A stretch of 64,000 nt of DNA from Selenomonas ruminantium subsp. ruminantium ATCC 12561 (lineage in GTDB: Bacteria > Bacillota > Negativicutes > Selenomonadales > Selenomonadaceae), in NCBI RefSeq assembly GCF_000424065.1, contig NZ_AUJE01000016.1, positions 1 through 64,000 on the forward strand, in the 5' to 3' direction. Position 1 is the first letter of the stretch. Each line of letters starts with the position of its first letter. Under the pieces are notes generated by a model that was not told where the DNA came from, did not search any database, and saw only the letters and a program-made list of their open reading frames with translations. This document shows, piece after piece, positions 1 through 64,000 of this stretch. The position numbers and the translations under genes were made by a program.

Positions 1-148
1 ATGGTACATACATAACTTTGGTGGGAGAGCAGTTTATTTATCCGAAGCTGCGATTTAGCCTGTTGCCACAAACTCGTTGCTCCTGTAACAAGAACATCGA
101 TGTACTTGCTGCTTATCACAACGAAAATGACGGTTTGTACGGACATCA

Positions 149-354
149 CTCAGGGCGGAGGTGGTGATGCTTTTCGCCGTGGAACGACTGTCCGAACGCA
201 GTGAGGACTGGCCCACAAACGACAGTTTCTAGAAATTGAGCTGACCATACGCGCCGCCGGTCTTGCCCGGCGCATGTGGCTAAAAAGCCCATATATTTCC
301 TTGTGGGTCATTTAGTGCAACGGCGAAAAGTATTACCACCTCCGCCAAACTGAG
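149..354 (+). ncRNA. Candidate structured RNA with a 27-bp closing helix
   Basis: Positions 154-180 and 320-346 form an uninterrupted 27-bp helix, extended by CTCAG (149-153) with CTGAG (350-354) across an AAA bulge. The two departures from perfect complementarity become G-U pairs only if the plus strand is transcribed, so the RNA is read left to right. Inside, CCCACAA (212-218) pairs with TTGTGGG (301-307), GCGCCG pairs with CGGCGC in a GC-rich hairpin, and GGCT/AGCC closes another. No long ORF explains the region. The hairpin at 408-441 could end the transcript. I could not assign a family. It lacks the hallmark motifs of RNase P, SRP RNA and tmRNA as I know them; a raiA-type or other large non-coding RNA is possible but unproven. 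No clear promoter was seen upstream. Confidence 0.6.
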
Positions 355-407
355 CTGTAACAAATAAGTTCAATCTCGCAAAGACATCGATAAACTGCAA
401 TTTGCAA

Positions 408-441
408 AAAGTGCGTTGACCATTTAACGTCAACGCACTTT
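408..441. terminator. Bidirectional intrinsic terminator
   Basis: A perfect 13-bp inverted repeat with an 8-base loop (arms 408-420 and 429-441). Read on the minus strand it is followed by TTTTTGC and lies about 30 bases after the permease stop. Read on the plus strand it is followed by a T-rich stretch and could end the upstream structured RNA. Confidence 0.8.
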
Positions 442-470
442 CTGTTATTTGAAAAAATATTTTGTTCGCT

Positions 471-1838
471 TTAACGCGCCAGCGCCGCCCGCCGTTTGGC
501 CCGCAGTTTATACCAGACCATCGGCGCAATCAGCATAGGCACGCCGGTTAAGAAGGCTGCCTGCAAATCCGGCATGAATACCATGATGCCCAGGCAGATA
601 ACCTGCGACCAAATGCCAAAGAGCGTCACATACGGGAAAAACGGAGTCTTATAACGAAGGCTTGCCTCCGTCCCCGCTGCAATCATCGCCTTGCGGCTGC
701 GATACTGGCTCCAGCAGATGGAAATCCAGGCTATCGCCCCCGTGAAGCCCGATACCGCGAGCAGGTAAGTGTAAATCACCGAATCGGGATTAAACGCATA
801 AAGCATAATCACTGCCCAGCAGGCACAAATGGAAATCCAGATGGCGTGTGAGGGCATGCCGTTTTTATTGAGATTGCCAAACGCCTTGGGCGCCATATCC
901 ATTTTGGCCAGCGCATGCATGGCCCGTGCCGCACCATAGAGCCCCGAATTGGAACAAGAGATGGCCGCCGTCAAAATGACGAAAGCAAAGAACGCACCAA
1001 AACCGGTCAGCCCGTAATGGTTAACTGCCGCCGCAAAGACGCTTTCCTCCAACGAGGCCTTATCCCAGGGCAGAATGGAAACCAATAGCGTAATCGGGAT
1101 AATGTAAAGCGCGATAATCCGCCACGTTACATTGCGCACCGCAATCGGAATGCTCTTGGCCGGGTCTTTGCACTCACCAGCCGCCAGGCCAATGATTTCC
1201 GTACCCTGAAAGTTTACGAGAATAATCACCATCGTGAGCACAATCGACCAATAGCCATTCGGCGCAAAACCGCCGCTGCCCAAGAGCACGCTCGCGCCGA
1301 TAACGCCCTGGTCGCCGATAACGCCCAGACAGATAAGCCCGGCCACGATACTGAACGCCACCAGCGCGATAATCTTTATAAGCGCCAGCCACGATTCACT
1401 CTCCCCGAATTTATCCACATGAAAGAGGTTAATACAGGTAACCAGCAGGCTGAACAACACCGCCCACCAAAGCTGGCTCACTGCCGGCAAAAAAGAATTC
1501 ATGATGATGCCCGCAGCAATCATCTCGGACGGAACATACGCCACCCAGGTGAGCCAATATGCCCAGCCCACACCACAGGCCCAGGTTGGCGAAATATGTT
1601 CACGCGCATAGGTAACAAACGAACCGGAAATCGGTTTGTCCACCGCCAGCTCCGCCAGACACAACATGACGCACAGGACGATAATACCGCCCAAAAGATA
1701 CGCCAATACCGCCGCCGGCCCTGCCTGCTCCAGCACATACCCCGTCCCCAGGAAATAGCCGCTGCCGATAACCCCGCCAAGAGAAATCAGCTGCAGGTGC
1801 CTGTTCTTGAGACCTCTGTTCATTTTTTCTTCATTCAT
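471..1838 (-). CDS. Amino-acid permease, APC/AAT family
   Basis: A 455-residue integral membrane protein with the usual length and about twelve hydrophobic segments of the amino acid-polyamine-organocation superfamily, likely a cytoplasmic-membrane amino acid:proton symporter. The first helix carries the family signature GGVIGSGYFLGTG (about residues 21-33), the loop that contacts substrate in this family. The AAELA-type helix break and the GECKDP loop in the middle are also typical of the AAT subgroup. Substrate cannot be told from sequence. The ATG at 1838 is used; a second ATG five codons in is an equally good start. It is followed by a strong terminator and is unlinked in function to the glycan genes further right. 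Confidence 0.85.
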   Translation of the reverse strand: MNEEKMNRGLKNRHLQLISLGGVIGSGYFLGTGYVLEQAGPAAVLAYLLGGIIVLCVMLCLAELAVDKPISGSFVTYAREHISPTWACGVGWAYWLTWVAYVPSEMIAAGIIMNSFLPAVSQLWWAVLFSLLVTCINLFHVDKFGESESWLALIKIIALVAFSIVAGLICLGVIGDQGVIGASVLLGSGGFAPNGYWSIVLTMVIILVNFQGTEIIGLAAGECKDPAKSIPIAVRNVTWRIIALYIIPITLLVSILPWDKASLEESVFAAAVNHYGLTGFGAFFAFVILTAAISCSNSGLYGAARAMHALAKMDMAPKAFGNLNKNGMPSHAIWISICACWAVIMLYAFNPDSVIYTYLLAVSGFTGAIAWISICWSQYRSRKAMIAAGTEASLRYKTPFFPYVTLFGIWSQVICLGIMVFMPDLQAAFLTGVPMLIAPMVWYKLRAKRRAALAR

Positions 1839-1991
1839 GACCTTAATAACACAACCTTCCCAGCACCGCTGCTTTCTGTGATTTGTATAGCTGCTGCCAT
1901 CCGCGGCGCTTCATGTAATAATAAGCTAAGAATACTACAAAACAGAGGGAATTACCATAAAAATTTTTGTCAAAACGCCCTTTTTTTCCAT

Positions 1992-2009
1992 GTATACAAT
2001 AGGTATACT
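1992..2009 (+). promoter_or_regulatory. Possible promoter/operator before the IMPACT-family gene
   Basis: Two copies of the palindrome GTATAC (1992-1997 and 2003-2008) are separated by five bases, and the second overlaps a -10-like TATACT (2004-2009). No good -35 is seen at 17 bases. The position, about 40 bases before the start codon, fits a promoter with an operator-like repeat. Confidence 0.3.
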
Positions 2010-2045
2010 AGAAAGAGAAAATTTTACGCAAAATCAGGAGGCCAT

Positions 2046-2687
2046 ATGCATAGCTACCGCACTATCGAAGAAATTGACGATAGCGTAGAAACCCTCTACG
2101 AAATCCAAAAATCCAAATTCATCACCCACCTACGCCATGTGGACAGCGAAGAAGAAGCCCGCGAATTCATCACCGCCATTAAAAAACGTTACTTCGACGC
2201 CCGCCACAACTGCTCCGCCTACGTCCTCGGCGAAAAAGCCGACAAGCAAAAATCCAACGACGACGGCGAACCGGGCGGCACGGCGGGCAATCCTATCCTC
2301 GAAGCCATCAAAAAAAACGGGCTGACCAACATTGTCGTGGTCGTCACCCGTTACTTTGGCGGTATTAAATTAGGGGCTGGCGGCCTTATCCGCGCTTACT
2401 CTCACGCAGCAGCCATCGGCATCGAAGCGGCCACCATTCTGGAAATGACGCCCTTTGCCCAGCTTGATGTTGCCATCAGCTACGAACACCTCGCCACCAT
2501 CGAGCATTATATGCGGCAAAAGGAAATCCGCAGCAAAGAAGCGGACTACGCCGAAGGCGTAACCCTGCACCTCCTGATTTCCCCTGCCGAAACCGAAAAA
2601 ATCAGCGAAGACATCACCAACCTGACCGCTGGCCGTGCGCAAATAAAAAGTGGCGATGAGCAGCTCATCGCCATTCCGGTCAAATAA
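2046..2687 (+). CDS. yigZ: YigZ/IMPACT family protein
   Basis: A 213-residue member of the UPF0029/IMPACT family. The N-terminal domain holds the conserved run around KSKFITHL and the block DDGEPGGTAG followed by VVVVTRYFGGIKLGAGGL, which are the family hallmarks. The C-terminal part matches the DUF1949 ferredoxin-like domain. The cellular role in bacteria is not firmly established; links to translation and stress have been suggested for the eukaryotic relatives. The open frame extends far upstream, but the ATG at 2046 has an AGGAGG site at ideal spacing and gives the normal family length. It ends 8 bases inside the convergent gene on the other strand. Confidence 0.92.
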   Translation: MHSYRTIEEIDDSVETLYEIQKSKFITHLRHVDSEEEAREFITAIKKRYFDARHNCSAYVLGEKADKQKSNDDGEPGGTAGNPILEAIKKNGLTNIVVVVTRYFGGIKLGAGGLIRAYSHAAAIGIEAATILEMTPFAQLDVAISYEHLATIEHYMRQKEIRSKEADYAEGVTLHLLISPAETEKISEDITNLTAGRAQIKSGDEQLIAIPVK

Positions 2688-3237
2688 TCTTTTCCCCGTG
2701 ATACAATTCTCCGCCGATATCCGGCTTCACACCATATTCAATCGCCCATTCGCACTTATACTTGATTGCCTGCGCATGAATGCTCTCCAACCGGTCCTGC
2801 GTGCGCACGACCTTCCCCGGCACACCAACCACCAGCGAATTAGGTGGAATCACATCATTTTCCTTCACCAAGGCTCCTGCGGCAATAATCGAGCCTTTGC
2901 CAATCTTTGCCCCCGTCAGAACCGTAGCACTCATGCCAATCAGCACATGGTCTTCAATCTCACAGCCATGCAGCACCGCTCCATGACCGACCGTTACATA
3001 ATCGCCAATGATGCAGGGTTTATCATCTGCCACATGCAGACAGACCAAATCCTGCACATTCGAACATTCCCCGACAGAAATGTAATTCACATCTCCTCGG
3101 GCCACAACCCCCGGCCACAGACTGGAATATTTTCCCACCCGCACATCACCGGACAAAAAAACTTGAGGAGCCACGAAGGCTTCCTCATGAATCTGCGGAC
3201 GCCTGCCCTTAAACACATCATCTTTTAACGTATACAA
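2680..3237 (-). CDS. Gamma-carbonic-anhydrase-like hexapeptide protein
   Basis: 185 residues of left-handed beta-helix (hexapeptide repeats), of the YrdA/PaaY/CaiE type. Conserved features include the Arg in VARGD (about 46-48) and His residues in CLHV and in VGHGAVLHG, at the spacing of the three metal-binding His in gamma-class carbonic anhydrases. The protein probably forms a trimer with metal at subunit interfaces. Whether it is an active carbonic anhydrase or a related thioesterase or scaffold cannot be told. Its last 8 bases overlap the end of the convergent IMPACT gene. Confidence 0.88.
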   Translation of the reverse strand: MYTLKDDVFKGRRPQIHEEAFVAPQVFLSGDVRVGKYSSLWPGVVARGDVNYISVGECSNVQDLVCLHVADDKPCIIGDYVTVGHGAVLHGCEIEDHVLIGMSATVLTGAKIGKGSIIAAGALVKENDVIPPNSLVVGVPGKVVRTQDRLESIHAQAIKYKCEWAIEYGVKPDIGGELYHGEKII

Positions 3238-3264
3238 GAAAATCCCTCCCCGAGGGCCTTGGAG

Positions 3265-3561
3265 TCAACCATCCATTTGGCTCTTGGCCAATTCTAAAAT
3301 ATCTGCCTGATTCCTTGTCCTGTCTCCGGCAATCCGCGCTGCAATATCCTCTGGCGAACCTGCCTCAGGCACAGCTTCTGCTGCCGGCGGTTGTGGTGCT
3401 GCCGGCTTTTTCACATCTTTCATCGCCTCAGCCTCCAGTTCCTCCTGCGAAAGCTCACTGCCCGGCGTAGCCACATAATAAGGCTTCGTCTCCAGCATCT
3501 CCATATTCATTTTACGGTTGCCAAAATACACCCGATGTCCCGTCTGAATCGGCTCCGACAT
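3265..3561 (-). CDS. Hypothetical protein, Pro/Ala-rich
   Basis: 98 residues from the ATG at 3561, chosen because GGGGGAG lies six bases upstream; the frame is open seven codons further. The N-terminal half has a short ordered-looking segment (RVYFGNRKMNMEMLETKPYY). The middle is rich in Pro, Ala and Glu and looks disordered, and the C-terminus is a probable helix. I recognise no family. It lies between the hexapeptide protein and another hypothetical on the same strand and may be co-transcribed with them. Confidence 0.6.
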   Translation of the reverse strand: MSEPIQTGHRVYFGNRKMNMEMLETKPYYVATPGSELSQEELEAEAMKDVKKPAAPQPPAAEAVPEAGSPEDIAARIAGDRTRNQADILELAKSQMDG

Positions 3562-3636
3562 GGTATCTCCCCCCATCTGCACGTCTTACATCTTTAGACT
3601 CTTTCGACAAACAGAGGACTAAATCCTGCCTCAAAA

Positions 3637-4401
3637 TCAGAAAATCCGCCCACGGACATTACCCGTGAACTTACCGATTTCCTCCATAAAATTCTTCCAC
3701 GCATCCGGCATAGCATCGCCCCGCAGAACATAACAGCCCGTATCCTCCGAACCATCACGCCAGCTGAGTGTCCATTCCACCCGCGGCAGGAAATCATCCG
3801 TGACCCCGTCCTGCTGCACCTGCCACTCCGCCGCATGCTCAGCAATCCGCTCTAAGAGCAGCGGCACATTGCGCACCGAATCAAAGGCATGGCGTTCCGT
3901 CCCCAGCCCCTGCTTATGCCGCGTAAACACCAGAATATGCTTGCCCCGATTGATGATCAGCTTTTCCACAAGGCTGATTTTTTTTTGCTTCGGCAGATAG
4001 ATATTCCCCCGCGGATTGTCAATCGTATCATGCAGGATCAGCGCCACCTGCTCCAGCTGCCGCACCCGGTTAATCTCCACACCGGGAATCTCATTCATCA
4101 GGTCGATAAACGCCGCCCAGCTGCCCGGATGCGCATTATCCCCCACAATCCGCCGCTGACCAAGTTTCGAATCCTTAAACGCCAACCGCCACAAACTATG
4201 CCGTTCCGGCGGCACCGGCGGCTGATAACTTGCCCGCCAGGAACCAAGATGCAGCTTTTCCAGCCGCCGCAGCCAGCGCCGTCCGCCATCTAACACCGCA
4301 AACTCGCCATCGCCTACACGATAAAAAAGCTGCCGCTCCCGTACAGAAAACTCTACCTTTAGATGCATATCCTCTATTTCAAAACAAAGCTGTTCCAGCA
4401 A
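3637..4401 (-). CDS. Hypothetical protein
   Basis: About 254 residues. The frame opens with a TTG at 4416, but GGAGG sits seven bases before a second TTG at 4401, which I use as the start. The protein is soluble with many Arg and Trp residues, mixed alpha/beta by eye, and has no signal peptide or membrane span. No catalytic motif was recognised. A good promoter lies directly upstream (4434-4462). Base composition is GC-rich like the genes to its left, so it belongs to the flanking chromosome, not the glycan island. Confidence 0.65.
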   Translation of the reverse strand: MLEQLCFEIEDMHLKVEFSVRERQLFYRVGDGEFAVLDGGRRWLRRLEKLHLGSWRASYQPPVPPERHSLWRLAFKDSKLGQRRIVGDNAHPGSWAAFIDLMNEIPGVEINRVRQLEQVALILHDTIDNPRGNIYLPKQKKISLVEKLIINRGKHILVFTRHKQGLGTERHAFDSVRNVPLLLERIAEHAAEWQVQQDGVTDDFLPRVEWTLSWRDGSEDTGCYVLRGDAMPDAWKNFMEEIGKFTGNVRGRIF

Positions 4402-4433
4402 AACTTCGTCCTCCAATCCATAGTATCACTTAC

Positions 4434-4462
4434 ATCATAGTAGAAAGCGCTGTAAGTTGCAA
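4434..4462 (-). promoter_or_regulatory. Sigma-70-type promoter
   Basis: On the minus strand TTGCAA (4457-4462) and TATGAT (4434-4439) are separated by exactly 17 bases, upstream of the hypothetical gene that starts at 4401. Confidence 0.6.
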
Positions 4463-4481
4463 TAGGTAGCAGGGATTTCAT

Positions 4482-5354
4482 TTAAGCCCATCGATTCCAA
4501 TCTTTCTTATTTTCACACTTACAGAATAAACTTGCTAACAAACTAAAAGACGATCTATCGGATAACCGATTATTACAATAGGACATAAGCTGCAGGTCAC
4601 GATAATAGTCGTCCCCCTTGTTATTATCAACCAAATATAATTTTCTGGCGACTGACAATAACCCCAATTCTTCTGCATGTGCCTCACAATATGGCAAATC
4701 ATCCGAAAATAATAGGTATAGCGAAGGACAAATATCCTTTTCTATCTTCCTGATCATATCACTAAAGTAACTCATTGGAGCTGCCCAACCATATTTAACC
4801 ATATCACCGCGGCGGATATGTATTGCTGTTGATTCTCTGGAAGAATTTATTGCATCTAATAAATTCAAATTAACATCATCTATAATTGGAGGAAATTTCA
4901 AGATTTCGTCCAATTCATCGTTCATATTATTATAAAAAATCTCCGACAACCAATACCCATGCCAATAAACACATGCTTTTGGTGATAATGTCAACGATGT
5001 TCCCGGAATATAATCGTTAATCTTTCCAGAAAACTTTATATTTTTAACACCTTTTTCTCTAATAACTTCTAAGGAAAGACCTTCCCTCAACAATTGCTCT
5101 GGTATATATAATCCATCCTGCCGCTTGGCCGTCATATAGCGCCAAACATCAGGCGAAAACCTATCACTAAGCAGGGGAGCTTCTATACCGAATATTCGCT
5201 TTAATTCGTAGCCATGATGAGGAACATCTGTGCCATAAAATTTATTATCATCAAGGAAAAAATCTATATCCGGCAATAACCTCTGTAAAAAATAGAAAAA
5301 CATATATTGGAAAACTTGATTCCCCAGTCCCCCATTTATATATACAATATGCAT
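4482..5354 (-). CDS. GT11 alpha-1,2-fucosyltransferase-like glycosyltransferase
   Basis: 290 residues. The N-terminus has the GT11 motif GGLGNQVFQYMF, and HIRRGDM in the C-terminal half matches the HxRRGDY motif that binds the GDP-sugar in this family. GT11 enzymes usually transfer L-fucose in alpha-1,2 linkage in the cytoplasm; the true donor here is unknown and no GDP-fucose genes are in the window. The start is placed at 5354, five bases after GGAGG, and not at the upstream in-frame codon. It marks the left end of the A+T-rich island and follows UDP-galactopyranose mutase. Confidence 0.88.
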   Translation of the reverse strand: MHIVYINGGLGNQVFQYMFFYFLQRLLPDIDFFLDDNKFYGTDVPHHGYELKRIFGIEAPLLSDRFSPDVWRYMTAKRQDGLYIPEQLLREGLSLEVIREKGVKNIKFSGKINDYIPGTSLTLSPKACVYWHGYWLSEIFYNNMNDELDEILKFPPIIDDVNLNLLDAINSSRESTAIHIRRGDMVKYGWAAPMSYFSDMIRKIEKDICPSLYLLFSDDLPYCEAHAEELGLLSVARKLYLVDNNKGDDYYRDLQLMSYCNNRLSDRSSFSLLASLFCKCENKKDWNRWA

Positions 5355-5384
5355 AAACACCTCCACATTATAACCGCAAATCTT

Positions 5385-6485
5385 TTAACTTCCTAATTCC
5401 CTTTCCACAGCTGCTAAAGCCAGTTCTACAACCTTATCCATATCCAGATATCTATACAGCGCCAACCGCCCGCCTAACAGCAATTTCTCCTCCCAGCCAG
5501 CCAATCCTGCATATCGATTATACAAATCCTGATTACGCTGATCGTTAACCGGATAATAAGCCTCCTGCCCCGGCTGCCATTCCTGTGGATATTCCCTAGT
5601 AATATAAGTTACTGGCTGCGTGCCAAACTCAAAATGCTTATGCTCGATAATTCTGGTATAAGGAACCTCCGGTGCCGTATAATTCATTACGGCCACTCCC
5701 TGATAATTTTCCTGTTCCAACCGCTCCATTTCAAATCGCAGCCCACGATAAGCCAACCTTCCTAGCCTATAACCAAAATATTCATCCAGAGATCCGGTAT
5801 ACATAACTTTTTCTGCCATACAATCATATTCACTCCGGACAGTGTTGTAGTCAACGCCCAGCTGCACTTGAATTCCTTCCAGCAGTTTCTCAATAATCTT
5901 ATTATAACCACCGATAGGAATCCCCTGATAACGGGCATTAAAATAATTATTATCATAGGTATAACGCACAGGCAGACGTTTAATGATAAAAGCAGGTAAG
6001 TCCTTGCACTTGCGCCCCCATTGTTTTTCCGTATAGCCCTGAATCAATTTTTCATAAATATCCCGCCCCACCAAAGAAATCGCCTGTTCCTCCAGATTTA
6101 GCGGTTCACCTGCTATCTCCGTCCGCTGTGCAGAAATTTTCATCTTAGCCTCAGCAGGTGTCCGCACGCCCCACATTGCCCGAAAAGTATTCATATTAAA
6201 AGGCAGATTGTACAATTCCCCACGAAAATTTGCCATTGGTGAATTGATATACTGATTAAATTGCACAAAACGATTCAAATATGTCCATACCATTTGGTTA
6301 TTCGTGTGAAAAATATGTGCACCATAAACATGTACATTAATCCCCTCGCGTTCCTCACAACGAATATTCCCGCCAACAGCCTGCCGCCTTTCCAAAACCA
6401 GACACTTTTTTCCCCGCTGTGACATTTCATGGGCAAACACCGCTCCAAAAAGCCCGGAACCAACAATCAGATAATCATATTTCAT
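5385..6485 (-). CDS. glf: UDP-galactopyranose mutase
   Basis: 366 residues, the usual length, converting UDP-galactopyranose to UDP-galactofuranose with reduced FAD. The FAD-binding Rossmann motif GSGLFG is at residues 9-14, followed by an acidic-ended beta strand (LVLERR). The GAHIFHTNN block, the EKQWGRKCKDLP segment and the C-terminal FGGRLA-like stretch (here LLGGRLALYRYLDMD) are typical. A longer frame reaches 6584, but GGGGGAAG before 6485 and the start of the FAD motif fix the start. Implies Galf in the surface glycan, although no clear Galf transferase is identified nearby. Confidence 0.93.
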   Translation of the reverse strand: MKYDYLIVGSGLFGAVFAHEMSQRGKKCLVLERRQAVGGNIRCEEREGINVHVYGAHIFHTNNQMVWTYLNRFVQFNQYINSPMANFRGELYNLPFNMNTFRAMWGVRTPAEAKMKISAQRTEIAGEPLNLEEQAISLVGRDIYEKLIQGYTEKQWGRKCKDLPAFIIKRLPVRYTYDNNYFNARYQGIPIGGYNKIIEKLLEGIQVQLGVDYNTVRSEYDCMAEKVMYTGSLDEYFGYRLGRLAYRGLRFEMERLEQENYQGVAVMNYTAPEVPYTRIIEHKHFEFGTQPVTYITREYPQEWQPGQEAYYPVNDQRNQDLYNRYAGLAGWEEKLLLGGRLALYRYLDMDKVVELALAAVERELGS

Positions 6486-6632
6486 GATATAATCTTCCCC
6501 CATTAACGACAATCTATCCAGCAAAATATATTCTATTGTTGCGATAATATTCTGCAAACCAACGATAAATCCCTGCCACTCCATCGATGTCTGATAGTAA
6601 CTTCCACCTAAATTGATTTATATCATATTTCC

Positions 6633-6652
6633 TTCAAGCCAATCTCCTTGAA
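6633..6652. promoter_or_regulatory. Inverted repeat in a divergent intergenic region
   Basis: TTCAAG and CTTGAA form 6-bp arms separated by 8 bases, in the 266-base gap between glf (minus) and the SprA-like gene (plus). It could be a regulator site for the divergent pair; no strong promoter was recognised next to it. Confidence 0.25.
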
Positions 6653-6751
6653 AATACGCACATCAACTACCGAGAAAAAAATTTAAGATTTCGTCAACAT
6701 ATCCGATATACAATACGAGGAATATATGATTCAAGGAAGGATGTGTAAAGC

Positions 6752-7267
6752 ATGATGGATATGCATATTAATGGAACAGGTGAATACCACTCCCCCTATG
6801 ACCGGTACAGCAGCTATGACCCACACGACCACGCAACTGCTCCCTATGAGACGAACTCTCCAACCGAGGATACTGAAACCAAAAATGTCGGCAGTCGAAA
6901 CTCCCCCCCTAGTGAATGTAAAACCTGTAAAAATCGCAAATACCAGGATGGATCCGATGAAATGGTTTCCTTCAAGGCAGCCGGTCATATCGACCCCAAC
7001 AACGCTGCCTCCGTAGTCATGAGCCACGAACAGGAACACGTTTCCAATGCTTACCAAAAAGCAGACGCCAGCAACGGAGAAGTTGTCCGCGCCAGCGTTC
7101 GTCTCAAAACCGATGTCTGCCCCGAATGTGGTCGCACTTACATATCCGGCGGCGAAACCACCACCCAAATCCGCTACGTCAACGAAACCACCCCATACCA
7201 AAAAGACCTCAAAGAATCCGACAAAAACAAATACCAAGGAGCCCATGTAGATATTGATGCAGGCTAA
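6752..7267 (+). CDS. SprA-related (CJM1_0395-like) putative metalloprotease
   Basis: 171 residues. The N-terminal quarter is low-complexity and polar. CKTCKNRKYQDGSDE and then SHEQEHV follow; HEQEH is an HExxH zinc motif preceded by the conserved FKAAGHI block. A second Cys pair (CPEC) lies further on. This arrangement matches the SprA-related family, which often sits near flagellar or surface loci. Function is not established. A GGAAGG lies about 11 bases before the two tandem ATGs. It is followed 17 bases later by the broken sialyltransferase-like gene on the same strand. Confidence 0.75.
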   Translation: MMDMHINGTGEYHSPYDRYSSYDPHDHATAPYETNSPTEDTETKNVGSRNSPPSECKTCKNRKYQDGSDEMVSFKAAGHIDPNNAASVVMSHEQEHVSNAYQKADASNGEVVRASVRLKTDVCPECGRTYISGGETTTQIRYVNETTPYQKDLKESDKNKYQGAHVDIDAG

Positions 7268-7284
7268 AAGGAGGCATCTAACTC

Positions 7285-8094
7285 ATGAATATATTAATGT
7301 GTGACACGCAATATACATTCTTTCTATACTATTTATTAATGCCTTATGAAAAGTTCAAAGAAACTTTTTTTATATTCGATTTTTGTTTTAGCCCCATTGT
7401 TGTTAAAAACCTAGAAGACAAAGGTTTTGCCTGCCACCAAAAAATTCTATATAATATTCCCGCAGAAAAACTTCCCATGGAACGAAAAAAAATAAAGAAT
7501 ACTTAACAAAATTAACAAATGAAATATACAAGCATTTTAATGGCGATGTTTGTATTTATGGACAGGATCACATCGACATTGCTACAATCATATGGGATGA
7601 AAAATTAAAAGATATTCCGTTTATCCTCTTAGAAGATGGTACAGGTAACTATGTAACTAGAAACAGCCTTGGTGAAAACCGTCGACATTGTATGGGACAT
7701 AACAATCGTGTGGATAGTATATTTTTAACTGGCATTTGGCGAATTCCAAACGATTTAAAAAGAAAGGTACAAATTATCGACATTAGATACTTATGGGGGA
7801 ATAAATCCGATATATAAAAAAATCTTCTCAAATTTCAACAAAAAAGACACTTACATCAAAGCACATCCAACAGGAGGAAACATAGACTATCAACGTGTAT
7901 TCCCTGAAGCTTATGTGTTTTGTAATCCAATACCATTCGAGGTTTTATATCTGACAACAGGCTCTAATTTAAAAACCATCGCTTCAGTTTCCTCTACCGC
8001 ATCAATGATTGCCGATGAGGAGGTAGACGTTCAATTTTATGATAAAAATGGTAATCGAATTAAATTAAAATATCCTTGTGATAATTTTGTATAG
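7285..8094 (+). pseudogene. Frameshifted GT52-like (sialyltransferase-type) gene
   Basis: Three collinear pieces in frames 1, 3 and 1 make one protein of about 270 residues. Piece one starts at the ATG at 7285 after AAAGGAGG and runs to an 8-A tract at 7485-7492, where one extra A would restore the frame. Piece two carries LLEDGTGNY and ends near the A-rich stretch around 7756-7765, after which piece three carries YIKAHPTGG and SVSSTAS. The order EDG, HP, SS is the signature of bacterial sialyltransferases of the GT52/GT80 type. Donor and acceptor are unknown, and no CMP-sialic acid genes are in the window. Two separate shifts make decay more likely than simple phase variation, though the A8 tract is slippage-prone. 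Confidence 0.7.
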
Positions 8095-8131
8095 TAAAGA
8101 AAATACCAGCCTATGTATCTATTACACAAAA

Positions 8132-9166
8132 TCATAGTCTTTTTACGAACATTACCTTACAATACATTTCTAAACGTTCATGCATAAGTGCAAATGCCTT
8201 CTCATACTCTGCCAACAAAAATCTATGTGTAATCAAGGGCTTTAAATTCAACCTGCCATCCTGCATAGCAAGCAACGTATCTTTCCACTCATTTTTCTTT
8301 TGACTAAAGCTGCTATTCCACGTTCCAACAATTGATAATTCCTTGCGAAGAATTCGCCAATACACGTCTTGAGATAATCGCATATCACCAACAGGATTCC
8401 CCATACTCACAATAGTACCATAGTTCTTAGTGTTGAGAATACATGTTTCCAATGCCCTTGATTCTCCCGTTCCCTCAATACAAGCATCAACACCACGACC
8501 GAAGGTGATTTCCTGTATCAACTCTTCCAAATTATCCTGTTTCACATTCACTGCTAACGAAAAACCTAACGTCCTAGCAAATTCAACTTTATCCTCCGTA
8601 CGCCCAACCAACACAATATTTTTTACCCCTGCTGCTCTAGCCCATTGCGCCAATATCAAAGCAATTGGACCAATTCCATAAATGAGAATAGTACTCCCTG
8701 CTTCAACGCTGCACTTGTGAAAAGCGTGCAATGCCACAGCTGCTGGTTCACACATCGCGGCTTCTTCATAACTAATTCCTTCTGGCATAAAGCAAATATT
8801 ATCCTGTTTAACTGCTAAATATTCTGTCATCGCTCCATTTCTACGCGAACCATAATAATCATATTGCGAACATTGTGCATAGTGCTCTTCCTGACACGCT
8901 TCACATTGTCCACAAGGCAGTAGCGGAATCACTGCAACTCCACGACCAATTATCGAATCATCTTCAGCCTCTACAATTTCCCCAGCAAACTCATGTCCAA
9001 TAATTGTTGGAAAATGATATGTCCCTTTTATAAATACCCTTGGAATATCACTGCCACAAATTCCCACAGCCTGAATTTTCAAGAGGACTTCCCCTTTATG
9101 ACGCATTGGCATAGGCACATCTTCATAACGCAAATCCGCAATAGCATGCAAATTTAAAGCTTTCAT
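8132..9166 (-). CDS. Zinc-dependent polyol-phosphate dehydrogenase, TarJ/GatD-like
   Basis: 344 residues of the medium-chain dehydrogenase family. Catalytic zinc ligands are Cys37 in GICGSD and His58-Glu59 in GHEF; the structural zinc site is Cys85, Cys88, Cys91 and Cys99. The NAD(P) Rossmann motif GIGPIA is mid-protein. It sits directly after a TarI/IspD-type cytidylyltransferase, and its ATG overlaps that gene's stop as ATGA. In the Tar system the dehydrogenase reduces ribulose-5-phosphate to ribitol-5-phosphate, which TarI then activates. That role is likely here, but galactitol-phosphate-type substrates cannot be excluded. Last gene of the long minus-strand array. Confidence 0.82.
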   Translation of the reverse strand: MKALNLHAIADLRYEDVPMPMRHKGEVLLKIQAVGICGSDIPRVFIKGTYHFPTIIGHEFAGEIVEAEDDSIIGRGVAVIPLLPCGQCEACQEEHYAQCSQYDYYGSRRNGAMTEYLAVKQDNICFMPEGISYEEAAMCEPAAVALHAFHKCSVEAGSTILIYGIGPIALILAQWARAAGVKNIVLVGRTEDKVEFARTLGFSLAVNVKQDNLEELIQEITFGRGVDACIEGTGESRALETCILNTKNYGTIVSMGNPVGDMRLSQDVYWRILRKELSIVGTWNSSFSQKKNEWKDTLLAMQDGRLNLKPLITHRFLLAEYEKAFALMHERLEMYCKVMFVKRL

Positions 9167-9867
9167 TTCAACCACTCATCCTTCTCTACAGCGATTAATG
9201 CCTTAAAAAGTTCTATATCTTCTGTATTTGTAAGCTTGATATTTCGCTCTGAACCTTTGGCAAAGTGAATATTCCAGCCCAAAGCACTTTGCATAGCAGA
9301 AATCGAGTCCATACGTATTCCTCTTGCATCTGCCGCTGCATACATTTCCCGCATACGTCTTCCTGACACAGCCTCAGGTGTTTGTCCCCGGACTAATCTA
9401 CTGCGTTCCATTTCTCTCGATGTATATGCCTCATTTGTTTTCTCATACATAGTATCTGTGCAATTAAGAATAGACATAGAGTTACCATACGAACGACAAA
9501 CTGCTATTGTGTCCGATAAAGACTCTGCTGTAACCAGCGGACGAACACTGTCATGAACGATAATCACATCATCATCATGTACATATTTTAAAGACTCCAT
9601 TCCAATCCTTGTCGATTCAAAGCGTGTATCACCTCCAGATACTATTCCCATAAGTTTTGTAATATTATATTGCTTTGCATATCCTTGTAATATTTTTTCC
9701 CAACCATCAATACATACCACCTGTATACAATCTATTTCCGGATGATTCTGCACCACCAGCAAAGTGTATATAATCACAGGACAATTATTTACATGTATAA
9801 ACTGTTTTGGAATTTCTTGTCCCATACGACGGCCAGTGCCTCCGGCCAAAATCAATGCAATATTCAA
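9163..9867 (-). CDS. tarI: Polyol-phosphate cytidylyltransferase, TarI/IspD family
   Basis: 234 residues, the usual size. The N-terminal nucleotide-binding loop LAGGTGRRMG is followed by IPKQF, then VHDSVRPLV in the middle and the GSERNIKLT block near the C-terminus, all conserved in the IspD/TarI family. IspD makes CDP-methylerythritol and TarI makes CDP-ribitol. The neighbouring TarJ-like dehydrogenase and Rpe-like epimerase favour the CDP-pentitol role. Both gene borders overlap by four bases (ATGA), so the three genes are probably translated together. Confidence 0.83.
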   Translation of the reverse strand: MNIALILAGGTGRRMGQEIPKQFIHVNNCPVIIYTLLVVQNHPEIDCIQVVCIDGWEKILQGYAKQYNITKLMGIVSGGDTRFESTRIGMESLKYVHDDDVIIVHDSVRPLVTAESLSDTIAVCRSYGNSMSILNCTDTMYEKTNEAYTSREMERSRLVRGQTPEAVSGRRMREMYAAADARGIRMDSISAMQSALGWNIHFAKGSERNIKLTNTEDIELFKALIAVEKDEWLK

Positions 9868-10535
9868 AACCTCATCTCCCGTATCGTCTGCAATATCTCA
9901 CTATAAGGCTTATTCTTCCCAAACAATAGTGTCGTCCCCAATACAAATCCCTTAACGCCTTGCGGTGCAAATTGTTGAATCTTATCTACGCTGCACGCTC
10001 CATCCCAGTACACATCAAACTGCATTTCCTTACGCAACGCTAATAGATGAGCCAATTTCTCTCCTACATAAGGCAAATACATTTGTCCTGCATTTCCAGG
10101 ATTAACAGCCATAACAAGAACAGACTTTACAATGCGCAACATTTCATAGACTGTTTCTACACTCGTTCCTGGATTAATAGCAATTCCCGGTATCATTCCA
10201 GCATTAATAATCTTTTGTAATGTCGTAGATGGATGATATTCTGCCTCAGGATGAATATAAATCGTGTCACCTTTTCGTAAATTTCTAATAAATATCTCTA
10301 TCGTATTATTTGGATGCTCTACCATTAAATGCACATCTAGTGGCCTATCAGCAGCCGAACGAATATAACGCATATCATTAAGAGACATCGCATAGTTAGG
10401 CACATATCGACCATCCATAATATCAATATGAAATGAATCTATTCCTCCTTTTTCCAAATCTCTTACTTCTTTTTCCAAATTTCCATAATTGGCACACATC
10501 ATCGATGCCATCAAATTGAAATATAATTTTTCCAT
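9864..10535 (-). CDS. Ribulose-phosphate 3-epimerase-like protein
   Basis: 223-residue TIM-barrel protein of the Rpe family. Visible motifs are HIDIMDGRYVPN (metal ligand His and catalytic Asp), DVHLMV, AVNPGNAGQ for phosphate binding, and WDGACS at the place of the usual VDGG loop that carries the second catalytic Asp. The altered last motif and the dedicated position before TarI/TarJ suggest a specialised enzyme for a pathway sugar phosphate. The simplest reading is interconversion of xylulose- and ribulose-5-phosphate to feed pentitol synthesis; a related ketose phosphate is possible. Confidence 0.82.
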   Translation of the reverse strand: MEKLYFNLMASMMCANYGNLEKEVRDLEKGGIDSFHIDIMDGRYVPNYAMSLNDMRYIRSAADRPLDVHLMVEHPNNTIEIFIRNLRKGDTIYIHPEAEYHPSTTLQKIINAGMIPGIAINPGTSVETVYEMLRIVKSVLVMAVNPGNAGQMYLPYVGEKLAHLLALRKEMQFDVYWDGACSVDKIQQFAPQGVKGFVLGTTLLFGKNKPYSEILQTIREMRF

Positions 10536-10538
10536 TTA

Positions 10539-11864
10539 CTATGCCACCCCAATTTGATGATATTCAATTCCATATTTTGCCAGACGATTCTTATCATATT
10601 GATTTCGCCCATCAAATATCAGCGGTTGTTTCAACAGTTTTACAATTTCTTCAAAATCAGGCTGACGAAATTCTTTCCATTCCGTTATCAAGATAAGCGC
10701 ATCAGCGCCCTTCAATGCCTCATATTTGCTATCTGCATAAGAAACTTTTGGCATATCAACCAAATAATATGTTTGTGCCTCTACTATAGCTTTAGGATCA
10801 TATGCTACAATATTTGCTCCCCGTCTTACTAATTCCTTAATGATATTAATAGCAGGCGATTCTCTCATATCATCGGTATCAGGCTTAAAACTAAGCCCCC
10901 ACACCGCGAAGCATCGCTCAGATAAATTTTCGCCAAAAATTTGTACAATTTTTTCAGGAAGCACCATTTTTTGCCGTTCATTAACTAACTCTACAGCATT
11001 TAAAATATTTGGTTCATAGTCATACTCCATACTCGTTTGTATTAGTGCTTGAATATCCTTTGGAAAACAACTACCGCCATAACCACAACCAGGATAAATA
11101 AAACTATAACCTATACGAGTGTCACTGCCAATCCCCAAACGTACTTTATTCACATCTGCACCCACACGTTCACAAATCCCGGCAATTTCATTCATAAAAC
11201 TTATTTTTGTAGCCAACATGGCATTTGCGGCATATTTAGTCATCTCTGCACTGGGAATATCCATAACAATAAAATTTTCTGTATTTTTTACATGTACTCT
11301 ATAAAGAGCTTTCATAACCTCCTGTGCTTCATCATTATCCACACCAATAACCACCCGATCAGGTTTCATACAATCACTAACAGCAGCACCTTCTTTAAGA
11401 AATTCAGGATTAGAAATAACATCAAATGTCAAATTATTTTCTCTATGGTCTAACTCTTCCTGAATCCAAACTCTCACTTTCCTTGCAGTGCCTACTGGAA
11501 CAGTAGATTTATCCACCACAAACATATGATGAACCATATATTTTCCAATATCCCTTGCTACATTTTCCACATAAGATAAATCTGCACTCCGATCTTTTCG
11601 CATCGGTGTCCCCACTGCAATAAAGCAAATATTTGTATGCTGCAGAGCTTCTTCTATGCTTGTAGTAAAGTGTAAATGTCCTCTAGCACAATTTTCTACG
11701 ACCATTTCTTTTAAGCCAGGTTCGAAAATAGGAATATCACCATTTTTAAGCATAGAAATCTTTTTATCATCTATATCAACACACCATACCATATTCCCCA
11801 TTTCTGCAAAACAGGTGCCAGTTACCAGTCCTACGTACCCAGTCCCTACAATTGTAATTTTCAT
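10539..11864 (-). CDS. ugd: UDP-glucose 6-dehydrogenase
   Basis: 441 residues, the normal length, oxidising UDP-glucose to UDP-glucuronate with two NAD. The N-terminal Rossmann motif GTGYVGL is at residues 7-13. The catalytic Cys lies in GYGGSCFPKD, and the C-terminal UDP-binding domain includes FAVWGLSFKPDTDDMRESPA. It lies directly downstream of the UDP-xylose synthase gene, giving a two-step route from UDP-glucose to UDP-xylose. Only three bases separate it from the epimerase downstream. Confidence 0.94.
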   Translation of the reverse strand: MKITIVGTGYVGLVTGTCFAEMGNMVWCVDIDDKKISMLKNGDIPIFEPGLKEMVVENCARGHLHFTTSIEEALQHTNICFIAVGTPMRKDRSADLSYVENVARDIGKYMVHHMFVVDKSTVPVGTARKVRVWIQEELDHRENNLTFDVISNPEFLKEGAAVSDCMKPDRVVIGVDNDEAQEVMKALYRVHVKNTENFIVMDIPSAEMTKYAANAMLATKISFMNEIAGICERVGADVNKVRLGIGSDTRIGYSFIYPGCGYGGSCFPKDIQALIQTSMEYDYEPNILNAVELVNERQKMVLPEKIVQIFGENLSERCFAVWGLSFKPDTDDMRESPAINIIKELVRRGANIVAYDPKAIVEAQTYYLVDMPKVSYADSKYEALKGADALILITEWKEFRQPDFEEIVKLLKQPLIFDGRNQYDKNRLAKYGIEYHQIGVA

Positions 11865-11886
11865 AACATTTTCTCCCTAAATCACC

Positions 11887-12825
11887 TTACAGTATTTTAC
11901 GAAAATATGCTATCGTTCGTTGTAATCCATCATCTAAACTAATTGATGGTTTCCAATCTAACATCTCCATTGCTAAATCAATTATTGGCTGACGTTGTAC
12001 AGGATCATCACTAGGCAATTTAGCATGTACGATATGTGAATTGGACCCTGTTAAATTAATTATTTTTTTTGCTAAATTCATCATAGTAAACTCTTCAGGA
12101 TTTCCTAGATTAACTGGTCCTAAAAAATCCTCAGTTTCCATCATCCGCACCATGCCATCAATAAGATCATCTACATAACAGAAACTTCTTGTTTGAGTCC
12201 CAGTTCCATATACCGTTAAAGCCTCACCTCGAATGGCTTGTACGATAAAATTAGATACGACACGTCCATCCGATGGATTCATACGCGGACCATATGTATT
12301 AAAAATACGAATCACGCGAATATCGACATCATACTGTCTATGATAATCAAAGAACAAAGTTTCTGCCATTCTTTTTCCTTCATCATAACATGAACGAATA
12401 CCTATTGGATTTACCGAGCCCCAATAACTTTCAGGCTGTGGATGTATCTGTGGGTTTCCATAAACTTCTGAGGTACTTGCCTGCAGAATTCTTGCATTTG
12501 TTTTCCGTGCCAGCTCCAACATATTAATGGCTCCCAAAACCGATGTATTCGCCGTCTTGATGGGGTTGTATTGATAATGTATCGGACTTGCAGGACAAGC
12601 AAGATTATATATTTGATCCACCTCAAGCTGAATAGGTTCTGTCACATCATGTCGTATATACTCAAAATAAGGATTCACTAGAAGATGGCGAATATTATCC
12701 TTACTACCTGTAAATAAATTATCCAAACAAATAACATCATTCCCATCAGCCAGTAACCTGTCACACAAATGCGATCCTAGAAATCCAGCACCACCTGTCA
12801 CTAAAATACGTTTCAATATCTTCAC
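11887..12825 (-). CDS. uxs: UDP-glucuronate decarboxylase (UDP-xylose synthase)
   Basis: 312-residue extended short-chain dehydrogenase. It has the NAD motif [11 protein letters not shown] at the N-terminus, the NLACPASP segment and the TSEVYG and SCYDEGKR blocks; the last contains the YxxxK catalytic pair. FNTYGPRM and the SFCYVDDL stretch are diagnostic of UXS enzymes and distinguish it from 4-epimerases. It should convert UDP-glucuronate to UDP-xylose and CO2 in the cytoplasm. Adjacent ugd supplies the substrate. Confidence 0.92.
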
Positions 12826-12852
12826 CTCTATTTATATAAAATATTGCAGGCT

Positions 12853-13923
12853 CTAACTTACAAATATTTTTTCAGCATGTACAATCCTAATTTTATGTTT
12901 ATTATATAAAAAATAAAGTGTTATCAATCTTTCGGTACAAAATCCACCATATCGATTAAAATACGGATCATTAATATCACCAACACGTTGCTCCACTTCT
13001 CCAACAATTGGGAACATCCATTTACATAAATCATCTAAAACCATACGACTTAAAATACACATATTACTTGCGTAAAAAATACGACCTTGAAAAATTTCTT
13101 TTGCAGCTTCGTAATATTCCGGCGACATTTCCGCTAATACATCCATCATTGGTTTCCAAACGGTAGGGATATGTTTCAATAAATAATCTTGATATACAGA
13201 ATGCTCACACAATGTTGGTAAAGGCAAAATAGCATCTATATTTCCAGTCTGTAGCAAAGACACTATTTTATCTAAATCGACCCAATGCCTGCGATAGTGG
13301 CATAAACCCAAATAATCAGCATCTGCATTCTTCCACATCCAATAAAAAGCCGTCATCTCACAATAGTGTGGATTTCGTATAGAAATATTATCCCCTGTTG
13401 AATCTAGAACATCTGCTATACGCTCATTCGTTAAAGCTGCACCTACTTGAATCGGTACGATGTAAGATGATTCGATATCATAATTGCGCGTTTTAATTGG
13501 TTTATCAAATATGCTTTTCGCCATATATATCTTTACTGTTTTCTGCAAAGGAATATCATTAATATGTATAAATTTTTCTTCTCTGCCTTTATAATATCGC
13601 GAAAAAAAAGCATATTTCATTTCGTTATCCATCTCTGCATTATACAGTTCTATATTTCTAAATCCACTATCAAGCAAATAACACCTTGCTTTATCATTGT
13701 ACTTTTCAGAAAAAGCAATAATGACCTTAATATTTTTATCAAGCTCATGCAATCTAGAATCAAAAATATTAAAATTTATATTATTATATTCAGCTTGATC
13801 ATTTTCTAAGGGAAAAGAAAATATCCTCATCTTGACATCAGGTTTTATACACTCTATATACGCTTTAATCCGCATAGCATAGTCCTGTTGTCCGAATATC
13901 AAAATCTCATCTTTTATAAACAT
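12853..13923 (-). CDS. DUF4422 glycosyltransferase with N-terminal Rossmann-like module
   Basis: About 356 residues from an ATG after GGGAG. Residues 1-110 form an alpha/beta region beginning ILIFGQQDY that looks like a degenerate copy of the Rossmann-like module seen in many proteins of this island. The C-terminal 230 residues match DUF4422 (exopolysaccharide glycosyltransferase): the opening [11 protein letters not shown], the [21 protein letters not shown] block, LCHYRRHW and the closing [19 protein letters not shown]4422 enzymes are taken to transfer galactofuranose or other sugars in capsule synthesis. With glf in the island, Galf is a plausible donor. Confidence 0.82.
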
Positions 13924-13962
13924 ACGTTCTCCCAATATAGCAGCAACAATCTAAAAACAAAA

Positions 13963-15231
13963 CTAAAAAACTATCGGTGGGAAATTTAATGTGACTATTT
14001 TCGCTAAAGTTTTCTTTTTCAACATTTCAAAAACAACAGTTTGACTTTTTCCTGAAAGAGCCAATACAAATATGGCATCCGAATATTTTTTTACATTAGA
14101 TAAGTAGATAACTGGTCGTCCTTCAAATTTCGGATATTTTATTTGATTGTCACTTACAACAAAAGCCCGAGGAACAATCCCTATATCCTTCATAATAAAA
14201 GAAATGTATTGTGCAACTATTCCCGTTCCGTAAACATATATATCACATGTACTTCCAGATATATCATTCAATTGTTTTTTTATTTCATAAAACGTGTTAT
14301 CCAAAAAAGAAACACACGTATTATAATCATTCGTCACCGCCATATAAATCTCCTTAGGCATTATATTTTGCATACCGTTACATTCAGTTAATGTGTTTTT
14401 CAGTTCAGCGATATATTTTTTTATTTGTTCCTGAAATATCACACAATCAGCAAAGTACATTTCTAATATATGTCGCAAAAAAATTTGAAAATAAAAATTT
14501 ATCATTTTTTGCTTGATATTTATCATAGGCGAATCTAATATAATACGCTCAAACACCCTCCATGATGATAAATTTAAATCACATCGTTTCTCCGTCATTC
14601 CATTCGCATTTACAAAATAATGATAGGAATATTTATTATCAAAATAAATATTCCTTGTATGTTTTAATACATTCCATATTCGATCAAGGTCTTCAAAAAC
14701 AGTTACTGCTATATCCATATTTTGATTTTTAAAGAGATGACGTCTGTATACTTTCCCCCAAAGATACCAATGCATCCCTTCTTTATTAACCATTGCTATC
14801 ATAGCTTGCTCTACGCTCATTTTTTCAGATAATCTAGACAAATATGGTCTACTTACTTTTTCGTCTACATTTCTCACTACGCATCCTACAGCAATATCTA
14901 CATCATCATATTTTTCCAAATCTAGTACTAAACTCGGCAATAATTCTCTGTCTACCCAGTCATCACTGTCCACAAATGTTATATATTTTCCACCAGCCAC
15001 AGCTAAAGCAGCATCTCTGGCTGCAACTAACCCTCTATGCCTTTGATGAATCACTCTAATCCAACTATATTGCTGTTCCAAACTATCACAAATATCACCA
15101 GATGAATCTGTGGAGCCATCATCAACCAAAATAACCTCATAATCAATAACAGGCATTTCAATCAGCGAGTATATACAACGTTTTAAAAATTTCTCTACAT
15201 TATAAACTGGAACTAGAACACTTAATAACAT
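13963..15231 (-). CDS. GT2 glycosyltransferase with C-terminal Rossmann-like module
   Basis: 422 residues. GT-A fold family 2 signatures are LVPVYNVEKF at the N-terminus, DDGSTDSSG, and FVDSDDWVD with the metal-binding Asp residues. After the catalytic half comes a helical region and then, from about residue 330, a module starting DIYVYGTGIVAQY and containing AFVVSDNQ, which resembles a nucleotide-binding Rossmann half. The same module is attached to several other enzymes in the island. Sugar donor and acceptor are unknown. Tightly packed in the minus-strand array. Confidence 0.88.
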   Translation of the reverse strand: MLLSVLVPVYNVEKFLKRCIYSLIEMPVIDYEVILVDDGSTDSSGDICDSLEQQYSWIRVIHQRHRGLVAARDAALAVAGGKYITFVDSDDWVDRELLPSLVLDLEKYDDVDIAVGCVVRNVDEKVSRPYLSRLSEKMSVEQAMIAMVNKEGMHWYLWGKVYRRHLFKNQNMDIAVTVFEDLDRIWNVLKHTRNIYFDNKYSYHYFVNANGMTEKRCDLNLSSWRVFERIILDSPMINIKQKMINFYFQIFLRHILEMYFADCVIFQEQIKKYIAELKNTLTECNGMQNIMPKEIYMAVTNDYNTCVSFLDNTFYEIKKQLNDISGSTCDIYVYGTGIVAQYISFIMKDIGIVPRAFVVSDNQIKYPKFEGRPVIYLSNVKKYSDAIFVLALSGKSQTVVFEMLKKKTLAKIVTLNFPPIVF

Positions 15232-15245
15232 ATTTCATCACTCCA

Positions 15246-16466
15246 TCAAAATGTGATGTTTAAATCAATGTAATAAAAGAAACGATGTAAATGCAAAGTC
15301 TTTATAATTTCTTGACTATACTTCGAGTTAGCACAGATTACAAACAGCGATTTATTTGCCTCCGTTGGCACCTCATCTATGGATAAAACTTTATGTCCGT
15401 ACAATGTACGCTTAGATTCCCGTGAAATTACAAAACCATTAATATTTATCCCCATATCTGAAAGCCTACATAAACATTCTGTTGCTGCGTACCCTATTCC
15501 ATATATATATATATACGGAAAAGATTTTATTTTTTTTATATCTTCTTTATCGAAAATTAAATCAAATGATTTTTTATATGCAGTAAATGTGTCAAATATA
15601 GCTCTTTCGAAATCACTTGTAAACTGTCTCCTAACACTTGGTATATCCTTACAACTCAATTCATATACGCTGCCAGCCACCATTTTTTTTTGAATTACTA
15701 AGAATTTTTCTGCCATTACGGAATAATCTATCATCATAAGCTTTAGCATAGATGCATATTGCACTACTCGTCCGATTAATAAATCAATCTTATATGTGCT
15801 GCTATTGGTCACAGAATTTTCATGAACACAATAATTATATACACACTGAGAATATACAGTTGCTTGATTAGCATAATACAATGCTCGAATAATAAAATCT
15901 CCGCCTTCGCCAATTACTATTTTTTTATAATATAGATTTCTTTCTTTTAAGTATGATCTTTTATAAATTACCGACCAGCAATAATAAAAAAATTCACTAT
16001 TTGTCAAAAATATATCAAACAATTCTCTTCCTTGATATACATGATTATATTCAGCCATAATTCCTCGTGGAATATTTTTATTTGCCTTATCATCCATAAA
16101 TATATAATTAGCTTTATAAAAGCACATATCTACTTCATTAGATAATACATAATTCAAGAGTCCTTCCAATGAATTTGGAGAAAGGAAATCATCTGCATCT
16201 AAATTCATAATATATTTACCTATAGCATTATCTAAACCGATATTTCTACTTAAAGCAGCACCAATATTTACTGGATTAGATATCAATTTAATACGTTTAT
16301 CTGTAGAAATATATTGGCAAATAATTTCTCTAGAATTATCATTCGATGCATCATCTATACAAATTATTTGCCAAGAGCATCTTTTTTGCGCTATCACACT
16401 ATCCAAACATCTTTTTATTGTTTTTTCTGCATTATATACTGGAATAATAACACTTACATCAATCAT
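15246..16466 (-). CDS. GT2 glycosyltransferase with C-terminal Rossmann-like module
   Basis: 406 residues. Family 2 motifs are IIPVYNAEKT, DDASNDNS and NLDADDFLSPNS. A Rossmann-like tail begins at about residue 318 with YIYIYGIGYAA and continues with GFVISRES and a segment ending in VICANSKYSQEI. Start ATG follows GAGGAAAAA. The gene is strongly A+T-rich. It probably adds one sugar to a cytoplasmic carrier or protein acceptor; specificity cannot be read from the sequence. Confidence 0.87.
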   Translation of the reverse strand: MIDVSVIIPVYNAEKTIKRCLDSVIAQKRCSWQIICIDDASNDNSREIICQYISTDKRIKLISNPVNIGAALSRNIGLDNAIGKYIMNLDADDFLSPNSLEGLLNYVLSNEVDMCFYKANYIFMDDKANKNIPRGIMAEYNHVYQGRELFDIFLTNSEFFYYCWSVIYKRSYLKERNLYYKKIVIGEGGDFIIRALYYANQATVYSQCVYNYCVHENSVTNSSTYKIDLLIGRVVQYASMLKLMMIDYSVMAEKFLVIQKKMVAGSVYELSCKDIPSVRRQFTSDFERAIFDTFTAYKKSFDLIFDKEDIKKIKSFPYIYIYGIGYAATECLCRLSDMGININGFVISRESKRTLYGHKVLSIDEVPTEANKSLFVICANSKYSQEIIKTLHLHRFFYYIDLNITF

Positions 16467-16475
16467 GATTTTTCC

Positions 16476-17081
16476 TCATTTCACAAACGGATATATAGCT
16501 CTTACTACAGCATCCCCCAAAGCAACCGTCCCTATCTCAGTATCATAATGTACATCATCCGAATGCGCTGATTCAGGTAAGGATAGCGCTACTTGATACA
16601 AATCATTAATGAGTACTTGTTTATCATTCCGATATTTTTTTTCAAAAAACATTTTAACTGCCGCTTGATTAAAATATTCTATATCAGAATTACACCTACA
16701 CCCAAAATCCATCCCCGGCGTAAATCCCGGCTCTTTTACTGGCGTAGTTGTTGCAAAAATAATTTCAGTATTTGGAGATAAAAACCATACTCGTTCTACA
16801 ATTCGTGACAATAAATTCAAATATGTATCCAAATCATTAAAAGTATTACTTTCATTAGATAGCCTCAGAACATCCCATAGTCCATTGTTAAAATGAACAA
16901 CATCCGGAATAGCTCCATCCAATACAACTCTATACCAATCATGTAAATACCTTAAGGTAAACTGTGTGAATCTACAGTTATCATTTGGGAAAAAAACCAT
17001 TGCTCTCCCCTTGAGTTTCTGTCGAACATAATCATCATAATTTTGTCTAATTGAATCACCTAGTAATAATACATTTATCAT
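16476..17081 (-). CDS. SGNH/GDSL-type hydrolase or acyltransferase-like protein
   Basis: 201 residues with SGNH features: LLLGDSIRQNY at the N-terminus (block I Ser), NNGLWD (block III Asn region), and SDDVHY near the C-terminus (block V Asp-x-x-His). No signal peptide, so it acts in the cytoplasm. SGNH proteins in glycan loci commonly remove or transfer acyl groups on sugars. Its start overlaps the stop of the upstream radical SAM-pyruvyltransferase gene by four bases, so the two are probably translationally coupled and may act on the same sugar. Confidence 0.8.
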   Translation of the reverse strand: MINVLLLGDSIRQNYDDYVRQKLKGRAMVFFPNDNCRFTQFTLRYLHDWYRVVLDGAIPDVVHFNNGLWDVLRLSNESNTFNDLDTYLNLLSRIVERVWFLSPNTEIIFATTTPVKEPGFTPGMDFGCRCNSDIEYFNQAAVKMFFEKKYRNDKQVLINDLYQVALSLPESAHSDDVHYDTEIGTVALGDAVVRAIYPFVK

Positions 17082-19450
17082 AAAACATCACCAATTTCAT
17101 TTTTTATAAAATCAGCATATTCATAAAAGTGCTTATCTATATCCTCCCAGCTATTTTTTGCATCATTCAAGGAACGCAGCTCACTAATTACATCTTTTAT
17201 ATCGATTTTATCATCATACACTCTAATATTATTAAATTCCTTTAACCATATATACGAACCAGTAATTTTTTTAGATATATTATCAAAAGCTAAACAAGGA
17301 GTTCCTGTAATAGCAGAAAAAATCATTCCATGTAATCGGTCGGTAAAGACAATTTCAGCACCTGAAAACTCATCCAATATCTTTTCTACTTGCGCATTAC
17401 GTTCAACCATATTCACATTGCATTTTACTACAGTATCAATTTGTTTCCAAGATAACTTTAAGTCTTGCAGCACTGAGATAATTTCTGATTCACATTGATA
17501 TTCATTTACAGCCTCTTTATCTTTTCTAAAACAGAGTAATGCACCTCTCCTATCCTTTGATTTATTAAATCTTATATTCAAAGCCATATCAGGCACCAAT
17601 GAAATTTTGTTATTCAAAGAAAATAAATCTTTTGCTAACTCATAAGATATTTTTTCTCGAAATGCTAAATGCAGATTCTTGTGCGATAAAAAACACCTTG
17701 ACTCTTGAACCATTTCCTGTTTACCAAAAGAGTTATTCTCATAAAAAAGCGTTTGTGGTAAAATAAACATCGTATTGTGGGGATATGTTGAAATTATATG
17801 ACGTACAATATCATCAAATCTAGGCCATAATGTCCCTAAATATCCCCCACCGCTAATCAACAAAATATCATCTTGTTGTATAACATTTTTTATTTTTAAA
17901 TTATCAAGTATATATTCCTCACAGGAAATTTGAATGAATTCAACATCAGGAAAATATTTATGAAAAAAAATACGTTCCCCCACGGCTATTGCATGGTCGC
18001 CTAAATTAGAGTAATCAGGGCTATTAAACAATATGAATGCTGCTTTGCGATTTTGTGCAAACAATTTCTCATAATCCGGCCATACATTATGATATATGAA
18101 ATTATTATTATATAATTTTTGTTTCATTGCTCTAGCATATAACGGCTTAATCCAATGTTTCCCTTCGTTATCTACTCGATCTCTCATATCCAAATAGGAA
18201 TTGCATTTTAACTCAGGTATTGCTCCCCAGGCTATAAAAGCATGCCCATTAAAACAATACCTCATCGCACACTTATCCCCTACCGGCGCCACTGGTATAG
18301 GGCTCCCCTTGCATGATAAGAAGGGATATAGCTTTTTTTGTCTATAACAAGTCTGTAGATTACCACTTTGCAAACTAATATTAAATGTCCAGTCACCGGC
18401 GTAACAAAAATATGATATACGTTGATTATATAGCTTTTTTTTCAATGAAAACATCATTGAATCAAACTGCCCCCAAATTGCTTCATAGTCATCTATTGTC
18501 AAGTCTGATAAAAGATCAAAATCATCTCTCGTGGAATCTCTTGCAAAAGAAATATGAGGCATGGCGCCATTTGCTTTATCCTGAAATATATTTTTAATTT
18601 TAGGAATATATGGTATTAAACGATCATTAGGAGTAATTTCTATTGTATAAGAACAGGGGGATTCTGCTATCAATTTTACATTACGCCAAAAGACATCCTC
18701 AAGATGTCTTTTTTGCAATTCAAAGTAATGATATGATAACTTAAAAAACATTCTTTCAAGGTATTTCTTATCCAAAGACAATATTTCTTTTATCTTCCTG
18801 GTTGTAGTTCCGTTCGTTACTAACGATACATAATGACCTTCTGCCAATAGTTCAGAAACTAATTGTGTAATATCTCTAGAAAGCAATGTTTCACCACTGG
18901 CGCATATGTTAACAAAACAAGCGCCACCACAACGCGATAAAGATAAAGCATGCCTTATTTGAATCGGCGAAAAATCAGATGTCTTTCGCCCTTCTTGATA
19001 ACCATCACGACGCCAAACATAACAATATTCACAATGAAAATTACATGTAGTTGTATCTCGTAATTGCAAATCAATAAAGCGATGAATTTTTTCTTTTTGA
19101 ATTCTCTCTGGCCATTGAACATCATAAGAATATTTATCAGTAAAGCATTCACAGAGAATATCTTTTACGAGACAATACTCAACGCCTATGCTCTTACATT
19201 GATTTATTATTTCAATAACAGCTTTTTCTGAAACAGAGACAATCACTACTAAAGGATTATGATAATTTACTAATTCTTTTGGACTAATAACCGTTCTATT
19301 ATCACCTAATGGACATTTCCCCCAGCGATCAGGATTATTATCAACAAATCCAATTATTGATACACATCTATCCAAACGATCTACATAAGGAAAAAAATTA
19401 ATCCCCATACCAAATAAGAATATATTTCTATCTTCGTATTTTATAGCCAT
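17078..19450 (-). CDS. Rossmann module-radical SAM-polysaccharide pyruvyl transferase fusion
   Basis: 790 residues in three parts. Residues 8-100 are a Rossmann-like module (FLFGMGINFF, GFVDNNPDRWG, then VVIVSVSE). Residues 125-480 are a radical SAM domain with Cys136, Cys140 and Cys143 in CNFHCEYC, the SAM-contact strand and further Cys residues (FCYAG, TCYRQ, CAMRYC) that may bind a second cluster. From about 485 to the end is a polysaccharide pyruvyl transferase domain (PF04230 type) with NLGDHAIAVGE, LISGGGYLGTLW and DRLHGMIFSAITGTP. The start at 19450 follows AAGGTG; an upstream TTG is also in frame. The fused order suggests that a radical modification and ketal or related transfer happen on one substrate, but this is inference. 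Confidence 0.85.
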   Translation of the reverse strand: MAIKYEDRNIFLFGMGINFFPYVDRLDRCVSIIGFVDNNPDRWGKCPLGDNRTVISPKELVNYHNPLVVIVSVSEKAVIEIINQCKSIGVEYCLVKDILCECFTDKYSYDVQWPERIQKEKIHRFIDLQLRDTTTCNFHCEYCYVWRRDGYQEGRKTSDFSPIQIRHALSLSRCGGACFVNICASGETLLSRDITQLVSELLAEGHYVSLVTNGTTTRKIKEILSLDKKYLERMFFKLSYHYFELQKRHLEDVFWRNVKLIAESPCSYTIEITPNDRLIPYIPKIKNIFQDKANGAMPHISFARDSTRDDFDLLSDLTIDDYEAIWGQFDSMMFSLKKKLYNQRISYFCYAGDWTFNISLQSGNLQTCYRQKKLYPFLSCKGSPIPVAPVGDKCAMRYCFNGHAFIAWGAIPELKCNSYLDMRDRVDNEGKHWIKPLYARAMKQKLYNNNFIYHNVWPDYEKLFAQNRKAAFILFNSPDYSNLGDHAIAVGERIFFHKYFPDVEFIQISCEEYILDNLKIKNVIQQDDILLISGGGYLGTLWPRFDDIVRHIISTYPHNTMFILPQTLFYENNSFGKQEMVQESRCFLSHKNLHLAFREKISYELAKDLFSLNNKISLVPDMALNIRFNKSKDRRGALLCFRKDKEAVNEYQCESEIISVLQDLKLSWKQIDTVVKCNVNMVERNAQVEKILDEFSGAEIVFTDRLHGMIFSAITGTPCLAFDNISKKITGSYIWLKEFNNIRVYDDKIDIKDVISELRSLNDAKNSWEDIDKHFYEYADFIKNEIGDVL

Positions 19451-19470
19451 TCTAGACACCTTCGTTTCAT

Positions 19471-20823
19471 CTAATAAACACAATTCTCAATCGGTATATG
19501 GTATTGTATAGCTGTATCAATATCAACAATGCTTACACCATCAATCTTATTTGCTTTCAAAGCCTCTTTCACAGCATCATAAAAATAATAATTTGTTAGT
19601 ATTATAGTATCAAAAGTGACTTGTTGATCCTCTATAGGCTGAATAGTTAATCCACCTACTTTTCTACCGTTTAAATCAGAATTTCCATCTACGATACAAA
19701 CAATATTCAACTCATATAATTTAGCACTATCAAAAAACTTCTTTCCTCTTTTCCCGAATCCCCATAAGCAAAACTTTTTACCTACTTTTTTTGTTTCTGT
19801 TATAATTTTTTTTAAATCCATTGTTTCAATATCAAGTGACAATGCCAAATCCCAATCATTTTTTCGAATCAAACTTTCCCATTTCATAAAATCAAAATCA
19901 GACAAAAAATCTTTCCTGCTCAAATTATTCATGCCGATATTCTCCCAACCATCATTTAGCATGAAACTTTTGAAACTTTTTCTACTATATTCATCACTCC
20001 CAGTCGCATACATACTGTAAAGCAACGAGCACAAAGATATATGATAAAACGATTCCCGATACATTGCAAACATATTATCTTGAATTAATCTTTTATAAAT
20101 CGCCAACAAAGCTTGATAAGTGCAATAAGGATTTTTCCCACGACTCTGAGAAATTTGTCCAGCTCTATTTATACGCCTTATAACCAATTTTTCGTTTAAA
20201 TATACTATTCTTTTAGCTAACAATACGCTTATATGACCAAAATAAACATCATTTGAGTTTTGTATATTTTGATACAAAATTCTATTTTTTTTAATCATTT
20301 CACGTTTATACATTCTACGCCACGGAGCTACTGGTAATATGTCGAATATATACTTCGAAAATTCACACGGAGAAAAAGGGGTATCTATTTTATTTCTAAA
20401 GTAATTTGATGTTCTACTAATATAACATAGTTGATTTGTATTACTATCATACTCAAAGGCATCCCAACAGACTAAATCAGCATCATTTTTTCGAATTGAT
20501 TCCAAGCCTTTTTTTAGCATTTCAGGATAAAAAAAATCATCAGAATCTAAAAAAATTAAATATTCGCCTTTTGCTTCTTTTATTCCTAAATTCCTACAAT
20601 ATCCAGCGCCTTTATTTTCTTTATTTTTTTTACAATGAATCATTGGATATTCAGCATTATATTCTTGTAAGATATTCCATGATTCATCGTTAGAACCATC
20701 ATCAATACAAATCACCTCAAAGTTTTGATAACTTTGTTTCAAGATACTATCTAGACATTGCCGAAGATACGGCGCAGTATTATAAACCGGAATAACTATA
20801 CTTATACTGGGATTTCTGTTCAT
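19471..20823 (-). CDS. GT2 glycosyltransferase with C-terminal Rossmann-like module (paralog A)
   Basis: About 450 residues. Motifs are IVIPVYNTAPYL, DDGSND and FLDSDDFFYPEM. The tail from about residue 345 starts CLWGFGKRGKKF and includes CIVDGNSDLNG and TIILTNYYFY. It is clearly paralogous along its whole length to the next gene, which has CLWGYGKRGRKF in the same place, so the pair arose by gene duplication. The start ATG at 20823 follows GAGG at nine bases. Sugar specificity unknown. Confidence 0.87.
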   Translation of the reverse strand: MNRNPSISIVIPVYNTAPYLRQCLDSILKQSYQNFEVICIDDGSNDESWNILQEYNAEYPMIHCKKNKENKGAGYCRNLGIKEAKGEYLIFLDSDDFFYPEMLKKGLESIRKNDADLVCWDAFEYDSNTNQLCYISRTSNYFRNKIDTPFSPCEFSKYIFDILPVAPWRRMYKREMIKKNRILYQNIQNSNDVYFGHISVLLAKRIVYLNEKLVIRRINRAGQISQSRGKNPYCTYQALLAIYKRLIQDNMFAMYRESFYHISLCSLLYSMYATGSDEYSRKSFKSFMLNDGWENIGMNNLSRKDFLSDFDFMKWESLIRKNDWDLALSLDIETMDLKKIITETKKVGKKFCLWGFGKRGKKFFDSAKLYELNIVCIVDGNSDLNGRKVGGLTIQPIEDQQVTFDTIILTNYYFYDAVKEALKANKIDGVSIVDIDTAIQYHIPIENCVY

Positions 20824-20848
20824 TTTGACTAACCTCATCTAATTAACA

Positions 20849-22210
20849 TTAAACGACACATTCTTGAATTGTTAGTCCAAACTTTATAAAACATTCAATA
20901 TCAATTATCTTTTTACTAATATATCCATAACGATTCAATTCTTCCCTAACATCTGTATAAAAAGTACTATTAGTCAAAATTACAGCATCAAAATCGTTTT
21001 TTTGGTTACATAATTTATGAATATCAACATTGTTCACACAACAACCATCCAATTTATCATCATTATCTATAATCCCATTAAGTTTAAAGCCATACTGAAT
21101 TGCTGCATCTACAAATTTTCTTCCTCTTTTTCCATACCCCCATAAACAAACTTGATAGTTTAGTTCAGTGAGATGCAAAAACAACTGTTCATCAAACATA
21201 ATATCAATATCAGGACCAAACATGTCACTCCAATTATTATCTACAGCTAAAGGTTTCCACTTAAAGTATTCAATTGGAGAAAGAAAGTCCTCCTTTTGTA
21301 AATCATACATATCACATTTTTTCCAACCTTCTTCATTTAGAAACTGAGAAAATTCATTTCTCGTTTCACTATTACATCCTGATGCAGATAACGCATGCAC
21401 TACAGTCCCTAAAAACGAGGAACGAAAAGCATTTTTATATGTACTATATAATCCTCTTTTGTGCATTTCTTCAAATAAAGCATACATAGCTTGGTATGCA
21501 CATAAAGGCTTATTACCACGATTATCCGATATTTGACCCACTCTATTAATCCGATGATACACAAAATAATTGTCCAAAAAAATTATTTTGTCTGCTAAAA
21601 GAGGTATCATGCGACCAAAAAAGACATCATTTGAATTTGCAAGATTTTGGAAGCAAATATTTGCATTTAACACGAATTCTCTCTTATATAGTTTTGTCCA
21701 AGGGGCTTCCTTTAAAAGGGAAAACACATAATCTGCAATGTCTCTTGCCTTAAATACATCCGACATAACTCTATTAAAAGGCGCTAATTTTCTTCTAACA
21801 TGTGCAAAGCTGCCTGTTTTTACATCTGTAGATACATATTCCCAATAAATTAAATCGGCATCTGTTTTCTTTCCAATAGAATACGCAGTTTCCAACATAT
21901 CTTCCGCAAAATAATCATCTGAATCCAAAATAGCAAGGTATTCTCCTTTAGACATTTTTATGCCTAAGTTGCGACAATATGCAGCCCCCATATTTTTAGT
22001 ATTTTGAACTAAAACCATTCTATTATCGTCTTTAGCTAATTCTTTTAATATCTCTATAGAACCATCGTTTGAGTTATCATCTATACAAACAATCTCTATA
22101 TCTGTTAATGTTTGATTCTGTATACTCAATATACAATCGCTTAAATATGGTTTCACATTATATACTGGCAGTATTACAGATATTTGAGGATGATATGTTT
22201 TTTGATACAT
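20849..22210 (-). CDS. GT2 glycosyltransferase with C-terminal Rossmann-like module (paralog B)
   Basis: About 453 residues, collinear with the downstream neighbour. Motifs are ILPVYNVKPYL, DDNSND and ILDSDDYFAEDM; both share the middle segment APW[RT]-[RK][ML]YKRE and NSNDV[YF]FG. The C-terminal module has CLWGYGKRGRKF, GIIDNDDKLDG and AVILTNSTFY. The start at 22210 follows AAGGAAGG. The two paralogs may add successive related sugars or may be alternatives. Confidence 0.87.
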   Translation of the reverse strand: MYQKTYHPQISVILPVYNVKPYLSDCILSIQNQTLTDIEIVCIDDNSNDGSIEILKELAKDDNRMVLVQNTKNMGAAYCRNLGIKMSKGEYLAILDSDDYFAEDMLETAYSIGKKTDADLIYWEYVSTDVKTGSFAHVRRKLAPFNRVMSDVFKARDIADYVFSLLKEAPWTKLYKREFVLNANICFQNLANSNDVFFGRMIPLLADKIIFLDNYFVYHRINRVGQISDNRGNKPLCAYQAMYALFEEMHKRGLYSTYKNAFRSSFLGTVVHALSASGCNSETRNEFSQFLNEEGWKKCDMYDLQKEDFLSPIEYFKWKPLAVDNNWSDMFGPDIDIMFDEQLFLHLTELNYQVCLWGYGKRGRKFVDAAIQYGFKLNGIIDNDDKLDGCCVNNVDIHKLCNQKNDFDAVILTNSTFYTDVREELNRYGYISKKIIDIECFIKFGLTIQECVV

Positions 22211-22261
22211 AAGACCTTCCTTAAACGACACTTGAAAATTATATACAGCTATATATGATTT

Positions 22262-23335
22262 TTATTGAAGAAGTCGCTTTTGTTTTTCTCTACAAATAGC
22301 AGCAAAAGCTTCTGCCTCATCTCTATTGATAAATTTAGGTATGTATATATTAGATGAACAACCACATGAAATAGCTGGACATTTAACTACATGTATAAAA
22401 TCTCCATGTAAATATGGATTCTCTCGAAAAATATTGTATTTTGACTTATCAGCCCAACAAACCATACCTTTTACATTTCCATCGGGGTCGATTCTAAGTA
22501 AGTGTGAACCTGATAAACAAAACATTTCCTTAAAATTATTCTTTAATTTTTCATCCCAATTCACGATTTCTCTTTCATCTTCTTTTTCTACATCATAAAA
22601 AATATTATATTTGTAAGGATCTTTATGTGATATAGTTGATACAGATTTTGTCAACAAATAAAACTCTTCATTCGCTTTTTTGCACCATAAAAATTGTTTC
22701 TCTAAATATCTTGTATCATATGGAAATTTTTCTCTTTCACATTTATCAGTAGGTCTTAGCATTACAACACTCATAGAAAACGAATATTTTTTGCGTAAAT
22801 CCAACATAATTCTAAAGCAATCTTCAACACTCTCTTGTTTTTCCGGATGGTACATCAGAGCAAAATGTAGCGATATTTTATTCGATAATAATTTAACTAG
22901 TTCAATAATATGATCCATATTTACATATTCCAAATGAAGTGAGACCTGTGCTTTTATGTTTACATAAGATGATATCGATGCAAGCTTATCATATAAATCA
23001 TTATTATTTGAGCCATTAGTAATAATAAGTATTTTATTCAGCCTTTCTTTTAACATTTCATTTGAAAGTTGTAAAATATCAAAAAAATGGGGATGAATAG
23101 TAGGTTCACCACCAGCTAATGTTAGATCATATGAAGGACGATTTAAATCTGAAATATATTTTATTGCTTGTTTAATTTCTTCTAATGTTGAAAATTTATT
23201 TTTATCGATTTTCTTTTTTTTACCAAAACAATATGAGCAACGATAATTACACATTTCTGATAAGCTCCAATTCACCCTTATTGGCATATCATAAAATGTT
23301 TCAAAAGCCCCCTGTCTAAATATCTTATCAGACAT
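22262..23335 (-). CDS. Radical SAM protein with C-terminal cluster-binding Cys residues
   Basis: 357 residues. The SAM-binding 4Fe-4S motif is Cys29, Cys33, Cys36 in MCNYRCSYC, followed by LAGGEPTIHP. The C-terminal third has CLSGSHLLRIDPDG, MVCWAD and CPAISCGCSS, a SPASM-like set that probably holds an auxiliary cluster. A free enzyme of this type inside a block of GT2 genes suggests modification of a sugar or of a protein side chain before glycosylation. Substrate unknown. Start ATG after GGGAGGG. Confidence 0.85.
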   Translation of the reverse strand: MSDKIFRQGAFETFYDMPIRVNWSLSEMCNYRCSYCFGKKKKIDKNKFSTLEEIKQAIKYISDLNRPSYDLTLAGGEPTIHPHFFDILQLSNEMLKERLNKILIITNGSNNNDLYDKLASISSYVNIKAQVSLHLEYVNMDHIIELVKLLSNKISLHFALMYHPEKQESVEDCFRIMLDLRKKYSFSMSVVMLRPTDKCEREKFPYDTRYLEKQFLWCKKANEEFYLLTKSVSTISHKDPYKYNIFYDVEKEDEREIVNWDEKLKNNFKEMFCLSGSHLLRIDPDGNVKGMVCWADKSKYNIFRENPYLHGDFIHVVKCPAISCGCSSNIYIPKFINRDEAEAFAAICREKQKRLLQ

Positions 23336-23366
23336 TATTATCCCTCCCTATCCATAATTTCATTTA

Positions 23367-24692
23367 TCATCTTTGATAAAATCCATCACAAAGCTTATTT
23401 AAATAATATTTTTTATAAAAATCATCTCTATCGTAGATATCCCCGCACCATAAAACCTTATCTTGCGAAATCCCCATATTAAGAATTTGTTTTTTTGCCA
23501 CCTGTGCAATACTACTATCTTTTATAGCTATGATGACTCTATCATACTTCCATTCCTTTAATTTCGAAACAGGTTCCACGCCCCCCCCTTCTAACTGTCT
23601 ATCGACCATACCCACTAATGACCAATATCCATCAATAGCTATCTTCCTATAAAATTCCTGTCCGACCTTACCTGCTCCATAAATTACTATTTTCGTTCCA
23701 CATGGTAATAAATGATAAGGTACTACGAATGATGTCGTTTTTTGTGCGCCGCCATTGAATAATAGTTTTTCTAATACATATCTGTCCGATACTGGAATCT
23801 CTTTTATTTTTCGTTGTTCCTCATCCGAAGATAAGTTTTGATACATTTTTTTTATACGTTTTTCTAGCTGCGAAACTATTTTCAAAATATCTTCTTGAAT
23901 TTCGTCTGGAAAATCATGACATTTCCAAAAATCTATCATTCTCCTCCACTCTAGAAACAATTTATATATATGTAAGTAGAACTTATGTTCCTGCTGCATC
24001 AATGAATCCGGATGAATTCGTCTAACGAGTAAAGGTTCTGCAACATGTTCTATTCGATTTGCGAGCAAAAATGTTTCAAATGTATAGCTTGTATCTTCAT
24101 TTACAGTACGTACATTAAAAATCATATTATTTTTATGTATTAACTCACTCCTAATACATTGCAAGTATACAACGCTAAAGTAATCTCTATTTTTTACCAT
24201 TTGCGAAAACATTTGATATCCTTTTTCATATAAGCCATATGCTTTTTTCCGTCTATATGCACTTTTATAATAATCTAAGTGTTTCATCTCATTTTTTGAC
24301 TTTTCAATTTTACTTGTTCCATCAAATAAAAATAAATCTAGGTCTTTTTTCTCCATATGATCTATCATAATGGATAATGCATTATTTTTTAACAAATAAT
24401 CATCACTATCCATAAAGAAAATATATTTACCTCTAGCTTTATTTACTCCATAATTTCTTGCAGATCCAGCTCCACCGCCACCATTTTCCTTATGAAAAAT
24501 TCTTATCTGCGAATACTTTTTTTCATATTTTTGCAGAATTGACCATGACTGATCCATTGAGCCATCATCAATACAAAGGAGCTCATAATTGGTAAAATCT
24601 TGACTAATTACACTATCTAAGCATTCATTTAAATATTTTTCACTATTATAAATCGGTATAACAATTGAAAGCAATGGTATATATTCAGCCAT
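23367..24692 (-). CDS. GT2 glycosyltransferase with C-terminal Rossmann-like module and G8 tract
   Basis: 441 residues. Motifs are SIVIPIYNSEKYL, DDGSMDQS and FMDSDDYLLKNN; a Gly-rich GGGGAGSARN follows. The C-terminal module starts IVIYGAGKVGQEF and includes GMVDRQLEGGGVEPVS, where the three Gly codons contain an uninterrupted run of eight G (23581-23588 on the plus strand as C). Slippage there would remove the tail but leave the catalytic half. Sugar specificity unknown. Start ATG after GGGGGTGA. Confidence 0.88.
   Translation of the reverse strand: MAEYIPLLSIVIPIYNSEKYLNECLDSVISQDFTNYELLCIDDGSMDQSWSILQKYEKKYSQIRIFHKENGGGGAGSARNYGVNKARGKYIFFMDSDDYLLKNNALSIMIDHMEKKDLDLFLFDGTSKIEKSKNEMKHLDYYKSAYRRKKAYGLYEKGYQMFSQMVKNRDYFSVVYLQCIRSELIHKNNMIFNVRTVNEDTSYTFETFLLANRIEHVAEPLLVRRIHPDSLMQQEHKFYLHIYKLFLEWRRMIDFWKCHDFPDEIQEDILKIVSQLEKRIKKMYQNLSSDEEQRKIKEIPVSDRYVLEKLLFNGGAQKTTSFVVPYHLLPCGTKIVIYGAGKVGQEFYRKIAIDGYWSLVGMVDRQLEGGGVEPVSKLKEWKYDRVIIAIKDSSIAQVAKKQILNMGISQDKVLWCGDIYDRDDFYKKYYLNKLCDGFYQR
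23581..23588 (-). repeat. Poly-G (8) tract inside a GT2 gene
   Basis: Eight consecutive C on the plus strand, G on the coding strand, within the C-terminal module of the glycosyltransferase at 23367-24692. Currently in frame. G-tracts of this length are at the lower limit for phase variation by slipped-strand mispairing. Confidence 0.55.
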
Positions 24693-24708
24693 TTCAATTC
24701 ACCCCCAG

Positions 24709-26355
24709 TCATTCTAAAAGCCATTGATTTTGCCGCAAAAATTTCGCCCCCATACGTATAGGCAACCAAAACCAATTATCATCATCATTAGCTTTTTTGG
24801 CAATCTCAACATATCGTCTCTGTAATTCTTCGTCTAAAGAATCGTATTTGTAAGTTCCTTTAATTCTTCCATACATTTCCAAAGCAACATCAAGAATTTC
24901 CTCAGGAGTATTTTTTACAGGAACAATACCATACTCATGATATAATTTCCAAAGAATACTCATATCATACTTATCTTCTTGTGTACTCAATCTTTCAAAT
25001 TTCATTATTTCCTTTAAACTAAGATACTTATTACGCTTTTGATCCCATAATTTTTTCATAATAAGCAAATCACGTTCAAAAAACAAAGGCGGATTAGGAT
25101 CCAGAAAATGCATCCCCACTTGAGGGCAATTTAACATTACAATCGGTTTATTGAATAGCGCTGGAAAAGATTGCACCCCCGATGCATCTCCTATTTCAAA
25201 TTCACAATTATCATTAATATATGCATCCATAAATGGTGAACGAAATTTATTTGCATAATCAATACATCCGCTATAATCTGCATAGCTGTCTACATCATAA
25301 CCTATACGTACGCTTTTAATACCCAAATCTTGAAATTCATTGCACAATAATTCAAAATCCGAAATATTCGAATTACGGAATTCATTCATCCATTCTATCC
25401 ATAAGTCCTTTTTATTCATTACATCGCGTGAATATGCCGCATCTCGTGAATTTATGCATATATACGGTGAGGATACATGCCACCTATTCAATATGTTTTT
25501 CCCCGCCGCCTTTTCTTTATCTGAAAAGTTTATATAACATTTTCCATATATGCCAATATCACCATTCTTTATTTTAATTAATTGTTTCTCTTTAAAATCA
25601 CGCCGAAAATTATAATCAAGTTTATCTATAAACATAGATGGATATTTACTTAAAAAATATTTCCAAAAATCAATATTATTGTTATTTAAAGTTTCATACC
25701 ATGTCCCCTTAAATGATTCAATTATAAATTGATTGGGATGAATGAATTTTCTTTCATACATCCGTCCATCTAACAATGAACATTGTGGAAACAAAAGAAT
25801 ATAAACATCATCGTCTTTACACATATCACTGTATTTACAAAAAGCTTCTGCAAGGCCAGCAATGTTGTATGCTTCCACAAATCTTATCTCGATAATCGAA
25901 AAGGTTTTTCTGATTTTTTTTATTTTCCTATCATATCTTCTGCGCACTTGATCTGATAATTTATTTTTTAGTGAACCATTATATAAAATCCATCCACGTG
26001 CTCTCCAACCGCTTTTGACATTTTCTCTATAAATCAATTTATTCGTATAATCATCGATAAAAACCACATTTTTTACATTTTCATTAGTTAGTAATTCTCT
26101 TATTTCATTATGATAATTTGGACTTACACTAACCACGATTAAAGTTTTAGAATATTTTTTTATATCTTTTACAGCAATTAACGGTCTATTATCAATTGTT
26201 TCAATATCACTTTTGGGACTAGATACACAGTAAGCAGCTATTTCTATCTTATTCCATTTCAAAAAAACCGTTAGGTCTTTTGCTCTTACTCCAGCTCCAT
26301 AACAAACAACATTTTTTGCCTGTTTACAAATGGCAAGTAATTCTTTAATTTCCAT
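24709..26355 (-). CDS. TIGR04372-like glycosyltransferase with N-terminal Rossmann-like module
   Basis: 548 residues. Residues 14-110 repeat the island's Rossmann-like module (VVCYGAGVRAKDL, then TLIVVSVSPNYHNEI). The remainder resembles the TIGR04372 family: ICINSRDAAYSRD, the GIKSVRIGYDVD strand, the YANKFRSPFMD block and EIGDASGVQSFPALFNKPIVML, where a conserved Gly/Ser-rich loop precedes a helix as in GT-B nucleotide-sugar sites. Assignment is from memory of the family pattern. Probably a cytoplasmic transferase. The gap to the GT2 gene downstream is 16 bases. Confidence 0.72.
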   Translation of the reverse strand: MEIKELLAICKQAKNVVCYGAGVRAKDLTVFLKWNKIEIAAYCVSSPKSDIETIDNRPLIAVKDIKKYSKTLIVVSVSPNYHNEIRELLTNENVKNVVFIDDYTNKLIYRENVKSGWRARGWILYNGSLKNKLSDQVRRRYDRKIKKIRKTFSIIEIRFVEAYNIAGLAEAFCKYSDMCKDDDVYILLFPQCSLLDGRMYERKFIHPNQFIIESFKGTWYETLNNNNIDFWKYFLSKYPSMFIDKLDYNFRRDFKEKQLIKIKNGDIGIYGKCYINFSDKEKAAGKNILNRWHVSSPYICINSRDAAYSRDVMNKKDLWIEWMNEFRNSNISDFELLCNEFQDLGIKSVRIGYDVDSYADYSGCIDYANKFRSPFMDAYINDNCEFEIGDASGVQSFPALFNKPIVMLNCPQVGMHFLDPNPPLFFERDLLIMKKLWDQKRNKYLSLKEIMKFERLSTQEDKYDMSILWKLYHEYGIVPVKNTPEEILDVALEMYGRIKGTYKYDSLDEELQRRYVEIAKKANDDDNWFWLPIRMGAKFLRQNQWLLE

Positions 26356-26369
26356 GTAATTGTCATCCC

Positions 26370-27545
26370 TTATTGGCTAATAACTGACCAAATAGATTCA
26401 CCCACGTTTTTTTTACATTCAGATAATGACTCATTTGGTTTGTGATGAAGTAAATACCAGTAAACCTGTGTAGATAAATCATATTGTTCTTTCATTTTTT
26501 GACATCCAATTGATTTTATTGCACATTTCCAATTATAATCATCGATTATAAATTCCATTTTTTTAAATTTCTTTTCTAATGAATCGAATTCATACACCGA
26601 ATGATTGTGATAGGAATAAATTCCGACACACTGTCCTTTTGTATATTGCAATTCATATTGTGATTTGTATATAGAATGGTTTATGAAATCAAACCATCTA
26701 CGATTTGACTCTATTGGAATAGGAAAACGTTCAATAAGTAAATTGTCCGTATCAAAGTAATATACATAATTATCATGCGAGGAAAAAAAGAGCAATATTC
26801 TGTTTATAACTCTGCTTTGGATAAAAACCGAACCTTCTTTTCCTGATATTATTTCCACTTTATTTTCTATATGTAAAGTATTAGTTTCACCTATTTCCCA
26901 TATATATATATCCCCTGATGTATACCCTGTCATATATAATGTATTATCTATAAGTGCAATAGTACCTATCCCCTCATTCATATGTGGGACCATATACACA
27001 TCACATTTCATCAAATCCATGTTCCACCTAAAAATTTTATTTTCATTAATTTTTGCGGTATAACATATATGAGTTTTTTGGGAATTAACCGCCACGTCAT
27101 ATCCACAAGGAATGGATTTCTGTGGAGGATACAAAAAAGATTGTTTGCCATCTTCTAAGCTTATTCTTGACATAATTCCATATTTCGATATAAATGCATA
27201 TAATATACCTTTATCAACCCATGCAAATATTATTTCAGGGCAATCCATCATTTTATCATCTGTAACAATTATATTCCATTTATCAGAATCAAAATCATAG
27301 CATAATATGTCTTTTCCATTAGCTGGCAAACAATAAATGATATTATTATTCTTTATACAATATGGATGTGCGCGAAACAGCTTTTCAATCTGAGGTATCT
27401 TACTTAAATATTTCAATTCTCTCGTTTTATAATTTACAGAAAAAAGATGTTCTCCTTCGCCAAAATCATATGAAATAAAATAACCTGTAAATCCATCTAT
27501 GCAAATATTATCTGTTCTAAAGAATTCATCGATAGCGTTATACAT
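26370..27545 (-). CDS. Predicted beta-propeller protein
   Basis: About 391 residues from the ATG at 27545. Short repeated strands with aromatic and polar ends recur about every 45-50 residues (for example LFSVNYKTRELKYL, ILCYDFDSDKWNII, LYMTGYTSGDIYIWE, YVYYFDTDNLLIERF, SVYEFDSLEKKFKKM), as in a six- or seven-bladed propeller. No signal peptide or membrane span and no catalytic motif. In a glycan array it could be a carbohydrate-binding or scaffold protein, but this is speculation. I do not recognise a named family. Confidence 0.6.
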   Translation of the reverse strand: MYNAIDEFFRTDNICIDGFTGYFISYDFGEGEHLFSVNYKTRELKYLSKIPQIEKLFRAHPYCIKNNNIIYCLPANGKDILCYDFDSDKWNIIVTDDKMMDCPEIIFAWVDKGILYAFISKYGIMSRISLEDGKQSFLYPPQKSIPCGYDVAVNSQKTHICYTAKINENKIFRWNMDLMKCDVYMVPHMNEGIGTIALIDNTLYMTGYTSGDIYIWEIGETNTLHIENKVEIISGKEGSVFIQSRVINRILLFFSSHDNYVYYFDTDNLLIERFPIPIESNRRWFDFINHSIYKSQYELQYTKGQCVGIYSYHNHSVYEFDSLEKKFKKMEFIIDDYNWKCAIKSIGCQKMKEQYDLSTQVYWYLLHHKPNESLSECKKNVGESIWSVISQ

Positions 27546-27597
27546 TACAACCACCGCCTTAGTTCAACCAGTAGTCTATATGATTCAATCTCCAAAT

Positions 27598-27905
27598 TTA
27601 TTCTCTAACTGTAACATAAATTCTTTTATCAATAGGATATTTATCTACTATTCGCATATCTATTTTTTCTTTCATTTCTTTCAATTCACATAAAGAACTT
27701 GCATTCACATTAAATACAATAGCGGAATGATAAAAGTACAAACATCCTGGATTAATTATACATTTAGAAAATATTTTTTACCTCTTGAGCTATCCTCATA
27801 TTATCACAAACAACAATCCAATCTTTAGGATACTTTGTGTAGAAATCTAAATTTATATTTTTTCATTAGTAAGCATAAATTCTTTTGGATATATATCTCA
27901 AACTT
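27598..27905 (-). pseudogene. Degraded gene fragment
   Basis: The 379-base gap between the propeller gene and the aminotransferase has no intact ORF. On the minus strand three pieces in different frames read as coding-like sequence: DIYPKEFMLTNEK, then DFYTKYPKDWIVVCDN with IAQEVKNIF, then FYHSAIVFNVNASS and VDKYPIDKRIYVTVRE before a stop at 27598. At least two frameshifts separate them. Family unknown. No promoter or RNA was seen in the gap. Confidence 0.45.
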
Positions 27906-27924
27906 CGCACATCTGAAACAAGCC

Positions 27925-29043
27925 CTAGTCTAAAATCTTCTTAGCTATATCTATTACATATATCAGCTCATCATCGGTCAACTTACTATGTATCGGAAGT
28001 GATATTTCCCGTGCATAAAAATCCTCACTATTTGGACAGCATACATCACGATACCCATTCTTTTGATAGTAACTATTTTTATAGACAGGAGGATAAGAAA
28101 CACCAACACCTATGCCACATTCTCTGAACTTCTCATAAATCTGACGATGTTTGTCTTTTTCTACCAAAATTGGATAAAGAAAATAGCTGCTTTTTACACA
28201 ATCAAGCTGCTTGGGCAAAACAATATTATTTAAGCCTGCCAATTCACAATCGTATATTTTCGCTATCTCCCTCCGCCTAGCAACAAATCTACGCACCTTG
28301 TTCAATTGGCTTATCCCCAAAGCACACTGAACATCAGACAAGCGATAATTATATCCAAGTGATGCTTGGTCAAACGCCCATCGTCCCTCTCGTTGCATGA
28401 TTTCTTCATCTTTGACTATCCCATAACCCTTAAATAGCTTAACTTTTCTATATATTTCTGGATCATTTGTGGTCACCATACCTCCTTCACATGTTGTCAT
28501 CTGTTTAATCGGATGGAAACTGAATGTTGTAATATCAGACAAGCTCCCTATTTTTTCCCCTTTATATAATGCCTCTATCCCATGGGCTGCGTCTTCTATC
28601 ACTTTCAGATTATATTGATCGGCTATTTCCTGAATTTCATCCATAGCACACGGCTGTCCAGCATAATGCACTGGTATTATAGCTCGTGTTTTTTTATTTA
28701 TATGCTTTTCTATTTCTTTTGGATCTATATTATAAGTTACAGGGTCAATATCCGCAAATACCGGCCTACCGCCTGCATAAAAAACTGCATTTGCAGATGA
28801 TACCCATGTATTAGCTGTAGTTATAATCTCATCCCCAGGTTGTAGATCCAATGCCGCACAAGCTGCATGAAGTGCAGCTGTACCGCTGGAAACAGCCACA
28901 GCATACTTTGCACCAACATGTTCAGCAAACTTATTGGCAAACTCATCTGCCAATGGTCCTCCGGTTAAAAATTCATTCTTCATAGCCGATACAACCGCAT
29001 CAATATCATCTTGTTCTATACATTGCGTACTATAAGGTATCAC
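27925..29043 (-). CDS. DegT/DnrJ/EryC1/StrS aminotransferase, PseC-like
   Basis: 372 residues with a GTG start after GGGGATG. PLP fold type I sugar aminotransferase: SSGTAALHAA, EDAAHG with the PLP-contacting Asp, and SFHPIKQMTTCEGG with the Schiff-base Lys. The overall pattern is closest to the PseC group (UDP-4-amino-4,6-dideoxy-AltNAc synthesis), but no PseB dehydratase or later Pse enzyme is in the window. It should aminate a 4-keto nucleotide sugar made elsewhere. It follows the WbuC cupin gene. Confidence 0.85.
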   Translation of the reverse strand: MIPYSTQCIEQDDIDAVVSAMKNEFLTGGPLADEFANKFAEHVGAKYAVAVSSGTAALHAACAALDLQPGDEIITTANTWVSSANAVFYAGGRPVFADIDPVTYNIDPKEIEKHINKKTRAIIPVHYAGQPCAMDEIQEIADQYNLKVIEDAAHGIEALYKGEKIGSLSDITTFSFHPIKQMTTCEGGMVTTNDPEIYRKVKLFKGYGIVKDEEIMQREGRWAFDQASLGYNYRLSDVQCALGISQLNKVRRFVARRREIAKIYDCELAGLNNIVLPKQLDCVKSSYFLYPILVEKDKHRQIYEKFRECGIGVGVSYPPVYKNSYYQKNGYRDVCCPNSEDFYAREISLPIHSKLTDDELIYVIDIAKKILD

Positions 29044-29072
29044 TCTAATACATCCCCAATCTTTAAATTAAA

Positions 29073-29588
29073 TTAAATTTTCTTCACAAAATCATTGATC
29101 TTATTTTCTAATATACGCATGAAACTTTTCACATCATCACGATTTGCTCCACTAGGTGCCCATTCAGGGTATATATTGGATGTTGGCAAAAAAGGCCCTA
29201 ATTTAACTTCATAATCTATAGCTGTATCCGTGAGTGGAATTGTCATATGATAAATATCACTATTTATTCTATATGACAAATACTCACCATTCCGGCTCAA
29301 AATGAACGTATCTAATATTTCCCCATCGTTTGAAAATAAAATAATTCTTTCTTCTCCATCAATTATTGTATGTGACTCTGGTATTCCAACATGCTTATCA
29401 GGACGTATATAATCTCCCCTAGTCCTACAAATCATCATATCCTGTAACAAATTCTTACTGTTATCCTGTAAACATAGTCTGTATCTTTTTTTATTATTAT
29501 TCTTTTGAGCAATTCTTTTAAAGTCTTCTATTTGCGAGCAATGTACCTTAATCACATCGCCCTGTGAAAAATCGACTAAGTGATCCAT
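29073..29588 (-). CDS. WbuC-family cupin metalloprotein
   Basis: 171 residues with a single cupin domain. Features are the segment RYRLCLQDN, MMICRTRGDYIRPDKH with the His cupin ligand, ESHTIIDGEERIILFSNDG, and YHMTIPLTDTAIDYEVKLGPF. WbuC proteins occur in O-antigen loci and have no settled activity, though isomerisation or epimerisation of a sugar is often proposed. It lies between the frameshifted methyltransferase and the DegT aminotransferase, so all three may tailor one sugar. Confidence 0.78.
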   Translation of the reverse strand: MDHLVDFSQGDVIKVHCSQIEDFKRIAQKNNNKKRYRLCLQDNSKNLLQDMMICRTRGDYIRPDKHVGIPESHTIIDGEERIILFSNDGEILDTFILSRNGEYLSYRINSDIYHMTIPLTDTAIDYEVKLGPFLPTSNIYPEWAPSGANRDDVKSFMRILENKINDFVKKI

Positions 29589-30542
29589 TGTTTTCCCTTC
29601 TTACTCATTCAGATTTTTCTTTTCAAAAGCTATATACTGTTGTGACCTTCCGAACGCTTGGAAAAATTGAGGATACTTCGATATATCAAACTGATTCAAA
29701 GAAATATCTCTCAATGATAATTGTATCTGCTGAAACACTGTAAAAAAATGGTTATCAGCTTTCTTGATCATCGGTGAAATTTTACATAACATATCTTCAA
29801 TAGCCACGATATATTTTTCATCTCTTGTTTCCTCGTATTTAAACTCTACATCTCTTATATCGTCAAAAAAACAAACAAGCTTGTTGACCGTTTCTTCCTG
29901 GCTCTCCGTTTCTCGCATGCCGGCCATAAGAAGTGACATCCTTTTTACTGAAAATTGCTTTTTGTATTCCAGCACAGTATCATGCCAAACATCTTGATAC
30001 CAAGAATAATCCGTAAATAGATTGGGTGAAGAACCCAAGACGTAAAATTCTTTTTTTAGTAAATCCAAAGCCTTATTCAAATCAAAACTGTATTTGTTAT
30101 TTATCGATGACCACATTATACAATCAAGAACCCAATCTCTTGCCGGCCGAGAACAACCTTTCAATGTTTTTAGCTGCGGTTCAAAAAACTTTGTAAGAAA
30201 TTCTACCTTTTCTTCAAAATCTTCAATATCTTTTGCTAGAACCTGTGCCATCAGGCGTTTCATAATTTCTACAAAATACCCCACAGAATCAGCACAAGTA
30301 ACCACTATTATCCCTCCCGGCCTACACATGGAAGATAGTTTCCTTATGATCTCTTCCTGATTATTCATATCATCAAGAAACCCTTCTGCAATCACGATAT
30401 CATATTGTTTATTTTCCGCAAAATCTTCCACGACACAAGGATAAATATTGTATTTATCCGATGGAATTTTTCTCGACTGATATAGCCATTTTAAATCTTG
30501 TTGTCCTTTTGTTGTCGGTTCGATAAAATCAATGTGCTTTAT

Positions 30543-30550
30543 CCCCCCCC
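30543..30550 (-). repeat. Poly-G (8) tract in the methyltransferase gene
   Basis: Eight consecutive C on the plus strand, G on the coding strand, within codons for IGRGGIK. This is a second potential slippage site in the same gene that carries the 11-bp duplication. Confidence 0.5.
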
Positions 30551-30638
30551 TGCCAATCATAAATAGCGCTAATGCATTCCAACCTCCACCAGGCCCTATT
30601 TCACAAACCTCTGCCTCATGAAAAGCCAGGCTGGGTAT

Positions 30639-30660
30639 ACCACATTGACACCACATTGAC
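30639..30660. repeat. 11-bp perfect tandem duplication
   Basis: ACCACATTGAC occurs twice without a gap (30639-30649 and 30650-30660). Because 11 is not a multiple of 3, the duplication shifts the reading frame of the methyltransferase gene; a single copy restores a continuous frame. Confidence 0.9.
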
Positions 30661-30771
30661 GATATAGCTTTGCCCGCTTCCTGCAATGGAATTCAAAATC
30701 GGACAAATCTTTACTAACTGGAGACATATGATATTTTTCATAATATTCGACTACTAGATTTTCCTTCATAA

Positions 30772-31563
30772 TCACCAATCCTCGCGTTCTTCCTCAAAAA
30801 CTACTATCTTGGAAATCATCAAATATTTTTCTTGTTCCGATACTGCAGGTAAATTCATTACAAAATCTATAAATTGTTCCCGATCCTTATGATCATTCAA
30901 CAAAAAATATCGTATATCTGTATACTCAAAAGGCAAAGCATAATTTTCATATCCAGCCAATGCATTAGAAAGTTCATTTATTATTTTTCCATCTTCCATA
31001 ATTGGAGGAAATTTGTGATAATCTGTAGGTTCAATTCTTGGAATAAATCTCCACTCTTTTTCATCATGAAAAACACAATTAATTAAAACATCTTCTCCAT
31101 CATTATCCTTCCGCTTCATTGGTCCGCGAATCGGCTTTATATACCTTACAATATTCAATGAGGAATCTTCAAATTCTTTCTGCCTAATGCAACTTAATAA
31201 TTTTTGTTGTTCTACCTTATGAATATATGAATACAATTCAGATTTATCGTTCACATATATAATTGGTTGTATGCCATTTTCTTCTCCCCATGGTTTTGTT
31301 AATCCAATCGCATAATTTCCATATATTTCTTTATGCGTTGATATATTTCCTAACTTAATATCACAGAAACATCTCATAGGAAGAGTAATTTGTTTCACAT
31401 CAGAAATATCTAAATACTCGATATTTTCTTCGCAATACCTAGCTGGTATATATTTTTTTTTTAGCAAATCCATTAAATACTCAATCTTTTTCATAAAATT
31501 GAACAAGACATTTGCACTTTGTTGAAAACCTTCTTGAGTTGAAAATTTTGTACCCTCATCCAT
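30772..31563 (-). CDS. AbiGi-family abortive infection protein
   Basis: 263 residues from the ATG at 31563, which has an excellent AGGAGGAG at seven bases; the frame is open further to 31635, overlapping the upstream gene. The central block LPMRCFCDI, YGNYAIGLTKPWG and EKEWRFIPR matches the AbiGi (PF10899) family. Lactococcal AbiGi is described as the antitoxin partner of the AbiGii nucleotidyltransferase toxin; no AbiGii gene is visible here. It follows a DUF1883 gene, and its stop lies two bases before the methyltransferase start, which links a defence-type gene to the glycan genes. Confidence 0.75.
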   Translation of the reverse strand: MDEGTKFSTQEGFQQSANVLFNFMKKIEYLMDLLKKKYIPARYCEENIEYLDISDVKQITLPMRCFCDIKLGNISTHKEIYGNYAIGLTKPWGEENGIQPIIYVNDKSELYSYIHKVEQQKLLSCIRQKEFEDSSLNIVRYIKPIRGPMKRKDNDGEDVLINCVFHDEKEWRFIPRIEPTDYHKFPPIMEDGKIINELSNALAGYENYALPFEYTDIRYFLLNDHKDREQFIDFVMNLPAVSEQEKYLMISKIVVFEEEREDW

Positions 31564-31616
31564 TAATCCACTCCTCCTATCCATGATTGCTATATGATAT
31601 CGAAATATCGTATTTT

Positions 31617-31880
31617 TTAATCCAATATCCGACAACTAGCATGGACTTCTCCGCTTCTTCCACCTAAATCAACAACCACATACCAATGAGCGCTCATATT
31701 CGTAACAAGCGTACAACTACCTGGTTGCATATTTCCACCTATATATTGAAATGAATGCCCTCTTTTATATTTACTAAAATTATTCGCATCTACCAAAATC
31801 ACATTAGCGGTTTTATCTATATTTACTTCCACTTTCCTATTTGATCCAATGTATCCTAAATCATAATACAAAAATTTCAT
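31617..31880 (-). CDS. DUF1883 domain protein
   Basis: 87 residues matching the DUF1883 domain over its full length: FLYYDLG at the start, ANVILVDANNFSKYK, then SAHWYVVVDLGG and a short C-terminal strand. The domain is often found fused to or beside TIR and other defence-associated proteins; on its own its role is unknown, possibly ligand or cell-surface sensing. Start ATG after GAGGTGAG. First gene of a unit with its own promoter at 31975-31983 and followed by AbiGi. Confidence 0.78.
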   Translation of the reverse strand: MKFLYYDLGYIGSNRKVEVNIDKTANVILVDANNFSKYKRGHSFQYIGGNMQPGSCTLVTNMSAHWYVVVDLGGRSGEVHASCRILD

Positions 31881-31935
31881 TCCAAACTCACCTCTAACTT
31901 ACATCAAATACGAAATTTTATTTGGGCGAGAGATA

Positions 31936-31973
31936 TGCTCATCACTTGAAGATATAAGATACATCTTCGAGCA
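31936..31973 (-). promoter_or_regulatory. Hairpin in the DUF1883 leader
   Basis: TGCTC (31936-31940) with GAGCA (31969-31973) and GAAGAT (31948-31953) with ATCTTC (31963-31968) form nested stems with a 7-base bulge. The hairpin lies at the predicted transcript start, so it may be an operator or a stabilising leader structure. Confidence 0.4.
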
Positions 31974-31974
31974 C

Positions 31975-31983
31975 ATTATAACA
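31975..31983 (-). promoter_or_regulatory. Extended -10 promoter for DUF1883-AbiGi
   Basis: The minus strand reads TGTTATAAT, a perfect extended -10. No good -35 lies 17 bases upstream. It is about 95 bases before the DUF1883 start. Confidence 0.55.
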
Positions 31984-32045
31984 AAAATCCACTAGAATTC
32001 TGATGCTTTCTCTTTCATAGCCAAATTACCTTTGCAATTTCATAC

Positions 32046-32051
32046 AAATAA
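32046..32051. repeat. Target-site duplication, left copy
   Basis: AAATAA directly before the left terminal repeat, matched by AAATAA at 33827-33832 directly after the right repeat. Confidence 0.7.
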
Positions 32052-32083
32052 CCTAAAATCCCGCGGAAAATTTAACCTACGGG
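32052..32083 (+). repeat. Left terminal inverted repeat
   Basis: 32 bases. The outer 12 and inner 10 positions match the right repeat; the central eight positions differ and include one indel. Confidence 0.85.
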
Positions 32084-32126
32084 CATAATTCATTAAATTT
32101 TCTTGAAATATAAGGGTTCGTGCCCG

Positions 32127-32185
32127 TTGCGCTCCTCCTTTTTGTAGGTTAAAATATAATTAACCTACAAAAAGGAGGAGCGCAA
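32127..32185 (+). promoter_or_regulatory. 26-bp perfect hairpin covering the transposase ribosome site
   Basis: Arms 32127-32152 and 32160-32185 are perfectly complementary, with a 7-base loop AATATAA. The 3' arm contains AGGAGGAG of the transposase start. RNA entering from outside would fold and hide the ribosome site, whereas a transcript starting inside the loop or 3' arm would not. This fits a guard against read-through expression. Confidence 0.8.
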
Positions 32186-32187
32186 AC

Positions 32188-33807
32188 ATGGCATGCATTT
32201 CACGTCAAAACGTCGGCAAGTACACCTATCTATATGAATCCGTGTCTTTCCGTGACCAGAATGGTCGTCCACGCAACAAAAAGGTTTCCATTGGTAAGAT
32301 AGATCCTGTCACAGGCATGCCTGTCTTCAAGAAAGAATACCTTGAGCGTATGGCTGCTGCTGGAACGCCAATTGAGCAAGAAGCACCCTCCATTCCACGA
32401 GAATCCTTAGAGATAGCAAGGAATATCCTGGCTTCCAATAAACGTTACGGCAGTATGTGCCTTTTTTTGAAACTGGCAAACAGCATTAACCTGTTACCGC
32501 TGTTGCAGAATGCTTTCTCTGTGCAGTTTCGTGAGATTTTCACGCTGGCCTGCTTCCTGATTGAGTCACAGGAGCCTTTGCTTTACTGTGAGGAATGGCT
32601 GTCGCAGACGGAATCCATGCCTTTGCTGAATTCCACACTGTCATCCCAACGGATTAGCGAACTCTTTACCGCCATGACTGAAAATCAGCGGGATGAGTTC
32701 TACAGTTCCTGGATTGAGCAAGCTCAAGAAAATGAGTACATCGCATTGGATATCACTTCCATATCGTCGTATTCGCAGTTGTTGGAATCCAGCGAGTGGG
32801 GTTACAACCGCGACCATGAGGACTTACCGCAGATTAATTTGTGCATGTTGTTTGGTGAGGGCTCACGGCTTCCAATCTACCAGACCAGCTATCGTGGCAG
32901 TCTGAAAGATGTCACAACACTTCGGACTACCCTGGAAGAAGTCACTTCCCTGGTTCCTGGATGTGCCATCCGCATTGTCATGGATAAGGGATTTTACAGT
33001 CGTAAGAACATCGATGAGATGTTGAATCCGGACAGGCCTGTTCATTTCCTGGTTTCAGTGCCATTTACCTGTGCCTTTGCCAAGAAGCAGGTTGAGAGTG
33101 TACAAAAAGATATTCATGACTTAGACTATACAATTCCAACGCCGGATGGCGGCATTCAAGGGATCCACAAAGTCCGTACCTGGCATACAGACAAGCGCAA
33201 TGCCAAGCTACATGTGCACATCTACTTGAATTCCGTAAGACAGGTTACGGAGCGGACCAAGCTCTACACCTATATAACGGAGCTAAAGCGGGAAGCATTG
33301 AAAAATCCAGATAATCCGCAATATGCTGCTGAATTCAAGAAGTATCTCATCATCCGGAACTCTTCCAAATCATCCGAAGGGCTGACTGTCAATGTCCGGA
33401 AAGATGTAATTGCGAAGAAGATGCAGACTTGCGGGTGGATGGTCTTACTAAGTGACAGCGTGGACAACGCAGAAGAAGCCTTGACCATTTACAGAGCAAA
33501 AGATGTTGTCGAGAAAAGCTTCTCCCGACTGAAGAACACACTAGATTTAAATCGTCTGCGTGTCCATAACGATGAGCGAATGGAAAACAAGCTGTTCATC
33601 AGCTTTATTGCCTTGCTGCTCATCAGTGAGCTTCACCAGCGGATGCTGCGTGGCGGTCTTTACAAGACCTACACCATGCATGAACTGCTCTTGAAGGTAC
33701 GCAAGCTCCGCGTAGCCCGGTTGAATGGTAAGCGTATCGTTCAGCCAATTAGCAAGGAACAACATGAGATATTCAAGGCCTTAGGATTTGAGGATCCCGT
33801 AGGTTAA
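32188..33807 (+). CDS. IS1634-family transposase
   Basis: 539-residue DDE transposase of the IS4 superfamily. Domain cues are YIALDITSISSYSQ (first Asp), GCAIRIVMDKGFYSR (second Asp with the DKGF motif) and the C-terminal YRAKDVVEKSFSRLKN (Tyr-x-x-Lys-x-x-Val-E type with the catalytic Glu). An insertion between the second Asp and the Glu, rich in charged residues, is normal for the IS1634 group. Start ATG at 32188 after AGGAGGAG that is buried in a long hairpin. Frame intact, so probably active. Confidence 0.92.
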   Translation: MACISRQNVGKYTYLYESVSFRDQNGRPRNKKVSIGKIDPVTGMPVFKKEYLERMAAAGTPIEQEAPSIPRESLEIARNILASNKRYGSMCLFLKLANSINLLPLLQNAFSVQFREIFTLACFLIESQEPLLYCEEWLSQTESMPLLNSTLSSQRISELFTAMTENQRDEFYSSWIEQAQENEYIALDITSISSYSQLLESSEWGYNRDHEDLPQINLCMLFGEGSRLPIYQTSYRGSLKDVTTLRTTLEEVTSLVPGCAIRIVMDKGFYSRKNIDEMLNPDRPVHFLVSVPFTCAFAKKQVESVQKDIHDLDYTIPTPDGGIQGIHKVRTWHTDKRNAKLHVHIYLNSVRQVTERTKLYTYITELKREALKNPDNPQYAAEFKKYLIIRNSSKSSEGLTVNVRKDVIAKKMQTCGWMVLLSDSVDNAEEALTIYRAKDVVEKSFSRLKNTLDLNRLRVHNDERMENKLFISFIALLLISELHQRMLRGGLYKTYTMHELLLKVRKLRVARLNGKRIVQPISKEQHEIFKALGFEDPVG

Positions 33808-33826
33808 AAAATCTCGGGATTTTAGG
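33796..33826 (-). repeat. Right terminal inverted repeat
   Basis: 31 bases, the inverted partner of 32052-32083. The repeat overlaps the 3' end of the transposase gene. CCCG and CGGG within it can fold into a short hairpin followed by TTTT that may end transposase transcription. Confidence 0.85.
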
Positions 33827-33832
33827 AAATAA
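33827..33832. repeat. Target-site duplication, right copy
   Basis: AAATAA, identical to 32046-32051. The pre-insertion site is reconstructed by removing the element and one copy. Confidence 0.7.
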
Positions 33833-33833
33833 A

Positions 33834-34496
33834 TCACTCAAAAAAGATAAATCCATAATCCCCTGTATATCCCCACTCTTTATACAGCCATTCCCATTCA
33901 TCCACAGCATAGTAGCTGGCACAAGTCAGTTGCCAATAAAGCAGATTCATTTCTTCCTTATCATTACGGTATGACTCCACCATAATGTAGCTATCTTTTT
34001 TACTAACACGCTCTATTTCCTGCACTGCTTTTTTCAAATCATATACTTTTAAGTTATGCAGCGTTGCCAGTGATATTACTAAATCAAACGAACTATCCTC
34101 AAATGGAAGATTTTGTGCTTCACCATACTGTAGTTGGTCACGCACTTCTTCTTTGGCATGTTCCAAGGCATAATGAGAAATATCTATCCCCTTTACGCTT
34201 ATTCCTGGTACCACCTGGGTAAATTCATATAATAGATGCGCCATACCACAGCCCACATCTAAAATACAACTACCTGCTGTCAGGTTATATTGTTTTACCA
34301 TTTTCTCGGCTACACTTCGCCAACGACCATCATAGCGATAGCCTCCGTAGCCGTATTTTCTATCTCCGTCCCAATAGTCATAGCCATATTGTTTGGCAAC
34401 AATGGCACATTCCGCCTTATCAGCACTATTGACTCGACCGATATAATCTCGTTTTGTTGCTTTATGCAAATCCGATATAAAATCTATATATGCCAT
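33834..34496 (-). CDS. Class I SAM-dependent methyltransferase
   Basis: 220 residues. SAM motif I is ILDVGCGMAHLL, with VKGIDIS (acidic ribose-binding Asp), GEAQNLPFEDSSFDLVISL and a post-motif helix. The N-terminal 70 residues are rich in Tyr and Gly (GYGGYRYDG) and probably bind the acceptor. It is the last gene of the transketolase/heptose cassette, four bases after the transketolase subunit, so a sugar O- or C-methylation is likely. The stop is just outside the insertion sequence, so it is complete. Confidence 0.85.
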   Translation of the reverse strand: MAYIDFISDLHKATKRDYIGRVNSADKAECAIVAKQYGYDYWDGDRKYGYGGYRYDGRWRSVAEKMVKQYNLTAGSCILDVGCGMAHLLYEFTQVVPGISVKGIDISHYALEHAKEEVRDQLQYGEAQNLPFEDSSFDLVISLATLHNLKVYDLKKAVQEIERVSKKDSYIMVESYRNDKEEMNLLYWQLTCASYYAVDEWEWLYKEWGYTGDYGFIFFE

Positions 34497-34500
34497 AAAA

Positions 34501-35427
34501 TCAACATCCTTTTTGAAAAAGAACTTTGCTCACTTCTGCAACAATCTGCTCAATGCCAATCCCATTTAACGTCTTCACTTCACCATAGCTGCCATACCCC
34601 TCTGAAAATCCTTTTAATCCCAACCTTTGAAATTTAGCCGGCTTTCCGTATTCGGCAATCACTTCTGCTACAGCACTGCCTAAGCCACCGATAATGCTAT
34701 GGTCTTCCACTGTCAAAATTGCACCGGTTTCTTCGACTGCATTTTTTATGATTTCCTGGTCAATTGGCTTGATAGTATGGATATTAATAACTCTTGCCTG
34801 AATTCCCTGTGTTGCAAGCTTTTCTGCTGCTTCCAGCACATCATACAAAATACTGCCCGTACCGATCAGTGTTATATCTGTTCCTTCTCTTAGGACTACA
34901 CCTTTCCCAATGGTAAACGTGTAGTCTTTGTTATAAATTTCCGGTTCTCGATTTGTTCCCAATCGCAAGTATACCGGACCTTGATGTTTATAAACTGCTA
35001 AAGTCGCTTTTTTTACTTCCATTGGACTTGCAGGACATACCAAGGTGAGATTAGGCATTGCACGCAGACCGCCCATATCTTCTGTTGCATGATGTGTTGG
35101 ACCTAATGCACTGTATACCTCACCTGCTCCAGTGCCGACAATTTTCACATTTTGTTTCTGCAGGCAAATATCATTACGAATAAATTCGAAGGCTCGATAA
35201 GCTAAAAATGCTCCTATCGTATAGGCAAAAGGTATCTTTCCACAGGAAGCCATGCCAGCTGCCATCCCCAGCATATTGGCTTCAGAAATTCCCATATTCA
35301 GATATTGCTGGGAAAAATCCTGACGATATTTATCATATACGATTGCACCATTATCTGAAATCAATGCATATACGCGCTTATCCTTTTTAGCTAGTTCATA
35401 TAATGTATCCAGATACGCTGTCCTCAT
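34501..35427 (-). CDS. Transketolase, C-terminal subunit
   Basis: 308 residues covering the pyrimidine-binding and C-terminal domains of a split transketolase: YALISDNGAIVYD, the GISEANMLGMAAGMAS block with the catalytic Glu that contacts thiamine diphosphate, and RLGTNREPEIY. It pairs with the N-terminal subunit gene just upstream (two bases apart). Together they would move a two-carbon ketol unit between sugar phosphates in the cytoplasm. A dedicated copy in a glycan cassette suggests synthesis of a special sugar phosphate such as sedoheptulose-7-phosphate, or a branched sugar. Confidence 0.88.
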   Translation of the reverse strand: MRTAYLDTLYELAKKDKRVYALISDNGAIVYDKYRQDFSQQYLNMGISEANMLGMAAGMASCGKIPFAYTIGAFLAYRAFEFIRNDICLQKQNVKIVGTGAGEVYSALGPTHHATEDMGGLRAMPNLTLVCPASPMEVKKATLAVYKHQGPVYLRLGTNREPEIYNKDYTFTIGKGVVLREGTDITLIGTGSILYDVLEAAEKLATQGIQARVINIHTIKPIDQEIIKNAVEETGAILTVEDHSIIGGLGSAVAEVIAEYGKPAKFQRLGLKGFSEGYGSYGEVKTLNGIGIEQIVAEVSKVLFQKGC

Positions 35428-35429
35428 AC

Positions 35430-36260
35430 TTATGCCTCACTTTGTTGCAAATCATCATCAACTAGTCCCAGTTCTTTCATAAGAATTGGCAGCTCCTGTT
35501 CATTAGGCATGCGGTAATGCCAAAGTGGCATGCCTTCCATAAAAGATACACCCTTGCCTTTGATGGTATGTGCAACCACCAAAGTAGGCTTTCCTTTTTT
35601 TCGTGCCAATAGTGCATTTCTTATCTCGTTGTGATTATGCCCATCGATTTCCAACACATTCCAACCAAATGCTTTCCATTTTTCTCCTAATGGCTGCATA
35701 CGAACAATATTCTCCAATTTATCCATTGCCTGCAACTTGTTGTGGTCAATAATCACAGTTAGGTTATCCAATTCCAGTGTAGTTGCTGAAAGCGCCCCCT
35801 CCCAAATAGAACCTTCCTGACATTCTCCATCTCCCAAAACAACATAAGTATGAGCTGATTTTTCATCCACTTTATTCGCATAAGCGATACCTATCGCAAA
35901 GGACAAACCATGTCCCAAAGCACCAGTGGATGCTTCCACGCCTGGAATATCATACAATTTCGGGTGTCCACCAAATTTTGACCCCGGTTTCCCCACATGC
36001 CAAAGTTCTTCTTCCGGAAAATAGCCCGCCATAGCTAGTGCTGCATATAAAGCATAGCAGGCATGCCCTTTACTCATTATAAAACGATCACGCTCTGCCC
36101 AGTCTGGTCTCTGTGCATCATATTTCATTACATCGCCAAAATATAAGACACTTAGAATATCTGTAACAGAAAATGCTGCCCCCAAATGTCCACCGCCGGC
36201 ATGATATGCTATTTGGAACTCTTTTTTACGCATTTCTTTAGCTTGCTTTTCTGTATACAT
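35430..36260 (-). CDS. Transketolase, N-terminal subunit
   Basis: 276 residues with the thiamine-diphosphate-binding domain: HAGGGHLGAAFSVTDIL, KGHACYALYAAL, and GDGECQEGSIWEG followed by NLTVIIDHNKLQ, the metal/diphosphate motif (GDG...N) of the family. Length fits the small N-terminal half of split transketolases. Start after AAGGGA. Co-translated with the C-terminal half. Downstream of two radical SAM genes. Confidence 0.9.
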   Translation of the reverse strand: MYTEKQAKEMRKKEFQIAYHAGGGHLGAAFSVTDILSVLYFGDVMKYDAQRPDWAERDRFIMSKGHACYALYAALAMAGYFPEEELWHVGKPGSKFGGHPKLYDIPGVEASTGALGHGLSFAIGIAYANKVDEKSAHTYVVLGDGECQEGSIWEGALSATTLELDNLTVIIDHNKLQAMDKLENIVRMQPLGEKWKAFGWNVLEIDGHNHNEIRNALLARKKGKPTLVVAHTIKGKGVSFMEGMPLWHYRMPNEQELPILMKELGLVDDDLQQSEA

Positions 36261-36278
36261 GCTTTGTCCCTTCTCTGC

Positions 36279-37367
36279 TTACAAAAAATTTACATGAGCT
36301 CTATCCATGGAAAAGAACTGATTCAACAGGATATTTCGATCATCATAGACACAATGTTCCCGACAAATATTATGTGCATTAAACTGCCTAAATTTTTGTG
36401 TTGTTTCTCTTGAATACCACAAATCCTTGAACCGCTGCTTTCCTAAGTCACCAATACAACCATTGGAAAGATAAGCTTTATCGTGACAATAGTAAACCTT
36501 TGCATTTGCAGCGATAACACATACCATTTCCTTGATATAGCATTGTGTATAAGCACGATCAAAAATCATGGTTCCGTTTTTTACGCGCTGAAAGTCGCTT
36601 GTATACAAATCAACAATGCGAAAATGTTCATCATCAAGCTCTGCCTTTGCTTTTCGTAAATCTTCCATGACGCGTTCTTTGAACGGTTCATGATATTTTT
36701 CTGTTTCATTGCTGAACAACGGGGCAAATTTTATATGATTAGCTCCTAGAGATTTCATAAGTTCAGCCATCTCTCTTACATAGGAGAAATTTTCTTTTCC
36801 AACCACAAAATTTATGCCCAGTTCACAGTTATTATCTTTTTGCTTGGCAAAAGCCTCAATCTTGTTACATAATTTATCAAACGTACCTGCTGGCACACCA
36901 CGCAATCGGGAATAAAGTGCATCCCTGCTGGCATCTACCGAAAGCCGCACCCATTTTGCATGGGATAAAAGCTCTGCATTTTGCCCTTGCAACAGCGTTC
37001 CATTCGTAATGATGGACAAATCAATGCCTGCATCCAAAATCTTTTGCATCGTCTCAGCAATGTATGGATATGCTAATGGTTCTCCCCCACCACTAAACGT
37101 AACAGCGCGAACGCCCATCTCCTGCATATCTTTACATATTTCCAACATCTTATCGTGTGGAATGTAATCTGCAGGATTATATTCATCCAGCGTGAGATAA
37201 GGATTTTTATAATGACAGTAATAACAATTCTGATTACATACATTAGTAGGCTTAATTCGGATGTATATAGGCGCTACGCGTTCTCCCTTTTCAATTTTTT
37301 TCAGTAATTCTGCATGATGAAATATTTTCAAATTGCTATAAGGCGATGCCTTGATATCCATATCCAT
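36279..37367 (-). CDS. Radical SAM/SPASM-like protein
   Basis: 362 residues. Cys44, Cys48 and Cys51 in CNQNCYYC bind the SAM cluster; TFSGGGEPL is the GGE motif. C-terminal CYIKEMVCV, YYCHDKAY and CREHCVYDDRN look like auxiliary-cluster ligands. The last residues are AHVNFL, almost the same as the end of the next radical SAM protein (AHVNFI), suggesting the two interact or descend from one ancestor. Probably acts on a nucleotide sugar or sugar phosphate made by the surrounding enzymes (epimerisation, dehydration or methyl transfer). Reaction unknown. Confidence 0.85.
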   Translation of the reverse strand: MDMDIKASPYSNLKIFHHAELLKKIEKGERVAPIYIRIKPTNVCNQNCYYCHYKNPYLTLDEYNPADYIPHDKMLEICKDMQEMGVRAVTFSGGGEPLAYPYIAETMQKILDAGIDLSIITNGTLLQGQNAELLSHAKWVRLSVDASRDALYSRLRGVPAGTFDKLCNKIEAFAKQKDNNCELGINFVVGKENFSYVREMAELMKSLGANHIKFAPLFSNETEKYHEPFKERVMEDLRKAKAELDDEHFRIVDLYTSDFQRVKNGTMIFDRAYTQCYIKEMVCVIAANAKVYYCHDKAYLSNGCIGDLGKQRFKDLWYSRETTQKFRQFNAHNICREHCVYDDRNILLNQFFSMDRAHVNFL

Positions 37368-37373
37368 TGCTCC

Positions 37374-38432
37374 TCAGATAAAATTTACATGTGCGCCAGG
37401 ATTCTTCAACACATGCAGGTATTTGTTGATTTCGTCTAATCGACAGTTTTTCCGGCAATGCGCATGAATGAACTTACAGTCAAAAGCAGCTCTTATCTTC
37501 TTTGCCCGTTCCGACTCCCATATCTCAGGAAAAGTCTGCTCATGAATATTGCCATAAATAAAATCGTCCTGCCCCATGAATACAATACAGGGGAATAAAT
37601 TCCCTGCTGCATCCATATAGGTCATAAAGTTCAAGCCTTCGCAATCGGAATAGGGCTTTTCCATATTCAGATTGTCAATTGATTGGGAACGGAAATAGAT
37701 TTTGAAATTTTCTGTTTCATATTCTTTTACTTCCCGTCCAATTTCCTCAGCCTCAGAGTAATCCACGGTGATTTTAGCCTTGCTGGAAGGGTGTTGGGAA
37801 AAAGGTTTTACCGTAAAGTAGTCAAAGCCCATTTCCCTCACCATCCGGGCAAGCTGTACGATTTCGGATTTATTTTCCGGCAGCAGCAATAACTGCGCCC
37901 CCAAAGTTGTGGACAATTTTTGCTGCCGCTTAACCATAGCCACATCTGCCATATTTTGTAAAGCACGTTTTAAGTCGCCTTTTCTGCACTGATGAATTTT
38001 TTCATAGGTTTCATCTGTTGCCCCAGCTATGCTAAATCTTATCCAGGACAAAGCTGACATACAATCCACAGCTTTTTCTTTCGTGAACAGGACACCATTC
38101 GTAGACATAGCTGCATCAATGCCGTATTTCTTTGTTCGCTGAATGATTTCTGGCGCATCCGGATGAGTTAGCGGTTCTCCCTCTCCGGCATAAATAATGC
38201 TTTTCAAGCCTTTTTTTCCCATAAGTTCCAAATTAGCAAGAAAAATATCTTTAGGCAAAAGCTTTGGCTTGTATTCCATATAGTCTACAGCGCAGAAAAT
38301 ACAACGGTGATTGCAGGCGCCAGAAAGCCCCACTTCCATCTCTATAGGATATATCTGTTTGCCTGAAAGCCAATCAGCTACTCTCTGCGGATGATAGAGG
38401 AGTTTATGTGAATCCATACGTATATCTTCCAT
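37374..38432 (-). CDS. Radical SAM/SPASM protein
   Basis: 352 residues from the ATG at 38432 after GAGGAGG. Cys40, Cys44 and Cys47 in CNHRCIFC, then IYAGEGEPLTHP. A SPASM-type C-terminus has DCEGLNFMTYMDAAGN, PCIVFMGQDDF and CKFIHAHCRKNC, ending AHVNFI. Its start overlaps the end of the HldE-like gene only if the upstream in-frame codon at 38450 is used. Forms a pair with the radical SAM gene downstream; both probably modify the same cassette sugar. Confidence 0.87.
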   Translation of the reverse strand: MEDIRMDSHKLLYHPQRVADWLSGKQIYPIEMEVGLSGACNHRCIFCAVDYMEYKPKLLPKDIFLANLELMGKKGLKSIIYAGEGEPLTHPDAPEIIQRTKKYGIDAAMSTNGVLFTKEKAVDCMSALSWIRFSIAGATDETYEKIHQCRKGDLKRALQNMADVAMVKRQQKLSTTLGAQLLLLPENKSEIVQLARMVREMGFDYFTVKPFSQHPSSKAKITVDYSEAEEIGREVKEYETENFKIYFRSQSIDNLNMEKPYSDCEGLNFMTYMDAAGNLFPCIVFMGQDDFIYGNIHEQTFPEIWESERAKKIRAAFDCKFIHAHCRKNCRLDEINKYLHVLKNPGAHVNFI

Positions 38433-38442
38433 TGCATCCTCC

Positions 38443-39975
38443 TCAAACATTCATCAATGTATTAGCATATTTCAACACATTTACTTTCTCGACAGCATCC
38501 TTGTTCCCCACGATATTTGCTCCTAATGCTCCGGCAATATTGCCCATAAGCAGGCTTACTTCTTTAGGAACGCGCACAGCCGCATAAATACCAGCTATCG
38601 CATAGAATGCATCACCTGCTCCCACGGTATCCTTTACCAGCAGTGTAAATGCGGGACAGGATTGGAATTCCCCGTTTTGATAGCAGCAGGCTCCATCCGA
38701 ACCTCTTGTCAGCCATCCCTCTGTTCCCAGATGCTCATTCAACTTTCGCAAGGCCCTTTCCTCGTTCTCAGCCAGTTCGGGATATGCTAATCGCAATTCT
38801 CGTTCATCTAAGCTAAAAGCATCTGCATGGTGATACTTGGTGATAAGATTCATCCCATAATTTGATGAGTTTGTCTGGCAGTTCAGTACAAGAAAATTCG
38901 CCTTTTCCTGCAGTAACTCTGCCATTTCTTCATCAATAAGCCCATGACCAAAATCACAAAGAAATACCACATCATACTCAGGCAGCTTTTCTTTTAAGGC
39001 ATTCATCAGCTTGATTCGAGATTCCCCAGCTAATTTTCGTCCCTTGGCTATATTATTCACAGCAAAGAGTTTCCGATACTCTTCCCGTTTAGCGTTCCGC
39101 ACCAAATAACGCTGTTTTACAATTGTAGGCTGTTCCGCACTAGTAATAATCTGCAATTGCATTTGCTCCGCTAAATCTTTATGCAGCCGATCCTGTATGG
39201 CATGTTCATTACCTATCATGGAAAGCAATGTTACATTCGGTGTAAAGCTTGCCAAATGCCTTGCTATTGCAGCAGCGCCGCCTAAATATTCCTCACTGGA
39301 CTCAATACGAGCTGAATAACCCATATCCTTACTCATAAGTCCTTGAACATCACAGTAGGTATATTTATCAATGATTATTTCCCCTATAACCAAAACCTTC
39401 AAGTTCTCAACCTGTTCTGACCATTGCAGGATATCTTCCATCCCATATCTTTTCTTGAATTCCTGCATATAGGTACAAACTTCTTCTGAAAGACCTGAAA
39501 GCCCTCTATTAATCAATTTTGTCGAGCTGAAAACCTGGCCACCTGTGAAACGCAGCCTGCCTCCATGGCTCTCCACCAGTTCCCGTTCTTCCCGTATCTT
39601 TCCAGTCATATCCGCAGATTCATCTGCGTATTCACTGCCTTTGACATAAAAATCCGGTTCTACAACTTCAACAATGTCATCCACGGTATATCCTTCAGAT
39701 AGCAGCACATAATCCACACATTCTAAAGCTGCCAAAAATTTAAGCCGCATATCATCGTTAAAGTAGGGACGACCAGGCCCTTTACGAACATATTTTGCTG
39801 ATGTAATGGATACGACTAGCACATCTCCCATTTTTTTTGCCTGTTCCAAATGGATGATATGTCCCGGATGTACCAAATCAAAAACGCCATGACATAGTAC
39901 AATCTTTTTATTTTCCTTTTTCAAAGCAGGGCGAATCACCGCTTGAAAATCTGCCTTGCTTACAACCTTTCCCAT
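38443..39975 (-). CDS. HldE-like bifunctional nucleotidyltransferase/kinase, domains in reversed order
   Basis: About 510 residues. The N-terminal 160 residues are a cytidylyltransferase-type nucleotidyltransferase with HGVFDLVHPGHI (residues 29-40) and a KYVRKGPGRP loop. From about 175 on is a PfkB/ribokinase-type kinase with VIGEIIIDKY and DTVGAGDAFYA, the anion-hole and catalytic Asp. E. coli HldE has kinase first and transferase second; here the order is swapped. Together the domains could phosphorylate and activate a heptose phosphate as an NDP-sugar. Neighbouring GmhA-like and epimerase genes support this. Start at 39975 after GAGGTG. Confidence 0.85.
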   Translation of the reverse strand: MGKVVSKADFQAVIRPALKKENKKIVLCHGVFDLVHPGHIIHLEQAKKMGDVLVVSITSAKYVRKGPGRPYFNDDMRLKFLAALECVDYVLLSEGYTVDDIVEVVEPDFYVKGSEYADESADMTGKIREERELVESHGGRLRFTGGQVFSSTKLINRGLSGLSEEVCTYMQEFKKRYGMEDILQWSEQVENLKVLVIGEIIIDKYTYCDVQGLMSKDMGYSARIESSEEYLGGAAAIARHLASFTPNVTLLSMIGNEHAIQDRLHKDLAEQMQLQIITSAEQPTIVKQRYLVRNAKREEYRKLFAVNNIAKGRKLAGESRIKLMNALKEKLPEYDVVFLCDFGHGLIDEEMAELLQEKANFLVLNCQTNSSNYGMNLITKYHHADAFSLDERELRLAYPELAENEERALRKLNEHLGTEGWLTRGSDGACCYQNGEFQSCPAFTLLVKDTVGAGDAFYAIAGIYAAVRVPKEVSLLMGNIAGALGANIVGNKDAVEKVNVLKYANTLMNV

Positions 39976-40014
39976 GAAACCACACCTCAATATCAGCAAA
40001 ATGTCCGTTATCAC

Positions 40015-41007
40015 TTACCCTAAATACTTAAACCAATCTTTAGTCGCATCCTTTATCGTCTCCGGTGTCCACACAGGGGCTTTGCGCCAATAATCAATAT
40101 TATCTAAAATATGCTGCACACCTTCCTCCAAGGTTACTTTTGGATGCCAGTGCAACATTTGATTGATTTTCTGCGTGTCAGCCCAAGTACAATCCGGCTC
40201 TCCGGGACGTTTCGGAATATGCACGACTTCCGCATCTTTACCGCCCAAAAGTTCTACCAAACGATTAACCGAATAAGTATGTTCGCTGCCTACATTAAAT
40301 CGTTCTCCCACGACATCCGATTGTGCTGCAGTATAAAACGCATCCACAATATCTGTAACGTAGGTAAAATCTCGGGTCTGCTCCCCTGTTCCCACTATGG
40401 TATAAGGCTTCCCTGCCAGCTTTTGCCCTAAAAATACACCAAAAACTGCACCATAAGTACCAGACGTACGCGAACGTGGGCCATAAACATTGAACAAGCA
40501 AAGCGAAACCACCGGCAATTTGTAGACTTTGCTCCAATGCAATGCCAATTCTTCACCCAAACGCTTGGTCAAAGCATAGGGATATTCAGGACGAATATCT
40601 GCCAGCTCATCTGTCGGAAATTTATCCGGAATACCATAGCAAGAGGAAGACGCTGTATAGAGAAATTTTTTCACACCTGCTTTATGCGCTGCTTGTAATA
40701 CGGAAAACGTACCATCCACATTGGAATGGAAATAATCTTCCGGACGTTGAATGGACGGAACAATATCTGCCAAAGCCGCCATATGAAACACCCAGTCAAC
40801 ATCTTGAAATAGCGGCATAATTTTTTCATGATTGCAGATATCTTCCTGCACAATAGTAAGTCTTTCATTATCTTTATGATGCGCAAGGTTTTCCAACCGC
40901 CCTGTACTACAATTGTCGATAACGCATACTTCGTGCCCTTCGGCCAGCAATCGATCCACCATATGTGAACCGATGAATCCACAACCTCCTGTTACCAACG
41001 ATTTCAT
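40015..41007 (-). CDS. NAD-dependent epimerase/dehydratase (NDP-sugar)
   Basis: About 330 residues from the ATG at 41007. Extended short-chain dehydrogenase: TGGCGFIGSHM, then HMAALADIVPS, ASSSCYG and the catalytic pair in YPYALTKR, NVYGPRSRTSG, and RDFTYVTDIV. Related to UDP-glucose 4-epimerase and HldD-type enzymes. In this cassette it likely acts on the activated heptose or related sugar. No GmhB phosphatase gene is seen, so the exact route stays open. Confidence 0.85.
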   Translation of the reverse strand: MKSLVTGGCGFIGSHMVDRLLAEGHEVCVIDNCSTGRLENLAHHKDNERLTIVQEDICNHEKIMPLFQDVDWVFHMAALADIVPSIQRPEDYFHSNVDGTFSVLQAAHKAGVKKFLYTASSSCYGIPDKFPTDELADIRPEYPYALTKRLGEELALHWSKVYKLPVVSLCLFNVYGPRSRTSGTYGAVFGVFLGQKLAGKPYTIVGTGEQTRDFTYVTDIVDAFYTAAQSDVVGERFNVGSEHTYSVNRLVELLGGKDAEVVHIPKRPGEPDCTWADTQKINQMLHWHPKVTLEEGVQHILDNIDYWRKAPVWTPETIKDATKDWFKYLG

Positions 41008-41024
41008 ATGATTCCCCACCTTCT

Positions 41025-41597
41025 TTAAAATTTTGCTCCATCCCGCTCCAAAATCGTGTCTACCACCTGCTGAAGGATGATGGTATGAATGGATTCAACT
41101 ATCCCATATTTATTACAAGGAACATAGACATTGATGTCACCTTTCTGTTTTGCCTTGTTATCCGAGTCAAACCCCGTAAATGTAATGACAAAACCTTTTT
41201 TCTCCTTTACCGTATCAATAGCACTGATAATATTGGAAGAGTTTCCTGAACTGCTAATCGCTACAAGCAAATCTCCCTGTTTCGCCCAAAAAGCCAACGG
41301 ACGAGAAAAAATATTTTCATAACCATAATCGTTGCTCATACATGTCATCACGGCATTGTCATAGAGACTATAGGTATTCATGCCACCGTTTTTCATAAAA
41401 TCTGCAGTCATATGACTAGCAATGGCAGCGCTGCCACCATTGCCAATAAAAAAAATCTGGCTGCCAGCCTGTTTATATTTGGTAAACGCATTTACCAAAA
41501 GCTGCACACCATCTTCATATGAAGAACATGTTTGACAACCTTGCAAAAACTCTGTAGCACGAAGTTTTTCTATCAATCGCTGAATATATGATTTCAT
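41025..41597 (-). CDS. GmhA-like sedoheptulose-7-phosphate isomerase (SIS domain)
   Basis: 190 residues, the GmhA length, with a single SIS domain. GNGGSAAIASHMTADF (residues 53-67) and the loop SSSGNSSNI are the phosphate-binding motifs, and the C-terminal HTIILQQVVDTI helix carries the His used in isomerisation. It should convert sedoheptulose-7-phosphate to a D-glycero-heptose-7-phosphate. The transketolase pair in the same operon can make sedoheptulose-7-phosphate, which supports a self-contained heptose pathway. Confidence 0.85.
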   Translation of the reverse strand: MKSYIQRLIEKLRATEFLQGCQTCSSYEDGVQLLVNAFTKYKQAGSQIFFIGNGGSAAIASHMTADFMKNGGMNTYSLYDNAVMTCMSNDYGYENIFSRPLAFWAKQGDLLVAISSSGNSSNIISAIDTVKEKKGFVITFTGFDSDNKAKQKGDINVYVPCNKYGIVESIHTIILQQVVDTILERDGAKF

Positions 41598-41608
41598 TTC
41601 ACACCTGC

Positions 41609-42955
41609 TTATACGCTTTCTTCAAACAGCGGTTCTCGTAATTCAACATTTTGCAACATTAACATTACGGGCTTGCCAGCGGATTGAAACAATTCCACTA
41701 AACTGCTTTCCCCCCCATAATATCCATCGCTAACTGCTATGGCTCGATGCAAATCTGGAGAATCATCATATATTCCCCAACCTTCACTTCGATAGCGCTC
41801 TATCATCTTTTGATACCGTGCACCAATTTCTGGTACCTTTGATTTGATTGTAGCTTCAAACAGTGGATGTGGTCTCCATAGCAACGCTATTTCATCTTGC
41901 CGTTCGTAGAATGTCTGGAACACCCACTCCATCTTGTCCAGCAAAATCTCCTTGTACTCCAATAAACCAGCCAAGCTCACATTATACAGGATAACTTTTT
42001 TCCTTGTACCATCCTTTTTCTCGATTATGCGTCGCCAACTTTCTGGTAAACGAATATCCTCTCTTTTGGTCGATAATACCTTATCAAATTTAGGCGATCC
42101 TAGGCCCAGGATACGTTTTTCCCAATATAATCGATCCTTATTGGTATATTTCACCAGAAGCCGTATATATGCCTCACGCATATTTTCAGACTGTACAATG
42201 GTAAGATGGGCATTTCTCACGCCCTCTCCATGAAAAAGAAAATGGGCAATTCCTTCGAGGGATTCTTCATCATCTAAATCCGGCTCTTCCAGCACAAAAT
42301 ATGGAATATATACTAACTTGTCCGTATACTCTTTCAAATAGCGTGAATAATATTTCGTAGCAACAGATGTCACAAAATTATAATTGTCATACGGATTTTG
42401 TATCACAATCACATCCGGATGCATCTCCTCGAGATCAACATTCCTGTAATCCACCACGGATACATATTGGGGAAATTCTGCAGCCTCACAGTGCCATTCC
42501 CGCACTCCGCCCTCTGGGTCTCTGTCGCAATATGGTATCACCACCACATAAGGAACTACGTTTTCCGAATCATCCACTGCCGCCTGCCATACGGACTCCA
42601 TGGAATCCCACATACTGGCCTTATATGGTAAAAAAACGATTTCTTTCTTGAAATGCTCCTCCCTGCGGGTCTCCATCACAATATGTTCCAGCAGATCCTT
42701 GCATAGCCTCACAATCTCTTCAGTATCTCTCCCAGCTTCTCCTGAGATTATCTGCTTGACAGCCATGATCAGGCCGTCATAAACCTCACCATATTGAGCA
42801 TAGTTGCTCCCCGTCATTCCCTGCTGACAAAGATCCCTGGCCTCTTCCAGATTGTGAAGAACGGGATGCAATTTCTGCGGATGCGCGGTGGCTGCCATAT
42901 TCATGGTTACATATGCGGATTTCAGCTTAGATAAGATTCTGCTTTTGATAGCCAT
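41609..42955 (-). CDS. GT-B transferase, CDP-glycerol/polyol phosphotransferase-like
   Basis: 448 residues from the ATG at 42955, seven bases after CGGGAGG. The C-terminal half has ALLWRPHPLFE (an HP motif) and DGYYGGESSLVELFQSAGKPVML, typical of the CDP-glycerol glycerophosphotransferase-like GT-B fold. The N-terminal 100 residues are helical. It could use the CDP-pentitol predicted from the TarI/TarJ genes or the NDP-heptose of its own operon; I cannot decide. It opens the minus-strand cassette and faces a divergent plus-strand promoter. A seven-G run lies in the GGES codons. Confidence 0.7.
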   Translation of the reverse strand: MAIKSRILSKLKSAYVTMNMAATAHPQKLHPVLHNLEEARDLCQQGMTGSNYAQYGEVYDGLIMAVKQIISGEAGRDTEEIVRLCKDLLEHIVMETRREEHFKKEIVFLPYKASMWDSMESVWQAAVDDSENVVPYVVVIPYCDRDPEGGVREWHCEAAEFPQYVSVVDYRNVDLEEMHPDVIVIQNPYDNYNFVTSVATKYYSRYLKEYTDKLVYIPYFVLEEPDLDDEESLEGIAHFLFHGEGVRNAHLTIVQSENMREAYIRLLVKYTNKDRLYWEKRILGLGSPKFDKVLSTKREDIRLPESWRRIIEKKDGTRKKVILYNVSLAGLLEYKEILLDKMEWVFQTFYERQDEIALLWRPHPLFEATIKSKVPEIGARYQKMIERYRSEGWGIYDDSPDLHRAIAVSDGYYGGESSLVELFQSAGKPVMLMLQNVELREPLFEESV

Positions 42956-43218
42956 GGGAATCGCCTCCCGGAACATTACACGAAAAATCTTTTAATTGTC
43001 TCAAAAATAAATCCTTTTTAAAGTTATATTCTACATGAATATCACATTTCCTTCCTGCACAAGCAAGATGTTATATTCTAAATATTATGTCATATTGTTT
43101 TATAAGCTTTGCTAAACAAATTATGCCCCAACTATAAATCCAGAGCATAGATAGTGTATTCACAAAAACATGACAACTGTCAAGCGGAGGTTGGTAAATC
43201 ACAGCTGTTCAAAAAAAC

Positions 43219-43247
43219 TTGACAAGTGTTCATATTACGTGTAATAT
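43219..43247 (+). promoter_or_regulatory. Consensus sigma-70 promoter
   Basis: TTGACA (43219-43224), 17 bases, TAATAT (43242-43247). This is the strongest promoter seen in the window and drives the NYN-domain and O-heptosyltransferase genes. Confidence 0.8.
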
Positions 43248-43254
43248 AAAATTA

Positions 43255-43269
43255 CCTATTTCAAATAGG
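43255..43269 (+). promoter_or_regulatory. Palindrome at the transcription start
   Basis: CCTATTT and AAATAGG around a single C lie just after the -10 element, at the expected +1 to +15. A likely operator or a short leader hairpin. Confidence 0.45.
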
Positions 43270-43287
43270 CAACTCAATATGCTAAAC

Positions 43288-43342
43288 AGGTCCTTGGCTG
43301 TACGCGCTCTTACAATACAAGAGTTGCAGACCCCCTGGACCT
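43288..43342 (+). other. Folded 5' leader before the NYN gene
   Basis: AGGTCC (43288-43293) can pair with GGACCT (43337-43342), and inside CTCTT (43307-43311) with AAGAG (43319-43323). A T-rich stretch follows. Could be an attenuator-like structure; evidence is limited to base pairing. The rest of the 414-base gap between the divergent genes holds only the promoter and palindrome described. Confidence 0.3.
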
Positions 43343-43369
43343 CTTTTATTTACATTAAGGAGATCATAC

Positions 43370-44056
43370 ATGATAAGAACAGCAATATTGGTAGATGGCG
43401 GCTTTTACCGCAAACGTGCCAAACATCAATGGGGCGTAAAAACATCAGAAGAGCGCGCCTCCGAGCTTAGTGCCTATTGCATGGCACACATTAAGAAAAA
43501 AGACGGGAAGCAGGAACGCCAGCTTTATAGAATATTTTATTACGATTGCGCCCCATCAAAGCGCAGCGTATACCATCCTTTGACAAGAGAAAACATCGAT
43601 CTAGATAAATCCGATACCTATACATGGACACTGGCCTTTCTTGAAGAAATGAAGCGGCGCAGAAAATTTGCTATTCGCCTCGGTGTGCTGGCCGAAAAGC
43701 CTAATTATAATCTCAGGCCCTCTGTCACCAAGGATTTGCTGAACAATAAGCGCACCCTTAAATCCCTGACAGAAAGGGACTTTGAATTTCATGCCCAACA
43801 AAAAGGGGTTGATATGCGTATCGGCATAGATATCGCGTCACTCGTCTATAAACACCAAGTTGACCAAATAATACTGATAGCCGGAGACAGCGACTTCGTA
43901 CCTGCTGCAAAACTGGCCAGACGGGAAGGAATTGATTTCATCCTTGATCCCATGGGGGCTGACATAAAGGCCGACCTATTCGAACACATTGACGGTTTAG
44001 AAACACCATGGAAACATAATTCCGCCAATCGTTCACAAAGTCAATTTGAAAAATAG
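43370..44056 (+). CDS. NYN domain (PIN-like, LabA/DUF88) protein
   Basis: 228 residues. RTAILVDGGFYRKR at the N-terminus carries the first acidic residue of the NYN nuclease fold. GVDMRIGIDIASLVY and ILIAGDSDFVPAAKLARREG carry the other conserved Asp residues; the last is the signature GDSDF of LabA-like proteins. A soluble, probably metal-dependent RNase-like protein; bacterial members are mostly uncharacterised. AAGGAG precedes the start. It lies 35 bases before the O-heptosyltransferase gene and shares its promoter, so a regulatory link is possible. Confidence 0.88.
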   Translation: MIRTAILVDGGFYRKRAKHQWGVKTSEERASELSAYCMAHIKKKDGKQERQLYRIFYYDCAPSKRSVYHPLTRENIDLDKSDTYTWTLAFLEEMKRRRKFAIRLGVLAEKPNYNLRPSVTKDLLNNKRTLKSLTERDFEFHAQQKGVDMRIGIDIASLVYKHQVDQIILIAGDSDFVPAAKLARREGIDFILDPMGADIKADLFEHIDGLETPWKHNSANRSQSQFEK

Positions 44057-44091
44057 TGCCTTTTCTCTCTATATATTAAAGGAGATTCACG

Positions 44092-45324
44092 ATGCGTAAA
44101 CATTACTTCCGTTGTTCACACACGCAATCTTGGGAAAGCACCGAAATCGAGGCCATTCAAAAAAAATTATTCATGGAAATGGAAAATTTCGTAGGTGATA
44201 TTCGTGGAGAAACCGATATCCCAGGGTTAAGGATTGATTTCAACGTTGGATTGCGCATGGATATCCCAGAGGGAGATTTCCATGTGCGCATCAGCAATGC
44301 GGATAGTCTGGAAATTTACTTCGAAGACAATTTGTCCGCTGTCCGTCTTGTATCTCTGGAAAAATATGCTATCCCTTGGCAGATTGATGTATGGGAAACC
44401 GGCAAGCATATTTTTTCCCACACATTCAATCCACTAGGGCAAAATATAGTTTTTCACTGCAGCAGTCAGGCAATTGGCGACACCCTGGCTTTTTTGCCAT
44501 ATGCCCGCCTCTATCGTAAAACCTACAACTGCCAAGTATACTGCTGGGTCGATAAAAGCCTGAAAGAATTCATATCCTTTCTCTATCCTGATATACCTCA
44601 AGTAACATCTATTGATGATGATGTGTATGCCGCCTATTATTTGGGTACGTGGACAGCCGGCCCTTATGGGGCACCGTTTAATGGTTATCTCTATCCGCTC
44701 TGGATGGCTGCGGGGCCATTGGTCGGTCTTAACGGCCTGGCGCCAAAAGTTTTCAAGACCTTCAATACGCCACCGCCAATAAAAGAGCCCTACATATGCA
44801 TCGGTGTGCAGGCCTCCACGCCCCGCAAGGGCTGGCTGTATCCCAACGGCTGGAATATATTGGTACATGAGCTCAAGAAAAAGGGATATCGCGTATTGTG
44901 TATAGACCGTCATACTCTGACCCGTGCAGATGATATTGAAATCATATGTCCTCAGGAAGCAGAAGATCTAACCGGCGATATCCCTTTAATGGAGCGGGCA
45001 AAACTACTTAGCCATGCCCAATGCTTTATCGGCCTTTCCAGCGGTCTTGCCTGGGTTGCTGAGGCCGTTGGCTGCCCTGTCGTAATAATAAGCGGTATAA
45101 CAGAAGAGTTTTATGAATTTCCTACGCCTTACAGAGTGATAAACCGACTTGTATGTCATGGTTGTTTCAATGACAGCAAAATAAATTTTATGCATGATGA
45201 TATATGTCCTTATCATCATGGCACTGAACGTGAGTTAGAATGTTCCAAAAATATCACCCCCGCTGCTGTTTTAAGCGTCGTCAACAAAGCTGCGAATCAC
45301 CAGCACACACCCTATGCAGGATAG
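44092..45324 (+). CDS. Autotransporter-type O-heptosyltransferase (TibC/Aah family)
   Basis: 410 residues with the full pattern of the autotransporter strand-loop-strand O-heptosyltransferase family: FNVGLRMDIPEG, the SAVRLVSLEKYAIPWQIDVWE-type strand-loop segment, FHCSSQAIGDTLAFLPY, YCWVDKSLKEFISF, GVQASTPRKGWLYPNGW and LSSGLAWVAEAVGCPV. Near the C-terminus CHGC, CPYHH and ECS supply the four Cys that bind iron in this family. These enzymes transfer heptose from ADP-heptose to Ser residues of autotransporter adhesins in the cytoplasm. A heptose-type cassette lies just to the left; no autotransporter gene is in the window. The last 44 bases overlap the convergent opine dehydrogenase gene. Confidence 0.9.
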   Translation: MRKHYFRCSHTQSWESTEIEAIQKKLFMEMENFVGDIRGETDIPGLRIDFNVGLRMDIPEGDFHVRISNADSLEIYFEDNLSAVRLVSLEKYAIPWQIDVWETGKHIFSHTFNPLGQNIVFHCSSQAIGDTLAFLPYARLYRKTYNCQVYCWVDKSLKEFISFLYPDIPQVTSIDDDVYAAYYLGTWTAGPYGAPFNGYLYPLWMAAGPLVGLNGLAPKVFKTFNTPPPIKEPYICIGVQASTPRKGWLYPNGWNILVHELKKKGYRVLCIDRHTLTRADDIEIICPQEAEDLTGDIPLMERAKLLSHAQCFIGLSSGLAWVAEAVGCPVVIISGITEEFYEFPTPYRVINRLVCHGCFNDSKINFMHDDICPYHHGTERELECSKNITPAAVLSVVNKAANHQHTPYAG

Positions 45325-46342
45325 CATAGTCTCGCCCATTCGCTCGGTAATCCATATTCATGATTTGTTCAGCTAAATCTATAATGAGTGATATACATGG
45401 TGTTTCTACGCCTATAGTTTTCCCTGCACTCTCAAAAGCCACTAATCCTGTGGGCACATCTTCCTCAATATATCTGTGGTGCATAGAACGCGGTGCATCT
45501 ATTTTCCGATAGGCTTCATTATCACGCAAACATTGATAAAGATTTGCGCCCTTCGCTCCATAAGTTCTCCTCAACCAATCGCTAACGCTTTCTATAGGAT
45601 GTCCTAATGCCTTTGCTACTGCCAAACGCTCCACATCTATTTTTTCTATAAATGAAGCAATCGTAGGAGTTATTCCTTCATAATAATATTTAAAATCCAC
45701 CTTTTCATTTTCCACCCATCCTATATTGAACAGCAACGGAGCACAATGGAGTACCATTCCTACGTTATTTAATGTAACTGCCAAATAATCATCTACAGGA
45801 TGAAAATGTGAACGCAAAACCTCTGGCATACGCTGCCAAGCCTCTACAGCCTTGTTTTTTTGAAAAGTTGTCATCTGCACATCTTTTTTTAGTGCATAAA
45901 GCACTACTTGATTACTGCTATCTCTGCGGCAAGTATATACAATGGTCTGAGTTTCCACAATAAGTGGAAGTTCCTTACAGCCATTTCGTTGTAGTTCAAG
46001 CGCAAATTCCCATGCACCAAATGTTCTTCCAGGATTAAGCACCACTAAATATCTAGAGCTCATATAAGGTGCCAATAATTTCGCCACATCACGATGTGCT
46101 GAAGATGGAACTGTGACCATTATCTGTTCTGCAATCACATCCTGGATATCCGTAGAAACTTTAGCAATCCGCGCATTCTTCTCATATAGGCCACTACACT
46201 TTATCTCGCCTGAATTCAAAATTTCTGCTATATGTGATGACGTACGATTCCACAAGCCCACCTCACAGCCAGAAAGAGAAAGATGTGCTGCCATAGTCAG
46301 CCCCTGATGACCAGCACCGATCACACAAACTCGACTTTTCAT
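45281..46342 (-). CDS. NAD/NADP opine dehydrogenase-family protein
   Basis: 353 residues from the ATG at 46342 after AAAGGAG. N-terminal Rossmann motif VIGAGHQGLTMAAHL, VLNPGRTFGAWEF, and an all-helical C-terminal domain with NNVGMVLHCAP and the HHRYIEEDVP segment, matching the octopine/nopaline dehydrogenase fold. Such enzymes reductively join an amino group to an alpha-keto acid. Here it follows a cobalamin-dependent mutase-like gene and an ATP-grasp gene, suggesting a step in making an unusual N-substituted amino acid or amide. Substrates unknown. Confidence 0.83.
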   Translation of the reverse strand: MKSRVCVIGAGHQGLTMAAHLSLSGCEVGLWNRTSSHIAEILNSGEIKCSGLYEKNARIAKVSTDIQDVIAEQIMVTVPSSAHRDVAKLLAPYMSSRYLVVLNPGRTFGAWEFALELQRNGCKELPLIVETQTIVYTCRRDSSNQVVLYALKKDVQMTTFQKNKAVEAWQRMPEVLRSHFHPVDDYLAVTLNNVGMVLHCAPLLFNIGWVENEKVDFKYYYEGITPTIASFIEKIDVERLAVAKALGHPIESVSDWLRRTYGAKGANLYQCLRDNEAYRKIDAPRSMHHRYIEEDVPTGLVAFESAGKTIGVETPCISLIIDLAEQIMNMDYRANGRDYAILHRVCAGDSQLC

Positions 46343-46359
46343 AAGCAAAGTCACTCCTT

Positions 46360-48024
46360 TCAACCAATCCGGCATCTATACTGATGATTACGCAACAGTT
46401 TTTGCAATCGTTCCTGCTCAGTCATTGTGTTTCCGTTCTCATCACAAGCCAGACACATTCCTTTTTCTAATTTTGTCCGCAAAATACCGCGAAATTTTTC
46501 ATTTTTCTTAATATGTACCGCATCTATAAATCCTTTTTTTATGCAATCAGCCAGCACTTCAGGATTTGTTAGTGGATTATCGTATTCGGAATACATCTCC
46601 TCGATAAATGATAACAAAATCTTCGCTTCAGATATCAGCTCATTTTTTCTCTCTAATACCCGATCATCTTGCTCCATAGAAAATTTTTCTCCTAATGTTT
46701 GCCTTATTACCCCTCTGACTATTTTGCAGCTTTCAATTACTTCATCCGCATTTGCTGCATGATCAGCCTCACAAAATCCTACTACATGTACTATTTGGGG
46801 CTTTACAGCCATCTGCATAAATGTAGATGCTGCCAGCTGTCCTTTAGCTACATTGGCATCTGCATTAAAAAGTGCCAATCCCGCTCTGGTTTCCCTATAT
46901 ACATGAAAATCCTTATCTACTAAAGATTCTACCAATTCAATCATAGCCAATATTTTAGCAAAATCCATCGAAAAAGATAGCCCTTGAGGATTATTAAACA
47001 TATATTGTGCTATGTAGTGCTTAACCCCCATGTGTTTAGCATTTAATGCACTTATATATGCCATTGCCACAGGAATTACATCATGAGCATCACGCAACCC
47101 CCAATGGTGAGGTTCATTAATCTCCACGGGAACCCCCTTTTGAGCATGCCATCGTATCAATGCCTGTGCTTCACACAAAGAAGTTTCCAGTTTACGCGTC
47201 CCCCGGCCATCCATTTCATTGTACCAACAAAGAGGCACAGCTGCCCATGCATTATTTATGGTTTCCAAAAGCAACTTAGCACAGTCAAATACATCCTCAG
47301 TGCCGCTATAGCAGCGCATCAAAGGATAGTTTCCCTTTTGTGATGCCGTTTTCAATGCCTTTAAATCGTCCACTGTACGAATTGGCACACCGCCAGCTCC
47401 ATCAAACTCTGGCTTCATTCGCTCTGGATGAAAAAAGAATTGTTGTGCATTTTGATCTGGTCCCAAAGATATAACATCCAGCACTCCAGCTTCCGCAATC
47501 TTGCCTATTCCTTGTATTGTCTCTTCCAATAAAGGCCGACCAAAATGATGACGAATTAAAGGGTATGGTGCTATTTCATGAATACGTTCCAGTAGATTGT
47601 CCTGATAAACTCTTTTACTCTCAACTACTCCCATACCTCGCAAATATCGCAACGAATCAGACACATCGTCATATCCATCGGAAACAAAGCTAAAATACCC
47701 CTCACGTCTTGCTAAATCAGCTACAGGTTTTGTTCCACCAAAACACCATTCAGGATTGTATGAAAGCCTTTCGCGACGTTTTCTCACCTCAAGCAGCAAT
47801 GCTTCAGCGCTCCTTAAAGTCAGGCGGTAGCCAATCGCTACAATATCCGGCCGCAATTCTTCAATTTTTGCGAAAAGAACTTCGATATCAACGGCTCCGC
47901 CCAAAAATATCGTTTGATATCCCTCTTCACGAGCCAAATCAAGAAAATGTATAGGCCCTGCCACATGAACACAGTTGCCAATTTCAGCTCCTAAAATCAT
48001 TTTACCCAATTTATTTTTTCTCAT
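46360..48024 (-). CDS. Cobalamin-dependent mutase-like protein (B12 domain plus glutamate-mutase-E-like barrel)
   Basis: 554 residues. The N-terminal 120 residues fit a B12-binding domain: His20 in CVHVAG stands where the family has DxHxxG, RLT (67-69) stands at the SxL site, and Gly96-Gly97 gives the GG at standard spacing. The usual Asp of DxHxxG is Cys18. Residues 130-480 resemble the glutamate mutase epsilon subunit TIM barrel (SLGPDQNAQQFFFHPE, RTVDDLKAL, EINEPHHWGLRDAH). In glutamate mutase these are two proteins; here they are one. Likely carbon-skeleton rearrangement of an acidic amino acid, but not necessarily glutamate. Overlaps the ATP-grasp gene by four bases. Confidence 0.78.
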   Translation of the reverse strand: MRKNKLGKMILGAEIGNCVHVAGPIHFLDLAREEGYQTIFLGGAVDIEVLFAKIEELRPDIVAIGYRLTLRSAEALLLEVRKRRERLSYNPEWCFGGTKPVADLARREGYFSFVSDGYDDVSDSLRYLRGMGVVESKRVYQDNLLERIHEIAPYPLIRHHFGRPLLEETIQGIGKIAEAGVLDVISLGPDQNAQQFFFHPERMKPEFDGAGGVPIRTVDDLKALKTASQKGNYPLMRCYSGTEDVFDCAKLLLETINNAWAAVPLCWYNEMDGRGTRKLETSLCEAQALIRWHAQKGVPVEINEPHHWGLRDAHDVIPVAMAYISALNAKHMGVKHYIAQYMFNNPQGLSFSMDFAKILAMIELVESLVDKDFHVYRETRAGLALFNADANVAKGQLAASTFMQMAVKPQIVHVVGFCEADHAANADEVIESCKIVRGVIRQTLGEKFSMEQDDRVLERKNELISEAKILLSFIEEMYSEYDNPLTNPEVLADCIKKGFIDAVHIKKNEKFRGILRTKLEKGMCLACDENGNTMTEQERLQKLLRNHQYRCRIG

Positions 48025-49238
48025 GAATATATCTCCCGTAACATGACATTTCTTCCATGTTCATCATACACCTCAGCTTGTTGTAAAAATTTTTTTTCTT
48101 TCTCCAGTAGGAGATTCATATTCCGCGCCTTAACAAGTACTCCTGCTACGCGGTCACTACTTGTTTCAGCTTTTTCTATATACGATCCCATTTTTTTATA
48201 CTGGAATAAATCATCTATGATTCCATCTTTCCATAATTGATTTAGATTCATACCTGAAAAAATGCCCTTATTCATATAAACATAATTTACATGAATAACA
48301 TCATCTCGTAATGATGGCAATGGACAAACAACCTTTTTTCCTATGGACATATCCAAATATAATTGTACAATATCTATTCCTGACATCTCTTCAATCAATC
48401 TATACTTTGTCCCACCGCCCATACGAGCACTAAATTCTAACACAAAAATATTATCATCTTGCACTACCATTTGCAAAAGAAGAGGCATATCAGCTAGGTC
48501 AAATGCTGTTGCAATAGAAGCTGCAATATCAAGAATACGTGTAATAACCTCATTAGATAAATCCAATGGATATTCACTCTGTATAATGGTAAAACCATCT
48601 TTACCTGAAATTTTATTTGTCTTACTCAATCCAAGCAGTATAGGATTTTTCCCATTTAACCAAACATCAACAGATATTTCCTGTCCATCCAGATATTCTT
48701 CTACTAATACCATCCCTTTGCGGCTTAAAGAAAAAGCATTTCTTACAGCAATTAGATAATTATCGCTTCGATTCACTTTACGTACACCTTTAGAACTATT
48801 GCAATCAACTGGCTTCACTACAACAGGCCAAGACAATGGTTGTTTTAAATCTGAAGTCATAGAACCATCAATAAAAAAAGCCTTCGCTGTCGGGATTCCA
48901 TTTAACAGCATACGTTTTTTCATCTCTACTTTATTGGTTACATTCAAAGCCTGGTCATATGAAAGATAACTATACAAACCCAATTTTTCTGAAACATACG
49001 CCATAGTCAACAATGCTTGATCCGTACAAGCCGTTAATACTTTATCTACATGTTGTTGTCTAGCTAAATTTAATATAGCATCACAATCTAACGTGCTAAC
49101 TTGATAAAATTTATCTGCCGCCTTAGCTGCCATAGGTTCGTCATTATAGTCAGCTAAAAGTACTTCCCACCCCATTGTCTTCAATGCTTTTATAAAAGCT
49201 ATCTGATCATAACCTCCAGCCAAAAACAGACATTTCAT
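48021..49238 (-). CDS. ATP-grasp ligase
   Basis: 405 residues from the ATG at 49238. N-terminal Rossmann-like strand CLFLAGGYDQ, VVVKPVDCNSSKGVRK for ATP binding, MVLVEEYLDGQEISVDVW and the C-terminal metal site VLEFSARMGGG. Belongs to the carboxylate-amine ligase group that makes amide or peptide bonds with ATP. With a cobalamin mutase-like protein and an opine dehydrogenase it may activate an unusual acid and attach it to an amino sugar or amino acid. Substrate unknown. Confidence 0.88.
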   Translation of the reverse strand: MKCLFLAGGYDQIAFIKALKTMGWEVLLADYNDEPMAAKAADKFYQVSTLDCDAILNLARQQHVDKVLTACTDQALLTMAYVSEKLGLYSYLSYDQALNVTNKVEMKKRMLLNGIPTAKAFFIDGSMTSDLKQPLSWPVVVKPVDCNSSKGVRKVNRSDNYLIAVRNAFSLSRKGMVLVEEYLDGQEISVDVWLNGKNPILLGLSKTNKISGKDGFTIIQSEYPLDLSNEVITRILDIAASIATAFDLADMPLLLQMVVQDDNIFVLEFSARMGGGTKYRLIEEMSGIDIVQLYLDMSIGKKVVCPLPSLRDDVIHVNYVYMNKGIFSGMNLNQLWKDGIIDDLFQYKKMGSYIEKAETSSDRVAGVLVKARNMNLLLEKEKKFLQQAEVYDEHGRNVMLREIYS

Positions 49239-49334
49239 ACTAACCACCTTCCACCTCTATAAAATGTAAGTCATAAAGCTGCAATATTTGACAACTCGTT
49301 TTAACATGGCGTTGGATGAAAACTTATTTTTTAT

Positions 49335-50294
49335 TTACCACGTAATTCCTGCATCCATTCGTCCTTGAAAATATTCACGACAATAATTCAAAAACTTTTG
49401 AACATTATTTTGATTATGCACATTAAAACCTTTTATTCTTTCTTCTAATTTCTTATATGTATTACGGGCAAACTCCAGTTCATCAGGTGTAGTTCCATAA
49501 GCTACTCCCCAGCCTTTTTCCCCTTCACTTAGATAGTCTTCACGTTTTTTCCCTGGTTCAGGAATTACTATAGATATACAGCCACAAATAGCTGCTATTG
49601 TTGTATAAAAAGTCTGCGTGTCGAATGAATAGCAATATTTGCATTTATTCATTATTTTGACTTTTTCTTCGTCTGATAAGTTATCTAGAATTATGCCAGG
49701 AACCGTTGAAGGTAAATCTTTACGACTACATCCCTTGCGAACAATATAGCAGTTTCCTTCCCGATGTCCATAGTTCCATCTCTTATACAGATCATAATTA
49801 AAATGATGAAGCTGTACTTCGCGCCCCATTGGATTCAACTGATAATCATTAAATATTTGTCGATAGCAGATAAACATATCATCTTTATCGTATGGCTGCG
49901 CACCTACATAATCACCCTTGAATTGATAAAAGCTAAGAAACCACCTTACCACATGCTTGGCACCTAACGGATTACCAAAAATAACTTCGGGATAAACTAC
50001 TATAGTATCATCATCAACATAAGGCCATGTGGTAAACACGCAACCTTTAACCGCTCCATCTTGACGATCTAGTTTTTGCCTTGGTATTTTATTTGTAAAC
50101 GGTAAATATTGTTTCAGGCATTCCTGCCTTGTGGCAGGATAATTGACATCTATACGCGTTAAAAAAATCTTGGCATCATAACCTAAATCAGCTAACATTC
50201 GGCACAATAGATGCAAAACAATAGGCCCTCCCCATTTTTGTGGTGGTGATACGATTAAAAAACGTGGTCGGCGGCTCTGTTTCTTCATGTTCAT
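49335..50294 (-). CDS. Glycosyltransferase-like protein, WavE/GT-B type
   Basis: 319 residues. RFLIVSPPQKWGGPIVLH at the N-terminus and a C-terminal Rossmann-like half with IMNKCKYCYSFDTQTFYTTIAAICGCISIVIPEP, where an acidic/aromatic loop before a helix resembles a GT-B nucleotide-sugar site. Its ATG overlaps the stop of the DegT gene. Family assignment is weak. Probably transfers the sugar made by the DegT aminotransferase. Confidence 0.55.
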   Translation of the reverse strand: MNMKKQSRRPRFLIVSPPQKWGGPIVLHLLCRMLADLGYDAKIFLTRIDVNYPATRQECLKQYLPFTNKIPRQKLDRQDGAVKGCVFTTWPYVDDDTIVVYPEVIFGNPLGAKHVVRWFLSFYQFKGDYVGAQPYDKDDMFICYRQIFNDYQLNPMGREVQLHHFNYDLYKRWNYGHREGNCYIVRKGCSRKDLPSTVPGIILDNLSDEEKVKIMNKCKYCYSFDTQTFYTTIAAICGCISIVIPEPGKKREDYLSEGEKGWGVAYGTTPDELEFARNTYKKLEERIKGFNVHNQNNVQKFLNYCREYFQGRMDAGITW

Positions 50295-51427
50295 CCCTCT
50301 TTATTACCTAATTGCAATTTACTTTTAATGATATCACAAATTCTATCTACATCTGCCAAAGCCAAATCTGCATAAAGTGGCAATGTCAACACCCGTTTTG
50401 AAAAATATAATGCCACGGGCGTATCGCCTTCAGTGAAACGTTGACGATAGCACTCAAATTGACTAGTCAGTGGATAGAAATATTTTCTAGAGTATATCTC
50501 ATGGGCAGCCAGTGTCATATAAATTTCATTTCTCGTCACACCTAAAACTTGCTCGTCGAAAACTACTGGAAAATAGGCATAGTTATATTTCACATCCGGC
50601 TGTACAACTGGGAGTTTTATACCTGAAATATCCTGCAGACATTCACGATATCTATCCACTACACGCTTGCGTTTTGCAATTTCTTCATCAATATGCCGCA
50701 AGTTGCATATTCCCATAGCAGCACAAAACTCATTCATCTTAGCATTAGCACCTACACCATCTACTTCGGTTTCGCTGCGAATACCAAAATTTTTCAAGCG
50801 AAATAAAGATAAACCAAACTCATTTAAACGGTCAGAATAGCAAACCGCCCCGCCCTCAATGGAATTGAATACTTTCGTTGCGTGAAAACTGTAACAGCTA
50901 ACATCGCCAAATGCAGCTACGCTATTTCCTCGATAAGTCTCTCCAAAAGTATGTGCAGCATCATACAAAACAACCAGACCATATTTATCTGCAATACGTT
51001 GAATTTCTTCTACCTGACAAATATTGCCATATACATGTACAGGTACTATTGCTGATGTTCGATCTGTAATTAGCCGCTCCAATTTTTCTGTATCTATTGT
51101 ATAATCATCCGGCCGAATGTCGCAAAATACAGGTGTCAAACCATTACGGACAATGGCATGTGTTGTTGAAGCAAAGGTAAACGGAGTTGTAATTACCTCA
51201 CCTGTTAATTTCAAAGCTTGTAATGCTAATTCCAAAGCCATATGCCCATTCACCATCAAATGCATATGTTCTACGCCCAGGTATTCCTGAAGCCGATGAC
51301 GAAACTTTTCATGTTTCGCTCCCATATTCGTCATCCAATGCGTTTCCCAAATGTCTTTTATCTCTTCAATGTACTCTGACAATTCAGGCATTGACGAACG
51401 TGTCACGTAAATCTTCTGTTTAGACAA
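50291..51427 (-). CDS. DegT/DnrJ/EryC1/StrS sugar aminotransferase
   Basis: About 378 residues; start uncertain. I use TTG 51427 after AAGAAGG, but the frame is open to 51448. Motifs: MVNGHMALELAL, TTPFTFASTTHAI, VLYDAAHTFG with the PLP Asp, and CYSFHATKVFNSIEGG with the Schiff-base Lys. Pattern resembles dTDP-4-amino or 3-amino-dideoxyhexose transaminases. It heads the ATP-grasp/mutase/opine dehydrogenase cassette, so its amino sugar may receive the acyl group made there. Confidence 0.87.
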   Translation of the reverse strand: MSKQKIYVTRSSMPELSEYIEEIKDIWETHWMTNMGAKHEKFRHRLQEYLGVEHMHLMVNGHMALELALQALKLTGEVITTPFTFASTTHAIVRNGLTPVFCDIRPDDYTIDTEKLERLITDRTSAIVPVHVYGNICQVEEIQRIADKYGLVVLYDAAHTFGETYRGNSVAAFGDVSCYSFHATKVFNSIEGGAVCYSDRLNEFGLSLFRLKNFGIRSETEVDGVGANAKMNEFCAAMGICNLRHIDEEIAKRKRVVDRYRECLQDISGIKLPVVQPDVKYNYAYFPVVFDEQVLGVTRNEIYMTLAAHEIYSRKYFYPLTSQFECYRQRFTEGDTPVALYFSKRVLTLPLYADLALADVDRICDIIKSKLQLGNKEG

Positions 51428-51520
51428 TATTCCCGCCTTCTTTCTCAATCGATTATAAATATTATTGTATTCCGGCTTATTTTAATTCATTTTCAGATTT
51501 TGAACAACAATACCCAGCCG

Positions 51521-52357
51521 TCAACATGAGTGAATCTTTTTAAGTAACACGAAATCGGTAGAACACATTTCTGCTGCCATTTTTCCAGCTTTTTCTATAC
51601 GTCCTAAACCGATTTGTACCATAACCATATTACGCAGCGTTTTTTCGTCTGCACTATCTATATCCAATGCAGACAACAACAAAGTTTCCGCATCATGCAG
51701 CTGACCTTTCAAATAAAAACTACCAGCAAATTTATTAAGCATTACTAATTTATATTCTAGAGACTGCTTCTCCATCATAATTTTATGACAAATATTTATC
51801 GCATCTGTTTTCGTATCCTTTGTATCATTAATTGTATTCTTGCATATCGTTTTTTCGTCTGGACAATCGATATTACCTATAAGCTTAGCTATCTCAGGAT
51901 AATCTACTCCTATACTCTGAGCTTTCTGACCAGCATATCCCTCACCTACACAAGTTATCTCTTCAAGAACATCTTTATCTAAAGTATTTCCTCCATGTTT
52001 CAATACATATTCATATAATGCGATTGCATCATCCACACGATCATTTAATAAAAGTAAACGTGCCAATAAGATTCGTACTTTTAAATGTTGCGGATTATAA
52101 GTCAATGTATTGTTAATCCAATCCGCAGCTCTGTCGTAATCTCCCATCATGAAGTAACTATACGCGCCAGCATACATAGCTTCAGCATCATATACTTCAT
52201 CATTTATTAATTCAGCCAATTTCTCAAGCACAAGATTATACTCTTCATCCTTCAAATATTGAGCAATCATTGTTAATATTGAATTCTCTCCTTTAGGCAT
52301 TCCTTCTTGCTGTACTTTTTTTTTGTGAGATTCGATATTATTACTCCTTATCTCCAT
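51521..52357 (-). CDS. TPR protein
   Basis: 278 residues, all-helical, with tetratricopeptide-like repeats. It is paralogous to the protein at 62545-63405: both share MYAGAYSYFMMGDYDRAADWI-like and KLLNKFAG-like segments, with a central low-complexity linker. No enzymatic domain. In this glycosylation array it probably holds or presents the protein substrate, or binds a transferase. Start after AAGGAG. Confidence 0.8.
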   Translation of the reverse strand: MEIRSNNIESHKKKVQQEGMPKGENSILTMIAQYLKDEEYNLVLEKLAELINDEVYDAEAMYAGAYSYFMMGDYDRAADWINNTLTYNPQHLKVRILLARLLLLNDRVDDAIALYEYVLKHGGNTLDKDVLEEITCVGEGYAGQKAQSIGVDYPEIAKLIGNIDCPDEKTICKNTINDTKDTKTDAINICHKIMMEKQSLEYKLVMLNKFAGSFYLKGQLHDAETLLLSALDIDSADEKTLRNMVMVQIGLGRIEKAGKMAAEMCSTDFVLLKKIHSC

Positions 52358-52490
52358 TTTTATCTCCTTATGTTAAATCAGCTTATATATCCTATAATTC
52401 GACATTATTTTCTCTTCCCCTTCTTATTAACAGCAGTTTTATATCAACCACCATTTAGTATTTATCTCTATCCGCTATGGATGGGTGTCA

Positions 52491-55379
52491 CTATCCACCA
52501 GTATACTGCAAATGTTGATTAACAATATAAGCACTGATATCTAATAGTTCCGTATCCGCTGGAATTATGCCATAATCAAGACCTTTGGTATCAATCTGTC
52601 CAAATCGTGCTATATAAAGCTTATCTGCTATAGCAATATCTCCGCCATTTTCCTTTTGTATATTTATTGCTTCTGTTATCACAGGCTTTTTATCTAATCT
52701 GACCAAAGGACGTGCCAATATGAACTTATCTCTATTAGCATAAGGTTGATATGGAGCAAATAAACCTGTTGCTATGGCATATGTTTGTTTAGCCGGAAGC
52801 TTCTCTATAATTTGACGAACATAATTCATCGATTCCTGTGGCAGGATAAAATCTGTTGCCTTCAATTTTAAAATATAATCAACGTCTGCATCAAAATCAT
52901 GGATATTCAATGATTTTTTGTGGAGGATTAGAGGCAATCCTTCATTCTCCAACTTATGCAGGATGTTTTGAACACTTTCTGTTGCAAAGCGTTCGTCAAT
53001 AATGATCGCATCCGTAAATGTAAGTGTGTGACGAATAAAACTTTCAACCACATCGCTCTCATCAGCCACTGTAACCACAGCAATAATCTTCTTATTTGCT
53101 TCAGGAATACATTTCTGATAACATGAATTCCCCGTCCAGAATTTCCACCAGCCTGATTCTATTTCTGCGATTAATGTTTTCATTTCAACGTAATCATACT
53201 TGCACAAATGAGGTATCAACGTAACCAGCAAATTCCATAGAATGGGACTAAAATTGTTGTCATTTATCCCTCTATTAATACCTATTGATAATTTACGTAA
53301 ATAGAGTTCCTTCCATAATTTGTTATATTTGTCCTCATATTCTACAGCCCTCCACATACAAACTAACTCCTCCATGTTATGATACCAGCCCGAATGGCCC
53401 TCCTTGTATCGCAACAACCAGTCATCCAACAATGACAATGCTTTATTCAATGTCCCATTACGATACGCGCCCCACAGGATACGCATATTTACAGTTGACC
53501 TTGTCGCCAGGTAAAGTTTCATGCGAGGGTATGCTTCCTTGCCAGAATGGGGAATTTTACTGAAATCAAAACCATAGCTTTCAATAATCTCTTGCCAAAA
53601 ATCATAATCCAAATTATACCAGTCATGACAGCCAAACGGGCGCCATCCTTGCTGCATTCGCTTATGTGCATGGGCAACATTTGCCTGAACGGCGAATTCG
53701 GCGGCAATTTTTAGCGGAGCCGTCTTAAAAAACAATGTTTTCTGCCTACCGCAATACCCCCAAAACAAATCCTCCCACTGCATGAATAAATTTACGAAAG
53801 GACTGCCTTTCATGATATCATTCCACTGTCGAAGCATGCGAATTGCAGAAGCTATTTTTCGCAAAGATAAGCCGCCATTACCCGTTTGGGCATCAATCGC
53901 ATGCCAGACTGGATTGAAGCGCGATACCGGTGCACCAATATAATCATAGTCCATGGCGCAGAATTCTTTTAATCTATCACTGAAGACAAACGCATCAGTC
54001 TGATAGATCAACAGATATTTATATTGAGTGAAACGCTGATAAAACTCCACATTCAACATCAAGGCACTGTAACTGGTAACATTGTTAAAAAAATAATCTG
54101 GGAACCGTTCAATCCCAACCCCTGCTGCATATTCCTGATAATCAAACTCCAAAGATGCAGGCGCCACAAATACACGTGGATATTTGCCCAAAACATGATT
54201 CAATTGTTTTAATGAGGCTTTCTCAAATGGAGATAACTCTTTTTTATACACGGGGATGCATATAATCACTTCCTGATCAGGCGCTATTCCCGTTGCACGT
54301 GCAATCTCTGTTTTTTCCGCCCCTCCCCATTTCTCTTTCGATATACAGGCTGCATAACATGCAGCTATTTTTGCTGCATCCTGACGGCCTTTCATCATAG
54401 CTATTCTGGCATAACGGGCGTAGATAATCCCCATGCTTTCTGCATTGAAATATCCATAATCATTTTTTTCCCGTTCTGTAAATTCATATTTATCGATGCA
54501 TTGCGAGAGCATTCTGTATGCTTCACCATAGCGGCCCATACTGCTGAGAATAATCCCCTGTTCCCCATAGAACTCTGGCATATCCGGGAATTTCTTTATT
54601 GCCTGTTCTGCCACAAGAGTCATTTCCTCAGCCGGATATTTACGTTGCCGCATGGATTCCAATAAAATATGATAATAATTAGCCTCTTCACGATAATGAC
54701 GCACTGGAGAAGCAATCGCTTTTTTTATATAATCAATAGCCTTTTCATATTCCTGCAGGCCAAAGTAGGATTCTGCAATATAGTAGTAATAAGCATCCCG
54801 CTCACCATTCTGTTCTACATCTGCCAGCAACAGTTGCAGATTCCGCTGAGATTTTCTTTCCATATTGTCAGGGTGATATCCCGTATGGATAAAAATCATA
54901 TTTTCTGCGAAAATATAATCTATATCCCCATCCTTTTTTTTGAGTTGTTCATGTATCACTCCTTGATAATATATATCCGGACGATTGCGAAATATACGTG
55001 GCACATGTATCGGCGGATTCTTCATTTGATGAGCCTCATATCTTGGAACTATCACCGCATCTTTTTGTGGATATTTCGCATCAACCTCCTGTAAATAATC
55101 CCGAATGGATAGCGAACAATCATAATATTCATCAGCATCCAGAAATATTATCCAATCCCCTGTTGCCTTACTGAGCGTAAAATTTCTAGCTAAGGAAAAA
55201 TCATTCTGCCATGTGAAATAATCTATTTGGGCTCCATATTTTTGGGCAATGGCTATGGTATTATCCGTGGAGCCCGTATCAACCACAATCAACTCATCAT
55301 ATATCCCTTGCAAGCTCAAAATAGATTTTCCGAGATTTTGTTCTTCGTCTTTAACTATGTAACAAGCTGAGATTCGCAT
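52491..55379 (-). CDS. Multidomain GT2-TPR-DUF5672-like protein
   Basis: 962 residues. Residues 1-230 are a GT2 domain (RISACYIVKDEEQN, VVDTGSTDNT, FLDADEYY). A TPR region follows to about 360. From about 375 comes a domain with IICIPVYKKE, KYLLIYQTDAFVFSD, the DYIGAPVSRF block and GNGGLSLRK, which matches DUF5672-type glycosyltransferases. The C-terminal 200 residues hold a second GT2-like half (IIAVVTVADESDVVESF, IDERFATE). Perhaps three transferase centres in one chain. Donor sugars unknown. Start after AAGGAG. Confidence 0.82.
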   Translation of the reverse strand: MRISACYIVKDEEQNLGKSILSLQGIYDELIVVDTGSTDNTIAIAQKYGAQIDYFTWQNDFSLARNFTLSKATGDWIIFLDADEYYDCSLSIRDYLQEVDAKYPQKDAVIVPRYEAHQMKNPPIHVPRIFRNRPDIYYQGVIHEQLKKKDGDIDYIFAENMIFIHTGYHPDNMERKSQRNLQLLLADVEQNGERDAYYYYIAESYFGLQEYEKAIDYIKKAIASPVRHYREEANYYHILLESMRQRKYPAEEMTLVAEQAIKKFPDMPEFYGEQGIILSSMGRYGEAYRMLSQCIDKYEFTEREKNDYGYFNAESMGIIYARYARIAMMKGRQDAAKIAACYAACISKEKWGGAEKTEIARATGIAPDQEVIICIPVYKKELSPFEKASLKQLNHVLGKYPRVFVAPASLEFDYQEYAAGVGIERFPDYFFNNVTSYSALMLNVEFYQRFTQYKYLLIYQTDAFVFSDRLKEFCAMDYDYIGAPVSRFNPVWHAIDAQTGNGGLSLRKIASAIRMLRQWNDIMKGSPFVNLFMQWEDLFWGYCGRQKTLFFKTAPLKIAAEFAVQANVAHAHKRMQQGWRPFGCHDWYNLDYDFWQEIIESYGFDFSKIPHSGKEAYPRMKLYLATRSTVNMRILWGAYRNGTLNKALSLLDDWLLRYKEGHSGWYHNMEELVCMWRAVEYEDKYNKLWKELYLRKLSIGINRGINDNNFSPILWNLLVTLIPHLCKYDYVEMKTLIAEIESGWWKFWTGNSCYQKCIPEANKKIIAVVTVADESDVVESFIRHTLTFTDAIIIDERFATESVQNILHKLENEGLPLILHKKSLNIHDFDADVDYILKLKATDFILPQESMNYVRQIIEKLPAKQTYAIATGLFAPYQPYANRDKFILARPLVRLDKKPVITEAINIQKENGGDIAIADKLYIARFGQIDTKGLDYGIIPADTELLDISAYIVNQHLQYTGG

Positions 55380-55404
55380 TTTTTTACTCCTTCATCCAGC
55401 ATAA

Positions 55405-56319
55405 TCAGTCCAACACGCCCTCATTTAATAAACATGCGATGAATTCCTGCATTTTCTGGCTGGCTGCTTCCTTACTTGTCTCAATAAGAGCCTTTTGCGC
55501 TATCTTTGTCATTTCATCCTTGGAATAATTAAGTTTCCTGCCTGATTCCAGCCAATAGCGATACAGTTTATAAAAACCAGCCACCGTAGTAATCCCTAAT
55601 TCCTGTTCACGATGAATCGCACGGCTGGCGTAATAAGCTGCCTGCTCATAATCTTCAAGACCGAAATAGCAGTCTGCCAAATATCTGGCACTTAGCGGCT
55701 GTTCCCCATGTTTTTCGATTTCCTGATGCAGCATAGCAAGATACCGCTTATGTTTCTCCTGCATGATATTGCGACGATACCCCGTATGATGAAGCGTGAA
55801 CTTATCATGTGCTGTTATCGTTTTTAGTGGCCGTATTGTATTCTCTTCTTCAAAAACGTAAAGCATCTCATGTACACAGCCCATAAAACGGAAGTTTTTC
55901 TTATTACGCCAAACCCGCAAACTCAATGCCCTATCGATAATTTCTGCCTGCTCGGTTCCTGTATCCGGATTGATATTTATGAGGGGCAAAAGCATTCCTT
56001 CACAGGTTGGAAAGGCATCTGCCCTGTTTAGATAAGCATCCAAACCTTCGGCATTTACAAAATATTCATCTGCATCCAAAAATATGATCCATTCTCCCGC
56101 AGCCTGCTCTAATGCATAGTTGCGGTGAAAGGCAAAGTTTTCCTGCCAGTTCTGCTCGAAGATACGCGCTCCATAGCTCTTGGCAATTTCCATCGTCCTA
56201 TCCGTGGACCCTGTATCCACCACAATGATTTCATCTACTGCATCTGCCACGGAAGCTAAAGACTTGCTCAGATTTTGTTCTTCATTTTTTACAATATAGC
56301 AGGCCGATATCCGCACCAT
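55405..56319 (-). CDS. GT2 glycosyltransferase with TPR tail
   Basis: 304 residues from the ATG at 56319 after AGGAG. VRISACYIVKNEEQN, VVDTGSTDRT and FLDADEYF show the family 2 domain, of the type also seen at 52491. A TPR-like stretch (ARYLADCYFGLEDYEQAAYYA) follows. Such GT2-TPR proteins add sugars to flagellin or adhesins in other bacteria. The start is 20 bases beyond the stop of the GT9 gene. Confidence 0.87.
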   Translation of the reverse strand: MVRISACYIVKNEEQNLSKSLASVADAVDEIIVVDTGSTDRTMEIAKSYGARIFEQNWQENFAFHRNYALEQAAGEWIIFLDADEYFVNAEGLDAYLNRADAFPTCEGMLLPLININPDTGTEQAEIIDRALSLRVWRNKKNFRFMGCVHEMLYVFEEENTIRPLKTITAHDKFTLHHTGYRRNIMQEKHKRYLAMLHQEIEKHGEQPLSARYLADCYFGLEDYEQAAYYASRAIHREQELGITTVAGFYKLYRYWLESGRKLNYSKDEMTKIAQKALIETSKEAASQKMQEFIACLLNEGVLD

Positions 56320-56339
56320 AAGATCCACTCCTGAAATAA

Positions 56340-57581
56340 TCAATGAAAATGTTTTGCTGCGTAGGCAAAAGCCTGCACAATCTCCTGCGGGTCAATCTGC
56401 GCAATGCAATGGGGATAGTCTTCTTTGCATCCGCCATAGGCAACCGTATGCAGGCAGTCCCCCTGCGCCTTGTCCGGCTGCAGGACCACTGCTTTGGCCT
56501 GCCAGGGAGCAAAACGGGTACTCTCGCTGAATACGCCTGCAGGCGCCTCTGCCCGCATCTGCGCTTCACGAAACAGTGTAATCAGTGGTGTATGTGCCGC
56601 TGCCGCCATATGCATAACCCCGGTAACATTGCCCATATAGCAGTAAGCTCCTGCAATCAGGGCGGCGGTTTCCCGCAAGGAAGTTTTTCCCGCTAAATTG
56701 AACAAACTTCCCTCTGGCATCTGTGCGGTCAAAAAATCTCCATCTTCCTTTTCGCCCGGACCGCCGCAGATTACAAAGGGCAGCTGATAACGATCATATA
56801 TTTCCCTCATAGCCAACAGCCATTTATCTAATGGATATTTCCGATTAGCAGCTCCAGCGCCGATTCCTAAAACAATATACGATGATAAACCGCCTGTAAG
56901 CTTTGCTGCGTTGTAATAATCTGTATTATCCAACCACAATTCCGTTTCTGTATCCGTAATATTTTTTCCCATAGCTTTCAATACATACAAAGCCCGCTCT
57001 GCCTCGTGTGTAAGTTCTGTCGGTGTCATAACCGGCTGGGTCAACAGAAATTCCCATTGGTCAATCAGACGAAAATTTTCATTATAAGCCATTATCGATT
57101 TATCGCTGATGCCAACACGCTGTCGTGCACCTGACAAGTAGGCCAGCAAATTCATGGGACGCTTATCGTCACTCCATTGTACACAGAGACTTAGATTAAA
57201 ACTCTGTGGCAAAAGATGCTGACAAGCAAATTCTACAAAGCGTGGGAAATAGTCCGTTACCGATTCATGCGGTGCATACTCAAGCTTCCAAATCTTATTT
57301 ACATAAGGACAATTCTCCAGCAGCGGATATACCAACGGCGTTGCCAGCATGGCAATATAGCTTCGGGGATAATTTTTTCTCAATTCCCGCACAAAGGCCG
57401 AATAAAGCACATTATCGCCAATAGCATTCAGACTGATAATCAGTATTTTCTCTATATCATGAGGCGCTTCCCGATAACCATAAGCCTGAAACTTTTCCTC
57501 TAAATTTGCATACATGTCATGTGGCGAGAAACGCTGACTAAGTATAACTTTGCGGGCAAATTTTCTTAGAACGGCTTCCAT
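56340..57581 (-). CDS. GT9 (heptosyltransferase-type) glycosyltransferase
   Basis: 413 residues. GT-B fold: ILIISLNAIGDNVLYSAFVRELRKNYP at the N-terminus (G-D-x-x acceptor loop), LGIGAGAANRKYPLDKW in the centre, FVICGGPGEKEDG and NLAGKTSLRETAALIAGA before MGNVTGVMHMAAA. These are the family 9 LPS/protein heptosyltransferase motifs. It may use the NDP-heptose predicted from the cassette at 34-42 kb. GAGGTGG before the start. Position next to TPR and GT2-TPR genes favours a protein acceptor. Confidence 0.87.
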   Translation of the reverse strand: MEAVLRKFARKVILSQRFSPHDMYANLEEKFQAYGYREAPHDIEKILIISLNAIGDNVLYSAFVRELRKNYPRSYIAMLATPLVYPLLENCPYVNKIWKLEYAPHESVTDYFPRFVEFACQHLLPQSFNLSLCVQWSDDKRPMNLLAYLSGARQRVGISDKSIMAYNENFRLIDQWEFLLTQPVMTPTELTHEAERALYVLKAMGKNITDTETELWLDNTDYYNAAKLTGGLSSYIVLGIGAGAANRKYPLDKWLLAMREIYDRYQLPFVICGGPGEKEDGDFLTAQMPEGSLFNLAGKTSLRETAALIAGAYCYMGNVTGVMHMAAAAHTPLITLFREAQMRAEAPAGVFSESTRFAPWQAKAVVLQPDKAQGDCLHTVAYGGCKEDYPHCIAQIDPQEIVQAFAYAAKHFH

Positions 57582-57593
57582 TTTTCCACCTCA

Positions 57594-60500
57594 TTATTGC
57601 GTATGTCCTTCTGCTAATTCCTGATAATACGCCTCCAGGCAGCGAGTATATTTCACCGGCGATAATGCATCGCTTTTTTTCATCATCTGCCGCAAATTTT
57701 TATGCAATAAATTCAATAATTCAATATTGCCAGCCAAGGAAATGACACGTTCTATATAGCTTTCCTTGTCAGAAGCTGCCAGTTCTTCCAGTCCTAAACT
57801 GCTCAATATACTATAACCGAAGCGCGTATTGCGCCGCTCTCCATATAGTGACACTACCGGACACCCCATGTAAAGTGCATCTAAGGTCGTACTCCCCCCG
57901 GTATAAGGATAGGTATCCAATATAATATCTACATCCAAATACCGCTCCATATAATGCTCGTCCCCGGCTTCCAGCACCACCCTTTCCATGGGAAATCCCA
58001 TCTTTTTCAACCTTTGGGCAGCAGCCTTGCGCAAGGAGGAGCTTTCAAACGGGATACTTTTGAGGAGCAGCCTAGCCTGAGGCAGTTTTTCTAAAATTAT
58101 ACGCCACAACTGTAGAATATCATCATTCAGCTTGCGGTATTCCTGAAAAGAGGCCAACTGTATATAGCCTTTATTTATAGCAGGCGTTCCTAATGATTCC
58201 GGTACATCATTCCGTCCCACATAAGAAAACTGTGCGGGCATATATAGCGGTTTCTCTACAAAATATTCATCATGCATGCCGGGGGGGTCTACAATTCTGT
58301 CCGTCAGATAAAAGTCCACTGCCTTGAATCCTGCCGTGCAAAGGCTGCCAAGTCCGGAAATTTGTATTTCTGCAGGCCGATAAGCTAGGATAGGCAGGCC
58401 GCTGCCACAAGAATGACTAGCCAGATCTACCAGAATATCAATATTGGCCGCTCTGATCTTCTGTGCCGCTTCTTCCAGCGGCAAGCCCGACAAGATATGC
58501 CATTCACCAGCTCGTTCTTTTAATGATTCCGTGTAACCATCACTTTTTTCATTCAACTGAAACCCGACCACAGTAAACTGCTCCCGCTCATAGCAGGCGA
58601 AAAGACCGTAATAAATGGGAAACATGGCATGACGACGAAAATCCGGAGACAGATAGCCAATCCGCAGCTTAGTTCTTCGCATTTTTTTTGACACAGTTGA
58701 TGCCAATGGCTTTATCTTCCCAATCTGCTGCACATAATACTGCTGCCGCTGCCAGATTTCAGCAGAGCTGTAAGGTAAATAGTGACTCGCCAACAAATAC
58801 GAACTGATTGTATCCAGCTGCTCTGCCAGTCCCACATCACAACGACTAGCCTTAAGATACTCCTGCTCGCATTCCTTAAGATAGCACATAGAAGCAGCAC
58901 TATCAGCACAGGCGATATGCACCTGCCATTGCAATGCAGCGTCCATATTCTCCGTGCCTTGTTCCAACAAATTGACTGCTTCATGTGCTGCCTGATAGCG
59001 TAAGACAAAATCTCCCAGCCGTCCAGCCCGTTCACTTAGATAAAGCAATTGTTTTATCTGCTGTGAGGATGCCTTCGCAGCTAGGTGGATTTTATCCACG
59101 GGACGATTCTCCAGCATTTTCTCATAGGCTTGTTCCATGCGCTGAACGTATTTGGCCGGCGATAAGGCATCACTTTGCCACATCATCTGGCGCAGATTTT
59201 TATGTAATATGTCCAATAATTCAACATCATGAGCCAGTACTACTGCGCGGTTGATATAGGCTTCTATGCTGTCCACAGCCAATTCCGCTAAACCTGCACT
59301 ATGTAAAATACTATATCCGAAACGAGTATTGCGCCGTTCTCCATAAAGACTCACCACCGGGCATCCCATATAAAGCGCATCCAGCGTTGTACTGCCGCCG
59401 GTATAGGGATAGGTGTCTAAAACGATATCGAAGTTCAGATACCGCTCCATATAATCATGCGTAGCCCCTTCCCAATCTACCCGCTCCAAAGGAAATCCCA
59501 GTGTCTTAAGCCTGTTTTTTGCTTCTTCCAGCAGGCTTTTGCTGTAAAAAGAAACACTTTTCAACATGAGTCTTGCGTTGGGAACCTGTTTCAGTATCTC
59601 TTTCCATGCCAGCAGCATCTCATCATTCAGTTTGCGATAATTTTGTACCACCGCAAACTGGATGTACCCTTTTTCCTTGCCGGGCGTACCGGCCGAAGCC
59701 GGCAAATCGTCTGCTCCGGCATAGGAAAACTGTGCCGGCATATATAATGGCTTTTCCACAAAATAACGGTCATGCAGACCTAGCGGATCCACAATTTCAT
59801 CCGTAATATAATAATCCACCGCCGAAATTCCCGCTGTACACAGGCTTCCCAAACCAGAAATCTGTACTCTGGCCGGCCGATAAGCTAAAATGGGCAGACC
59901 TGTATTGCTGGAATGACTAGCCAAATCCACCAGAATATCAATGGCATCTGCCCTTATCTTCCGGGCCGCTTCCTGCCTGGATAAGTCATGGATATCGTAA
60001 TATTCATCCGCCAAAGAACGAATCATGTCCGTATGTCCATCGCTATCACTGTTCAGCTGATAGGCAATGACCGTAAAACGTTCCTTGTCATAACAGGCAA
60101 AGAAACCATAATAGATTGGAAACATCGCATGACGCCGAAAATCCGGAGACAAATAGCCTACCCGTATTTTCCCCTGAGGCTTTCGGGGCGGCAATGCAGG
60201 CAAAGGCGTGATATTTTCCGCTATCATCTGCGCATATACTTGCTGTCTCTGCCATATCTCTGCTGTGGTATAAGGCTTGTAATGGCAAATCAGCAAATAG
60301 GCACTATAGGTGTTCAGCTTTTTGTCTATGTCGGTCACACAAGCTAATGCAGCCAGATATTCCTGTTCCGCTTCATCATAAATCCCTAAATCTACAGCAG
60401 CATGCGCCAGCGAATTATGCATATTCAGCAGCCAAAAATCAGGCAGTTCTTCCCTGTTCCCCTTGAGCATATCCACAGCTTCCCGGCTGGCACGATAACG

Positions 60501-62501
60501 CTGGACAAAATCCCAGCTGCTGTCTGCCGCCTCACTGAGAAAGCACAGATATTGCAAGCGGTAAGGAATCTGCTTATCTTTTACCGCCTGCTGCAAATAA
60601 TTCTGCGCTGCAGCCGCATACTTTTTTTTGTCTAGGGAAAGATAGGCCTCTCCCAGACAGCCATATATCTGTGTCCGGATATTTGCCTTGTATGAATCTT
60701 GAAGAGCCTTTTCTCCGCAGGCAATCAATTCCGCCCAGGCATGTATTTTTTTATATGCCTCCAGTTTCTGAATAATGGGTGCCATTGTCTCTAGCATTCC
60801 TAATCCTCTGCTCTCATATTGTGCTATTTTGCTAATTTCTGTATTCTTATTTGGGATTGCCAAATTTTCGTAAAGAAGTTCCAATTCCTTCATATACGAA
60901 CTGCCATCCATCAGAGGCGACATCTGCATACGTCTCTGCAGCGTACCACGATAATGTTGCAAACGCTGCGTATCTGTTGCTAACCTTACACAAATATCGA
61001 TGTATTCGGCATAAGTATAAGCACATAATTCCTCCAGCTGCATATTCTTCATTATGGAATAGCCAAAACGGCTGTTATGTGTTTGTCCGACCAAAGTTAC
61101 TACCGGTACGCCGGCAAACAGTGCATCACAGGTAGTTGTGCCGCCGGGGTACGGAAACGTATCCAGGGCAATATCAATCTTTTCATAAGCAGAAAGATAG
61201 TCTTTGCTATGCCCCTCCCAATGCACCCTTCTTATGTCAATTCCTGCCGCTTCCATACGTTTTTGTGCCGTTTCCCGCCCTAAAGACGAATCAAACGTCT
61301 TTCCTTTGAGAAACAATCTGGCATCAGGCAGCAGCTGCATAACAGCCGCCCAAGCCCTCAGCATCTTGTCCGTAATCTTGGCAAATTTATTCAGCGTCCC
61401 CAAGGTTATATAACCATTTGCTAAAAACGGCAGCGGTGAAACTTTCGGCGATTTATTTATCCAAAAGCAACATAAATGCGTATGAGGCAAACGCAATAAT
61501 TTTTCTGTGAAGTATTCGTCATTTTCACCAGGCGGATCAACATGTATATCCGTCAAAAAATAATCCACGGCCTCCATTCCTGTGCTGTCAAACCAACCCA
61601 CACCGCATATTTGTATCGGCGCTGGCTTATAGGCCAGAATCTCCAAACAATTATTGGCCGTATGACCGGATGGTTCAAAGAGTATATCAATCTCATCATG
61701 ATGAATCAAAGCAGCAGCTTCCTGTGCCGATAGTGAGCAGATATTACGCCAGACAGTCACATTCTCGGCCAGCGTACGGCTGATATCATCCTCTGCTGTT
61801 TTAGCATAGGCATATACCTCAAAGCGGGCTTTATCATAAGCTGTCAGCATAACATAGGTAAAAACAGCTACTACTGAATAACAGAAATCTGCCGATACAT
61901 ATCCAACCCGTATTTTTTTATGGCTATACGGCTGCTTATAAACGTAAGGTTTAATATCCGCCAGTAAATCATTATACCTCTTGATGGCCTGAAACATTTC
62001 TGTCTGTGGCATTTCCAGATAATGCAGGTAAAACAGCATGGTACTGTATTCCAGCAAGGCCCCGGGATTATCCGGCAATCTGCTCGAAGCCAGTTCATAG
62101 GCGGCGGCCTTATCAGCATTTCCCAGTTCGGCCTCTACAATCGCCAACACGTTATATAGCAGTGCTTTTTGCCAGGATGGCAATGGAGCCGCCAGTCCTG
62201 CCTGACCACTGGTTAACACCTGCTTATAATCCTTTTGCAGATAGGCCAGTTGAGCACGGAAAACATGCCAATAGGGCTGCGGCTTGAAGTGTTTCTCCAT
62301 AAAAGCCAAAGCCTTACCAGCCTCCTCAACCTGGCCGCCATCAATAAATACCGCTGTGATTGTTTCCCATAAGCTGCGGTTGCGGGGAAGTAATTCGGCA
62401 ATCTGTTTGGCAATGACAGCAGCTGCCGGCATATCATTTACTGCTTTATAAGCCGCCAGCTTTTTTTCTAAGCTGCGACATTCATTCCTATTTTGCTGCA
62501 T
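57594..62501 (-). CDS. Giant protein with three GT41 (OGT/SPINDLY-like) units
   Basis: 1635 residues. An N-terminal TPR region (1-190) and three GT41 catalytic units: about 196-550, 780-1110 and 1280-1620, with TPR-like linkers. Each unit starts KIRVGY and has a PYPGGTTT or PYTGGSTT element (about 455, 1035 and 1535) before a RFGYSI segment. Units 2 and 3 have DFRRHAMFPIYYG, with the His expected for GT41; unit 1 has DFCYS with Ser209 in that place, so it may be inactive or altered. Units 2 and 3 are the closest to each other. Probably O-glycosylates a surface protein in the cytoplasm. Start after AGGAGGGG. Confidence 0.88.
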   Translation of the reverse strand: MQQNRNECRSLEKKLAAYKAVNDMPAAAVIAKQIAELLPRNRSLWETITAVFIDGGQVEEAGKALAFMEKHFKPQPYWHVFRAQLAYLQKDYKQVLTSGQAGLAAPLPSWQKALLYNVLAIVEAELGNADKAAAYELASSRLPDNPGALLEYSTMLFYLHYLEMPQTEMFQAIKRYNDLLADIKPYVYKQPYSHKKIRVGYVSADFCYSVVAVFTYVMLTAYDKARFEVYAYAKTAEDDISRTLAENVTVWRNICSLSAQEAAALIHHDEIDILFEPSGHTANNCLEILAYKPAPIQICGVGWFDSTGMEAVDYFLTDIHVDPPGENDEYFTEKLLRLPHTHLCCFWINKSPKVSPLPFLANGYITLGTLNKFAKITDKMLRAWAAVMQLLPDARLFLKGKTFDSSLGRETAQKRMEAAGIDIRRVHWEGHSKDYLSAYEKIDIALDTFPYPGGTTTCDALFAGVPVVTLVGQTHNSRFGYSIMKNMQLEELCAYTYAEYIDICVRLATDTQRLQHYRGTLQRRMQMSPLMDGSSYMKELELLYENLAIPNKNTEISKIAQYESRGLGMLETMAPIIQKLEAYKKIHAWAELIACGEKALQDSYKANIRTQIYGCLGEAYLSLDKKKYAAAAQNYLQQAVKDKQIPYRLQYLCFLSEAADSSWDFVQRYRASREAVDMLKGNREELPDFWLLNMHNSLAHAAVDLGIYDEAEQEYLAALACVTDIDKKLNTYSAYLLICHYKPYTTAEIWQRQQVYAQMIAENITPLPALPPRKPQGKIRVGYLSPDFRRHAMFPIYYGFFACYDKERFTVIAYQLNSDSDGHTDMIRSLADEYYDIHDLSRQEAARKIRADAIDILVDLASHSSNTGLPILAYRPARVQISGLGSLCTAGISAVDYYITDEIVDPLGLHDRYFVEKPLYMPAQFSYAGADDLPASAGTPGKEKGYIQFAVVQNYRKLNDEMLLAWKEILKQVPNARLMLKSVSFYSKSLLEEAKNRLKTLGFPLERVDWEGATHDYMERYLNFDIVLDTYPYTGGSTTLDALYMGCPVVSLYGERRNTRFGYSILHSAGLAELAVDSIEAYINRAVVLAHDVELLDILHKNLRQMMWQSDALSPAKYVQRMEQAYEKMLENRPVDKIHLAAKASSQQIKQLLYLSERAGRLGDFVLRYQAAHEAVNLLEQGTENMDAALQWQVHIACADSAASMCYLKECEQEYLKASRCDVGLAEQLDTISSYLLASHYLPYSSAEIWQRQQYYVQQIGKIKPLASTVSKKMRRTKLRIGYLSPDFRRHAMFPIYYGLFACYEREQFTVVGFQLNEKSDGYTESLKERAGEWHILSGLPLEEAAQKIRAANIDILVDLASHSCGSGLPILAYRPAEIQISGLGSLCTAGFKAVDFYLTDRIVDPPGMHDEYFVEKPLYMPAQFSYVGRNDVPESLGTPAINKGYIQLASFQEYRKLNDDILQLWRIILEKLPQARLLLKSIPFESSSLRKAAAQRLKKMGFPMERVVLEAGDEHYMERYLDVDIILDTYPYTGGSTTLDALYMGCPVVSLYGERRNTRFGYSILSSLGLEELAASDKESYIERVISLAGNIELLNLLHKNLRQMMKKSDALSPVKYTRCLEAYYQELAEGHTQ

Positions 62502-62544
62502 TACATCCCCTCCTATCTCATTGCCCCATTTCTAATACGATCAG

Positions 62545-63405
62545 TTATTCAACCAGTGCTTGCAAAAGCACAAAATCAACTTCCGGCATTTCAGCCGCAT
62601 AAGCTAAAGCTTTGTCCACATCTCCCTGCACCTTTGACAGAACCGCCAGATTGGCTAAGGTTTTCGTATAATAGCTGTCAATTTCCAATGCCTTTTCCAG
62701 CAGCAATTGTGCATTAGCAAAATCCCTTGCGATAAAATAACCGCCAGCAAATTTATTTAACAGTTTGACTTTTTCAGTCAACGAAGCATCCTTAGCAAAC
62801 ACTTGTTTTATAATATCTTCTGCAGCAGCAGTGTCATTATTGCCTTGTTCCACTGTTTCTGCCTTATCTTCCATAGGCTTTAGATTGCTATCGTTTATGG
62901 GCACCGGCTGCGGCTCTTTTTCGTTCCACAATTCTGCTACCAGCGGGTAATTTTCCACTAGCCATTCCCTATCTGTACGCCAGGTGTAATCCGCCCCTTC
63001 TTTTATGTCCTCCCGCTCTGCATCTGTCAACCGCTGCGGATAATTTTGCAGGACAAATGTATATAACGCCATCGCATCATCTATACGTTCTTCTAACAGG
63101 CATATTTTTGCCAGCAGCAGACGTGCTCCTATATGTTCCGGTGCAAAGTGCAGGGTATTATCGATCCATGCGATTCCCCGTTCATAATCGCCAATCAGGA
63201 AGTACGCCTGTGCCCCCTGAAAAATCACCTCCGGATCATAGCACTGTTTTTCAATCAGTTCCGCTAACGTGCTTAATGCATCTGCATATTGCATATCGTC
63301 CATCTGCTGAGTCAGTTGAGCTTTCAATTCTTGTATCTGCTGATTTTCCAGCTTGCTTTTTTGCTGATTTTTCTTTTTATTCATTTTTTTACTATTCTTC
63401 CCCAT
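62545..63405 (-). CDS. TPR protein
   Basis: 286 residues. A Lys/Asn/Gln-rich N-terminus (residues 1-35) precedes TPR-like repeats such as FQGAQAYFLIGDYERGIAWIDN and KVKLLNKFAGGYFI. Paralogous to the protein at 51521. No catalytic motif. Upstream of the GT41 gene by 43 bases and probably its partner or substrate adaptor. Start after GGGAGG. Confidence 0.82.
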   Translation of the reverse strand: MGKNSKKMNKKKNQQKSKLENQQIQELKAQLTQQMDDMQYADALSTLAELIEKQCYDPEVIFQGAQAYFLIGDYERGIAWIDNTLHFAPEHIGARLLLAKICLLEERIDDAMALYTFVLQNYPQRLTDAEREDIKEGADYTWRTDREWLVENYPLVAELWNEKEPQPVPINDSNLKPMEDKAETVEQGNNDTAAAEDIIKQVFAKDASLTEKVKLLNKFAGGYFIARDFANAQLLLEKALEIDSYYTKTLANLAVLSKVQGDVDKALAYAAEMPEVDFVLLQALVE

Positions 63406-63429
63406 GGCAATACCTCCCGTTGTCCATAA

Positions 63430-64000
63430 TTATTCATTATTGTTATTTCGTGACAGAATATTTTTTTCCTGCTCCAAACAGTATGTCTGAGCACGCAGCA
63501 AGGATTTTTGCAAAAGGGGTACATGAGGGAACTCTTGGACAGCTTTAGTCAGTACCTTCAAACCAGCTTGGACCTCGCCCCTTTCCACCATGCTTTCTCC
63601 CTGCATCATCAGACTGTACGGCAAAAGTTCATACACCGGACTTACCGGCGACATGTTCTCCGTTGCTTCCAACCCAGCTTCTACATAGCTGAGGGCCTTC
63701 TGCCGTTCCCCCTGTTCCCACAAGTAATGACCCATTAACTGCAGAAAATAGGCGCGATCTCCTGCCTGCAGGGCCTCCTGAATCATTTCTGTTATCTTTT
63801 CCGCAGGAAGTCCGGCAGAGTAGGCAGCCTTGACGCGTATTTTATGGATATAACTGATCAATCCTGCCAGCTTATCGGAAAACTGCAGACATTTTTCACT
63901 CATGGCCAGGGCTTTTTCATATTCCCCCAGGCCATAATAACAATCCATTAAATAACGATAATCCATGGGCTGCATTTCATAATCGGAGCGTTCCTGCCTT
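63430..64000 (-). CDS. GT2-TPR-type protein, 5' part outside the window
   Basis: The frame is open to the window edge and reads RQERSDYEMQPMDYRYL at the visible start, then DCYYGLGEYEKALAM and further TPR helices. The pattern equals the TPR part of the GT2-TPR proteins at 55405 and 52491, so an N-terminal GT2 domain is expected beyond position 64000. About 190 residues visible; the ATG at 63975 is internal. Confidence 0.75.
   Translation of the reverse strand, partial: RQERSDYEMQPMDYRYLMDCYYGLGEYEKALAMSEKCLQFSDKLAGLISYIHKIRVKAAYSAGLPAEKITEMIQEALQAGDRAYFLQLMGHYLWEQGERQKALSYVEAGLEATENMSPVSPVYELLPYSLMMQGESMVERGEVQAGLKVLTKAVQEFPHVPLLQKSLLRAQTYCLEQEKNILSRNNNNE

What the first reader, a model, noticed from the sequence alone, without database searches (positions are those of the whole stretch)
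45281..51427. Opine dehydrogenase + cobalamin mutase-like + ATP-grasp + GT + DegT cassette
Five minus-strand genes, most of them overlapping by four bases, combine a sugar aminotransferase, a possible transferase, an ATP-grasp ligase, a B12-dependent carbon-skeleton mutase-like protein and an opine dehydrogenase. Seen: gene order, overlaps and motifs. Known: what each family does. Inferred: the set makes an unusual amino acid-like acyl group (mutase rearranges an acidic amino acid, opine dehydrogenase joins it to a keto acid), which the ATP-grasp enzyme attaches to an amino sugar from the DegT enzyme. I know of no described pathway with this combination.
Basis: partly seen in the sequence, partly recalled or inferred. 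Interest (0 to 1): 0.82.

Follow-up and report, generated by a model that had tools for sequence, protein, structure and literature searches.

The report
Opine dehydrogenase–B12 mutase sugar-decoration cassette
A bacterial sugar-coat gene cluster carries a conserved enzyme pair, an opine-making dehydrogenase and a vitamin B12-dependent mutase, which probably build an unusual acidic building block that is then attached to an amino sugar.

Summary
The five genes are real and intact; two of four junctions overlap by four bases. P0002 is a one-chain adenosylcobalamin-mutase relative: B12 domain (ligand His in 108/108 rows) plus a glutamate-mutase barrel (VIA Z 29.1 to GlmE), but GlmE's three substrate-binding arginines are replaced by other conserved residues, so its substrate is probably not glutamate bound as in GlmE. 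P0001 is an opine dehydrogenase with the Arg/Gly pair that, in published mutants, selects L-Asp over L-Phe. The two form a conserved module: 60 of 62 mutase genes in 299 phylum genomes, and 78 of 80 loci elsewhere, lie beside such a dehydrogenase; none of 16 canonical glutamate-mutase loci does. An ATP-grasp gene adjoins the pair in 15 of 78 loci. P0002 falls in one clade of ten, nine with sugar genes nearby, from Bacillota and Actinomycetota; ATP-grasp, mutase, dehydrogenase and DegT recur together in L035, L041 and, with a divergent mutase, L115. Best reading: an opine-type acid, reshaped by the mutase, is joined by the ATP-grasp enzyme to a 4-amino-4,6-dideoxysugar. Substrates, order of steps and attachment are inferred. 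My searches of open-licence papers found no description of the pair.

The parts
50291..51448 (-). P0005, DegT/DnrJ/EryC1/StrS sugar aminotransferase, probably a C4 transaminase giving a nucleotide 4-amino-4,6-dideoxyhexose
   Evidence: Pfam PF01041 5.7e-95; best NCBIfam hit DesI TIGR04427, 304.7 bits, below its 650 cut-off; best PDB chain 2po3 at 5e-60, listed as '4-dehydrase' (that 2po3 is DesI is recalled); four RmlB hits over cut-off elsewhere in the genome
49335..50294 (-). P0004, unnamed protein, probably a GT-B type glycosyltransferase (judged from its conserved C-terminal stretch by eye)
   Evidence: no Pfam/NCBIfam hit; homologs in 2 further genomes of 299, one of them (L164) near a DegT and an ATP-grasp gene; fold prediction failed, pLDDT 38
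48021..49247 (-). P0003, ATP-grasp ligase, probably carboxylate-amine
   Evidence: Pfam PF13535, PF07478; NCBIfam and PDB relatives include PylC and L-amino acid ligases
46360..48024 (-). P0002, one-chain adenosylcobalamin-dependent mutase (by fold and motif)
   Evidence: model pLDDT 85.6; GlmE 1cb7_B VIA Z 29.1 over 371 residues; family alignments
47629..48015 (-). B12-binding domain of P0002 (residues 4-132); His20 and Gly23 of the DxHxxG motif kept, first position Cys
   Evidence: VIA Z about 15 to B12-binding proteins over model residues 4-132; His20 and Gly23 in 108 of 108 rows
46390..47610 (-). TIM-barrel catalytic domain of P0002 (residues 139-545), glutamate-mutase epsilon fold
45281..46375 (-). 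P0001, opine dehydrogenase with the acidic-amino-acid signature (R117, G206) and the NADPH-type Arg (R44)
   Evidence: 1bg6 at 2.3e-60; R117, G206, H210 and D306 in 78 of 78 rows, R44 in 73; PMC10787698 sections 28 and 30

Best explanation
The cassette makes an N-acylated amino sugar whose acyl group is an unusual opine-type amino acid. P0001 condenses an acidic L-amino acid (aspartate- or glutamate-like) with a keto acid, most likely pyruvate, using NADPH, giving an N-(1-carboxyethyl) amino acid. P0002, with adenosylcobalamin, rearranges the carbon skeleton of that opine. P0003 activates a carboxylate of the product with ATP and joins it to the 4-amino group of the nucleotide 4-amino-4,6-dideoxyhexose made by P0005; P0004 or a neighbouring glycosyltransferase then transfers the sugar. 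Shown here by computation: gene content, conserved coupling of dehydrogenase and mutase, mutase fold with a changed substrate site, acidic-substrate signature, recurrence with ATP-grasp and DegT. Inferred: substrates, order of the first two steps, ligation to the sugar, transfer.
For: Coupling: 60 of 62 mutase genes in 299 genomes lie within 6 kb of a dehydrogenase homolog (one cut-off for both queries); 78 of the 80 kept loci of a second collection, both exceptions at contig ends; 0 of 16 canonical MutE loci, with flanks of at most 1.5 kb. Mutase: GlmE fold, VIA Z 29.1; profile match to MutE E 6.1e-6, 3e-10 in global mode; B12-ligand His in 108/108 rows; MutL domain fused in two homologs (L116, L117) and a MutL gene in one operon (L160). 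Changed site: GlmE R66/R100/R149 align with H160/Q194/Y239, arginines sit two residues earlier at R158/R237, E330 kept as E419 (claw from passages of PMC10947579). Dehydrogenase: R117+G206 in 78/78 rows match Arg/Gly of hot-spring enzymes that prefer L-Asp and L-Glu with pyruvate (passages) and lose L-Asp for L-Phe when both are swapped. ATP-grasp adjoins the pair in 15 of 78 loci. Clade of ten on one branch, SH-aLRT 100; sugar genes near nine of the ten. ATP-grasp, mutase, dehydrogenase, DegT in a row in L035 and L041; the same four kinds in L115, other order, one gene between. Precedent: alanopine on 4-amino-4,6-dideoxyglucose in Providencia alcalifaciens O35 (passage in PMC10609480). Supply: three CobA/BtuR-type adenosyltransferase hits and four RmlB hits over cut-off in the genome.
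Against: No substrate or product is known. Most loci of the pair lie outside the sugar clade. No MutL over cut-off in this genome. 23 of 299 genomes have a dehydrogenase homolog without mutase. Within the clade the set is uneven: DegT at 60% only in L035, L040 and L041, weaker ones in L065 (32%) and L104 (24%), no hit in L036, L037 (contig ends), L038, L039; L039 has no ATP-grasp hit either and none of three neighbours scanned is a sugar gene. In L040 the ATP-grasp genes lie 4.5 and 7.3 kb off and organic-acid transporter genes (CitMHS, DctM) stand among the set, which would also fit uptake of the acid. L164 has DegT and P0004 relatives with another ATP-grasp and no pair. The neighbouring ATP-grasp enzymes belong to different subfamilies. 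P0005 is below the DesI cut-off.
Confidence: 0.45

Rival explanations
1. Mutase first: P0002 rearranges a free acidic amino acid (for instance glutamate to a 3-methylaspartate-like acid) and P0001 then joins that amino acid to pyruvate; the rest as in the best explanation.
For: Fold of glutamate mutase; the published dehydrogenases prefer L-Asp and L-Glu, and a 3-methyl-Asp would be an Asp-like substrate (inference).
Against: The three arginines that hold glutamate in GlmE are replaced by other conserved residues and E171 has no conserved partner; G174 has both a canonical MutE (L133) and a P0002 homolog, so there the family is not simply the glutamate mutase.
Confidence: 0.27
2. Amide chemistry unrelated to the amino sugar: the ATP-grasp enzyme joins the product of the pair to another amino acid or amine (pyrrolysine-like logic: mutase, ATP-grasp ligase, dehydrogenase), and DegT is only a neighbour in the sugar island.
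For: P0003 hits PylC weakly (53 bits) and amino-acid ligases; outside the sugar clade a Ddl-like ATP-grasp gene sits beside the pair in L048, L064, L068, L073, L074, L101, L105, L106 and L160.
Against: DegT stands with the other three genes in the window and L115 (one family) and in L035 and L041 (Lachnospiraceae); L164 has DegT near an ATP-grasp without the pair.
Confidence: 0.17
3. A catabolic pair: P0001 runs as an oxidase of an imported or recycled opine and P0002 prepares the released acid for degradation.
For: Dehydrogenase homologs without mutase stand beside a glutamate-symporter relative in three of four loci scanned (L150, L152, L154), one of them with an RpiR regulator (L150); CitMHS and DctM transporter genes in L040; a YheO-type regulator before the pair in T. 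wiegelii (L080).
Against: The window genes sit in a biosynthetic glycan island with an ATP-consuming ligase; I saw no degradation gene adjoining them in the genes scanned.
Confidence: 0.08

Closest known systems
Coenzyme B12-dependent glutamate mutase (GlmES/MutES, PF06368 epsilon chain)
   Same: TIM-barrel fold; B12 domain with the ligand histidine; E330 kept as E419 (its adenosine-side role is recalled); MutL fused or in the operon in some relatives
   Different: B12 domain fused at the N-terminus in one chain; arginine claw R66/R100/R149 and E171 not kept; nearly always beside an opine dehydrogenase
Arthrobacter N-(1-D-carboxylethyl)-L-norvaline dehydrogenase (1bg6) and the hot-spring mODHs of PMC10787698
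   Same: octopine dehydrogenase family (PF02317), His-Asp dyad; Arg/Gly acidic signature and Arg for NADPH as in most mODHs
   Different: paired with a B12 mutase; substrate not measured. Whether the mODH genes have a mutase neighbour could not be checked
Alanopine-bearing 4-amino-4,6-dideoxyglucose of Providencia alcalifaciens O35 O-antigen (reference 48 and a table row in PMC10609480)
   Same: an opine amide-linked to a 4-amino-4,6-dideoxysugar is the kind of product proposed
   Different: alanopine should need no mutase (inference); its genes were not compared here
Pyrrolysine biosynthesis (PylB, PylC, PylD)
   Same: same three kinds of step: mutase, ATP-grasp ligase, dehydrogenase (recalled)
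   Different: PylB is a radical-SAM enzyme and PylD another dehydrogenase (recalled); P0003 scores 53 bits against PylC's cut-off of 248

Membership tests
Glutamate mutase epsilon chain | glutamate-mutase TIM-barrel fold | tested here: met
   1cb7_B VIA Z 29.1, rmsd 3.1, 371 aligned; the next different enzyme, lysine 5,6-aminomutase, 27.5
Glutamate mutase epsilon chain | score over the PF06368 cut-off | tested here: not met
   P0002 has no PF06368 hit at E 0.01; two relatives reach 30.6 and 27.0 bits against 26.6
Glutamate mutase epsilon chain | arginine claw R66, R100, R149 for glutamate | tested here: not met
   aligned residues H160 (107/108), Q194 (108/108), Y239 (108/108) by profile alignment; claw residues from passages of PMC10947579
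Glutamate mutase epsilon chain | separate sigma (B12) subunit | tested here: not met
   B12 domain is residues 4-132 of the same chain
AdoCbl-dependent mutase, base-off/His-on class | DxHxxG cobalamin-ligand motif | tested here: met
   His20 and Gly23 108/108; the first position is Cys in 102 (P0002 too), Asp in 4, gapped in 2; the two gapped rows, L115 and L118, read D-x-H-x-x-G. So the ligand is kept, the Asp mostly not
AdoCbl-dependent mutase, base-off/His-on class | binds cobalamin and catalyses a radical rearrangement | not testable with these tools
   needs protein
PLP/B12 aminomutases (lysine 5,6-, ornithine 4,5-) | conserved PLP lysine in the B12/Rossmann domain (recalled) | tested here: not met
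   no lysine among the positions conserved in 97% or more within residues 1-132
Opine dehydrogenase (PF02317) | family score and His-Asp dyad | tested here: met
   PF02317 157.2 bits against 30; H210 and D306 in 78/78 rows, aligned with 1bg6 202 and 297 (that these are the dyad is recalled)
Acidic-amino-acid opine dehydrogenase subclass (mODH) | Arg at ArODH position 111 with Gly at 198 | tested here: met
   R117 and G206 aligned to 1bg6 111 and 198, 78/78 rows; signature from PMC10787698 section 28
DesI (dTDP-4-keto-6-deoxyglucose C4 aminotransferase) | NCBIfam equivalog cut-off 650 bits | tested here: not met
   304.7 bits, the best of its hits
Pyrrolysine ligase PylC | NCBIfam equivalog cut-off 248.3 bits | tested here: not met
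   53 bits
Glycosyltransferase GT-B (P0004) | GT-B fold | tested here: inconclusive
   model pLDDT 38, not searched further
Alanopine-Qui4N pathway of P. alcalifaciens O35 | homologous gene set | not tested
   its genes were not fetched

The most novel reading that the evidence does not exclude
The dehydrogenase and mutase are two steps of an undescribed pathway found in many anaerobes: an opine is formed from an acidic amino acid and pyruvate, and an adenosylcobalamin mutase rearranges the opine itself, a radical reaction on a secondary-amine tricarboxylate for which I know no precedent. ATP-grasp ligases of several kinds then use the product, one branch for a new class of N-acyl groups on surface sugars.
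Probability: 0.4. Interest if true: 0.88.

Novelty: new variant of a known kind. Interest (0 to 1): 0.75.

Why it matters
Few kinds of B12-dependent carbon-skeleton mutase are known (recalled), and a separate branch with a changed substrate pocket and a near-constant partner enzyme would be a new reaction to find. The partner's specificity can be read from published mutants, which narrows the candidate substrates to a handful and makes the function directly testable. In the sugar clusters it predicts a class of opine-type decorations on surface sugars of anaerobes that the annotation libraries used here would miss (P0002 has no NCBIfam or PF06368 match).

Tried and rejected
Plain glutamate mutase: rejected as the simple reading because the claw residues are replaced and P0002 has no PF06368 hit. 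PLP aminomutase: no conserved lysine in the B12 domain. Chance neighbourhood: rejected. P0004 by fold: model unusable, no search made with it. P0002 relatives on viral contigs (by short patterns from one sequence) and plasmids: none found at those sensitivities. Clusters c8 and c27 look like antisense ORFs chosen by my ORF picker (inferred from strand and place, not checked one by one); the dehydrogenase count was therefore redone with tblastn. The first co-occurrence count was uneven: three weak dehydrogenase rows had been kept because they lay beside a mutase while other weak rows were left out; one search repeats it with one cut-off (E 1e-15) for both queries and replaces it. Rows dropped before that count: second fragments of the same mutase gene, and all hits weaker than 1e-15. 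The ATP-grasp count is partly circular, since its profiles were built from genes found next to the pair; it covers the 78 of 80 loci in which the ORF picker found a gene of the pair. The genome-contig scan kept the best 80 of 452 relatives, so its counts describe the closer relatives only. The 108 rows hold some sequences twice (through A1 and through loci); the tree left out the A1 rows and L116 and L117. One search took dehydrogenase ORFs over 300 residues, P0001 included, plus seven chosen loci. Literature: searches gave no paper; one search gave one, on insect symbionts, unrelated by title and abstract start and not opened; others (20 of 1,524 listed; 20 of 42; 12 of 84; 10 of 28; 7 of 8) were seen as listings. 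None of the 10 listed holds both an opine/octopine-dehydrogenase term and a B12 term; the other 18 were not seen. Opened: PMC10609480 (passages), PMC10787698 (passages, sections 28 and 30) and PMC10947579 (passages).
Full report
What is there. Five open minus-strand genes, 51448-45281, in the order DegT aminotransferase (P0005), unnamed protein (P0004), ATP-grasp (P0003), B12/mutase (P0002), opine dehydrogenase (P0001). Pfam supports all but P0004. Two of four junctions overlap by 4 bases, one by 16, one has a gap of 87. The surroundings are a glycosylation island: GT2+DUF5672, GT2, GT9 and GT41 proteins upstream, and a TibC-type heptosyltransferase with heptose-type sugar genes (SIS, PfkB/cytidylyltransferase, epimerase) downstream.

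The mutase. P0002 has no NCBIfam hit and only a weak B12-binding hit in Pfam. Nineteen homologs are 46-53% identical to it. The model (pLDDT 85.6) matches glutamate mutase best: 1cb7_B by Foldseek at 4.8e-15 and by VIA at Z 29.1, rmsd 3.1, 371 residues, with lysine 5,6-aminomutase, the next different enzyme, at 27.5. Residues 4-132 match B12-binding domains at Z about 15. Profile comparison with ten canonical MutE sequences gives E 6.1e-6; with larger alignments 2.3e-7 local and 3e-10 global. In 108 aligned rows (some sequences entered twice) His20 and Gly23 of the ligand motif are invariant; the first position is Cys in 102, Asp in 4, gapped in 2, and those two rows (L115, L118) read D-x-H-x-x-G just beside. 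Two homologs of over 1200 residues carry a MutL domain in the same chain (L116 4.9e-81; L117 7.5e-82), and the L160 operon has a separate MutL gene (4.2e-168). That MutL is the glutamate-mutase reactivase is recalled.

A changed substrate pocket. Passages of PMC10947579 name R66, R100 and R149 as the claw that holds glutamate, and E171 and Y177 as further contacts. My MutE alignment has arginines with the same spacings (25, 59, 108), which fixes the offset of 41. Their partners in P0002 are H160 (107/108), Q194 (108/108) and Y239 (108/108); in the first and third case an arginine sits two residues earlier (R158, R237, each 108/108), where MutE has glutamine; E171 has no conserved partner; E330 is kept as E419 (108/108). 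This rests on a profile alignment at low identity, not on model coordinates. I read it as an adenosylcobalamin mutase for an anionic substrate other than glutamate.

The dehydrogenase. P0001 is closest to Arthrobacter CENDH 1bg6 (2.3e-60). PMC10787698 reports hot-spring enzymes that prefer L-Asp and L-Glu with pyruvate (passages); all have Arg at position 111 and Gly at 198 (ArODH numbering), and swapping both residues switched preference between L-Asp and L-Phe in both directions tested (section 28); Arg at 35 goes with acceptance of NADPH (section 30). By the alignment these are R117, G206 and R44 of P0001. R117 and G206 occur in 78 of 78 rows, R44 in 73.

A two-gene module. Over 299 genomes of the phylum, with one cut-off for both queries, 62 mutase genes were found and 60 lie within 6 kb of a dehydrogenase homolog; in G418 the two lie apart, and the G314 match covers only residues 433-543. 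Genomes with both 60, mutase only 1, dehydrogenase only 23, neither 215; of 98 dehydrogenase genes 60 stand beside a mutase, 38 do not. In the second collection 78 of the 80 kept loci have the two genes within 400 bases on one strand, 44 dehydrogenase-first and 34 mutase-first; in L082 and L091 the mutase lies at a contig end. None of 16 canonical MutE loci, with flanks of at most 1.5 kb, has such a dehydrogenase. In four genomes of one family the dehydrogenase, without mutase, is followed by a 446-455-residue protein, a glutamate-symporter relative in three of the four.

Third partner. An ATP-grasp gene adjoins the pair in 15 of 78 loci: 15 of 76 neighbour genes against 7 of 913 other genes in the loci (Fisher 5e-13; partly circular, see Tried and rejected). 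They are of more than one kind: Ddl-like enzymes outside the sugar clade (L048, L064, L068, L073, L074, L101, L105, L106), and P0003-like or more distant ones in it. L160 has dehydrogenase, Ddl-like ATP-grasp, thioesterase, MutL and mutase in a row. The product is therefore probably a carboxylic acid that is activated with ATP (inference).

The sugar clade. P0002 and nine sequences (L035-L041, L065, L104) form one side of a branch with SH-aLRT 100, from Bacillota and Actinomycetota (quick method, no bootstrap). Sugar genes stand near nine of the ten: the window, L035 and L041, L036, L037, L065 and L104 (glycosyltransferases), L040 (UDP-GlcNAc 2-epimerase) and L038 (genes clustering with the scanned ones of L041); in L039 three neighbours scanned are not sugar genes. 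Eight of the nine relatives have an ATP-grasp relative in the locus, seven next to the mutase; L035, L040 and L041 have a DegT at 60% identity to P0005, L065 and L104 a weaker one, the other four none that hits P0005. L115, from the window's own family, has the same four kinds of gene with a divergent mutase: DegT 67%, ATP-grasp 40%, dehydrogenase 52%, mutase 33% over part. Only 4 of 151 genomes of the family, the own one included, gave any P0002 hit, two of them weak, so the cassette is patchy and probably mobile (inference). L164, from another genome of the family, has P0004 (68%) and DegT (66%) relatives with a different ATP-grasp and, in the 18 kb taken, no hit to mutase or dehydrogenase: the acyl supply seems exchangeable.

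How it most likely works. See Best explanation. The precedent for the end product is the alanopine-bearing 4-amino-4,6-dideoxyglucose of P. alcalifaciens O35, seen only as a table row and reference in PMC10609480. The genome has four RmlB hits over cut-off, three CobA/BtuR-type adenosyltransferase hits, no PduO-type hit and no MutL over cut-off.

What stays open. Substrate, product, order of the first two steps, and attachment. P0004 remains a probable glycosyltransferase on the look of its sequence alone (fold failed). I found no description of the pair in print: searches gave no paper, and the listed parts held none (open-licence PMC papers only, listings capped).

Noticed in passing
window 38443-41597 and 44092-45324: Heptose-type sugar genes (PfkB+cytidylyltransferase, epimerase, SIS isomerase) beside a TibC-type O-heptosyltransferase over its NCBIfam cut-off (331.8 against 200 bits): a likely protein O-heptosylation set.
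   Followed up: no
window 57594-62501: 1635-residue protein with six matched stretches of GT41 (OGT-like) plus a GT1-type match: an unusually long multi-domain glycosyltransferase.
   Followed up: no
window 52491-55379 and L164 6746-8089: DUF5672, in one chain with a GT2 domain in the window, is also next to the P0004 relative in another genome of the family.
   Followed up: partly
L116 1739-5383, L117 4306-8007: P0002 homologs of 1214 and 1233 residues with a MutL domain in the same chain and an opine dehydrogenase gene beside them.
   Followed up: yes
L160 4876-10744: Apparent operon: dehydrogenase, Ddl-like ATP-grasp, 4HBT thioesterase, MutL, mutase.
   Followed up: partly
L149, L150, L152, L154: Dehydrogenase homologs without mutase, each followed by a 446-455-residue protein, a glutamate-symporter relative in three of four: perhaps an opine uptake or use locus.
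   Followed up: partly
L040 5542-6819 and 12705-14051: Organic-acid transporter genes (CitMHS; DctM of TRAP type) among the ATP-grasp, DegT, mutase and dehydrogenase genes.
   Followed up: no
L153 5007-6818: Mutase gene split into two ORFs (in-frame stop), next to a dehydrogenase at 48% identity to P0001: a decaying copy or an assembly error.
   Followed up: no
G000 contigs C26 and C56: Two CobA/BtuR-type hits of equal length and nearly equal score (183.9 and 183.2 bits): possible recent duplication.
   Followed up: no
window 45281-45324: The dehydrogenase gene and the convergent TibC-type gene overlap by 44 bases at their 3' ends.
   Followed up: no
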